Origin: Elusimicrobiota bacterium
GTDB taxonomy: Bacteria > Elusimicrobiota > Elusimicrobia > UBA1565
Reading direction: 5' to 3'
NCBI GenBank assembly: GCA_016218495.1
Contig: JACRDU010000079.1
Location: forward strand, 1 to 38,444
DNA: 38,444 nucleotides
Positions 1-38,444 of this stretch are shown here, piece after piece (the stretch's first letter is position 1; each line of letters begins with the position of its first letter). The notes under the pieces were generated by a model. That model saw only the letters and a program-made list of their open reading frames with translations. It had not been told where the DNA came from and did not search any database. The translations under genes were made by a program, and so were the position numbers.

Positions 1-952
1 CCAGCGCGGCGCCCGCCCCCGCCAGGGCCAGGGCCGCCCGCGCGCCCGGAACGGCCAGGACGCCCGCCGCGGCCAGGACGGCCGGCCCGGGTCCGAGGTG
101 CAGGGCGTACTCCTCGAACCACTCCGACGGGTCTCCCGCGAAGGTCCCCGCACGAGGGTCCCCGAACGGGCGGGGGTGGAGCAGGACGCCGAAGGCCTTC
201 CACGGCATCGAATAGGCGCCGAGGAAGGCGTCGGGCAGGCCGGTGCGGCTCGAGCGCGCGAGGAGGAAGGCCGACGGGACCGCCTGGACGGCGCCGAGCG
301 CGGCCGCCGCCGCCGCGGCCAGGACGAAGGCGCGCCCCCGGCCGCGCGGCTCCGTCAGCGCCCAGGCCGCCATGGCCAGGGCGTTGATCGCCGCGAACTG
401 CGGGTGCCCGCTCAGCCCCTGCAGGCCCCAGGTCCCGGCCAGCAGCCAGGCGCGCCGCTCGAGCAGGGCCAGCCAGCACCAGGGCACCCAGGCCAGCGCG
501 GCCAGCAGGGTCGGAACGCCCTGCAGGATGCGGCCCGCGACGAACGGCGAGAGCGCATAGGCCGCCCCCAGCGCCGCCGAGACGGCGGGACCCGAGCCCA
601 GGCGCCGGGCGAGGAGCTGCCCGCCCAGGGCCGCCAGGAGCAGGTGCAGCGCCTGGTAGACGCTGAACGCCCACACCAGCGGGAAGAGGCGCAGCAGGGC
701 CGCCGGAGGATAGAAGAGGGCGGTCTGCGGGTTGGCCAGGTGCGGCAGCCCGGCCATGATGTAGGGGTTCCAGAAGGGCATCTCGCCGGCCGCGAGGCGC
801 GAGGAGGCCAGGTGCTGCAGAGGGATGTGGAAGGCGTAGAGGTCCCCGAAGTTCGCCATGGCCGCCGACGGATGCAGCAGCGCCGGAGCCAGCCAGAGCG
901 TCCCGGCGGCCGCCAACCCCGCCGTCCAGGCGGCATCCCGGCGGGAGATCAT
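1..952 (-). CDS. YfhO-like GT-C membrane protein, C-terminus off the window
   Basis: This reading frame is open to the left edge; 317 codons are visible. It starts at an ATG that overlaps the stop of the upstream gene (gcATGA, 949-952). The protein begins MISRRDAAWTAGLAAAG and is rich in hydrophobic segments. The first periplasmic loop carries FGDLYAFHIPLQ and then FWNPYIMAGLPHLANPQ followed by ALFYPP. This is the pattern of YfhO/GT-C polyprenyl-linked sugar transferases: an early acidic residue, then WNPY...G.P...Q...YP. The family moves sugars from a lipid carrier onto surface polymers or proteins outside the membrane. It is the last visible gene of the pil-linked operon and a paralogue of the gene just upstream. 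Family membership is fairly sure; the substrate is unknown. Confidence 0.8.
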   Translation of the reverse strand, partial: MISRRDAAWTAGLAAAGTLWLAPALLHPSAAMANFGDLYAFHIPLQHLASSRLAAGEMPFWNPYIMAGLPHLANPQTALFYPPAALLRLFPLVWAFSVYQALHLLLAALGGQLLARRLGSGPAVSAALGAAYALSPFVAGRILQGVPTLLAALAWVPWCWLALLERRAWLLAGTWGLQGLSGHPQFAAINALAMAAWALTEPRGRGRAFVLAAAAAAALGAVQAVPSAFLLARSSRTGLPDAFLGAYSMPWKAFGVLLHPRPFGDPRAGTFAGDPSEWFEEYALHLGPGPAVLAAAGVLAVPGARAALALAGAGAAL

Positions 953-2904
953 GCCGTCCTCAGCCGGGCGGCGCCGCGCAAGAGGAGCCCGACGAGTGCG
1001 GCCAGGGTCAGCGCCAAGCCGAGACGGAAGGAGGCGGGGTCGTATCGGAACCGCAGAGCCCAGTCCCCCGCGGGCACGCGCACCTTCCAGAAGGGGCCGA
1101 GCGCCGGCTCCAACGCGGCTCCCATGGTCTGAGCCCGCCAGCCCGCGCCCAGCGGCTCGGCCAGGTACACCCAGCCTGGTTCCGCCGCCGAACCCGAGAC
1201 GGAAAAGCGCGTCGCACGCGGACGCGATACCGACAGCGGCCGCGAGGGAGGAGACGCCGGCAGGCTTTCGGAGCCCGGCGCGAGGGCCGCGCCCAGCGGC
1301 TCCTCCAGCCAGTAGGCGCGCGCCGCCGGGACCTCCAGCTCCGAGACCTCCCACAGCGCGGAAGCCACGGAACGCAGGCCCGGCGCCGCGGCGGGCTCGC
1401 GGGAGACCAGCACCGACGCCCCCGCCCACGGCATCCAGCGCGCCGCCTCGGCCGCCCCCTGCAGGCTGAAGAGCCGGTCCATGAATTCGTACTGCCGCCT
1501 GGGCACAAGCGGCTCGCCGAAGCCGCCCACCTCCTCGAGGCCCAGCGGGGCGTTCGAGAGGCCGTAGAGGCGCGCCTTGAGGTCGAACGCCGCCGCGTCG
1601 AGGCCGCTCCCGGCCGACGCCCTCTGCCAATGCAGCGCGCGCGGCGAGACGAGGACGCGCCCGCCCGCCGCCCGCTCCCAGAGCGTCCGGGCCACGGGGC
1701 CCGCATGGGTCCACAGCGCCGACGGCCCGGTGGGCAATGCGCCCCAGGCGTAGAAGCCCAGCTCCGCCGCGAAGGCGCAGACGGCCCAGACGGCCCAGCG
1801 CCTGCGGTCGAGCCCGCGCGCGGCCAGGAGGACCATGAGGGGGATGAAGAGGTACGCCATGTTCCCAGGATAGCGCACGAAGCGTAGCGGCGGGAAGGCG
1901 GTCCAGACCGCGCGCGACGCCGGATTCGTCCCGCCCAAGACGACGGCGGCCGCGGCCGCGCCGTAGGCGGCGGCGGCCGCGGCGCCGGCTGGCCCCAGGC
2001 CGGCCGCCCCGACGACGGCCAGGGCGCCCGGGGCGAATCCCCAATAGCAGGTCTTCCACCAGGACCCGGCGGGGTCGAACTCCCCGGGCGCCAGCAGCGC
2101 CGGAGAGGAGAGCTGCAGGAGGTCGCGCGGGGCGAACGACCAGGTCAGCATCTCCTGCGCCTCCAGCCCGCCGCCGCGGCGGGAGTCTGAAGCCAGCTCG
2201 AGCGCCGGCAGCAGCAGGACGGCCGAGAGCGCCGCCGCCAGGGCGCCGCCCGCGGCCCAGCGCCGCGCATGCGCCCCCAGGCCGCGCGGGCCTTCGGCGC
2301 TCCAGGAGCGCGCTCCGGCGAGGACGAAGGCCGCCGCCGCCGCTCCGGCCGTCATCGTCGGGTATCCGCCGGTGAAGGAGAGCGACAAGGACAGCGCCAG
2401 CAGGACGGGGGAGCGCGCGAAGAGCAGGAAGGCGGGCAGGAAGGCCAGCGCCGTGAGGTGGTTGAGGAAGCCCAGCCGGCTCACCGAGACGCCGCAGAGC
2501 ACCGCGGCGACGGCGCCGCCCGCCGAGGCCCAGCGCGAGAGGCCCCAGGCGCGCAGGAGCAGGAGCCAGAACACGGCGGTCAGGGCGTAATGGGCCGCCT
2601 GGAACGCGGCCAGCGCCGACGCGAAGCCCAGCAGATGGAACGGCAGCGTCAGCGGGCTCCAGGCGGCGCACTGCATCTCGGCGGCCAGCGGCATCCCCAG
2701 GTAGTTGAACGGGTTCCAGAGCGGCAGGGCCCCCGCCTGCGCGAAGAGGGCGGGGACCTCGCGCCAGGCGAAATGGATGTAGAGGAGGTCCCCCCAGAAG
2801 AAGGTGCGCCCGGCCAGGCGCAGGCCCGCGAAGAAGAGCGCGCAGAGCCCCGCCAGGCAGGCCGCGAGGCGCGCGTCGCGCGGCCCGAAGACACCGCCCC
2901 TCAC
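949..2904 (-). CDS. YfhO-like GT-C membrane glycosyltransferase
   Basis: This 651-residue protein starts at GTG, which overlaps the previous stop by four bases (GTGA). The N-terminal part is polytopic. Its first outside loop has WGDLLYIHF and LPLWNPFNYLGMPLAAEMQ, matching the conserved YfhO loop. The last 250 or so residues form an extracytoplasmic domain that ends in the family pattern GWVYLAEPLGAGWRA...VPAGDWALRFRYDPASFRLG plus a final membrane helix. YfhO proteins are GT-C enzymes implicated in adding sugars to lipoteichoic acid or other surface molecules in Firmicutes. Here the gene is translationally coupled to an O-antigen-ligase-type gene and lies downstream of pilQ, so glycosylation of pilin or of a surface glycan is the likely role. 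The acceptor and donor cannot be read from sequence. Confidence 0.82.
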   Translation of the reverse strand: MRGGVFGPRDARLAACLAGLCALFFAGLRLAGRTFFWGDLLYIHFAWREVPALFAQAGALPLWNPFNYLGMPLAAEMQCAAWSPLTLPFHLLGFASALAAFQAAHYALTAVFWLLLLRAWGLSRWASAGGAVAAVLCGVSVSRLGFLNHLTALAFLPAFLLFARSPVLLALSLSLSFTGGYPTMTAGAAAAAFVLAGARSWSAEGPRGLGAHARRWAAGGALAAALSAVLLLPALELASDSRRGGGLEAQEMLTWSFAPRDLLQLSSPALLAPGEFDPAGSWWKTCYWGFAPGALAVVGAAGLGPAGAAAAAAYGAAAAAVVLGGTNPASRAVWTAFPPLRFVRYPGNMAYLFIPLMVLLAARGLDRRRWAVWAVCAFAAELGFYAWGALPTGPSALWTHAGPVARTLWERAAGGRVLVSPRALHWQRASAGSGLDAAAFDLKARLYGLSNAPLGLEEVGGFGEPLVPRRQYEFMDRLFSLQGAAEAARWMPWAGASVLVSREPAAAPGLRSVASALWEVSELEVPAARAYWLEEPLGAALAPGSESLPASPPSRPLSVSRPRATRFSVSGSAAEPGWVYLAEPLGAGWRAQTMGAALEPALGPFWKVRVPAGDWALRFRYDPASFRLGLALTLAALVGLLLRGAARLRTA

Positions 2905-4376
2905 GAGCCCCCGCCGGGAGGGGCCCTCAGGGACGGGCAGGACAGGGCTCCGCGCGCCATCGCGGCCTGCGCCTTCGGGGCATCGCCGAGCCGCTGATAG
3001 ACGGAAGCCAGCTCCCGCCAGGCCCGCGGCCGGTAGGGGTTCGCCGCGAGGGAGCGCTCGAAGGCCCGGGCGGCCCCGGCGAGCTCGTCACCGCGCGCGT
3101 CGGGCGCCGACGCCCTCGTCAGGAGGGCCTGCGCGAGGACCAGGGCCGCCTCGGAGTCCCGCGGCCGGGCGTCCAGCGCCGCCTGCGCCAGCGCCTCCGA
3201 CTCGCGCGGCAGGCCCTCTCCCAGCGCGGCGACGGCCCGGGCTTTCGCGCGGTTCGCCTCCCAGATGCCGGCGACGGCGAGGGCTCCGGCCAGCCCCGCG
3301 GCCGCGCAAGCGCCGGCCACGGGGATTTTCCAGCGCGAGCGTACGCCCACCCCCGCGCCCGATTCCGGGGACGCCGAGCCCGCCAGCCAGCAGAACAGCC
3401 AGAGGTTGGCCGGCAGGGACAGGGGCCAGTCCCAGAGCGACTGCAGCAGGACGGCCAGGGCTCCGAAGCGCTTGTAGCTCCGGCCCTTCCACAGCTGGCG
3501 CCAGAGCCCCCCGAACCAGAGCAGCGCGAAGGGGATGCCGTACTCCGCCGCCGACTGCAGGGGATATTGGTGCGCGTACACGGTCCCCAGGCCCTTGGAT
3601 TGGAACCCGGGCAGGGCGGCGGCGAAGGAACCGGGGCCGAACCCCGTCCACGGCCGCTGCCACGCCATGCGCGCCGCGCCCTCCCACCACGCCAGGCGGT
3701 CCAGCACCTCCGGAGACTGGAACTTGTTGTAGACGAAGACGAGGCACAGGAGCGACCCCGCCAGGCCGGCCCAGGCCTTGAGCTCCCCGCGCCAACGGGC
3801 GGTCAGGAGCAGCGCGGCGAAGAGCGCCAGCCACGCCCCGACGCTCTTGGTCCACCATAGGCTGACGAGGAGGCCCGCCGCCAGCAGCCAGTCGCGCCGG
3901 TCGGCGGCCAGCGGCAGCAGCATCAGGATGGTCCCGGCCCAGATGTTCGCGTTGACCAGCGCGCTCTCCGGGCGGTCGTCGGCGAGGGCGATGCGCTGGT
4001 AGAAGGCCAGGGCCATCAGCACCCAAGCGACGGCGCGCACGGCCTGGTCGACGGTCTCGCGCTCGTCCTTGTCCATCACCGCCACGGCCGCCAGGATGAA
4101 GAGGGCCACGAGGTGCACGGGCCAGTCCAGGGGGGCCTCCCCGGCCAGGGGTCCGGTCCAGGCGGCCAGCCCCCCCAGGGCCGCCAGGGCGGCCGTCCAC
4201 CAGAGCTGTCGCAGCGCGGGCCGGGGGATGTAGCCGACCAGGACGCGCAGCGCCAGCCACAGGGCCCCGCCCGCCGAGACGGCGGAGCAGACCAGCGCCT
4301 GCGCCCACGGGTCCCAGGCGCCGCGCAGGAGGGGCCCCACGGCGACCGGCAGGGCCACCAGCGCGGGCAGGAGCAT
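2901..4376 (-). CDS. O-antigen ligase / oligosaccharyltransferase-type (Wzy_C) membrane protein with TPR tail
   Basis: This is a 491-residue polytopic protein. About ten hydrophobic segments cover residues 1-370. The Wzy_C-type loop is visible in RPWTGFGPGSFAAALPGF followed by AHQYPLQSAAEYG (Arg, Gly-x-Gly and the AHxxxLxxxxExG motif). The last 100 residues look like two TPR helices pairs (DSEAALVLAQALL and RPRAWRELASVYQRLGDAPKAQAAMARG). Family members are lipid-A-core O-antigen ligases, Wzy polymerases or protein O-oligosaccharyltransferases such as PglL/TfpO. The ATG is only 7 bp after pilQ, and two YfhO-like genes follow with overlaps, so a pilin or secreted-protein O-glycosyltransferase is an attractive inference. 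Ligase versus OTase cannot be settled from sequence alone. Confidence 0.8.
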   Translation of the reverse strand: MLLPALVALPVAVGPLLRGAWDPWAQALVCSAVSAGGALWLALRVLVGYIPRPALRQLWWTAALAALGGLAAWTGPLAGEAPLDWPVHLVALFILAAVAVMDKDERETVDQAVRAVAWVLMALAFYQRIALADDRPESALVNANIWAGTILMLLPLAADRRDWLLAAGLLVSLWWTKSVGAWLALFAALLLTARWRGELKAWAGLAGSLLCLVFVYNKFQSPEVLDRLAWWEGAARMAWQRPWTGFGPGSFAAALPGFQSKGLGTVYAHQYPLQSAAEYGIPFALLWFGGLWRQLWKGRSYKRFGALAVLLQSLWDWPLSLPANLWLFCWLAGSASPESGAGVGVRSRWKIPVAGACAAAGLAGALAVAGIWEANRAKARAVAALGEGLPRESEALAQAALDARPRDSEAALVLAQALLTRASAPDARGDELAGAARAFERSLAANPYRPRAWRELASVYQRLGDAPKAQAAMARGALSCPSLRAPPGGGS

Positions 4377-4383
4377 CAGCGCA

Positions 4384-6816
4384 TCAAGAGGGGATGATCT
4401 TCGTCGTGACGAAGATCAGGAGCTCGACTCGGGTGCGGGAGACGAACTTCTTGCGGAAGAGGTAGCCCAGGAGAGGGATGTCCCCGAGCAGCGGCACCTT
4501 GGCCACCTGCTCCTGCGCCGAGTCGGTGATGAGGCCGCCGATGACGACGGTCCCGCCGTCCTGGACGATGACCGTGGTCGAGGCGTCGCGGGAGTCCACC
4601 GAGATGGCCCCGGTCGAACCCGCGCCCGCGGCCACCGCGGAGGGCTGCCGGACGGCGGGCTTCACCTCGACGGTGATGCGGCCGTCGGCGTTGATGGTCG
4701 GCTTCACCGTCAGGGTTATGCCGGTCTCCTGGAACTCGACCTTCTGGGTCGTGGTGATGGTGCCGGCCGACGGGGTGGTCTCCGTCGTGACGAACGGGAT
4801 CTTCGTCGTGATGTTTATCTTGGCTTCCTTGCCGTTGAGGGTGGTGACCTTGGGGTCGGAGAGCACCTTGGCCTTCCCTTGGGAGGCGGCCGCGGTCAGC
4901 GTCGCCGACAGGAAGTAGTTGTTGGTGACCCGCCCGAAGGTGAAGGCGCCGAAGGACTTCGCCGCGGGCAGGAACACGCCCGTGCCGCGCCCCGACGCCG
5001 CGCCGTCGCCGATGACGGCGTCCGCGTTCCTGTCGATGGGGTTGAGGATCGGGCTCGAGGCCGCCTGGGGGGTCTTCACGCCGCCGTAGATGTTGGTGCC
5101 CGCCTGGCCCGCGACCTTCGCCGACTCCGAGCCGGCGTAGTCCCACTGGATGCCGAGCGCCAGGTCCTTGGTCAGCTGGACCTCGACGAGCTTGGCCTCG
5201 ATTTGAACCTGCTGGGGGCGGATGTCCAGCTCCGAGAGCAGGCGCTCGGCGGCGGCGATCCCCTCGAGCGTGTCGGTGATGATCAGGGAGTTCGAGTTCG
5301 CGTCGACGACGAACTTGCCGGTCCGCCCCTCCGCGCTGGCCACGGCGGAGACGGAGGCGCTCACGTCCTCGGCCTTGGAGTACTTGAGCCGGATGACGCG
5401 GGTCTGGTTGACCGAGATGGCCCGCTCGTTCTTGAGCGAGGCGGGCGTCAGCACGCGCAGGATGTTCTCGCCCACCTGGTTGGCCACCAGGCCCTTCATC
5501 GAGAGCACCGTGAGGAAGGCCTCGTTGAACGGCACGTCGCGCAGCTGCAAGGAGAGGCTGCCCGTCACGTCCGAGCCGTACACGATGTTGACGCCCGCCT
5601 TCTGCGAGAGCAGGGTCAGGATGTCGTGGACGTCCATGTTGTCGAACTCGAGGGTGATGGGGTCCCTGGGCAGGGTGGCGAGGATGTCCCGGCGCAGGCG
5701 GCCGCTGGCGGGCGGTCCGCCCGCGGCGACGGCGGCCGGCGCGGCGGGAGCGTCCCCCGCCCCGGCCATCGCGGCGAGCTCGGGCGAAGATTCTGTGGAC
5801 ATCGCCTTGGGAAGAGCGGACGGGGCCGGGGCCGGCTTCTCGTTGGATACGACCATGAGCGCGGGGGCCGGGTACGCGGGCTTGGGGGCCGGAGCCGGGG
5901 CGGCGACGGGAACGGCGGCGGGGACGGCGGCCGGTTCCGGCGCGGGCTTGGCCGCGACGACGGCGGGCGCGGGCTTCGCGGCGGGGACGGCGGCCGCTTG
6001 CGCGGGGGTCGGCCCCTGGAGGGAGACCTTCAGCGACGTCCCTTCCCAGCGCGCGCGGTAGCCGACGACGGCTTTGAGGTCGAGGACGACCCGGGCCACG
6101 GGCGTCGGGGCCGGCTTGAACTGGACGGCGCGCACGCGCCGCAGCCATTCGCCCTGGCCGGCCGCCTGCTTGGCGCCCCCGGGGAGCTCCGCTCCGGTGA
6201 ATTCGAAGATGAGCCGGGGGGGCTTCGCCGTGCTGGTGACGGTGAAGGGCGTCTCCCGGGACAAGGCGATGGCCGCGGAATCGGCCCCCGCGTCGATGGA
6301 CTCGATGCGGGCGGAGGAGGGCTGTGCCGGCGCCGCGGCCTCGGCCGGGGCGTCGACGACCTTCTCGACGGCGGGCGCGGCCGCCGGGGCGGCCGCCGTG
6401 ACCTGGCTCTGCAGCTCAACGTCGAGGCGCGGTCCCTCCCAGCGCGCCCGGTAGGACACGAGCTCCTTGAGATACAGGACCACGCGGGCGATCGGGGAGG
6501 GCTCGCGTTGGTACTGCCCGGAACGGACCTTCTCGAGGAACTTCCCCCGCCCCTCGGCGACCTGGGAAGCCCCTTCGAACTCGGTGTTGAGCAGCTCCAC
6601 GACCAGGCGGGGCGGCTCGGCCGTGGTGAAGGCGTTGAACTGGGCCGGGCGCGACAGGTGGATCGAGACCCGGTCGGAGCCCGCTTCGACCCCTTCGAGC
6701 AGGGCCTTTTCGGCCTGCTGCGCCAGCGCCGGGGCCGGCGCGAGGAGGGCCGCCGCCAGCAGCAGGGCCGTCGCCCTGCGGGTGCACTCGGAAAGGGTCT
6801 TCATCATAGGGGTCAT
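4384..6816 (-). CDS. pilQ: Type IV pilus secretin PilQ with two AMIN domains
   Basis: This 810-residue protein forms the outer-membrane channel of the type IV pilus. A signal peptide is present (ATALLLAAALLAPAPALAQ, residues 15-33). Two AMIN peptidoglycan-binding domains follow at about 41-136 and 171-267, then a long Pro/Ala linker (268-375). A secretin N0/STN-type domain covers 386-455 and an N1-type domain 472-538. The secretin barrel covers about 630-810 and carries the signature VPLLGDIPLLGYLFR (774-788) and a C-terminal ELLIFVTTKIIP. The first ATG overlaps the pilP stop (ATGA). ATGs at codons 4-5 are also possible and would sit at a more usual distance from GGAGG. The length fits Neisseria/Myxococcus-type PilQ. 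Confidence 0.95.
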   Translation of the reverse strand: MTPMMKTLSECTRRATALLLAAALLAPAPALAQQAEKALLEGVEAGSDRVSIHLSRPAQFNAFTTAEPPRLVVELLNTEFEGASQVAEGRGKFLEKVRSGQYQREPSPIARVVLYLKELVSYRARWEGPRLDVELQSQVTAAAPAAAPAVEKVVDAPAEAAAPAQPSSARIESIDAGADSAAIALSRETPFTVTSTAKPPRLIFEFTGAELPGGAKQAAGQGEWLRRVRAVQFKPAPTPVARVVLDLKAVVGYRARWEGTSLKVSLQGPTPAQAAAVPAAKPAPAVVAAKPAPEPAAVPAAVPVAAPAPAPKPAYPAPALMVVSNEKPAPAPSALPKAMSTESSPELAAMAGAGDAPAAPAAVAAGGPPASGRLRRDILATLPRDPITLEFDNMDVHDILTLLSQKAGVNIVYGSDVTGSLSLQLRDVPFNEAFLTVLSMKGLVANQVGENILRVLTPASLKNERAISVNQTRVIRLKYSKAEDVSASVSAVASAEGRTGKFVVDANSNSLIITDTLEGIAAAERLLSELDIRPQQVQIEAKLVEVQLTKDLALGIQWDYAGSESAKVAGQAGTNIYGGVKTPQAASSPILNPIDRNADAVIGDGAASGRGTGVFLPAAKSFGAFTFGRVTNNYFLSATLTAAASQGKAKVLSDPKVTTLNGKEAKINITTKIPFVTTETTPSAGTITTTQKVEFQETGITLTVKPTINADGRITVEVKPAVRQPSAVAAGAGSTGAISVDSRDASTTVIVQDGGTVVIGGLITDSAQEQVAKVPLLGDIPLLGYLFRKKFVSRTRVELLIFVTTKIIPS
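6016..6696 (-). repeat. Tandem AMIN-domain duplication inside pilQ
   Basis: Two units of about 290 bp (6409-6696 and 6016-6306) encode related AMIN domains. They share the pattern SRx(A/T)PF..F/T.T(A/K)PPRL...(L/F)...E..GA.Q.A.G.G..L..VR...(Q/F)......P.ARVVL.LK..V.YRARWEG. The end YRARWEG is identical in both. The duplication is at protein level; the DNA copies have diverged. Confidence 0.8.
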
Positions 6817-7298
6817 TCCTCCGCCTCGCCGGCGGTCTCGCCCAAGCGCAGGGTCTGCACGTCCTTATCGGCCGTCATCAGCGTCACCGTCTTCTGCTCC
6901 ATCTTGATGGTGCCGGTGATCCCGGGGACGGGCTTCTTCTTAGGGTCATAGACCCGCCCGCCCTTGAGGACGAAGGAGGTGGCCGTGGAGGCGTCGAAGA
7001 GCAGGGCCGTATAGCCCTTCTTGTCCCTCATCAGCCCCTTGAGCTCGAGGGAGTGGATGGTGAAGTTCTCGGGGTCGTATTCCTTGACCGTCGAGGGCGC
7101 GGCGGCCACGCCCGCCCCGCCCAGCTTCATGAACGGGTCCCGGAACTTCGCTCCGCCGTAGATGTCGTCGACGGTGAGCGGCTTCGCCGCGGCGCTGGAG
7201 GCATCGACGGCCGTCGCGGCGGCCTCGGGCGCCGGAGCGGCGGCCGAGGCGGTCCCCGACAGGGACAGCAGCGCTGGCAGGAGGAGGGAGATGGTCAT
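6813..7298 (-). CDS. pilP: Type IV pilus assembly protein PilP
   Basis: This 161-residue protein has an N-terminal signal peptide (MTISLLLPALLSLSGTASA) and a disordered Ala-rich stretch. It then has the PilP-type segment KFRDPFMKLGG followed by a small beta domain (residues 75-150: FTIHSLELKGLM, TALLFD, FVLKGGRVYDP). PilP links the inner-membrane PilN/PilO pair to the secretin PilQ in the periplasm. Classical PilP proteins are lipoproteins, but no lipobox cysteine is present here, so it is probably a soluble or signal-anchored variant. It overlaps pilO at its start and pilQ at its end by 4 bases. The assignment relies on context as well as motif. Confidence 0.88.
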   Translation of the reverse strand: MTISLLLPALLSLSGTASAAAPAPEAAATAVDASSAAAKPLTVDDIYGGAKFRDPFMKLGGAGVAAAPSTVKEYDPENFTIHSLELKGLMRDKKGYTALLFDASTATSFVLKGGRVYDPKKKPVPGITGTIKMEQKTVTLMTADKDVQTLRLGETAGEAEE

Positions 7299-7840
7299 CC
7301 TTTGTACTGGTACGAGACCAGTTGGAACTTCACCGTCATGCGGCCGTCCGAATCCGGCGAGCCGTAGACGATCTGCCGGACGTTGAAGATGCGCTCTTCC
7401 AAAGCCAGGCCCGCGAGGAGCCGCCCGAGCTCGTGATAGGAGGCCGTCGCGTCCACATTGTAGCTGGTCTCGATGAAGTGGGGCTGCGCCTTGGAGGCGC
7501 CCGCCGAGAGCCCCGTCAGCTTCACGTTGTAGCGCCTGGCCAGCGCGGAGACGGTGTCGATGGTCCCGGGCAGGTCCAGGGTCTTGGGCAGGCGCCGCTC
7601 GGCCTCGAGCGCCTGGATGTTCAGCTCGTCGAGCTCCTTCTGGATCTTGTTGAGGCGGACGGCCTGGGTCTTGGCCTTGGAGATCTTGGACTCGACCTCC
7701 TCGATCTGCTTCTTGGTCTCGGAGATCTTCTCCGAGATGGGGAGCCAGAAGTACTTCACGTAGACGAAGCCCCCCCCGCCCAGCGCGACGACGGCGAGGA
7801 CCAGGTACTGCTGCTGCTCCTTGGAGAGCTTTATGGTCAC
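7295..7840 (-). CDS. pilO: Type IV pilus inner-membrane protein PilO
   Basis: The frame stays open further upstream, but the real start is the GTG at 7838-7840. It overlaps the pilN stop (GTGA) and gives 181 residues that begin MTIKLSKEQQQYLVLAVVAL. There is one membrane helix (residues 11-30), then a coiled coil of about 50 residues (ISEKISETKKQIEEVESK). A ferredoxin-like periplasmic domain follows and ends with QLVSYQYKG. This is the bitopic layout of PilO, which pairs with PilN to form the alignment complex. The longer version would replace a clean N-terminus with an Arg/Gly-rich shadow of pilN, so it was rejected. Confidence 0.93.
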   Translation of the reverse strand: MTIKLSKEQQQYLVLAVVALGGGGFVYVKYFWLPISEKISETKKQIEEVESKISKAKTQAVRLNKIQKELDELNIQALEAERRLPKTLDLPGTIDTVSALARRYNVKLTGLSAGASKAQPHFIETSYNVDATASYHELGRLLAGLALEERIFNVRQIVYGSPDSDGRMTVKFQLVSYQYKG

Positions 7841-8394
7841 TTCTTCGCTCCGTCGGCCGGCTTGTACTTGATCGTCATGGGGAAGGTCACCCCGCCGTCG
7901 GGGTCGATCGAGAGGGCGCCCATGACGGGGTCCTTGAAATGGACGGCGTCCTGCAGGGCCCGCAGCCACTTCGTGGCGGCCTCCGAGCTGCTCGCCTGGC
8001 ACTGCAGGCTCACGACCAGTTCGGGGGAGGCGCCGGCGACGCTGATGCCCTTCATCCAGACCCCGTCCCCGATGATCTCCAGGAGCCGCCCCATGAACTG
8101 GGGATAGAAGCTGCGCGCGGTGAGGAGGTCGCGGATGACGTCGAGCCGGCCCTTCACCGCGCGGGCCTTGGCCTCGAGCTCCTCGACCTGCTTGACGATC
8201 GCCTCGAGGCGCTTGAATTCGGCCTCGGCCTCGACCCGGCGGGCCTCGAGCTGGACGCCCTTGTAGTAATGGGAGAAGGAGATGCCGGCGAAGACCAGCG
8301 CCAGGCAGCCTGCGGCCACGGAGACCTGGGCGAGGCGCTGCTTCTGCAGCTCCTTGTCGAGGATCTCCTGCGGGACGAGGTTTACCCTGATCAT
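7837..8394 (-). CDS. pilN: Type IV pilus inner-membrane protein PilN
   Basis: This 185-residue protein starts MIRVNLVPQEILDKE. The INLLP-like cytoplasmic motif (here VNLVP, residues 4-8) binds the PilM groove. A single membrane helix lies at about 24-44, followed by a coiled coil (EARRVEAEAEFKRLEAIVKQVEELEAKA) and a periplasmic domain with an alpha/beta fold. The ATG overlaps the pilM stop (ATGA) and the end overlaps pilO (GTGA). Length, topology and motif all fit PilN. Confidence 0.94.
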   Translation of the reverse strand: MIRVNLVPQEILDKELQKQRLAQVSVAAGCLALVFAGISFSHYYKGVQLEARRVEAEAEFKRLEAIVKQVEELEAKARAVKGRLDVIRDLLTARSFYPQFMGRLLEIIGDGVWMKGISVAGASPELVVSLQCQASSSEAATKWLRALQDAVHFKDPVMGALSIDPDGGVTFPMTIKYKPADGAKK

Positions 8395-9548
8395 GCCCAG
8401 TCCCTGTTACGCCTCAGCGCCAGCCCCGCCGCGACCCCCAGGGCCGGGAGCAGGTCGGGCGGGAATCCGTCGGGCAGGCCCGGCACGAAGGCCAGCGGGT
8501 TCATGACCGTGACCGGGACCTTGAGCTCCAGCGACAGGGCCTTGGCCAGGTTCTTCATCCGCGCGGAGCCGCCGACCAGGACGATGCGGCCGATCGAGCG
8601 CTCGGGGCCCTGCGACAGGTAGAAGTCCACGGAGCGGTGGAGCTCGGCCACCAGGTCCTTGAGCACGCCCGAGACGGCCTGCGAGACGCCCAAGGCGTCC
8701 CGGTTCCCCTCGGCGAGGGCCTTCTCCTTCTCCTCGGCGTCGATCAGGAGACCGAAGGACTTCTTGGCCTCTTCGGCCTTCGCCGGGTCGTACTGCAGGG
8801 CCTTGGCGATGGCCTTCGTGAAGGTGTTGCCGGCGATGAAGACGTCGCGCACCACGCGCGTGACCCCGCCGTCGAGGATGGACAGGTTGGTCACCATGTG
8901 CCCGATGTTGAGGTAAAGGGTCGAGCCGGCCTTGTCGTCGCCGCCGATGGCCTCGTGGACGGTCTCCAGCGAGAAGGAGTCCACGTCGATGACGGCGGGC
9001 TTGAGGCCCACCGCCTCGAGGATCTCCACGCGCGCCTGGATGAGGTCCTTCTTGGCGGCGACCAGGACGGTCTCCATCTTCTTCTGGCCTTCCTCGACGA
9101 GGTCGCCCAGGATGTGGAAGCCCAGCTGGACGTCGTTGATGTCGAAGGGGATGAAGGGCTCCGCCTCGGTGGCCAGGGTGGCGCGCAGCTCGTCCTTGGT
9201 CAGCTTGGGGAACTTGACGTAGCGGACGATGACGGCGTTCCCGGAGATGGCGGTGGCGGCGTGCTTGACCTGCACGCCCTTCTCGATCAGCAGGGCGCGC
9301 AGGCGGTTGATGGTCTGCTGCTTCTTCTCGTCGGGGGACGCGTCGGGCTTCGCGTCGATGGGGGCATAGCCCCAGGCCTTGACGCCCCAGGAGGCCCCCT
9401 CCTTCTTGAGGTGGAGGATCTTGACGGAAAAGGTGCCGATGTCGACGCCCACGACCTCGGTCGGGCCGAACAGGAACGAAGCCTTGTCCTGCAGGCCCTT
9501 GAGGTCGATGGCTTTAAACCGGTCCTTTATCGCTTCCAGCCCGCCCAT
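8391..9548 (-). CDS. pilM: Type IV pilus ATPase-like protein PilM
   Basis: This 385-residue protein has the actin/FtsA fold and sits in the cytoplasm, where it binds the PilN tail. Nucleotide-binding motifs are visible: VVGVDIGTFSVKI (phosphate 1, residues 32-44), LYLNIGHMVTNLSIL (phosphate 2) and IVLVGGSARMKNL (adenosine motif). The start is the ATG at 9546-9548 (MGGLEAIKDRF). A strong Shine-Dalgarno AGGAGG (9552-9557, minus strand) lies 3 nt before it, or 5 nt if read as GGAG. A longer in-frame version (to 9704) would run back through the leader terminator and is rejected. pilM heads the operon. Confidence 0.95.
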   Translation of the reverse strand: MGGLEAIKDRFKAIDLKGLQDKASFLFGPTEVVGVDIGTFSVKILHLKKEGASWGVKAWGYAPIDAKPDASPDEKKQQTINRLRALLIEKGVQVKHAATAISGNAVIVRYVKFPKLTKDELRATLATEAEPFIPFDINDVQLGFHILGDLVEEGQKKMETVLVAAKKDLIQARVEILEAVGLKPAVIDVDSFSLETVHEAIGGDDKAGSTLYLNIGHMVTNLSILDGGVTRVVRDVFIAGNTFTKAIAKALQYDPAKAEEAKKSFGLLIDAEEKEKALAEGNRDALGVSQAVSGVLKDLVAELHRSVDFYLSQGPERSIGRIVLVGGSARMKNLAKALSLELKVPVTVMNPLAFVPGLPDGFPPDLLPALGVAAGLALRRNRDWA

Positions 9549-9614
9549 TCTCCTCCTAGGAGCAAGTCCGACGGCGCGCGAACCCGCGAGGAACGGCCCT
9601 CGCGGTCCAATGGT

Positions 9615-9655
9615 AAAAAAAAACGCCGACGCCCCAAAGCTCGGGGCTCTCGGCG
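9615..9655 (-). terminator. Strong intrinsic terminator in the pilM leader
   Basis: On the minus strand a GC-rich hairpin (9624-9635 pairs with 9643-9655) has arms CGCCGA.GCCCC and GGGGC..TCGGCG in plus-strand letters, a small internal loop and a 7-nt loop. It is followed by nine T residues (complement of 9615-9623). It lies between the candidate pil promoter and the pilM start, in the same direction as pilM. No other minus-strand gene ends here, so it is more likely an attenuator or the end of a short leader RNA than a normal gene terminator. Confidence 0.8.
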
Positions 9656-9675
9656 CACAGCATGGAACCAGCTTC

Positions 9676-9704
9676 TTTTTAACAGGATTCGTCCCTCTTG
9701 TCAA
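9676..9704 (-). promoter_or_regulatory. Candidate sigma70-type promoter for the pil operon
   Basis: Reading the minus strand, a perfect -35 TTGACA (9699-9704) is followed after 17 nt by TAAAAA (9676-9681), a weak but plausible -10. The predicted start is near 9669. It would give a leader of about 120 nt that contains the intrinsic terminator and then the Shine-Dalgarno of pilM. It is an eye-read match with no experimental support. Confidence 0.55.
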
Positions 9705-9750
9705 GCCCTAGGCCGTCAGGCGCGGGATGGCGGTCCCCGGACCCAACCGC

Positions 9751-9756
9751 TATAAT
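9751..9756 (+). promoter_or_regulatory. -10 box TATAAT immediately before the radical SAM gene
   Basis: A perfect TATAAT ends 9 nt before the ATG at 9766. No good -35 was found at 16-18 nt spacing. Transcription would start about three bases before the ATG, with no room for a Shine-Dalgarno. It is divergent from the pil promoter. Confidence 0.55.
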
Positions 9757-9765
9757 AGGACTCCG

Positions 9766-11355
9766 ATGTCCATGATGGACCTGTTCTCGCCCCGGCAACG
9801 CCCCTTCAAGTCCGGCCCCCCCCCGCGCCGGCCCCGCAAGGACCGGGCCGACGTCCTGCTGGTCTACCCCATCTGGGTGATGAAGGCCGGACGCGGGACC
9901 CTGCAGAGGATGCTCCCCCCGCTGGGCGTCCTCTCCATCGCGGCGAACCTCGAGAAGCACGGCTACGAGGTCCACGTCATCGACCTCCACGCCGAGGAGC
10001 TCAACCCCGAGCAGTTCCGGGCCGCCGTGCGGACCCTCAGGCCCCGCTTCGTCGGCATCACCGTCTGGACCCCGCACTTCATCCCGGCCCACCACATCGC
10101 CTCCATCTGCAAGGCCGAGGTCCCCGACGTCCGGGTCATCGCCGGCGGCACCCACGCCGAGATCGCCCCGGAGCAGATGCTCCAGAACCCCGCCTTCGAC
10201 GCCGTCTGCCGCGGGGACGGCGAGGACGCCATGCTGGAATTCGTCCGCGGCGCCGAGCCCCGGTCGATCCTGGGCCTGAGCTGGCTGGAGCGGGGACGCG
10301 TCGTGCACAACCCGCCGCGCGACATCTCCCTGGACCTGGACGCCTATCCTTTCCCGGCCTACCACCTCATAGACCTCGACCTCTATTTCCCCCCCGTCAG
10401 CTCCTACCGCGACCTCCCCGCGATCAACGTCCTGATGACCCGGGGCTGCCCGGGGAAATGCACCTTCTGCAATTCCGCGAACACGACGCTGCGTTCGCGC
10501 AGCCCCGAGAAGATGGTCGAGCTCCTGTCGGTGCTGCGCAACGAGCACGGCATCCGCCAGGCCTACTTCTACGACGACACCTTCACGGCCAACCCGAAGT
10601 CGGTGAGGGAGTTCTGCCGCCTCATGCTCGAGAAGAAGGTCGACATGAAGTGGATGTGCTACGTGCGCGGCGACATGTTCACCGACGCGCTGGCCGAGCT
10701 GATGGCCCGGGCGGGCTGCCACCAGGTGCTGATGGGGGTCGAGTCCGGCAGCTCGACTTTGATGGCGAAGATCGGCAAGCCCATCCAGAAGGAGAAGTAC
10801 CTGCGCTCCGTCCAGACCGCCCACCGCTTCGGCATCGAGGTCCGCGGCTCCTTCATCATCGGCCACCTCGGCGAGACCCGGGAGACGATGGTCGAGACCG
10901 TCGACTTCGCCAAGGAGATGGACGTCGACTTCTTCCAGCTGAGCCTCATGGTCCCCTACCCGGGCACCGCGCTCTTCAACGAGTGCCGGGAGCGGGGGCT
11001 GCTCTACCACGAGGACTACTCGCGCTACGGCCCCAGCGAGCTGGTGATGAAGCTAGACAACCTCGAGGGCCCCGAGGTCGTCGCCTTCGAGAAGCGCTCC
11101 TTCTTCATGTTCTACATGCGGCCCAAGATCCTCTGGCGCCAGCTCGCCCGCATCGCCAACTGGCAGCAGTTCAAGGACCTCTTCAAGGCCGCGCGCATCA
11201 TCCTGCTCGACGGCATCAGCGCCTTCTCCCGGGACTCCAAGGGCCTGCAGGGCTGGCTCGACTTCGACCTGAAGGCCGCCGCCGACCCCGCGGTCGCCGT
11301 CCCGGCCGTCTCCCGCCTCACCTACAGCGTCAAGGAAGGCGACGGCATCGTCTAG
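9766..11355 (+). CDS. B12-binding-domain radical SAM protein
   Basis: This is a 529-residue protein. Residues 25-150 form a Rossmann-like cobalamin-binding-type domain (ADVLLVYPIW, PPLGVLSIAANLEKHGYEV, VIDLHAEE, FVGITVWT, VIAGGTHAE). The usual DxHxxG cobalamin motif is only partly kept. The radical SAM core begins near 220 with the cluster ligands C228, C232 and C235 in GCPGKCTFC. Later family motifs are FYDDTFTANP, MGVESGS and SFIIGHLGET. Such enzymes methylate or rearrange unreactive carbons in lipids, cofactors or natural products. The start chosen is the ATG just after TATAAT; ATGs 2 and 3 codons on are alternatives. It precedes the head-group-type cluster by 45 bp, so a role in that pathway is possible but unproven. 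Confidence 0.88.
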   Translation: MSMMDLFSPRQRPFKSGPPPRRPRKDRADVLLVYPIWVMKAGRGTLQRMLPPLGVLSIAANLEKHGYEVHVIDLHAEELNPEQFRAAVRTLRPRFVGITVWTPHFIPAHHIASICKAEVPDVRVIAGGTHAEIAPEQMLQNPAFDAVCRGDGEDAMLEFVRGAEPRSILGLSWLERGRVVHNPPRDISLDLDAYPFPAYHLIDLDLYFPPVSSYRDLPAINVLMTRGCPGKCTFCNSANTTLRSRSPEKMVELLSVLRNEHGIRQAYFYDDTFTANPKSVREFCRLMLEKKVDMKWMCYVRGDMFTDALAELMARAGCHQVLMGVESGSSTLMAKIGKPIQKEKYLRSVQTAHRFGIEVRGSFIIGHLGETRETMVETVDFAKEMDVDFFQLSLMVPYPGTALFNECRERGLLYHEDYSRYGPSELVMKLDNLEGPEVVAFEKRSFFMFYMRPKILWRQLARIANWQQFKDLFKAARIILLDGISAFSRDSKGLQGWLDFDLKAAADPAVAVPAVSRLTYSVKEGDGIV

Positions 11356-11373
11356 CCGGGCCGCTCCTTCCTT

Positions 11374-11384
11374 TATAGTAGAAT
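11374..11384 (+). promoter_or_regulatory. Possible -10 region before the HAD-nucleotidyltransferase gene
   Basis: Overlapping -10-like hexamers TATAGT (11374-11379) and TAGAAT (11379-11384) lie in an AT-rich island just before the ATG at 11401. No convincing -35 and no Shine-Dalgarno were seen. It may allow separate transcription of the five-gene cluster. Confidence 0.35.
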
Positions 11385-11400
11385 CCTCCATTCTCCCTGT

Positions 11401-12798
11401 ATGCCCCGTCCCACAACCATCCTGTTCGACTACGGCGGCACCCTCGACGACGACGGCCGCCATTGGCCGGTGCGCTGGCACGCCCATTTCGAGGAGGCCG
11501 GGGCGGCCGTCCCCCGGGAGGCCTTCCTGCGCGCCTTCTCGCAGGCCGACGCGGCCCTCCCCCGCCGCCACGGACTGGAGCGGGCCGGCCTCGAGGAGAC
11601 GGCGGCCCTGCTGGGAAGCGACCTGGCCCATGCGCTGACCCCGGGGCGTCCCGAACTCGGGGCGCGGGCCGCCGAGGCCTTCGTGCTGTCGAGCCGTCGG
11701 TTCCTGCGCCGGAACCGCGCGCTGCTGGAATCCCTGAAGGCCCGCTTCCGCCTCGGCGTCGTCTCCAACTTCTACGGGAACCTGGGCGCCGTCCTCGAAG
11801 CGGAGGGCCTGTCCCCGCTCTTCGACGCCGTAGCCGATTCGGCCCGCGTGGGCGCCTCGAAGCCCGACGGCCGCATCTTCCGCTGGGCCCTGGAGCGCCT
11901 GGGGACCGGGCCGCAGCAGGCGCTGATGGTCGGGGATTCCCCCCCCGCCGACCTACGCGGGGCCGAAGCGCTGGGCATGCCGCACGCCTGGCTGGCTGGC
12001 GCGCGCCCCGACCGCTCCCCGTGCTGCGCGGGGACCCCGGTGCTGGCCAGCCTGCTCGAGCTGGGTCCGCTGCTGCTCGGCAAGCCTCCCGCCGCGGCCG
12101 GCATCATCGCCGCGGGCCTGGGCGAGCGCCTGCGCGGGTCGCATCCGGGCCTGCCCAAGCCCTTGGTCCCCGTCGGCGGCAAGCCCCTCGTCTCCTGGGT
12201 CGCCCGGGCCCTCTTCGACGCGGGCGTGGAGCGCTTGACCGTCCTCTTCAACAGCCGCGGGCGGGCGGCCCGCGAGGAGCTGCGCAGGGCCTTCCCGGGC
12301 CGGCGCATCGACTTCCTGGAGGCCGACACGCCGAGCTCGTTCGCGAGCTTCCGGCTCGTCGCCCGGGAGCTGGCCGCGCGCGAGGAGAGCTTCCTGATGA
12401 GCACCGTCGACGCCCTGGTGCCGCCGGCCGAGGTGCTGCGCTTCGCCGCGGAGGCCTTCGCGCCCGGCCCCGGGCCGCGCCCCCGGGCCGCCGTCGCCCT
12501 GACGCGCTACGTCGACGACGAGAAGCCCCTGTGGGCGGAGCTGGGGGAGGACGGGACGGTGCGCGCCTTCGGGGACGCCGTGTCGCGCCGCGAGACGGTG
12601 ACCTGCGGCCTCTACGCCCTCACCCGCGAGGCCGCGGCGGCCCTGCCCGAGGCCGCGCCGCGGCTGCGCGACTACTGGGCCGGCTTGGCCGCCTCGGGCG
12701 CGGCCGTCCGGGGCGTCGTGCTGACGGACACCATCGACGTTGACCGGCCCGAGGACATCCCCGCGGCGGAGAGGCTCATATCATGTTTCGGTGCCTAG
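11401..12798 (+). CDS. Fusion of HAD-family hydrolase and sugar-phosphate-type nucleotidyltransferase
   Basis: This is a 465-residue two-domain protein. Residues 5-215 are a HAD domain: motif I FDYGGTLD (D10), motif II VSN, motif III K154 in ASKPD and motif IV GDSPPAD. The second motif I aspartate, which acts as acid/base in HAD phosphatases, is Gly12, so ordinary phosphatase activity is doubtful. Residues 231-465 are a nucleotidyltransferase: AAGLGERL, then PKPLVPVGGKPLVSW, then STVDALVP. This is the pattern of enzymes that make NDP-sugars or CDP-alcohols from phosphates. The end overlaps the next gene by 16 bp. Within the cluster the second domain probably activates the head-group precursor with CTP or another NTP. 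Confidence 0.85.
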   Translation: MPRPTTILFDYGGTLDDDGRHWPVRWHAHFEEAGAAVPREAFLRAFSQADAALPRRHGLERAGLEETAALLGSDLAHALTPGRPELGARAAEAFVLSSRRFLRRNRALLESLKARFRLGVVSNFYGNLGAVLEAEGLSPLFDAVADSARVGASKPDGRIFRWALERLGTGPQQALMVGDSPPADLRGAEALGMPHAWLAGARPDRSPCCAGTPVLASLLELGPLLLGKPPAAAGIIAAGLGERLRGSHPGLPKPLVPVGGKPLVSWVARALFDAGVERLTVLFNSRGRAAREELRRAFPGRRIDFLEADTPSSFASFRLVARELAAREESFLMSTVDALVPPAEVLRFAAEAFAPGPGPRPRAAVALTRYVDDEKPLWAELGEDGTVRAFGDAVSRRETVTCGLYALTREAAAALPEAAPRLRDYWAGLAASGAAVRGVVLTDTIDVDRPEDIPAAERLISCFGA

Positions 12799-13631
12799 GC
12801 ATCTACCGCGAGCTGCAGAACTCCCCCGGACGCGAGACCGACGACGCGCTGATACTGAAAGCGGTGCTGGAACAGCTCGAGGTCCTCGGGGTCAAGACCG
12901 AAGCCCGGACGCCCGAAGAGCTCGACGCCACGGACCCCTCCGGCTACGACCTGGTCGTCCCGATGTGCGAGGCGCCCGCCCGCATCGCGCGCCTCGACGG
13001 GCTGGCCCGGCGCGGAGGGCCGGCCCTCTGGGTCAACCCCCCTGCCGCGGTCCTGGCCTGCTACCGCACCGCGATGGTCCCGCGCCTCGCGGCCGAGCCG
13101 GGCGTGACGCTCCCCGCCTCCGAGGTCAGGCCCCTGGGCGCGGACGCGGGGCCCCCGCCGGCCTTCGCCGCCCCCCACGGCTGGTGGGCCAAGCGCGGCG
13201 ACGTCCACAACACCTGCGACCGCGACGTCGTGCGCATCGCGCGCTGGTCGGACGCCCCCGCGGTGGCGGCCGACTTCGCCGCGCGCGGCATCCGGCACTG
13301 GGTCCTCCAGGCCCACACGCCAGGCGACCTGGTGAAGTTCTACGGCGTCGGCCCGGGGCACTGGTTCACCTGGTTCTACCACGACCCGGTGCGCGCCAAG
13401 CGCACGCCCTTCGACCTCGACGGCTTGGCCGCCCAGGCCTCCTGCGGGGCGCGCGCGCTGGGCCTCGAGGTCTTCGGGGGCGACGCCATCATCGGGGAGG
13501 GCGGCGCCGTCTCGGTGATCGACCTCAACTCCTGGCCCAGCTTCGCCTTGGTGCGCCGCGGGGCCTCCGTCCAGATCTCGTGGCATCTGCAGAGGCGCCT
13601 GAAGGGCGCCCTCTCGGGAAGGGAACCGTGA
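12783..13631 (+). CDS. ATP-grasp fold enzyme of unknown substrate
   Basis: This 282-residue protein was read as ATP-grasp from several segments. WVNPPAAVLACYRTAMVPRL (84-103) resembles the NP..A...C.DK element. WWAKRGD (K137) could supply an ATP lysine. GDLVKFYGVG (181-190) matches the D.KVY.VG strand. FGGDAIIG...VIDLNSWPSF (D234, D247, N249) matches the metal-binding end of RimK-like ligases and inositol-phosphate kinases. ATP-grasp enzymes join a carboxyl to an amine or thiol, or phosphorylate a hydroxyl. It starts inside the previous gene (16-bp overlap) and overlaps the aminotransferase by 4 bases. It may phosphorylate or amidate the head-group precursor before nucleotide activation. Confidence 0.72.
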   Translation: MFRCLGIYRELQNSPGRETDDALILKAVLEQLEVLGVKTEARTPEELDATDPSGYDLVVPMCEAPARIARLDGLARRGGPALWVNPPAAVLACYRTAMVPRLAAEPGVTLPASEVRPLGADAGPPPAFAAPHGWWAKRGDVHNTCDRDVVRIARWSDAPAVAADFAARGIRHWVLQAHTPGDLVKFYGVGPGHWFTWFYHDPVRAKRTPFDLDGLAAQASCGARALGLEVFGGDAIIGEGGAVSVIDLNSWPSFALVRRGASVQISWHLQRRLKGALSGREP

Positions 13632-14965
13632 CGACATTGAGCAAGGACCAGACGGCCGCAGGACCCCGTTCCAAGGCGCTCTTCCAGGAGGAGCAGGGCT
13701 ACCTGACCCCCGGCCTCCAGCAGATCGCCGTGTTCTCCCAGCTGGCCATGGCCCGCGGCCGCGGCGCGGTCTTGACCGACGAGGACGGCAAGGAGTACCT
13801 GGACCTGGTGGCCGGCGTCTGCGTGGCCTCCATCGGCCACGGCCATCCCGAGTACGCGAAGGCGCTGGCCGAGCAGGCCTCCGCCATCACCGTCGGCAGC
13901 TTCACGACCAAGGCCCGCGTCTCCTTCTGCCGGCGCCTGATGCCGCTCTTGCCCAAGGGCCTCGACCGCGTCCAGCTCTACTCCAGCGGCGCCGAGGCCG
14001 TCGAGGCGGCCTTCCGCCTGGCCAAGAGCCGCACCAAGAAGTTCGAGTTCGGGGCGTTCTGGGGCGGCTTCCACGGCAAGACCGGCGGAGTCCTGCCGCT
14101 CCTGGGCGACACCTCCTTCAAGGCCGGTCTCGGGCCGCTGATGCCGGGGACCTACTCCTTCCCGTACCCGAACCCGTACCGCTGCCCGTTCAAGAACGAG
14201 GCTCCGCACGACTGCGCCGCGCACTGCCTGGAGTTCCTGCGCGAGTCCCTCTCCCGCTCCACCACGGGGGCCCTGGCGGCGCTCATCTGCGAGCCCGTCC
14301 AGGGGACGGCCGGGAACGTCATCCCGCCGGCCGGCTGGCTCAAGGGCCTCAAGGAGGTCGCCGCCGAGCGCGGGGCCCTGCTCATCGCCGACGAGATGAT
14401 CACCGGCTTCGGGCGCACCGGGCGCTGGTTCGGAGTGGACCACGAGGGCGTCGTCCCCGACGTGATGACCGTCGGCAAGGGCATCGCCGGGGGCTTCCCG
14501 GTCAGCGGCGTCATCACCACCGCCGAGATCGCCGCGTCCAAGCCCTTCGCCAACCCCTCGGGGTCCTCCTCGAGCTACGGCGGCAACCCCCTGGCCGCCG
14601 CGGCCTGCGACGCGACGCTGCGCATCCTCGAGGCCGAGAAGCTCGTCGAGAACAGCCGCGCGGTGGGGGCGGCGATGCTGGCGCGCCTGAAAGCGATGCC
14701 GGACCGCTTCCCGTTCATCGGCGACGTGCGCGGGCGCGGGCTGATGATCGGCGTGGAGCTCGTCGCCGACCGGTCGACCAAGGAGCCGCTCGGCAAGGAC
14801 CGCTGCCGCGCCCTCTTCGAGGAGGGCCTGCGGCGCGGGCTCGTCACGATGGCCTATTCCCCGGTCATCCGCATCAACCCTCCGCTGAACATCACCGCCG
14901 CGCAGGCCGACGAGGCCCTCGACCGCCTCGAGGCCTGCTTCGCCTGGCTCGCCGCCCTCCCGTGA
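13628..14965 (+). CDS. Class III PLP-dependent aminotransferase
   Basis: This 445-residue protein resembles 4-aminobutyrate and glutamate-1-semialdehyde aminotransferases. Visible elements are SSGAEAVEAAFRLA (PLP phosphate contacts), CEPVQGTAGN, IADEMITGFGRTG with D255 for the pyridine nitrogen, and TVGKGIAGG with the Schiff-base lysine K284. The true start is the GTG at 13628, overlapping the ATP-grasp stop (GTGA). A much longer open frame upstream is a shadow of the two preceding genes. The enzyme swaps an aldehyde or ketone for an amine, so the cluster product probably carries an amino group. The exact substrate is unknown. Confidence 0.9.
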   Translation: MTTLSKDQTAAGPRSKALFQEEQGYLTPGLQQIAVFSQLAMARGRGAVLTDEDGKEYLDLVAGVCVASIGHGHPEYAKALAEQASAITVGSFTTKARVSFCRRLMPLLPKGLDRVQLYSSGAEAVEAAFRLAKSRTKKFEFGAFWGGFHGKTGGVLPLLGDTSFKAGLGPLMPGTYSFPYPNPYRCPFKNEAPHDCAAHCLEFLRESLSRSTTGALAALICEPVQGTAGNVIPPAGWLKGLKEVAAERGALLIADEMITGFGRTGRWFGVDHEGVVPDVMTVGKGIAGGFPVSGVITTAEIAASKPFANPSGSSSSYGGNPLAAAACDATLRILEAEKLVENSRAVGAAMLARLKAMPDRFPFIGDVRGRGLMIGVELVADRSTKEPLGKDRCRALFEEGLRRGLVTMAYSPVIRINPPLNITAAQADEALDRLEACFAWLAALP

Positions 14966-15984
14966 CGCAGGCGCCGGCGCCGCTGCGCGGGGCGTTGGTG
15001 GGCTTCGGCCGCGTGGCCGAGGACGCCCACCTGCCCGCCTTCCGGGCCTCCCCCGGCTTCGTCGTCGCCGCGGTGGTCGAGGCGGACCCCCGGCGCAGGA
15101 AGGCCGCCGCGGCGGCGCTGCCCGGGGCGCGCCTCTACGCGTCCCTGGCCGAGCTCGCCGCGGACGGGCCCGGCCTGGACTTCGTCGACATCGCCACCCC
15201 TCCTTGGCTGCACGCCCCGCTGGCGAAGGAGGCCCTGGAGGCGGGGCTGCACGTGCTCTGCGAGAAGCCGTTGGCCTTGCGCGAGGCGGACCTCGACGCC
15301 CTGGCCGCGGCCGCCGAGGCCGGCGGCCGCGCGCTGGTCTGCGTGCACAACTGGAAGAAGGCGCCGCTGTTGGCCAAGCTCAAGGAGCTGCTCGACGCCG
15401 GCGCCGTCGGCGACCTGCGCTACGCCGAGTGGCAGGTGCTACGCACCGAGCCGGCAAAAGACGCGGGCGGCGGCTGGCGCACCGACCCGGCCCGCTCCGG
15501 CGGCGGCATCGTCATGGACCACGGCTGGCATGCCTTCTACCTGCTGTGCTGGCTGCTGGGCCGGCGTCCGACGTCGGCTTCGGCGCTGCTGGCGCCGGCG
15601 GCCCGGAGCGAGGAGGAGGCCACCGTCCTGGCCGGCTTCGGGGCCCTGAGCGCCGTCGTCCACCTGAGCTGGCGCGCCCCCCGGCGCGGGCACCGCGGGG
15701 AGTTCCGGGGCTCGCGCGGCGCCGTCGAGGTCCAAGACGACGCCCTGGTCGTCCGCCTGGCCGACGGCTCGGAGTCGCGCTTCGTCTTCGCCGAGCCGCT
15801 CTCGAAGGGCTCCGCCCACCCCGAATGGTTCCGGGGGACCCTCGCGGACTTCGCCGACGCCGTGCGCGACCCGCGCGCCCGCGCCGCCGCCCTCGAGGAG
15901 GCGCGCGACGCGATGCGCCTCGTGGAGCTCTGCTACGCGTCCGCCCCGGCCCGCGGCGCGCGACGCAGGGCGAAGGCGCCATGA
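14962..15984 (+). CDS. Gfo/Idh/MocA family oxidoreductase
   Basis: This 340-residue protein starts at GTG overlapping the aminotransferase stop. The NAD(P)-binding motif is ALVGFGRVAEDAHLPAF (11-27) and the catalytic-type EKP is at 101-103 (CEKPLAL). A C-terminal alpha/beta substrate domain includes GGGIVMDHGWHAFYLL. The family oxidises or reduces polyols, sugars and nucleotide sugars. Placed between an aminotransferase and a CDP-alcohol phosphatidyltransferase, it may make the carbonyl that the aminotransferase uses, or interconvert a polyol phosphate. It is distinct from the second Gfo/Idh protein in the lpx operon. Confidence 0.88.
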   Translation: MTQAPAPLRGALVGFGRVAEDAHLPAFRASPGFVVAAVVEADPRRRKAAAAALPGARLYASLAELAADGPGLDFVDIATPPWLHAPLAKEALEAGLHVLCEKPLALREADLDALAAAAEAGGRALVCVHNWKKAPLLAKLKELLDAGAVGDLRYAEWQVLRTEPAKDAGGGWRTDPARSGGGIVMDHGWHAFYLLCWLLGRRPTSASALLAPAARSEEEATVLAGFGALSAVVHLSWRAPRRGHRGEFRGSRGAVEVQDDALVVRLADGSESRFVFAEPLSKGSAHPEWFRGTLADFADAVRDPRARAAALEEARDAMRLVELCYASAPARGARRRAKAP

Positions 15985-17135
15985 CGGTCAAGGACGCGGT
16001 CCTCTGGGTCCCCCATCCGGCGCTGATGTTCTCCCGCGTGGCCGGGCTGGGCGTCCTCGAGCGCCAGCTCTTCGTGCTGCGCCGGGCCGGCCTGGCCGGG
16101 GTCTGGATCGGCACCCCGCGCCCGCCCGAGGCCGCCGGCCTGCGCCTGCCCGAGGGCCTCGCGGTGCGCTGGGCCGAGCCGGGGGGCACGGTGGAGGCCC
16201 CGGTGAAGCCGCCCTACCTCTCGGTCTCGGGGGACCATCTGGTACGGCTCGCGGCCCTGCGGCGCATCCTGTCCGAAACGCCCGACCGCCCGGTCTCCTG
16301 GAAGGACGCGCAGGGACGCGGCGTGCTCCAGCTCGTGCTGTCGGCCAGGGACGACCAGGTCGGCTTCGAGTCCCGCCCCTTCGAGGCCGGCGCCTCGGTC
16401 TTCCTGACGCAGCCGCCCCGCGACGCCGTCGAGTGGATCGTCAAGGACGCGGTGAAGGGCACCGACGGCTTCATGGCCCGGCATTTCGACCGCCGCATCT
16501 CCCTGGCCGTGACCCGGCGCCTGCTCGACACCGTGGTCATGCCCAACCACATGACCTTCGTGAGCGTGGGCTTCGGGCTGGCCGGCGCGGCGCTGCTCGC
16601 CGTCGGGACCTACGGCGCCTCGCTGGCGGGGGCGCTGCTGGTCTGGCTGCATTCCACCCTCGACGGCTGCGACGGGGAGCTGGCCCGCCTGCGCTTCCAG
16701 GAGAGCCCCCTCGGGGGGGTCCTCGACTTCTGGGGGGACAACGTCGTGCATGCGGCCCTGTTCCTGGGCCTGGGGCTGGGCCTCTCCCGCGCCCACGGCG
16801 CGCTCTGGCCTCTGGCGCTGGGGCTGGTCGCCGCGGCGTCGGCGTCGGCCTCGGCCGCGCTGGCCTACGCCCACTCGCGGCGCAAGGCCGCCGCGGCCCC
16901 CGGGCCCGGCCCGTTCTTCTCCGGCGTCGCGGAGGTGGCGGCGCAGGCCGCGCCGGCCGAGCGCCGCCTGGCCGCTCTCGAGGACTCCCTGGCGCAGCGC
17001 GACTTCATCTACGCCCTGGTCGTCCTGGCCGCCCTGGGCCGGACCGGCTGGTTCCTCTGGGCCGCGGCGCTCGGCTCGCCGGCCTTCCTGGCGGTGCTGG
17101 TCTGGCTGCACCGGCCGCGCCGGCCCGCATCTTGA
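15981..17135 (+). CDS. CDP-alcohol phosphatidyltransferase with N-terminal nucleotidyltransferase-like domain
   Basis: This is a 384-residue protein. The catalytic CDP-alcohol phosphotransferase signature is complete: D228xxD231G..A235R236(x8)G245xxxD249xxxD253 (TLDGCDGELARL...GGVLDFWGD). Several membrane helices surround it. Just before the membrane part is TDGFMARHFDRRIS, a hallmark of the subgroup related to inositol-phosphate cytidylyltransferase/DIPP synthase fusions. Residues 1-150 (LERQLFVLRRAGLAGVWIG) look like a degenerate nucleotidyltransferase without the GxGxR loop. The enzyme moves a phospho-alcohol from a CDP-alcohol to a lipid or alcohol acceptor at the membrane. The ATG overlaps the oxidoreductase stop. 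It is the last gene of the coupled cluster. Confidence 0.88.
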   Translation: MTVKDAVLWVPHPALMFSRVAGLGVLERQLFVLRRAGLAGVWIGTPRPPEAAGLRLPEGLAVRWAEPGGTVEAPVKPPYLSVSGDHLVRLAALRRILSETPDRPVSWKDAQGRGVLQLVLSARDDQVGFESRPFEAGASVFLTQPPRDAVEWIVKDAVKGTDGFMARHFDRRISLAVTRRLLDTVVMPNHMTFVSVGFGLAGAALLAVGTYGASLAGALLVWLHSTLDGCDGELARLRFQESPLGGVLDFWGDNVVHAALFLGLGLGLSRAHGALWPLALGLVAAASASASAALAYAHSRRKAAAAPGPGPFFSGVAEVAAQAAPAERRLAALEDSLAQRDFIYALVVLAALGRTGWFLWAAALGSPAFLAVLVWLHRPRRPAS

Positions 17136-17159
17136 GCGCCGGCCAGTAATTCGTATAAT
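17132..17159 (+). promoter_or_regulatory. Promoter before the GNAT gene (TTGAGC - 16 nt - TATAAT)
   Basis: A -35-like TTGAGC (17132-17137) overlaps the stop of the previous gene. A perfect TATAAT (17154-17159) follows after 16 nt. The start codon at 17167 lies 7 nt beyond the -10, so the transcript would begin at or one base before the ATG (leaderless). Confidence 0.65.
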
Positions 17160-17166
17160 CGCCGGG

Positions 17167-17682
17167 ATGGAAATCATCATCCGGGGCGAGAAGTCGGGGG
17201 AGCGCTCCACCTCAGAGGAGATCCTCCGGCAGGCCTACGGCCGCGAGAACGAGGTCCAGCTCGCCTCGGCGCTCCGGGCCCTGGCCGAGTTCAACCCGAA
17301 CCTCTCCATCGTCGCGGCCAACGGCAGCGAGATCCTCGGCTACGCGCTCTACGCCCGGGTGATGGTCTCGGGGTCGACGGTCCTGCCCGCCGCCGCGCTC
17401 GCCGTCATGGGCGTGCGGCCCGAGAACCGCAAGCTGGGCGTCGGCGAGCGCCTCGTGCGCCACGGCCTCGAGCGCTGCCGCGGCATCAAGATCGACCTGG
17501 TCTTCGCCTCCGCTCTGCCGGCGTTCCTCGCCCGGATGGGCTTTCAGGCCGCCGCGCCCCTGGGGCTCAAGCCGGACTGGGCCGTCCCCGAAGGCGAGTT
17601 CAGCGTCTTCGACCTGAGCGGTTCCCGGCTCGGGAAGGTCTCGGGGACCGTGACCTACCCGGGCCCCTACCACGGGTCCTGA
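17167..17682 (+). CDS. GNAT family N-acetyltransferase (YhbS-like)
   Basis: This 171-residue protein begins MEIIIRGEKSGERSTSEEILRQAYGRENE. The acetyl-CoA region reads VMGVRPENRKLGVGERLVRHGLERC, a variant of the V.P..R..G.G..L motif in which Q/R-x-x-G-x-G is RKLGVG. A late segment FLARMGFQAA is typical of the fold. YhbS-type GNATs acetylate small amines or proteins; the substrate here is unknown. The start follows a promoter directly, and no Shine-Dalgarno is present. It stands between the head-group cluster and bamA as its own short unit. Confidence 0.82.
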   Translation: MEIIIRGEKSGERSTSEEILRQAYGRENEVQLASALRALAEFNPNLSIVAANGSEILGYALYARVMVSGSTVLPAAALAVMGVRPENRKLGVGERLVRHGLERCRGIKIDLVFASALPAFLARMGFQAAAPLGLKPDWAVPEGEFSVFDLSGSRLGKVSGTVTYPGPYHGS

Positions 17683-17720
17683 CCCCGGTCCCTCGCACGC
17701 CCGCGCGCGTACGGAGGACA

Positions 17721-17750
17721 TTGCCCACCGCCGTCTGATTTTTATATACT
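17721..17750 (+). promoter_or_regulatory. Promoter of the bamA-lpx operon (TTGCCC - 18 nt - TATACT)
   Basis: TTGCCC (17721-17726) is followed after 18 nt by TATACT (17745-17750), set in a local AT-rich stretch (GATTTTTATATACT). The GTG start of bamA at 17761 is 10 nt beyond, so the leader would be about four bases long. Confidence 0.65.
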
Positions 17751-17760
17751 GCAGGCAGCA

Positions 17761-20415
17761 GTGTACACCTTCCGTATTATCCTGTTTCCGCTTATTCTAG
17801 CGGTATTTTCCGGGATTGCATCTGGGCAAGAGGCGTCCGGGGAACCCCGGAACGAAGCCGTTTCGGCGCCCGTCGTCGCCCAGATCCAGGTCTACGGCCT
17901 CAAGACCGTCTCGGAGGACCGGGTGCGCTCCCTCGTCTCGGTCAAGCTCTGGGAGCCCTACCCCCCCGAGGCCAAGGCCGCCGACATGGCCGCGCTCCTG
18001 GGCTCCAGCCTCTTCACAGGCGTCTCCATCCGCGTGGTGGCCCTCTCCTCGGCGGCGCTGCGCGTCGATTTCGACCTGACCGAAGGGGTCCCCCAGGCCC
18101 GCTACGGAGCGGCCGCCCCGCTCCCGCCCCCCGACCCGCACGCCGCGCCGGCCCCGCCCTGGGTCATCGGCGAGCTGGAGATCTCCGGCCAGCGCAACGT
18201 CAAGCGCTCGACCATCCGCACGCAGATCAAGGGGCGCAAGGGCGACCTCTACGACCGGCCCGACCTCGACCGGGACATCCAGGCCGTCCTGGGCCTGGGC
18301 GGCTTCGAGCGCGTGGCCGCCGACGTCACCCCGCTGCCCGACCGCCCGGTGCCCGTCCATTTCGCCTCGAGCTCGCCGTCCCCGTGGGAGGTCCGCCTCA
18401 CCTTCCTCATCGAGGAGAAGCCGCTGGTGCGCAAGGTGGAGTTCCCCGGCCGGGACAAGATGGGCAAGGGCCGCCTGGTCGACGCGATGTCGCTCAAGAA
18501 GGGGGACCCGTTCGACCGGGCCAAGATGCGCGACGACGCCGACAAGGTCCTCGAGGCCTACCGCAAGAAGGGCTACCTGCGCGCCTCGGTCGAGCCCGAG
18601 GTCGCCGTCGACACCGCGGCGCTCCAGGCCGACCTGTCGATGAAGGTCGTCGAGGGCCCCCGCTCCAGGCTTGCCCGGGTGGACTTCCTCGGCATCAAGG
18701 CCTTCAAGCCCAAGAAGCTGCTCAAGGGCATGACGAACAAGCCCGGCTGGCTCTTCGACAAGGCCTTGACCGAGAAGGAGATACCAGACGACCTGCGCAA
18801 GGTCGAGGCCAAGTACAAGAACAAGGGATACCTCGACATGAAGGTGCTCTCCTCGACGGTCTCGTTCAACGAGGCCGGCACCGAGGCCGTGCTGACCGTC
18901 TCCATCGAGGAAGGCGCCCAGTACCGCTACGGCGACACCACCTTCTTCGGCCACACCCTCTACGTCTCGACGGAGCTGGCCAAGGCCCTCGAGTACAAGA
19001 AGGGCAAGCTCTTCAGCCAGGAGAAGTTCGACGCCTCCGTGCGCGGGCTCCAGGAGCTCTTCGCCGAGAAGGGCCGGCTCCGCGCCCTCATCTCCCCCGA
19101 GAAGACCTTCAACCCGGCCACGGGCCTGATGGACGTGCGCTTCGACATCCAGGAGGGCCCGGCCGTCTACGTCGACCACGTCGACGTGGAAGGCTACAAG
19201 GCCACCAAGGCCTGGGTGTTCACCCGCGAGATCCTGCTCAAGCCCGGCATGCTCTTCCAGGTCTCCAAGCTCCGCAAGAGCCAGGAGAAGATCATGAACC
19301 TGGGCTTCATCGACGACGTCCAGCCCGACGTCCAGAGCCCCTACGACCCCGAGAAGGTGGACCTCACCTTCGACATCGTGGAGGGCAAGCCCGGGATGCT
19401 GACGGCGGGGGCGGGGTTCTCGTCCTTGGACGGCATCCTCGGCACCCTCTCGCTGCAGCACCTGAACCTCTTCGGGCGGGCCTGGCGCTCCTCCCTGCAG
19501 TGGTCCTTCGGCGCGCGCGTGAACGACTTCTCCGCCTCCTGGATGACCCCCTGGGTCAACGACAAGCCCATCAGTCTGGGCGTGGACGCCTACAACACGC
19601 GGCGCATCTCCCCCTACGCCGGCTCGTCGAGCGCCTACGTCAACAAGCGGGTCGGCGGCGCGCTGCGCGTCGGCCCGCGCTTCGCCGACGACGTGTACCG
19701 CCTAGACACCTACTACTCCTTCGCCCAGATCTCCCTGAGCAACGTCGACCCCCAGTTCCTCGGCCAGCTCTCCGAGGGGACCAGCATCCAGTCCATGATC
19801 GGCGCCACCTTCGCGCGCGACACGCGCGACAGCGTCTGGGACCCCGCGCGCGGCTCGCGCCACGCGCTGAGCCTGGACGTCGCCGGAGGCCCGGTCTACG
19901 GCGACATCAACTTCCTGCGCCCCTCGCTTTCGGACGCCCAGCACTGGACCTTGGCCGAGGTGGAGGACTACCCGCTCGTCCTCACCCTCTCCAACCGCAT
20001 CTCCTACATCACCCAGTTCGCCGAGACCCGCACCGTCCCGGTCTTCGAGCGCTTCTTCATCGGGGGCCAGGACACCCTGCGCGGCTACTCCGCCTCCGGC
20101 GAGGCCGGCTACCGCGACGGCGGCCGGGTCTACGACGTGGCCAACATCGAGCTCGGGTTCCCCCTGGCGCGCGAGCGCAAGAAGACCATCGTCAAGTTCG
20201 TGACCTTCTACGACATCGGCGGCAGCTGGGACTCCCCCCGCACGATGCGCCTCAAGGTCGGGCAGGACCAGCAGGACATCAAGTCGAACGTCGGGTTCGG
20301 CATCCGCTTCACGACGCCGGCCTTCCCGATCCGCCTCGACTGGGGCTACGGCTTCCAGCACCGCCCCGGCGAGGCCAAGTACCAGATAAACTTCGGCATA
20401 GGGAACCTCTTCTAA
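17761..20415 (+). CDS. bamA: Outer-membrane assembly factor BamA, six POTRA repeats
   Basis: This 884-residue protein inserts beta-barrel proteins into the outer membrane. The GTG start gives a signal peptide (FRIILFPLILAVFSGIASG). Six POTRA-like units can be read at about 38-109, 134-221, 222-300, 301-386, 387-467 and 468-543, one more than in E. coli BamA. A Pro/Ala-rich linker lies between units 1 and 2. The C-terminal 16-strand barrel (544-884) has the conserved L6 motif LRGY (773-776) within GGQDTLRGYSASGEAG and ends in Phe (INFGIGNLF), as outer-membrane proteins do. It heads the envelope operon; the next gene starts on its stop codon (TAATG). Confidence 0.95.
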   Translation: MYTFRIILFPLILAVFSGIASGQEASGEPRNEAVSAPVVAQIQVYGLKTVSEDRVRSLVSVKLWEPYPPEAKAADMAALLGSSLFTGVSIRVVALSSAALRVDFDLTEGVPQARYGAAAPLPPPDPHAAPAPPWVIGELEISGQRNVKRSTIRTQIKGRKGDLYDRPDLDRDIQAVLGLGGFERVAADVTPLPDRPVPVHFASSSPSPWEVRLTFLIEEKPLVRKVEFPGRDKMGKGRLVDAMSLKKGDPFDRAKMRDDADKVLEAYRKKGYLRASVEPEVAVDTAALQADLSMKVVEGPRSRLARVDFLGIKAFKPKKLLKGMTNKPGWLFDKALTEKEIPDDLRKVEAKYKNKGYLDMKVLSSTVSFNEAGTEAVLTVSIEEGAQYRYGDTTFFGHTLYVSTELAKALEYKKGKLFSQEKFDASVRGLQELFAEKGRLRALISPEKTFNPATGLMDVRFDIQEGPAVYVDHVDVEGYKATKAWVFTREILLKPGMLFQVSKLRKSQEKIMNLGFIDDVQPDVQSPYDPEKVDLTFDIVEGKPGMLTAGAGFSSLDGILGTLSLQHLNLFGRAWRSSLQWSFGARVNDFSASWMTPWVNDKPISLGVDAYNTRRISPYAGSSSAYVNKRVGGALRVGPRFADDVYRLDTYYSFAQISLSNVDPQFLGQLSEGTSIQSMIGATFARDTRDSVWDPARGSRHALSLDVAGGPVYGDINFLRPSLSDAQHWTLAEVEDYPLVLTLSNRISYITQFAETRTVPVFERFFIGGQDTLRGYSASGEAGYRDGGRVYDVANIELGFPLARERKKTIVKFVTFYDIGGSWDSPRTMRLKVGQDQQDIKSNVGFGIRFTTPAFPIRLDWGYGFQHRPGEAKYQINFGIGNLF

Positions 20416-21335
20416 TGAGAAAACCAGCCCTCGCCCTCGCCCTCGCCCTGCTCGCGGCCGCCGCGCCGCTCTGCGCCCTGGAGATCAGCCTCGAGGAGAA
20501 CCGCGGCGAACGCGGCTCCATCGGCTACGTCGACCTGCAGGCCGTGTTCCGCCGCTTCCCCGAGACCCAGAAGGCCAAGCAGAGCTACGCCGAGATCGTC
20601 CGCCAGGCCGAGGAGCAGGTGAACCTGCGCAAGGCCGAGCTCATCCGGCTGCGCTCGGAGCTGACGAACTTGCGCGCCGAGCGCGAGGCCGCCGCCCAGG
20701 CCCCCATCTTCGTCCCGCCGCCCCCCGCGCCCGAGGCGCCGGCCCAGCCGCCGGTCCCCGTCCCGGCTCCCGCGGAGCCCGCCCCGGCCCCCGCTCCCGA
20801 GCCGGCCAAGGCCGAAGCTCCGCCGGCGGACCCGGCCGCCGCCCTGACCGGCCTTCCCGGGATGGGCGCTCCCGCCTCGACGGAACCGCTGAGGATCAGC
20901 ATCCCGGGCCTCCCTGAAGAGGAGATGCCCACCGCGGCAGAGGCCCTGGGGACGGAGGAGCCCGCTCCGGCCGCCGCGCCCGCGCAGCCCGCCGGCCCGG
21001 CCCCGGCGGAGCTCCAGGCCCGCGCCGAGCGCGAGCTGCGCGAGCGCGACCAGCGCGTGAAGGACCTGGACGCGGCCGTCGCCGCCAAGCAGAAGGACAT
21101 CGCCGACAAGGAGTCGGGCCTGGTCGACTTCCAGGCCCAGCTCGAGAAAAACCTCGTCGACATCGAGTCGAAGCGCTCCGAGATGCTTCTCGGGCGCATC
21201 TACAAGGCCGTGCGCGAGACGGCCGTGGAGAACGGGGTCAGCGTCGTCATCGACAAGAGCGCCATCCTGTTCGGCCAGGGCTCGGTGGACCTGACCGCGA
21301 AGGTGCTCAAGAGGTTGGAGGCCGCCCTGCCATGA
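20415..21335 (+). CDS. OmpH/Skp-family periplasmic chaperone with Pro/Ala-rich insertion
   Basis: This 306-residue protein has a signal peptide (residues 1-22) and the Skp/OmpH start IGYVDLQAVFRRFPETQKAK (36-55). A first coiled-coil arm covers about 55-95. A Pro/Ala-rich insert of about 100 residues follows (96-198, PPPPAPEAPAQPPVPVP). A second coiled coil covers 199-256, and the closing motif is LGRIYKAVRETAVENGVSVVID. Skp holds unfolded outer-membrane proteins for BamA. Typical members are 160-190 residues without the insert, so the inserted linker is unusual. The ATG shares one base with the bamA stop. The end overlaps lpxD (ATGA). Confidence 0.88.
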   Translation: MRKPALALALALLAAAAPLCALEISLEENRGERGSIGYVDLQAVFRRFPETQKAKQSYAEIVRQAEEQVNLRKAELIRLRSELTNLRAEREAAAQAPIFVPPPPAPEAPAQPPVPVPAPAEPAPAPAPEPAKAEAPPADPAAALTGLPGMGAPASTEPLRISIPGLPEEEMPTAAEALGTEEPAPAAAPAQPAGPAPAELQARAERELRERDQRVKDLDAAVAAKQKDIADKESGLVDFQAQLEKNLVDIESKRSEMLLGRIYKAVRETAVENGVSVVIDKSAILFGQGSVDLTAKVLKRLEAALP

Positions 21336-22372
21336 ACATCACCCTGGGAAAGATCGCCGAGATGACGGGGGCCCGCTTGGCGGGCGACCCCGACGCCGTC
21401 GTGACCGGGGCGGCCGGCCTGCTCGAGGCCGGACCCGCCGAGGTCTCCTTCCTCGAGAACCAGAAGTACGCCGCGCACGTGACCGCCTCCAAGGCGGTCG
21501 CGGTCTTTATGGCCCCCTCGGGCGAGAAGATCCCGGGCGGGCCCGCCAACCGCCTCTACTCCGAGCGGCCCCGCGCGGCCTACGCCCAGCTCCTCGAGCT
21601 CATCTACCAGGAGAAGTGGAAGCCCGAGCCCGCCGTCGTCAGCCAGAAGGCCGAGGTCCACTTCGAGGCCAAGCTCGGCAAGGATGTAGCCGTCGGTCCC
21701 TTCACGGTCGTCAAGGGGCGGACTTTGGTCGGCGACCGGACCCGCATCGGCGCCAACTGCTACGTCGGCCACAACGCCCGCATCGGCAAGGACTGCGTGA
21801 TACATCCCCGCGCCTACGTCGGAGACTACTGCGAGCTCGGCGACCGCGTCATCCTTCAGCCGGGCGCCGTCGTGGGCTCGGACGGCTACGGCTACGAGAC
21901 CGACCCCAAGACCGGCAAGCACCACAAGATCCAGCAGGTGGGGCGGGTGGTCCTCGAAGAGGACGTCGAGGTCGGCGCGAACACCACCATCGACCGTGCG
22001 GCCACCGGAGAGACGCGCGTCGGCGCCGGCACCAAGATCGACAACCTGGTCCAGCTCGGCCACAACGTCGTCACCGGGCGCAACTGCCTCATCATCTCCC
22101 AGGTGGGCGTGGCCGGCTCCACCAAGGTCGGCAACCAGGTCGTGCTGGCCGGGCAGGCCGGCATCGCGGGGCACATCTCGATCGGGGACGGCGCCGTCAT
22201 CACCGCGCAGACCGGCGTGATGAGCGACGTGCCGCCCAAGGCCATCCTGTTCGGCTCGCCGGCGCGGCCGCACCGCGAGGCGATGAAGCTCCAGGCGCTG
22301 CTCGGCAAGCTCCCGGAGATGTACGAGGCCCTCAAGAAGGCCAAGGCGCTGATGGGCCAGGAGACGCGATGA
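21332..22372 (+). CDS. lpxD: UDP-3-O-acylglucosamine N-acyltransferase LpxD
   Basis: This 346-residue enzyme adds the N-linked acyl chain to UDP-3-O-acyl-glucosamine, step three of lipid A synthesis. The N-terminal uridine-binding domain shows the family segment VSFLENQKYAAHVTASKAVAVFM. A left-handed beta-helix of hexapeptide repeats (about 110-300) follows, with the catalytic histidine H244 in LVQLGHNVVTG. A C-terminal helix completes the family layout. It is translationally coupled to the ompH-like gene before and lpxC after. Confidence 0.96.
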   Translation: MNITLGKIAEMTGARLAGDPDAVVTGAAGLLEAGPAEVSFLENQKYAAHVTASKAVAVFMAPSGEKIPGGPANRLYSERPRAAYAQLLELIYQEKWKPEPAVVSQKAEVHFEAKLGKDVAVGPFTVVKGRTLVGDRTRIGANCYVGHNARIGKDCVIHPRAYVGDYCELGDRVILQPGAVVGSDGYGYETDPKTGKHHKIQQVGRVVLEEDVEVGANTTIDRAATGETRVGAGTKIDNLVQLGHNVVTGRNCLIISQVGVAGSTKVGNQVVLAGQAGIAGHISIGDGAVITAQTGVMSDVPPKAILFGSPARPHREAMKLQALLGKLPEMYEALKKAKALMGQETR

Positions 22373-23262
22373 CAAGACACGAGCACGAAGCGCAGACGAC
22401 CGTCGAGACCGAGGCGACCCTGGAGGGCATCGGCCTTCACACCGGCAACCCCTCCAGGCTCACCTTCCGCCCGGCCCCGGCCAACGCCGGCATCCGCTTC
22501 TTCCGCTCCGACCTCCCCGGCTGCCCGATGATCCCGGCGCGCCTGGGCTTCGTCGTCGCCACGGTGCGCGGCACCAACATCGGCCTGGGCGACGCCAAGG
22601 TCCACACCGTCGAGCACGTGCTCTCGGCCCTGACCGGCCTGGGCATCGACAACTGCGACATCCTGGTCACCGCCAACGAGCCGCCCGCCATGGACGGCTC
22701 GGCCCTGCCCTTCTTCAAGGCCCTGCTCAAGGCCGGCATCAAGCGCTTCCCCGAGCACCCCAAGCGCTACCTGCACATCCCCGACGAGGAGGTCACCTAC
22801 GAGGACCGCGGCTCCGTCTACCGCGCCGTCCCCGCCGACCGCTTCGAGGTGAAGGCCACCCTCATCCACGACCACCCGCTGGTGCCCGAGCTGACGCTGA
22901 CCATGCGCATCGACCCGGAGACCTACATCGCCGAGCTGGCCTCGGCGCGGACCTTCTGCTTCGAGCACGAGGTGGCCTACCTCAAGAGCCAGGGCCTGGC
23001 CCAGGGCGGCAGCCTCGAGAACGCCGTCGTCATCGGCAAGGACAAGATCCACACCACGCCCGAGGGCCTGCGCTTCCCCGACGAGTTCGTCCGGCACAAA
23101 ATGCTGGACCTGGTCGGCGATTTGACCCTCATCGGCCGCTCGCTCTTCAAGATGCGCGTAGAGGCCGTGCGGCCGGGCCACGCCCACAACATCGAGTTCG
23201 CGAAGCTGCTCAACCAGGCCGCCATCAAGATGCGCGGCAAGACGGGGGCCAAGGCCCGCTAG
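22369..23262 (+). CDS. lpxC: UDP-3-O-acyl-GlcNAc deacetylase LpxC
   Basis: This 297-residue zinc enzyme carries out the committed step of lipid A synthesis. The true start is the ATG at 22369 (ATGA overlap with lpxD); an open frame further upstream is a shadow of lpxD. The zinc ligands are H83 (HTVEHVLSALTGLGIDN, with catalytic E82), H243 and D247 (HKMLDLVGDLTLIG). The catalytic-type histidine near the end is H271 (GHAHN). The segment AMDGSALPFF is also conserved. The length matches E. coli LpxC. It is not fused to FabZ, unlike in some Bacteroidetes. Confidence 0.97.
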   Translation: MTRHEHEAQTTVETEATLEGIGLHTGNPSRLTFRPAPANAGIRFFRSDLPGCPMIPARLGFVVATVRGTNIGLGDAKVHTVEHVLSALTGLGIDNCDILVTANEPPAMDGSALPFFKALLKAGIKRFPEHPKRYLHIPDEEVTYEDRGSVYRAVPADRFEVKATLIHDHPLVPELTLTMRIDPETYIAELASARTFCFEHEVAYLKSQGLAQGGSLENAVVIGKDKIHTTPEGLRFPDEFVRHKMLDLVGDLTLIGRSLFKMRVEAVRPGHAHNIEFAKLLNQAAIKMRGKTGAKAR

Positions 23263-23284
23263 GCCTGAGCCCGGGAGAACAACC

Positions 23285-23761
23285 ATGGACGCAGAGACCT
23301 GCTGTCAGACGGCCGTTCCGGTGCGCACCATCGACATCAGCGGCATCATGAAGTGCATCCCGCACCGCTACCCGTTCCTCCTCGTCGACAAGGTCGACGT
23401 GATGGAGGAGGGCAAGCTCGCCGTCGGCACCAAGTGCGTGACGATGAACGAGCACTTCTTCCAGGGCCACTTCCCCGGCCAGCCCATCATGCCGGGCGTG
23501 CTCATCATCGAGGCCCTGGCCCAGACCGCCTGCGTGATGCTGATGTCCAAGGGGGGCTTCGAGAACAAGATCGCCTTCTTCCTCGGCATCGAGGAGGCCA
23601 AGTTCCGCAACGCCGTGACCCCCGGCACCGTGCTCTCCCTCAAGGTCGAGGTCCTCAAGCTCGGCGGGCGCGCCGGACGCTTCAAGGGCACGGCCATGCT
23701 CGGCGACAAGGTGGCCTGCGAGGCGGAGATGTCCTTCGTGCTGGCCGACAAGAAGGCCTGA
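23285..23761 (+). CDS. fabZ: 3-hydroxyacyl-ACP dehydratase FabZ
   Basis: This 158-residue hot-dog-fold enzyme dehydrates 3-hydroxyacyl-ACP in fatty acid synthesis and competes with LpxA for the same substrate pool. Conserved parts are IPHRYPFLLVDKV (25-37) and the active-site helix GHFPGQPIMPGVLIIEALAQ with H62 and E76. It has a GGGAG-like Shine-Dalgarno in the 22-bp gap after lpxC. About 15 extra N-terminal residues (including Cys6-Cys7) precede the usual start region; an internal start is possible but no better. fabZ between lpxC and lpxA is a common arrangement. Confidence 0.96.
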   Translation: MDAETCCQTAVPVRTIDISGIMKCIPHRYPFLLVDKVDVMEEGKLAVGTKCVTMNEHFFQGHFPGQPIMPGVLIIEALAQTACVMLMSKGGFENKIAFFLGIEEAKFRNAVTPGTVLSLKVEVLKLGGRAGRFKGTAMLGDKVACEAEMSFVLADKKA

Positions 23762-23768
23762 GGCGGCC

Positions 23769-24575
23769 ATGCCGAACATCCATCCCACGGCCGTCGTCGA
23801 CCCGACGGCCAAGATAGACCCGTCGGCCAAGGTCGGCCCCTACGCCGTCATCGGGGAGGACGTCGTCATCGGCGCCGACTGCTCCATCGGCGCCCACGCG
23901 CATGTGGAGTTCACCCACATGGGCAAGGGCAACCGCCTCTTCCCGGGCTGCTTCGTCGGCGGGGCGCCCCAGGACCTCAAGTACGAGGGCGAGCACGCGC
24001 TCCTGGTGATGGGCGACAAGAACACCGTGCGCGAGTCGGTGACCCTCAACCGCGGCACCAAGGCCTCCGGCGAGACGCGCATCGGCTCGGGCTGCCTCTT
24101 CATGGCCTACAGCCACGTGGCCCACGACTGCCGCATCGGCAACGGCGTCATCGTGGTCAACTGCGTGCAGCTGGCCGGCCACATCGAGGTGGGCGACTAC
24201 GCCGTGCTGGGAGGCTGCGCGGCCGTGCACCAGTTCACCCGCATCGGCCGCTTCGCGATGCTGGGCGGCGGCTCGATGGTGGGCAAGGACGTGCCGCCGT
24301 TCTGCACCTGCCAGGGCGACCGTGCGACGCTGCGCGGCCTGAACCTGCTCGGCCTGCGCCGGGCGGGCCTGGGCCACGAGGCCGTGCGCTCCATCAAGGA
24401 GGCCTACAAGGCGCTGTTCTCCTCGGGCGTCCCGATGGAGGCCGCCCTGGCCCAGCTCAAGGGGAGCTCGCCGACGGCGCAGGTCGCCGAGATGGTCGAG
24501 TTCATCGAGAAGTCCCAGCGCGGCATCATGCGCCCGGCCACCGGCGAGCTGGCCGAGGAAGAGGTGACGCTCTGA
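23769..24575 (+). CDS. lpxA: UDP-N-acetylglucosamine acyltransferase LpxA
   Basis: This 268-residue trimeric enzyme starts lipid A synthesis by acylating UDP-GlcNAc (or its 3-amino analogue). Hexapeptide repeats begin at residue 4 (IHPTAVVDPTAKIDPSAKVG). The catalytic histidine is H119 in AYSHVAHDC. The usual GGAPQDLKY and HQFTRIGRFAMLGGGS motifs are present, and the C-terminal helical bundle is complete. It lies 7 bp after fabZ. The stop overlaps the probable CTG start of the following lipoprotein gene. Confidence 0.96.
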   Translation: MPNIHPTAVVDPTAKIDPSAKVGPYAVIGEDVVIGADCSIGAHAHVEFTHMGKGNRLFPGCFVGGAPQDLKYEGEHALLVMGDKNTVRESVTLNRGTKASGETRIGSGCLFMAYSHVAHDCRIGNGVIVVNCVQLAGHIEVGDYAVLGGCAAVHQFTRIGRFAMLGGGSMVGKDVPPFCTCQGDRATLRGLNLLGLRRAGLGHEAVRSIKEAYKALFSSGVPMEAALAQLKGSSPTAQVAEMVEFIEKSQRGIMRPATGELAEEEVTL

Positions 24576-25387
24576 GCCGAGCCGGAGCGGCGGGATTTTC
24601 GGCGCGCCGCCGGGGCCTTGCGGCCCTGGCGGCGGCGCTCCTTTTCCCGCTCGCCGCCGCCTCTTGCCGACGCCAGCCCGAGAAGCCCCTCGAACTGAAC
24701 CTGACCCTCGTCAAGACGCGCCTCAAGCCGCATGACGCGCTGTGGTACGTCATTACGCTGAAGAACATCGGCAAAGAAGACGTCTTCATCTCTGACAGGT
24801 TCTGGCGCAATCAGAGCGAGCTGGGACGAAATCAAAACGAGGAATTCGACACCTACTTTGAGGCTGTCGGCCCCGACGGCGGTCGTCTCAAGGCTGATTT
24901 TGGCCCCCTGGGGATGTTCCATGGAGAATTTGATTTCTGGACGAATCCTCGGCACAGCGATCCGAAATTCTGGGATGGGGGGGTCCTGTTGCGCGGGGGG
25001 GGCTCCCTTACGGCCTCCCCCTCGATCGTTGCGCCGATCCGTGATAGATTTCGGGATGATTACCGTCGTGGTCCCCCAGGCCGGGAGGCCGAGTGGATGA
25101 CGTTCCTTAGGCGTGAACAGTCGAAGGATGCGTGGGCCCGAACCCCGGGATGGGCGCGCGTCCCATTCGAACGCCCGCCCTGGGCCCCTGCCGACGCGCG
25201 GATTTTGACCGGCTTTGATTTTGCGACCCCTGGGAAATATAGAATTCGGGCGGTCTATGCACCGCTCCGTAAAGAGTGGATTGAGAAGTGGAAGAAGGAA
25301 GGCCACAAGGCCTTCGGCGGGCTGCCGGAAGGGACCACCGTCTTCCAATTCGAGAGCGCGTGGATCGATTTCGAGGTCTCCCCATGA
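24572..25387 (+). CDS. Predicted lipoprotein of unknown function, probable CTG start
   Basis: This is an unrecognised protein of about 271 residues. The first in-frame ATG (24914) would cut off the N-terminus. Upstream the frame encodes RRR, a hydrophobic stretch and a lipobox: GLAALAAALLFPLAAASC with Cys32. The only plausible start before this is CTG at 24572, which overlaps the lpxA stop as CTGA, like the ATGA/GTGA junctions of the operon. The mature part begins as a beta-rich domain (LELNLTLVKTRL, ALWYVITLKNIGKEDVFISDRFW) like extracellular Ig-type folds. Base composition falls well below that of lpxA from about 24,730 on. It is coupled to the next gene by ATGA. A cell-envelope role is inferred only from the lipobox and context. 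Confidence 0.7.
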   Translation: MSRAGAAGFSARRRGLAALAAALLFPLAAASCRRQPEKPLELNLTLVKTRLKPHDALWYVITLKNIGKEDVFISDRFWRNQSELGRNQNEEFDTYFEAVGPDGGRLKADFGPLGMFHGEFDFWTNPRHSDPKFWDGGVLLRGGGSLTASPSIVAPIRDRFRDDYRRGPPGREAEWMTFLRREQSKDAWARTPGWARVPFERPPWAPADARILTGFDFATPGKYRIRAVYAPLRKEWIEKWKKEGHKAFGGLPEGTTVFQFESAWIDFEVSP

Positions 25388-26826
25388 GACGCGCGCTTGT
25401 TATCCTCGCGCTGGTGACGACATCCGTTCGAGGCGCCCTTCATACGCCATCCGCGAAGGACATGCGGGCGCTTGAGGAAAAGACATCGGCCTTTCAATCG
25501 TTGAAAAATGAACTCGAAACTGATGCTATTCGCCTGATTGCGCTCAAGCGAAAGTCCGGGTTCTTTTCCAGCGGCCAATACGACCTCTCCTCCTTTTCAT
25601 CAGCAGAGGTTGAAGAAATCTCCGCCAAGAGCCGTTCCGCGGCCAATAAGCGGAGGATGCTGAGAATTCTGGCATCAGAATTGACGGCTCTCGCGCAAAC
25701 ATCCTATGGGATTTCCAATCCCTCAAAGCCGCTCTCAGGAACAATTCTGAGCGGTCCCCCGAGCAGGCCGGGGATTCCAGAAGCCATGGAGAGCTTCATA
25801 GGCAACACCGGGACCTTCGGCCCGATATTCGACCCTTCCCTGCCTAGCGGCACCGTCGCGCACACGGACAATGCCGGCCTGGTCCGAATCGGCTGGGCCG
25901 CGTTCAGTTATCCCGGGAAGCTCGGCCACGCCATTTTTCACGAGCAACAGCATTTCAAGGACCTCTTGACGCCGAATCGCGATTTGCGCAATGACGCCGC
26001 AATAGAGCTGCGGATTCGTTCGGCACAACGTGTGGCGGCGGCCAATGTCTTCCAATTGACCGCTGAAGACATGACGCGGTATGATTCGGCGATTGCGGGT
26101 CTCCCCGCAGCGGCCAGGGAATGGGACAATCGTATCGCCGAAGGATTCGACCCCTATAGGAAGGACCACTGGGTGGAGGTATTCAAGCCGATTATTTCGA
26201 AGAGGCTGCCCTTGGAAACGGCGGGGCCCGCCTCCGGAGGTTCCGATTTCCTGGACCGACTCGGCGATATACAGGCTGGAGCAGAAGAATTGGCCCGCGC
26301 CGTCGTTGAAGAACAGCGGCATCGCGCCGATTTAGCCGGGTATTTTCGCGACAGGCGGGAACGCGAAACGGCCCATCAGGCGCAGGAGGCGGCCCTGGAG
26401 TCTCTGCGCTCTTGGACCGAAGCCGCCTGCTCGCGATGGGACGGCAGCCACTTCGCCGATCTCGCATTCGACTGGGAACGGTGGCGCGACGCCCACCTCC
26501 AGGCCTTGGGCCGCCAAAGCGTCCCGGTCGACCTTTCCATCTTCACCCCGCAGCAACGCTTCTCCTGCACGGACTTCTTCACGAACCAGGTGCAGGTCCG
26601 TAAAGCCCGGGGGGAAACCGATTTCTCCCTGGGGGCCGCCTTCTCCCTCATCGAAGAGTCGAGGCGCGTCGCCGACTCCCGGCCTCCCACGGGCGCCCAC
26701 GCCGAGCCGGCGCCGCCGCCCGTGCGTCACCCGCAGCCCCCCGTCGTCGTGCCCGGTGACGGCTCTGGAGCGCAACCCCCGCCCATCCCGCGCTGCCGCT
26801 ACCAAGGGGACTGGTGCAAAGAATGA
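25384..26826 (+). CDS. Secreted protein with HExxH zinc-peptidase-like motif
   Basis: This 480-residue protein is not recognised as a known family. The ATG at 25384 overlaps the lipoprotein stop and gives a signal peptide (MRRALVILALVTTSVRG). A helical region covers 26-115. A probable metallopeptidase core follows: HEQQH at 186-190 (GHAIFHEQQHFKDLL) with a candidate third ligand E208 in NDAAIELRI, spaced as in gluzincins. Residues 300-445 look helical, and the tail is Pro-rich with a CRYQGDWCKE end holding two Cys. GC is low over the first two thirds. Together with the preceding lipoprotein it forms a foreign-looking pair inside the lpx operon. Peptidase activity is an inference from the motif. 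Confidence 0.65.
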   Translation: MRRALVILALVTTSVRGALHTPSAKDMRALEEKTSAFQSLKNELETDAIRLIALKRKSGFFSSGQYDLSSFSSAEVEEISAKSRSAANKRRMLRILASELTALAQTSYGISNPSKPLSGTILSGPPSRPGIPEAMESFIGNTGTFGPIFDPSLPSGTVAHTDNAGLVRIGWAAFSYPGKLGHAIFHEQQHFKDLLTPNRDLRNDAAIELRIRSAQRVAAANVFQLTAEDMTRYDSAIAGLPAAAREWDNRIAEGFDPYRKDHWVEVFKPIISKRLPLETAGPASGGSDFLDRLGDIQAGAEELARAVVEEQRHRADLAGYFRDRRERETAHQAQEAALESLRSWTEAACSRWDGSHFADLAFDWERWRDAHLQALGRQSVPVDLSIFTPQQRFSCTDFFTNQVQVRKARGETDFSLGAAFSLIEESRRVADSRPPTGAHAEPAPPPVRHPQPPVVVPGDGSGAQPPPIPRCRYQGDWCKE

Positions 26827-27659
26827 CCCCCGCCATCGGCCTCATCGCCGGCTCCGGCCGCTTCCCCGTGCTCTTCGCCGAAGAGGCGAAGCGCCGGGGC
26901 GCGCGCGTCGTCGCCGTGGCTCTCAAAGGGGTCACCGACCTGCCCGCGCTGACACCGGCCGTGGACTCCGTCGAGTGCTTCGCCCTGGGCCAGGTCAGCG
27001 CGCCGCTGTCGTTCCTCAAGAAGTCCGGCGTCACCCAGGTCGTGATGGCCGGCAAGGTCCAGCACGTCTCGCTCTTCGGCGGGATAATTCCGGACCTGCG
27101 TGCCGTGAAGATCCTGGCCTCCCTCAAGGACCGCCGCACCGACACCATCCTCTCCGCCGTCGCCGAGGAATTCAAGAAGGAAGGCCTCGAGGTCCTTTCC
27201 TCCGCAACCTATCTCCAGCACCTCATCCCGGCCGCCGGCGTCCTCACCAAGCGCAAGCCCAGCGCCGACGAGGAGGCCGACGCCGCGCTGGGCTGGAAGG
27301 CCGCCAAGGCCCTGGCCGGCATGGACGTCGGCCAGAGCGTGGTCGTCCAGGGCCGCGCCGTCGTCGCCGTCGAGGGGATGGAGGGCACCGACGCCTGCGT
27401 GCGCCGCGCGGGGCAGCTCGTGCGCTCCAACGGGGAGGCCCCGCGCCTGGTCGTGGTCAAGGTCGCCAAACCCCGGCAGGACTTCCGCTTCGATTTGCCC
27501 GTGCTGGGCCTGGACACGCTCAAGACCCTCGGGGAGGCCGGCGCCTCGGCCCTGGCCCTCGAGGCCGGCAAGACCCTCATCTTCGACCGCGACGAGTTCG
27601 TGCGCGGGGCCGACGCCCAGGGCCTGGCCGTCTGGGCGGTGGACGGAGGGACCCCGTGA
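26823..27659 (+). CDS. lpxI: UDP-2,3-diacylglucosamine pyrophosphatase LpxI
   Basis: This 278-residue protein cleaves UDP-2,3-diacylglucosamine to lipid X, the step done by LpxH in E. coli. Family (formerly DUF1009) motifs are IGLIAGSGRFPVLFAEEAKRRG (5-26), VTQVVMAGKVQH, DRRTDTILSAVAEEF and a C-terminal domain with VVVQGRAVVAVEGMEGTDA and KPRQDFRFDLPVLG. The ATG at 26823 overlaps the previous stop; a GTG three codons earlier is less likely. It sits directly before a Gfo/Idh gene and lpxB. Confidence 0.94.
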   Translation: MTPAIGLIAGSGRFPVLFAEEAKRRGARVVAVALKGVTDLPALTPAVDSVECFALGQVSAPLSFLKKSGVTQVVMAGKVQHVSLFGGIIPDLRAVKILASLKDRRTDTILSAVAEEFKKEGLEVLSSATYLQHLIPAAGVLTKRKPSADEEADAALGWKAAKALAGMDVGQSVVVQGRAVVAVEGMEGTDACVRRAGQLVRSNGEAPRLVVVKVAKPRQDFRFDLPVLGLDTLKTLGEAGASALALEAGKTLIFDRDEFVRGADAQGLAVWAVDGGTP

Positions 27660-28702
27660 GCGAACCTCGGCTGAAGATAGGAGTCATCGGCGCCGGCCGC
27701 ATGGGCGCGCTGCACGCCCGCGTGCTGGGCAAGCACCCGGGCTACGAGCTCGTCGGGGTCGCGGACACCAACCAATGGCGCGCGCAGATAGCGGCCTGGC
27801 GCGCCGGGACCATGCCCTACCGCGACCACAACGACCTGCTGGGCAAGGTCGACGCCCTCGTCATCGCCGTGCCGACCGAGTTCCACTTCGACGTCGGGAT
27901 GGCGGCCCTGGAAGCGGGCAAGCACGTCCTCATCGAGAAGCCCATCGCGGCCACCGTCGAGCAGGCCAAGGCCCTGCTGGCGAAGTCCGAGGAGAAGAAG
28001 GTCCAGCTCCAGGTCGGCCATGTCGAGCGCTTCAACCCGGCCGTGCTCGGCGCCATCCCCCACATCCGCGAGCCCCGCTTCATCACCGTGGAGCGCCTCG
28101 GCCCCTACGACCCGCGCGTGGCCGGCATCGGCGTGGTCCTGGACCTGATGATCCATGACCTCGACATCCTGCTGACCCTGGTGGGCTCCGAGGTCGAGAG
28201 CCTCGAGGCGCTCGGGGCGTCCCTGTTCGCCAAGCACGAGGACATCGCCAACGTGCGGGTGCGCTTCAAGAACGGCTGCGTGGCGGACCTGACCGCCAGC
28301 CGCATCTCCATCAAGCGCTGCCGCAAGATCCGCATCTTCCAGGAGTCGAGCTACATCTCGCTCGACTACCTCAACGCCTCGCTCAACATCTACAAGCGCA
28401 AGAAGCCCGAGATCAAGAGCCTCAAGGACGTTGAGATCATCACCCCGAAGCTCGACAAGACCGAGCCCCTGCGCGTCGAGCTCGACCACTTCCGCGACTG
28501 CATCGTCCACGACCGCAAGCCCTGGACCTCCGGCGAGCACGGGCTGGAGGCGCTGGCGCTGGCCCTGCAGATCGCCGAGGAGCTCGAGCGCTACGAGCTG
28601 TCCCACCATACCCGGCAGTCGGCCTTCCTTCCGGCCTGGGCCGGGAGCATCAAGCGCCTGGCCGGGGCCGTCGGCCGCGCCGTCAGGGGTCCCGAAGAGT
28701 GA
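27656..28702 (+). CDS. Gfo/Idh/MocA oxidoreductase in the lipid A operon (GnnA-like candidate)
   Basis: This 348-residue protein starts at GTG overlapping the lpxI stop. NAD-binding IGVIGAGRMGALHARVL (8-24) and EKP at 94-96 (VLIEKPIAAT) are intact. GHVERFNPAV and VLDLMIHDLDILL are typical of Gfo/Idh proteins found beside lpx genes. In Acidithiobacillus and Leptospira the related GnnA oxidises UDP-GlcNAc at C3 so that GnnB can add an amino group, giving amide-linked lipid A. The position between lpxI and lpxB makes that role plausible. No GnnB-type (DegT/DnrJ) aminotransferase is in the window, so the role remains open. Confidence 0.85.
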   Translation: MSEPRLKIGVIGAGRMGALHARVLGKHPGYELVGVADTNQWRAQIAAWRAGTMPYRDHNDLLGKVDALVIAVPTEFHFDVGMAALEAGKHVLIEKPIAATVEQAKALLAKSEEKKVQLQVGHVERFNPAVLGAIPHIREPRFITVERLGPYDPRVAGIGVVLDLMIHDLDILLTLVGSEVESLEALGASLFAKHEDIANVRVRFKNGCVADLTASRISIKRCRKIRIFQESSYISLDYLNASLNIYKRKKPEIKSLKDVEIITPKLDKTEPLRVELDHFRDCIVHDRKPWTSGEHGLEALALALQIAEELERYELSHHTRQSAFLPAWAGSIKRLAGAVGRAVRGPEE

Positions 28703-29856
28703 GGCGCCTCCTGATCGTCTGCGGCGACCCCTCCGGGGACCTCTACGCCTCGATGCTGGCCGCCGAGCTGCGCCGGCGCCGCCCGGAGCTGGCGCTCAGC
28801 GCCGTGGGCGGGCCGCTGACGCGCGGGGCCCTCGGGGACCGGGGGGTCTTCCTCGAAGACCTCGCCTCACTGGGCGTGACCGGCTTCGTCGAACCGGCGC
28901 GGCGCCTGCCGCGCCTGGCGCGCCTCTTGTCGCGGCTGGACGGCCTGATGGCCCGCGGGGAGGTCGACGCCGTCGTCTGCATCGACTTCTGGGGGTTCAA
29001 CGGCCGGGTCCTCGAGGCCGCGCGGCGCCGCGGCGTGCCGGCCTACTATTTCATCAGCCCCCAGGTCTGGGCGACCCGCCCGGGCCGGGTGGCGGGCATC
29101 CGGCGCTGCGTGAAGCGCATGCTGGTCATCTTCCCCTTCGAGGAGCGCCTCTACCGCGACGCCGGCGTGCCGGTGACGTGGGTGGGCCACCCCCTGCTCG
29201 ACATCCTCCCCGAGCCACGCGCGGCGCGGCCGGGAACCGACCCGCTGCGCCTAGGCCTCCTGCCCGGGTCCCGGCCGGGAGAGGTGCGCCGCCACCTGCC
29301 CCTCTTCACCGCCGCGCTCTGGCGCATCGCCCGCGACTACCCGCGCCTGGAGGTCACCGTGTTCGCCGCCGCGGCCCTCGGAGACGAGCACTACCTGCGC
29401 TGGCTCTCGAAGGTCCGCCTCCCCGACGGCAGCCGGGCCCGCCTGGTGCGCGAATCGGACTATGCCGAGCGCTCCCGCCAGGACCTCCTGCTGAGCTCCT
29501 CCGGGACGGCGACGCTGGAGAACGCCCTGCTCGGGGTCCCGATGGTCGTCGTCTACAAGCTCTCCTGGCCGACCTATCTGCTGGCGCGGGCGCTCATCAA
29601 GGTCCCCTACATCGCCATGGCGAACCTCCTGGCCGGCAAGGCCCTCGTGCCCGAGCTCATCCAGCACAAGGCCACTCCGGCCGCGGTGGCCGGCGAGGCC
29701 CTGCGCCTGCTCGGCGACCCGCGCCGCCTCGACGCCCTGCGGCGCGAGCTCGCCGGCCTGCGGGACATGCTCGGCGGGCCCGGGGCCGTCGGCCGGGCCG
29801 CCGACGCCCTGCTCGCCGAACCGGCGCTGGCCCCCTTGGCGGAGGCGTCGCGATGA
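28699..29856 (+). CDS. lpxB: Lipid-A-disaccharide synthase LpxB
   Basis: This 385-residue GT-B glycosyltransferase (GT19) joins lipid X and UDP-2,3-diacylglucosamine into the tetraacyl disaccharide. Conserved segments are VCGDPSGDLYASML (8-21), VCIDFWGFNGRVLEAARRRGVP, YFISPQVWATRPGRV, LLPGSRPGEVRRHLPLF and LLSSSGTATLENALLGVPMVVVYKLS. It starts at GTG overlapping the oxidoreductase stop and overlaps the ABC transporter gene (ATGA). Confidence 0.96.
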   Translation: MRRLLIVCGDPSGDLYASMLAAELRRRRPELALSAVGGPLTRGALGDRGVFLEDLASLGVTGFVEPARRLPRLARLLSRLDGLMARGEVDAVVCIDFWGFNGRVLEAARRRGVPAYYFISPQVWATRPGRVAGIRRCVKRMLVIFPFEERLYRDAGVPVTWVGHPLLDILPEPRAARPGTDPLRLGLLPGSRPGEVRRHLPLFTAALWRIARDYPRLEVTVFAAAALGDEHYLRWLSKVRLPDGSRARLVRESDYAERSRQDLLLSSSGTATLENALLGVPMVVVYKLSWPTYLLARALIKVPYIAMANLLAGKALVPELIQHKATPAAVAGEALRLLGDPRRLDALRRELAGLRDMLGGPGAVGRAADALLAEPALAPLAEASR

Positions 29857-31661
29857 AGGGCTGGGAGCGCTTCGTCCCCTATGTCAGGCCGTACCGCCTG
29901 CGCTTCGCACAGGCCGGCGCCGCGATGGTGGTCGTCGCGGCCTCCAACGGCCTGATCCTCTTCCTCCTCAAGCTCGTCACCGACGGGGTGTTCCTGCAGT
30001 CGGACATCCTCACGGCCAAGGGCGTGCTGACCCCGGTCCTGCGCCCCATCACCGAGGAGCTGGCCCTGGGCGAGAAGACGAACGTGGTCCTCATCGCCCT
30101 GGCGGTCCCGGTGTTCATGCTCCTCAAGTCGGTGGCCGGCTACGCCCAGAACTACCTGATGAGCTGGATCGGGCAGAGGGTCACGCAGGAGCTGCGCGAG
30201 GACCTGTTCAGCCACCTCCACAAGCTCTCGCTGGACTATTACACCGAGCGGCGCGCGGGCGAGATCCTCTCGCGCGTCACCAACGACCTGTCGATGGTGC
30301 AGTCCACCCTGCAGTTCGCCCCCCTCTACCTGGTGCGCGACCTCCTGACCGTCGCGACCTGCCTCGGGGTGCTCTTCTGGCGCCACGCGCGCTTCGCGAC
30401 GATGGCCCTGCTGGTGGCGCCCTTCGCCGCGGCGGTCCTGATCGTGCTCGGACGCAAGATGCGCGACGCGTCGCGCTCCTCCCAGGAGATCATGGGCACG
30501 CTCTACCACCGCTTCCAGGAGAGCCTGCAGGGCATGATGCTGATCAAGGCCTTCAACTACGAGGACGGCGCCACCCGGCGCTTCAAGGAGGAGAACGAGT
30601 CCTTCTTCGTCGAGATGATGCGCTACCTGCGCGCCACCGCCCTCTCCGGGCCGCTGATGGAGTTCATCGGCTCGCTCATCATCGCCGGCGTCATCTACAT
30701 GGGCGGCCTGGAGATCCTGCGCGGCCGCATGACGCCCGGCGACTTCGCGATGTTCGCCGGGGCCTTCTTCGTGGCCTACGCCCCCCTGAAGAACCTCGGC
30801 AAGCTCAACTCGGAGCTCCAGCGCGGCCTGGCCTCGGGGGAGCGCATCTTCGAGATCCTCGACGAGAAGCCGCGCATCGTCCAATCGCCGGACGCGCGCC
30901 CCTTCCCGGGCCTGACGGGGTCGGTCCGCCTCGACGCCCTGACCTTCCGCTACCCCTCCCGCGACGCCGCCGCGCTCCACAAGGTGGACCTGGAGCTGCG
31001 CAAGGGCGAGACCCTCGCCGTCGTGGGGGCCTCGGGCTCCGGCAAGAGCACCCTGGCCCAGCTCCTGCTGCGGCTCTACGACCCGGCCGAAGGGGCCATC
31101 CTCGTCGACGGCGCCGACCTGCGCTCCCTCGACATACGCTCGTGGCGCGACCGGGTCGGCATCGTCACGCAGGAGACCGTCCTCTTCAACGACACGGTGG
31201 CCGGCAACCTGGCGATCGGCCGGCCGGGGGCGTCGCGCGCGGACATCGAGCGCGCCGCCCGGGTGGCCGACGCCGCCCGCTTCATCGAGGCGCTGCCGGA
31301 GGGCTACGACACGCCGCTCGGCGACCGCGGCCTGCGCCTGTCCGGGGGACAGCGCCAGCGCCTGGCCATCGCCCGGGCCGTGCTGCGCGAGCCGGACCTG
31401 CTCATCCTCGACGAGGCCACCTCGAACCTGGACTCCAAGTCCGAGGCCGAGATCCAGGGGGCGCTCGACACCGTGATGAAGGGCCGCACCGCGCTCGTCA
31501 TCGCCCACCGCCTGTCCACCATCCAGGGCGCCCACCGCATCGTCGTGCTGGAGGCCGGGCGCGTGGTCGAGGCCGGCACCCACCGCGGCCTGCTGGCGGC
31601 GGGCGGCGTCTACAAGCGGCTCTGGGAGATGCAGGCCGGCGAGGAGGCCCGCGCCGCATGA
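29853..31661 (+). CDS. MsbA-like lipid A flippase, ABC half-transporter
   Basis: This 602-residue protein has an N-terminal six-helix exporter domain (about 15-320) and a C-terminal ATPase. Motifs: Walker A GASGSGKST (392-400), Q-loop VTQE, signature LSGGQ (496-500), Walker B LLILDEATS and H-loop H552. Placement right after lpxB argues for lipid A-core flipping by an MsbA homologue. A loop between helices 1 and 2 (46-75) is longer than usual. The real ATG is at 29853, overlapping the lpxB stop; the long open frame before it is a shadow. Confidence 0.9.
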   Translation: MKGWERFVPYVRPYRLRFAQAGAAMVVVAASNGLILFLLKLVTDGVFLQSDILTAKGVLTPVLRPITEELALGEKTNVVLIALAVPVFMLLKSVAGYAQNYLMSWIGQRVTQELREDLFSHLHKLSLDYYTERRAGEILSRVTNDLSMVQSTLQFAPLYLVRDLLTVATCLGVLFWRHARFATMALLVAPFAAAVLIVLGRKMRDASRSSQEIMGTLYHRFQESLQGMMLIKAFNYEDGATRRFKEENESFFVEMMRYLRATALSGPLMEFIGSLIIAGVIYMGGLEILRGRMTPGDFAMFAGAFFVAYAPLKNLGKLNSELQRGLASGERIFEILDEKPRIVQSPDARPFPGLTGSVRLDALTFRYPSRDAAALHKVDLELRKGETLAVVGASGSGKSTLAQLLLRLYDPAEGAILVDGADLRSLDIRSWRDRVGIVTQETVLFNDTVAGNLAIGRPGASRADIERAARVADAARFIEALPEGYDTPLGDRGLRLSGGQRQRLAIARAVLREPDLLILDEATSNLDSKSEAEIQGALDTVMKGRTALVIAHRLSTIQGAHRIVVLEAGRVVEAGTHRGLLAAGGVYKRLWEMQAGEEARAA

Positions 31662-32383
31662 GCCGCACGCTGCTGGGCTTCAACGCCGCCGCGTTCCTGT
31701 TCACGTTGCTCGGCGGCGCGCTGCCGCTGGCTCCGGGCGCCCTCAGCCCCAAGTGGCTGTGGCGCCTGTTCAGCATGCGCTCTGGGCTCCTCCTGGCCGT
31801 GGCTTTCGTGGAAGTCCTGCCCGAGGCCTGGCGGGCCAACCCCGCGGCGGCCGGCTGGGGCGCGGTCGGGGCCTTCGCCCTCCTCTACGCGATGGGGGCG
31901 CTGGTGATGAGCGACGCCTGCCCCGAGTTCCTGGAGGGGTGCTCCATGCACCTGCTCAGCGCCTCCGCCCTGGGCGCGCTCTTCGCGCACTCCTTCATCG
32001 ACGGGCTCAACCTCTCCGCCGCCTTCGCCGCCGGCTCGCTGGCCGGCGCGGCGGTCGGCACGGCCCTGGCCCTGCACAAGCTCCTCGACGGCTTCACGAT
32101 GACCTCGCTCTTGTCCAAGAGCGGCTACGGCCGCCCGGCGGCCCTGGGCGCCCTGGCGGCCGTCGCCGCCGCCACCCCGGCGGGGAGCCTCGTCAGCGCC
32201 TTCGGCTTCTCGTCGCTGCCCCCGGCGATGACGGCCGCCGGCCTCGGGTTCGCCGCGGGCTCCTTCATCTACATCGGCGCGGCCGACGTCCTGCCCCGCA
32301 TCCACAAGTCCGACGACCGCGCCACGCTCGTCTTCTTCGCCTTCGGGATGGCCCTGGTCGCCCTGCTCCGAGGCCGCGCGTGA
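31658..32383 (+). CDS. ZIP-family metal transporter
   Basis: This 241-residue polytopic membrane protein has about seven to eight hydrophobic segments. The ZIP metal-site motifs are present as HSFIDGLNLSAAF (helix 4, usually HxxxDG) and ALHKLLDGFTMTSLL (helix 5, normally HExPEG, here HKLLDG, so one acidic ligand has shifted). CPEFLEGC in the loop could bind metal. The likely cargo is Zn2+ or a related divalent ion. It overlaps the flippase gene and the RelA/SpoT gene by 4 bases each. A zinc supply for LpxC is conceivable but speculative. Confidence 0.83.
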   Translation: MSRTLLGFNAAAFLFTLLGGALPLAPGALSPKWLWRLFSMRSGLLLAVAFVEVLPEAWRANPAAAGWGAVGAFALLYAMGALVMSDACPEFLEGCSMHLLSASALGALFAHSFIDGLNLSAAFAAGSLAGAAVGTALALHKLLDGFTMTSLLSKSGYGRPAALGALAAVAAATPAGSLVSAFGFSSLPPAMTAAGLGFAAGSFIYIGAADVLPRIHKSDDRATLVFFAFGMALVALLRGRA

Positions 32384-33834
32384 ACCCAACCGAAAAGCTG
32401 GCCGAGATGCTCGAGAAGGTGCGCGCCTACTCCCCGCACGCCGACCTCGCGCCGCTGGAGAAGGCCTTCGCCTACTCGGTCAAGGCGCACGAGAACCAGG
32501 CGCGCGCCTCGGGCGAGCACTACTTCGTCCACTGCGCGGCCGTCGCCGAGAGCCTCATCGAGTTCAAGCTCGACCTGCCAACCGTCTGCGCTGGCCTGCT
32601 GCACGACGTGCTCGAGGACACCCCCGTCACGCGCGACCAGCTGGCCGCCGAGTTCGGCAACGAGGTGGCCCTCCTCGTCGAAGGCGTGACCAAGCTCGAC
32701 ACCCTGCAGTTCGTCTCCCGCGACGAGGCGCAGGCCGAGAACTGGCGCAAGATGCTGCTGGCGACCGCCCAGGACATCCGCATCATCCTCATCAAGCTGG
32801 CCGACCGCCTGCACAACATGAAGACCCTCAACTTCCTCGACCGGGAGAAGCAGGAGCGCATCGCCCGCGAGACCGTCTCCCTCTACGCGCCGCTGGCGCA
32901 CCGCCTGGGCATGTTCCGCCTCAAGAGCGAGCTGGAAGACCTGGCCTTCATGTACATCCACCCGGCCGAGCACGCGGCGCTGGAGGCCGAGGTCCGGGAG
33001 ATGACGGCGGGGCGCGACGCGGCGCTGGAGCGCTTCAAGTCCTCCTTGGAGAAGAAGCTGGCCGACACCCACATCCCCCACCGCGTGCTGGCGCGCTCCA
33101 AGAGCCTGTGGTCGATCTACCAGAAGATGCAGCGCCAGAAGAAGCCTTTCGTCGAGATCCAGGACGGGATGGGCGTGCGCCTGATCACCGACACGGTGGC
33201 CAATTGCTACGCGCTCCTGGGGCTCGTCCACACCGAGTTCAAGCCCGTGGCCGGCTCCTTCACCGACTACATCTCCGTGCCCAAACTCAACCTCTACCAG
33301 AGCCTGCACACCACGGTGATGTCCCCGCAGGGCGACCTCATCGAGATCCAGCTGCGCACCGAGGAGATGCACCGCACCGCCGAGTTCGGCATCGCGGCGC
33401 ACTGGCGCTACAAGCTGGGCGCCGCCACGCCCGACGCCCACCTCGAGGAGAAGCTCAACTGGCTCAGGCAATGGATCGAATGGCTCCAGGACCTGAAGAG
33501 CCCTAGGGAGTTCCTGGAGAGCCTGAAGACCGACCTGGAGCTGCACCAGGTCTTCATCTTCACGCCCGCCGGCGAGGTCAAGGTCCTGCCCGCCGGCGCC
33601 ACGCCGCTCGACTTCGCCTTCACCGTCCACACCGAGATCGGCATGGCCTGCGTCGGCGCGCGGGTCAACAGCAAGATGGTGAAGCTCGACTACCAGCTGC
33701 AGTCCGGCGACATCTGCGAGATCCAGACCAAGAAGGGGTCGGTCCCCAAGAAGGACTGGCTCAACCACGTGCGCACCGCGCGCGCGCGTTCGAAGATCCG
33801 GCAATACCTGCGCGAGAAGGGGATCGTCACATGA
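32380..33834 (+). CDS. RelA/SpoT-family (p)ppGpp enzyme lacking the regulatory C-terminus
   Basis: This protein has 484 residues with GTG start. The HD hydrolase domain is intact: H51, H75-D76 in LLHDVLEDT, and D142 in LADRLHNMKTL. The synthetase domain is also intact: SKSLWSIYQKM, QDGMGVRLITD (D262), YISVPKLNLYQSLHTTVM and EIQLRTEEMHRTAEFGIAAHW (E322). A TGS domain follows (about 389-450: VFIFTPAGEVKVLPAGATPLDFAF). The protein stops after RTARARSKIRQYLREKG, so the helical, zinc-finger and ACT/RRM domains of full-length Rel (about 730 residues) are missing. It is predicted to make and break (p)ppGpp. A role in tying lipid A synthesis to starvation is inferred from the operon. Confidence 0.93.
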   Translation: MNPTEKLAEMLEKVRAYSPHADLAPLEKAFAYSVKAHENQARASGEHYFVHCAAVAESLIEFKLDLPTVCAGLLHDVLEDTPVTRDQLAAEFGNEVALLVEGVTKLDTLQFVSRDEAQAENWRKMLLATAQDIRIILIKLADRLHNMKTLNFLDREKQERIARETVSLYAPLAHRLGMFRLKSELEDLAFMYIHPAEHAALEAEVREMTAGRDAALERFKSSLEKKLADTHIPHRVLARSKSLWSIYQKMQRQKKPFVEIQDGMGVRLITDTVANCYALLGLVHTEFKPVAGSFTDYISVPKLNLYQSLHTTVMSPQGDLIEIQLRTEEMHRTAEFGIAAHWRYKLGAATPDAHLEEKLNWLRQWIEWLQDLKSPREFLESLKTDLELHQVFIFTPAGEVKVLPAGATPLDFAFTVHTEIGMACVGARVNSKMVKLDYQLQSGDICEIQTKKGSVPKKDWLNHVRTARARSKIRQYLREKGIVT

Positions 33835-34262
33835 CCGTCACCGAGTTCCTCAAGACCAGGGTCCCGTTCCTCGCGGGCCTGAGCGAAGAGCAGGCCAAGG
33901 CCATGGCCGTGAAGGCCGAGCAGAAGCCCTTCAAGAAGGGGCAGACCATCCTCTTCAAGGGCGTCAGCGTCGAAGGCCTGCATGTCGTGGCCGCCGGCAA
34001 GGTCTCCGTGCATGTCAAACCCGACAAGGCCAAGGAGTGGGCCAAGGTGGCCGAGTTGGGCCCCGGCGACGTGTTCGGCGAGATGTCCATCGTCGAGTTC
34101 GCCATGGCGGGCGCCACCATCAAGTCCGAGGACGACGGCACCCTCGTCTTCATCGTCCCCCAGGACCTCTTCACCGACCTCATGGACAAGGACGCCGCCT
34201 TCAAGGAGCGCGTGCTGGCCCTCATCGACGCCCGCCGCCCCAAAGCCCCCGAGAAGAAGTAG
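33831..34262 (+). CDS. Stand-alone cyclic-nucleotide-binding-domain protein
   Basis: This 143-residue protein consists of one CAP/PKA-type cNMP-binding domain: MTVTEFLKTRVPFLAGLSEEQ, FKKGQTILFKGVSVEGLHVV, and the phosphate-binding cassette GDVFGEMSIVEFAMAGATI. In the cassette G83-E84 are kept, but the Arg of the usual R-[ST]-A that binds the cyclic phosphate is replaced (AGA, 93-95). It may not bind cAMP, or it may bind another ligand. No DNA-binding domain is present. It is coupled to the RelA/SpoT gene (ATGA) and is the last gene of the operon. Confidence 0.86.
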   Translation: MTVTEFLKTRVPFLAGLSEEQAKAMAVKAEQKPFKKGQTILFKGVSVEGLHVVAAGKVSVHVKPDKAKEWAKVAELGPGDVFGEMSIVEFAMAGATIKSEDDGTLVFIVPQDLFTDLMDKDAAFKERVLALIDARRPKAPEKK

Positions 34263-34280
34263 GCGCCGGCGGGCAATCGG

Positions 34281-34320
34281 TTTAGACCAAACTCTAAAAA
34301 AGTCTTGACTTTTTTAGACT
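34281..34320 (+). repeat. Perfect 12-bp palindrome with extra half-site, operator or terminator
   Basis: Arms TCTAAAAAAGTC (34293-34304) and GACTTTTTTAGA (34307-34318) are perfectly inverted around two bases. An extra half-site TTTAGAC lies at 34281-34287. The right arm overlaps the -35 of the promoter for the next gene. As RNA it could also fold into an A/U-rich hairpin that ends the upstream operon. The AT-rich sequence stands out from the flanks. Confidence 0.75.
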
Positions 34321-34333
34321 ACGGTCTTACCCT
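34305..34333 (+). promoter_or_regulatory. Promoter of the DUF4143 ATPase gene (TTGACT - 17 nt - TACCCT)
   Basis: TTGACT (34305-34310) lies inside the palindrome. A weak -10 TACCCT (34328-34333) follows after 17 nt. The ATG at 34340 is 6 nt later, so the predicted transcript starts on the ATG itself. No Shine-Dalgarno is present. Binding of a repressor to the palindrome would block this -35. Confidence 0.5.
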
Positions 34334-34339
34334 ATCCCC

Positions 34340-35557
34340 ATGCTCCCCCGCCCGCTCGCCGGCCGCCTGGAGGCCATCGCCGGCCACGGCAAGATGGCCT
34401 TCCTGAGCGGCCCGCGCCAGGTCGGCAAGACGACCCTGGCCCGCCAGCTCCAGAAGAAGTTCGCCCAGAGCCTCTACTTCAACTGGGACCTCATCACCGA
34501 CCAGAAGCGCCTGCTCAAAGACCCCTATTTCTTCGCGGATGCGGATCGGGACCCCGGGAAACCGTTCCTCGTCGTGTTCGACGAAATCCACAAGTACGCA
34601 CGCTGGAAGAACTACCTCAAGGGCGCCTACGACGGCTACGGCGCCGACTTCCGCTTCCTCGTTACGGGGAGCGGCCGCCTCGACCTCTTCAACAAGGGCG
34701 GCGACAGCCTGCTGGGGCGCTACCTCAAGGCCCCCCTCTTCCCGCTCTCGGTCGGCGAGCTCTCCGGGGGCTCCCCCTCGTGGGCCGATGTCAAGCATTG
34801 CCTCGCGGACCTCCCGCCCCCCACTCCCGGAGCCGCCGAAGCCTACGGGAGCCTCCTGCGCTTGAGCGGGTTCCCGGAGCCGTTCCTCAAGGCCGACACC
34901 GCCTTCTACAACGCCTGGTTCCAAGAAAGGAAGAGCAACCTCGTCCGGGAGGACATCCGGGACGCGAGCCGAATCCGGGACATCTCCCTGATGGAAACGC
35001 TGTCCCACCTGATTCCGGACAAGGTGGGAGCCCCGCTGTCGGTCAACTCGCTCAAGGAAGACGTCGGTGTAGCCTTCGAGACCGTACGCGACTGGCTGCT
35101 GCTGCTCGAGCAGTTCTACTACATGTTCCGCCTGACGCCGTTCACTGGCTCTTTGGCCCGTACCCTGAAAAAAGAGGCCAAGGCCTACCTCTACGACTGG
35201 GTCGAGGTGCCCCAGGAGGCCTTCCGCTTCGAGAACATGGTCGCTTTGCACCTGCACAAGGCCGTCCAGACCTGGCGCGCCGCGGGGGAAGGCGACATCG
35301 GGCTCCACTATGTCCGGGACAAGGAGAAGCGCGAGGTGGACTTCCTCCTGACCGAGAGGCGCCGGCCGGTCTGCCTCGTCGAGTGCAAGCTCTCGGACAG
35401 CGACCTCTCGCCCGCGCTGCTGCACTATCAGGAGCGCTTGAAGGTGCCTGCGGCAGTCCAGCTCGTCCACAAGAGCGGCGTCTGCCGCAAGACCTCCCGC
35501 GCCGGCATGACGCAATGGGTGGTCTCGGCCGAGCGCTGGCTGGGCGTTCTCCCCTAG
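34340..35557 (+). CDS. AAA ATPase with DUF4143 nuclease-like domain
   Basis: This 405-residue protein has a P-loop ATPase at 1-190: Walker A GPRQVGKTT (24-32), Walker B LVVFDEIHK (77-85) and sensor LVTGSGRLDLF. A winged-helix-like region follows (230-265), then a DUF4143 domain. Near the end, E332-V-D334 with E348-C-K350 (REVDFLL...CLVECK) forms a PD-(D/E)xK-like set. The family is widespread, patchy and often horizontally moved; its function is poorly known. It has its own promoter and operator-like site and converges with the MotA-like gene 7 bp further on. Confidence 0.88.
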   Translation: MLPRPLAGRLEAIAGHGKMAFLSGPRQVGKTTLARQLQKKFAQSLYFNWDLITDQKRLLKDPYFFADADRDPGKPFLVVFDEIHKYARWKNYLKGAYDGYGADFRFLVTGSGRLDLFNKGGDSLLGRYLKAPLFPLSVGELSGGSPSWADVKHCLADLPPPTPGAAEAYGSLLRLSGFPEPFLKADTAFYNAWFQERKSNLVREDIRDASRIRDISLMETLSHLIPDKVGAPLSVNSLKEDVGVAFETVRDWLLLLEQFYYMFRLTPFTGSLARTLKKEAKAYLYDWVEVPQEAFRFENMVALHLHKAVQTWRAAGEGDIGLHYVRDKEKREVDFLLTERRRPVCLVECKLSDSDLSPALLHYQERLKVPAAVQLVHKSGVCRKTSRAGMTQWVVSAERWLGVLP

Positions 35558-35564
35558 CCCCTGT

Positions 35565-36146
35565 TCACCGTGCTGCCGACAGCGAGTACAGGATTACGAA
35601 TAGGAAGGCCACCATCCCCCCGGGAACCCCGAGGCCCGTCAGGAACCTGCGGCGGCCGCCGTCGCCGGGCGGAAGGCTCAGCCGGAGCCCGGGCGCGCGC
35701 ACGCGCCTGGCCAGCGGCATGAAGAGCGCTTCCGAGACGACCATGCCGAGCAGGGGCGCCGTCAGCGCCAGGGCCATGCGCCGCGGGATGGCCGCGACAT
35801 CATCGATGGAACTCAGCATGAGGATCATCCCCAGGACGCCCACGACGCCCCCCGCCCCGAAGACGGCGTCCGCGGCGTGGCGCAGGACGGCCCCCCAACG
35901 GCGCGCCTCCTCCTCGTCTCCGGCCGGGGCCCCGCAGGCCACGAGCCAGGCCGTCCGGAGGACCTCCCCCAGGGGATAGGACACCTGGAGGCAGGCCGCC
36001 GCCCCGCCCAAGACCAGCAGCGCCGCCTCCAGGTTCAAGAACGGCTTGAACCCGGCCACCCCCTCACACTGCAGCACCGTCAGGGTGGAGATCCCCGCCA
36101 GCCCGGCCAACGGCAGGAAGAACGACCACGGCCCGCGATTCTGCAT
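35565..36146 (-). CDS. MotA/TolQ/ExbB-type proton channel protein, orphan
   Basis: This 193-residue membrane protein starts at MQNRGPWSFFLPLAGLAG; a GTG start 17 codons upstream (36197) is an alternative. Four hydrophobic helices are visible. The first pair (FFLPLAGLAGISTLTV, FLNLEAALLVLGGAAACLQVSYPL) matches MotA helices 1-2. GVVGVLGMILMLSSIDDVAAIPRRMALALTAPLLGMVVSEALFMPLA matches MotA helices 3-4. The cytoplasmic domain between them is short, and the protein is shorter than MotA (about 250-290). No MotB/ExbD partner is nearby. A proton-driven motor for flagella, gliding or transport is possible. It lies downstream of the glycoside hydrolase gene on the same strand. Confidence 0.72.
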   Translation of the reverse strand: MQNRGPWSFFLPLAGLAGISTLTVLQCEGVAGFKPFLNLEAALLVLGGAAACLQVSYPLGEVLRTAWLVACGAPAGDEEEARRWGAVLRHAADAVFGAGGVVGVLGMILMLSSIDDVAAIPRRMALALTAPLLGMVVSEALFMPLARRVRAPGLRLSLPPGDGGRRRFLTGLGVPGGMVAFLFVILYSLSAAR

Positions 36147-36248
36147 GGCGCCCCCCGCAGCATCCTGTAGCAGGGATGTCGTCCCATGTCGATTCACTCC
36201 CGCGATACCGGCGGATTCATGCTTGTTACGCAGGGTTGACCTCTGACG

Positions 36249-36279
36249 AAACGCCTAGAGCTCGTCCTTGAACGAGGCG
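36249..36279 (-). terminator. Weak possible terminator after the glycoside hydrolase gene
   Basis: On the minus strand a short hairpin (CTCGT/ACGAG with a 6-nt loop, flanked by CGCC/GGCG) is followed by only three T residues. It lies in the gap of about 150 bp between the hydrolase stop (36299) and the MotA-like start. No promoter was seen in that gap. Confidence 0.25.
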
Positions 36280-36298
36280 CGTCCGAGGCTCGGGTGGC

Positions 36299-38444
36299 CT
36301 ATCCGGGAAGGCTTTCGAATCCGAGGAAGGGGTCCGGGAGGGTCACCCTGTAGACCTCGGCGTCCCCGGCCCCGAGATAGAGCTCGGCCGTCCCGTCCGG
36401 CCGGCGCACGAGCCCGCCGCTGAAGAGGACGTCGGTCAGGTCGGGACGCTTGGAGGCGCCGGGCGGGAGCTGGGCGCGCGTCAGCAGGACCTTCGGCGGC
36501 GTACGCCGCCCCGTCGCGGGGTCGAAGGCGAAGGCCATGGGGGCGTAGTGCCGGTTGCCGTCTTCGTCGAAGCGCGCGACATGGCCGAGCACGCCGACCC
36601 AGCCGTTCTTGAGCCGGTGCAGCTCGTTGGCGCCCCCCCACTCCTCGGGGCCGAAGAGGTCCGTAAACAGCGCGGCGCGCGCCAGGGCCGCGGGTCCCAG
36701 GTCCGCCAGCCCGCCCAGCACCACGGCCCCGACCTTGCCGCGCCCGCCGACCGCGCCCTGGGGCCGGGTCAGCACGAGGAGCTTTCCCCCGGGGAGAGCG
36801 AGCAGCCGGATGTCCTTCATGCCGTCCGGACCGCGCGCGAAGGGCTTGAGCCGGGCCAGGTCCCGGCCGCGGTAGAAGACCGTGCGGTAGCCCAGCCCGC
36901 CGTCCGGCTTCGGGAAGGTCTCCACCCCGCCCAGGACCAGCTCCCGGCCCACCAGCGTGAGGAAGGGGTCCTGCAGCTTGAAGACCGGGGCCCCCGCCAG
37001 CGGGCGCCAGCGCCCTCGGACCTCTTCGAAGAACATCGTTTCGGAGGACTCGCTCGAGCGGGCCTCGACGCGGGCGGCCAGCACGGCGGCCTTCCGTCCC
37101 CGGAGCCGCGCCGTGAACGGCGCCGTAGGGGTGTAGACGTCCCGGCCGCCCACGCCGGAGAAGCGCAGCCGCGCGGCCGGCGGAGCCGCGCGCTCGAGCT
37201 TCGCGCGCGCGAAGGCGCGCCGCACGGGCGCCAGGCCCATGAAGTTCTTCCAGACCCCGCCGGTCCGGGCGTTCTCCACCGCCAGCAGGATGGCGCCCTG
37301 GTCGATGCCCACGGCGTCCGGCGAGCGCCACATCCCGTCGGCGTTGAAGCGCCCACGCCAGCGGGGGTCGGTGTTGAAGGCGTCCGAGAAGCCGTAGCGG
37401 CCCCAGATCCGGCCGCCATAGGTCTCCTTCATCCAGCGCAGGGCCGCGATGGAGAGCGCCGGCGTGAAGGCCGCCGAGCCGCCCGCGGCCGCCGGGGCGA
37501 TGGTCCCGTCGTGCACCGGCCCCGCCGGGTCGGCCCCGTAGGCCCGGTAGCCCTCGGGCCCGTCGCAGGCCGTCCAGCCCCAGCAGTTCGGGCCGTAGGT
37601 GGCGAAATCCTTCGCGGCCGCCACGGCCGTGTCGCGGTGCAGCAGGGTGGCCCGCACCGACTGGTCGAAGTAATCGTGCCCGGCGTCGCGCCGGCCGCGC
37701 AGGTCCAGCCAGAGCTGGGAGAACTGGTGGGTGAAGAGCGGCCCCGACGCCTGGGTCACCGGAGCCTCCGGACGCCGCCAGGCGGTCCAGGCGTCGGCCG
37801 GCAGGGGATGCGTGGGCGAGCCCAGGCCCAGCATGTAGAGCACCAGGTGCTCGCTGTAGGCGTCCCAGCGCGCCTTGAGAAATCCCTGCGGCGTCCATCC
37901 CATCGACAGCGTCCGCTGTCGGGGGTCGGCCCCGCCGTCGGTCATCATCCAAGGGAAGTCCACCCGGGCGTAGAGCGCCGCAGCCAGCCGCTCGACCTCG
38001 GTGCCGGCGAAGTAGCGGCCCGCCGACAGGGCCCCCGCCAGCAAGAGCGCCGTGTCGATGGTGGACACCTCGGAGCCGGCCGCGGGCTCCCCGGTGGCGG
38101 CGTCCACGAAGTGGTGGAACCAGCCCCGCACATGGGGCTGGCGATGGAACAAGTGTCGGAGGCAGGCCAGGGCGCGGGCGTAGGCCTCCTCGCGCGGGAC
38201 CCAGCCGCGCTCCACCGCGATTCCCAGCGCCGTCAGACCGAAGCCGGTGGCCGCCATGGAGGCCGGAGCCTGCGTCTCGCCGCCGAAGTTCCCGGCCCGG
38301 TCCAGGGTCAGGCCGGTCTTCGGGTCGCTCTGCTCCCAGAAATACAGGAAGGCGCGGCGCTGGAGCTCGTCGAGGAACGGCGCGTCCTCGGGCGCGGGCG
38401 CGGCCTGGGCCGCGGCCCGGGCCGCGGCGGCGGCCGCGGAGGCG
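36299..38444 (-). CDS. Glucoamylase-like glycoside hydrolase fused to a DUF1861 beta-propeller, N-terminus off the window
   Basis: The frame is open to the right edge; 714 residues are visible. It begins in an Ala-rich region and then FLDELQRRAFLYFWEQSDPKTGLTLDR, followed by ASMAATGFGLTALGIAVERGW. With GWTACDGPEGYRAYG, HDGTIAPAAAGGS, WGRYGFSDAFN and GIDQGAILLAVEN these are the landmarks of the glucoamylase-like family PF10091 (COG5368). From about 37170 to the stop the protein switches to a DUF1861-type five-bladed propeller: LQDPFLTLVGRELVLGGVETF, GMKDIRLLALPGGKLLVLTRPQG, EEWGGANELHRLKNGWVGVLGHVARF and KRPDLTDVLFSGGLVRRPDG. It probably acts on beta-glucans or other polysaccharides outside the cytoplasm. 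The joining of the two domains is unusual. Confidence 0.85.
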   Translation of the reverse strand, partial: ASAAAAAARAAAQAAPAPEDAPFLDELQRRAFLYFWEQSDPKTGLTLDRAGNFGGETQAPASMAATGFGLTALGIAVERGWVPREEAYARALACLRHLFHRQPHVRGWFHHFVDAATGEPAAGSEVSTIDTALLLAGALSAGRYFAGTEVERLAAALYARVDFPWMMTDGGADPRQRTLSMGWTPQGFLKARWDAYSEHLVLYMLGLGSPTHPLPADAWTAWRRPEAPVTQASGPLFTHQFSQLWLDLRGRRDAGHDYFDQSVRATLLHRDTAVAAAKDFATYGPNCWGWTACDGPEGYRAYGADPAGPVHDGTIAPAAAGGSAAFTPALSIAALRWMKETYGGRIWGRYGFSDAFNTDPRWRGRFNADGMWRSPDAVGIDQGAILLAVENARTGGVWKNFMGLAPVRRAFARAKLERAAPPAARLRFSGVGGRDVYTPTAPFTARLRGRKAAVLAARVEARSSESSETMFFEEVRGRWRPLAGAPVFKLQDPFLTLVGRELVLGGVETFPKPDGGLGYRTVFYRGRDLARLKPFARGPDGMKDIRLLALPGGKLLVLTRPQGAVGGRGKVGAVVLGGLADLGPAALARAALFTDLFGPEEWGGANELHRLKNGWVGVLGHVARFDEDGNRHYAPMAFAFDPATGRRTPPKVLLTRAQLPPGASKRPDLTDVLFSGGLVRRPDGTAELYLGAGDAEVYRVTLPDPFLGFESLPG

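Follow-up and report, generated by a model that had tools for sequence, protein, structure and literature searches.

A conserved gene cluster with a CDP-alcohol phosphotransferase tied to hopanoid biosynthesis, and a proposed amino-inositol phosphate head group

The window is a stretch of 38,444 nucleotides (contig JACRDU010000079.1 of assembly GCA_016218495.1) from an uncultured Elusimicrobiota bacterium, and at positions 11401 to 17135 of its forward strand it carries a cluster of five intact open reading frames. The first gene (11401-12798, 465 aa) encodes a fusion of a HAD domain (PF00702, residues 6-192) and a nucleotidyltransferase (NTPT) domain (PF12804, residues 235-369). It is followed by genes for an ATP-grasp protein of a new family (12783-13631, 282 aa), a class III PLP aminotransferase (13628-14965, 445 aa, PF00202), a Gfo/Idh/MocA dehydrogenase (14962-15984, 340 aa, PF01408/PF22725) and a CDP-alcohol phosphotransferase (CDPAP; 15981-17135, 384 aa, PF01066). 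In a Pfam search the families HAD, NTP_transf_3, Aminotran_3, GFO_IDH_MocA and CDP-OH_P_transf were found in the cluster proteins, while the ATP-grasp protein had no match of its own in Pfam or NCBIfam and its fold was assigned from profile, AlphaFold and Foldseek comparisons. The genes overlap at every junction, by 16, 4, 4 and 4 bases; the aminotransferase starts with a GTG within a GTGA overlap, and the overlaps at the Gfo/Idh and CDPAP genes are GTGA and ATGA. The first-pass annotation had described five overlapping genes with intact motifs, and both points are borne out, the former by the reading frame coordinates and the latter by catalytic residues that are kept in relatives across phyla. 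Genes for lipid A and for outer-membrane assembly are found in the vicinity of the cluster. A radical SAM gene upstream (9727-11355) was considered as a pathway member and rejected, as its best model, HpnJ, scored 205 bits where the cut-off is 578 and relatives were present in none of 37 related loci.

Gene overlaps by themselves are nothing unusual in an operon, and they differ among the relatives; it is the gene order conserved across phyla that exceeds chance. The order HAD-NTPT, ATP-grasp, aminotransferase, Gfo/Idh, CDPAP was found in 24 of the 37 loci holding a CDPAP relative, in at least seven phyla, and several of the other loci were cut by contig ends. These counts were taken from tblastn searches, since all-against-all clustering of reading frames fused several gene families through fused or overlapping frames. 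The divergences of the cluster genes were correlated (r 0.81-0.95). It had been suggested that the proposal would fall if the five genes never co-occurred elsewhere, and this is contradicted by an order kept across so many phyla.

The CDPAP has all eight residues of the signature D-x2-D-G-x2-A-R-x8-G-x3-D-x3-D (D228, D231, G232, A235, R236, G245, D249 and D253), which were kept in 38 of 38 relatives. In profile searches AF2299 (4o6m) was the best match (E 7e-39), followed by IPCT-DIPPS (4mnd, E 1e-25), and the relatives also included PIP synthases; the AlphaFold model (pLDDT 91.6) again had AF2299 as its top Foldseek match (E 4e-14). By its signature and its matches to the AF2299, DIPPS and PIPS folds the protein is a class I CDP-alcohol phosphotransferase. 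Its N-terminal domain is nucleotidyltransferase-like but degenerate, conserved only at G22, R28, A36, G37 and similar positions, and it lacks the AAGxGxR...PK motif of an active cytidylyltransferase. In most relatives HAD and NTPT are two separate genes. The NTPT residues G239-x-G241-x-R243, K253, D337 and D448 were kept in 27-28 of 28 relatives and the HAD nucleophile D10 in 25 of 25, although the second aspartate normal for HAD enzymes is absent, the D+2 position being an invariant glycine. The aminotransferase matched PF00202 with an E of 4e-101, and its PLP lysine (Lys284) was invariant in 31 relatives. In the Gfo/Idh protein the IolG-like catalytic residues Lys102, Asp186 and His190 were found in 30 of 30 relatives, while its match to the inositol 2-dehydrogenase model TIGR04380 (E 1e-19, 70 bits) stayed under the IolG cut-off of 355.

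The polyol on which the cluster acts is very probably inositol, because genes for myo-inositol-1-phosphate synthase (MIPS) co-occur with the cluster and adjoin it. MIPS was found in 33 of 37 cluster genomes across phyla and, within the Elusimicrobiota, in 51 of 52 genomes with the cluster compared to none of eight with hopanoid genes but no cluster. Two dissimilar MIPS subfamilies are found next to the same cluster. As in an inositol-lipid cluster, MIPS is found in the genome or in the locus itself; in the window's own genome it lies on a separate contig (C87).

The CDP-alcohol transferase is also tied to hopanoid biosynthesis. Squalene-hopene cyclase (SHC) was above its cut-off in 34 of 37 cluster genomes and HpnH was found in 33, with neither in any of 14 controls. 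In the window's own genome these two marker genes of an hpn system are both on the same contig as MIPS (SHC, 31148-33049; HpnH, 33094-34053). Among the Elusimicrobiota, SHC was found in 39 of 44 genomes with CDPAP; of the five exceptions four are 79-85% complete and one 93%. The odds ratio between the ATP-grasp gene and SHC was 98, with p-values that overstate the association, as genomes of one phylum are not independent. Seven Elusimicrobiota genomes without SHC and HpnH (six of them at least 92% complete) have kept the head-group genes and lost the CDPAP, and in two of these the Gfo/Idh gene directly abuts MIPS. In Rokubacteria the cluster sits inside the hpn gene cluster: in Rokubacteria CSP1-6 the run HpnA, HpnH, SHC, HpnM, IPCT, CDPAP2, HpnL, MIPS, CDPAP is followed directly by HAD-NTPT-ATP-grasp-aminotransferase-Gfo/Idh. 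CDPAP2, a paralogue of the CDPAP, also occurs in the order HpnJ-HpnI-CDPAP2-HpnL-like. Our search of the open-licence literature found nothing relevant that links inositol, phosphodiester or CDP-alcohol enzymes with hopanoids.

We give about an even chance to the reading that the cluster, together with MIPS, builds an amino-inositol phosphate head group and attaches it to an extended hopanoid. MIPS would convert glucose-6-phosphate to inositol phosphate, from which the HAD domain, as a proposed inositol-phosphate phosphatase, would strip the phosphate. The Gfo/Idh enzyme, a putative inositol dehydrogenase, would oxidise inositol to inosose, and the class III aminotransferase, a candidate inosose aminotransferase, would turn this into inosamine. 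The ATP-grasp enzyme would then phosphorylate the inosamine, the MobA/IPCT-like NTPT domain, a proposed CTP:inosamine-phosphate cytidylyltransferase, would form CDP-inosamine, and the CDPAP would place phospho-inosamine on a hydroxyl group of bacteriohopanetetrol (BHT) or another extended hopanoid, giving a zwitterionic phospho-hopanoid. In this scheme every reaction and the order of the steps are inferred, as are the identity of the nucleotide, the hopanoid acceptor and, in particular, that inositol is aminated. The first-pass annotation had proposed that the set oxidises, aminates, phosphorylates and activates a precursor and attaches it to a lipid; the gene evidence fits this idea, with a lipid as final acceptor still a matter of what we infer. 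Its remark that no PE, PI, DIPP or phosphonolipid pathway is matched also agrees with our results, as the cluster holds no gene specific to any of them and the nearest NCBIfam models were far under cut-off. Inositol as the polyol, the hopanoid tie of the transferase and the inositol-kinase-like motif of the ATP-grasp protein go beyond that annotation.

Hopanoids, which are to bacteria what cholesterol is to animals, are their main sterol analogues and give rise to the hopanes of the geological record; to our knowledge several hopanoid structures and biosynthetic steps still lack a description. That the cluster represents a new hopanoid class with a phosphodiester-linked amino-inositol head, made by a dedicated seven-step pathway in at least seven phyla with a triterpenoid polyol as CDPAP acceptor, we hold at slightly less than an even chance; no published description of such a compound was found in the open-licence literature. 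If true, phosphorus-containing, zwitterionic hopanoids would join the known set, inositol-lipid and hopanoid metabolism would be joined, and the compounds could be missed by extraction aimed at neutral polyols. The cluster gives a defined mass to seek and a marker gene for little-studied phyla, among them the Elusimicrobiota, Rokubacteria and Methylomirabilota.

The ATP-grasp protein, which has that fold with a metal-binding D/E-x-N (AlphaFold pLDDT 93.2), is proposed to be an inosamine (aminocyclitol) kinase. Its metal motif D247-x-N249-x-x-P-S-[FY], present in every relative examined, resembles the DLNYLPSF of ITPK4, and ZmITPK1 ranked first in Foldseek. A variant compatible with the preferred scheme, which we consider somewhat unlikely, is that the protein is a ligase joining an amino acid to inosamine. 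Its best full-length profile match was the PsnB ligase (E 2e-4), and D-Ala ligases, just after ZmITPK1, and LysX were nearly equal fold matches, so that the fold comparison does not tell a kinase from a ligase. Six of 28 members matched the ITPK family PF05770, none convincingly (best E 0.003), and the window protein was unmatched. Against a ligase stand the ITPK-like metal site DxNxxPSF, where PsnB aligns ELN, and the rephosphorylation of inosamine, which would then be a missing step unless the HAD domain leaves the phosphate on.

The acceptor might instead be a glycerolipid, either diacylglycerol or by CDP-diacylglycerol exchange, giving phosphatidyl-inosamine alongside hopanoids, which we regard as unlikely. 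PIP synthases are among the CDPAP relatives, and a Bacteroidetes cluster of the B. vulgatus type, with MIPS, an NTP transferase, a CDP-alcohol phosphatidyltransferase and a HAD hydrolase, has been proposed as a route from CDP-inositol to PI-DAG (PMC9246714). In gene content that cluster resembles ours in these four members, and its neighbouring lysylphosphatidylglycerol-synthase-like membrane protein recalls the HpnL-like proteins here; however, its setting is ceramide, not hopanoid biosynthesis, and Gfo/Idh, class III aminotransferase and ATP-grasp genes are extra in ours. In its model the CDPAP looks six-helical, and such enzymes can take CDP-lipid donors with soluble acceptors (PMC4634129). 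A glycerolipid acceptor is less easily reconciled with the position of the CDPAP paralogue between HpnI and HpnL-like genes, or with the loss of CDPAP together with SHC and HpnH while the head-group genes stay, an argument to be read alongside the occurrence of glycerolipids in bacteria with or without hopanoids.

The six-helix fold speaks somewhat against any lipid acceptor, as characterised lipid-acceptor enzymes have three to four additional helices, whereas six-helix members, AF2299 and DIPP synthase among them, use soluble acceptors; these two, the closest relatives of solved structure, process no lipids (PMC4634129). The product may thus be a soluble phosphodiester, as in DIPP-like solutes, or a surface-polysaccharide precursor, with an indirect hopanoid link. 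The nearby genes for lipid A and outer-membrane assembly would suit this, as would the seven Elusimicrobiota genomes with head-group genes but neither CDPAP nor hopanoid genes, where the activated head must serve otherwise. Still, the ties to hopanoid genes, seen as gene neighbours in several phyla and as co-occurrence, make it improbable. The CDPAP shares with archaeal IPCT-DIPPS and AF2299 its fold, signature, nucleotidyltransferase-like N-terminal domain and juxtamembrane motif, but differs in that this domain is without nucleotidyltransferase motifs, a separate NTPT would activate the head, and the genes around it point to lipid (hopanoid) metabolism. It is proposed to transfer phospho-inosamine to a hopanoid polyol.

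Very improbable is that the hopanoid side chain is the substrate of Gfo/Idh and aminotransferase in the manner of HpnO, which as an aminotransferase on ribosylhopane makes aminobacteriohopanetriol, while MIPS, NTPT and CDPAP add plain phospho-inositol: HpnO is hard to distinguish from 'aspartate aminotransferase family' proteins and no enzyme is assigned for ribosylhopane to BHT (PMC12583986), but where SHC and HpnH are missing both genes are still accompanied by MIPS, so their substrate there is not a hopanoid, and the catalytic residues of Gfo/Idh are of the type seen in inositol dehydrogenases.

The preferred scheme, with inosamine transferred to a hopanoid, resembles antibiotic aminocyclitol pathways in its MIPS, phosphatase, Gfo/Idh inositol dehydrogenase and aminotransferase. 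Streptidine is made by one such pathway with these four enzymes. The hygromycin A aminocyclitol (Hyg18/25/17/8) likewise comes from MIPS, a phosphatase, a Gfo/Idh enzyme and an aminotransferase (PMC10949010). Unlike these pathways, the cluster would use CDP-alcohol activation and membrane CDPAP transfer, with an ATP-grasp protein in the place of the kinase. The HpnI-HpnK-HpnJ route to BHT cyclitol ether runs via BHT N-acetylglucosamine and yields an ether (PMC12583986). HpnI passed its cut-off in no more than 12 of the 37 genomes with the cluster; cyclitol ether synthesis was therefore rejected as the cluster's function, and the phospho-head cluster is independent of that route. The two have in common an aminated ring head on BHT, and in some Elusimicrobiota the HpnI-HpnK-HpnJ genes adjoin the CDPAP paralogue.

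The window lies on contig 44 of a 4.15 Mb Elusimicrobiota genome, and the five genes that the first-pass annotation had placed at 11401-17135 on the + strand were found at those positions. Measured from the true starts, the first gene (a HAD domain fused to a nucleotidyltransferase domain, NTPT) overlaps the second, ATP-grasp gene by 16 bases (12783-12798), and the remaining junctions overlap by 4 bases each, at 13628 (GTGA), 14962 (GTGA) and 15981 (ATGA). Four of the five genes were named by Pfam, and the ATP-grasp gene had no match in Pfam or NCBIfam. Profile, AlphaFold model (pLDDT 93.2) and Foldseek concur in giving its protein an ATP-grasp fold, and the original reading of its motif was therefore right. 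A promoter-like site (17132-17159, a consensus match only) lies 3' of the last cluster gene and precedes a GNAT acetyltransferase gene (17167-17682); a GNAT gene was also found close to the cluster in loci L004, L005 and L019. Type IV pilus genes on the - strand (4387-9704; a secretin with AMIN domains, PilO, PilM and small genes) diverge from the cluster, as they do in many Elusimicrobiota loci. Between PilM and the cluster lies a gene for a B12-binding radical SAM protein (9727-11355), whose best NCBIfam model was HpnJ with a score far under the cut-off, and of which no relative was seen among the related loci. Downstream, a block of outer-membrane and lipid A assembly genes follows at 17761-24572 (BamA/Omp85, OmpH-like, LpxD, FabA/FabZ-like and LpxA-like).

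When one genome per species was scanned for relatives of the last gene, encoding a CDP-alcohol phosphotransferase (CDP-AP), 37 loci were found, in 24 of which the NTPT, ATP-grasp, aminotransferase, Gfo/Idh and CDP-AP genes were grouped, almost always in one order; contig ends cut several others (L011, L012, L018, L027, L028, L030). By their labels the organisms belong to Elusimicrobiota, Nitrospirota, Methylomirabilota, Rokubacteria, Acidobacteriota, Thermodesulfobacteriota, Myxococcota and Hyphomicrobiales, and the six domains show correlated pairwise divergences (r = 0.81-0.95). Because the genes recur together in nearly constant order and with correlated divergences, the refutation named in the first-pass annotation for its pathway reading, that the five never co-occur elsewhere, can be set aside. 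The cluster is real and widespread and, as far as our searches show, undescribed. Fusion of HAD to NTPT is seen in the window, L009 and L020, whereas the two are separate in 21 other loci. Since the CDP-AP gene leads the cluster in L018, L021 and L030 and is divergently oriented in L033 and L039, the other genes form the tighter unit. One Acidobacteria contig encodes a fusion of ATP-grasp and CDP-AP domains (L040:6600-8699) and has a second copy of the cluster (L029) some 13 kb away. In Odyssella-labelled MAGs (L034:1275-2099, L038:8822-9586) CDP-AP is followed by an IPCT-like nucleotidyltransferase with no aminotransferase set near the pair, possibly a plain phospho-inositol version.

A myo-inositol-1-phosphate synthase (MIPS) gene, its identity confirmed by Pfam, was a recurring neighbour of the cluster. 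Two subfamilies were found near the same cluster, one matching PF07994 and PF01658 (Elusimicrobiota, Nitrospirota, Methylomirabilota, others) and one PF01658 only (Rokubacteria, Hyphomicrobiales), a pattern expected if the cluster requires inositol phosphate. MIPS was present in 33 of 37 cluster genomes versus 6 of 14 controls. Among Elusimicrobiota it occurred in 51/52 genomes with the ATP-grasp gene and in 0/8 with squalene-hopene cyclase (SHC) but without that gene (Fisher p 4e-9, kinship ignored); in the window's own genome it lies on contig 87. Inositol is very probably the starting polyol, and its amination is likely to form part of the pathway.

In the Gfo/Idh protein Lys102, Asp186 and His190 are invariant and arranged as in inositol dehydrogenases. 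Lys284 of the aminotransferase is invariant, and NTPT conserves a glycine-rich loop, Lys253, Asp337 and Asp448. The metal motif of the ATP-grasp protein, D-x-N-x-W-P-S-[FY] in all relatives, resembles DLNYLPSF of inositol 1,3,4-trisphosphate 5/6-kinase 4, unlike the ELNASAMF of the PsnB ligase. Foldseek placed maize ITPK1 on top, and D-Ala ligases and LysX matched roughly as well, so a putative kinase is favoured. CDP-AP has the full signature and an AF2299-like fold, and its N-terminal domain no longer carries the nucleotidyltransferase motifs, which leaves NTPT as the expected activating enzyme. Each enzyme would then have one role, as MIPS, phosphatase, dehydrogenase, transaminase, kinase, cytidylyltransferase and transferase; a weak point is the Gly (25/25) of the HAD domain at the usual second Asp position of phosphatases. 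Hygromycin A biosynthesis offers a precedent for the first steps (PMC10949010), and a proposed alternative inositol-lipid cluster of Bacteroidetes for the combination of NTPT, CDP-AP, HAD and MIPS (PMC9246714).

SHC and the hopanoid gene HpnH scored above cut-off in 34 and 33 of the 37 cluster genomes, respectively, and in none of 14 controls. In the window's own genome SHC, HpnH and an HpnA-like frame are consecutive; next come genes for prenyl synthase, DXS and IspH. Within the flanks examined, most non-Elusimicrobiota loci held HpnL, HpnM, HpnN or SHC family genes (in an NCBIfam check of representatives SHC and HpnA were above cut-offs and HpnL, HpnM and HpnN below). In Rokubacteria CSP1-6 one run comprises HpnA, HpnH, SHC, HpnM, a CTP:inositol-phosphate cytidylyltransferase-like gene, a second CDP-AP, HpnL, MIPS and CDP-AP (L064), continuing with HAD, NTPT, ATP-grasp, aminotransferase and Gfo/Idh (L021). 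A functional linkage of the cluster to hopanoids is probable.

Across 295 Elusimicrobiota genomes the ATP-grasp gene was found in 52, SHC in 48 and both in 40 (odds ratio 98). All 44 genomes with a strong CDP-AP match (at least 250 bits) had the ATP-grasp gene and 39 had SHC, which was present in 31/32 CDP-AP genomes at least 90% complete. Eight genomes had the ATP-grasp gene without CDP-AP. Seven of them (G066, G119, G167, G171, G214, G262, G304; families f4 and f5, six at least 92% complete) were also without SHC and HpnH and retained MIPS and the genes proposed to make the activated amino-inositol (L047-L053), with MIPS directly 3' of Gfo/Idh, at the usual place of CDP-AP, in G167 and G171. 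The eighth (G251), assembled in 490 contigs, has SHC. On the simplest reading the step that depends on hopanoids is that of CDP-AP, whose donor the other genes make; the joint absence is strong but not conclusive evidence, because two families represent few independent events. On this reading the seven genomes must put the activated amino-inositol to a second use.

Among characterised CDP-APs, six-helix members act on soluble acceptors, and the members that act on lipid acceptors carry additional helices (PMC4634129). It is therefore possible, in keeping with that acceptor use, that the product is soluble or that a CDP-lipid donor meets a soluble inosamine acceptor. A hopanoid acceptor would break this rule, and we give covalent attachment of the head group to a hopanoid about an even chance.

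As to CDP-AP beside hopanoid genes, a paralogue (about 175-225 bits) occurs in many of the examined Elusimicrobiota genomes. In G264 and G306 it immediately follows HpnJ and HpnI and is itself followed by an HpnL-like gene, in single runs (L060:5613-10426, L063:2-4075); HpnI was above cut-off in both, and HpnJ was above it in G264 and cut by the contig end in G306. Hopanoid head-group genes are thus repeated neighbours of this CDP-AP branch, and these runs possibly reflect a phosphotransfer step around bacteriohopanetetrol glucosamine.
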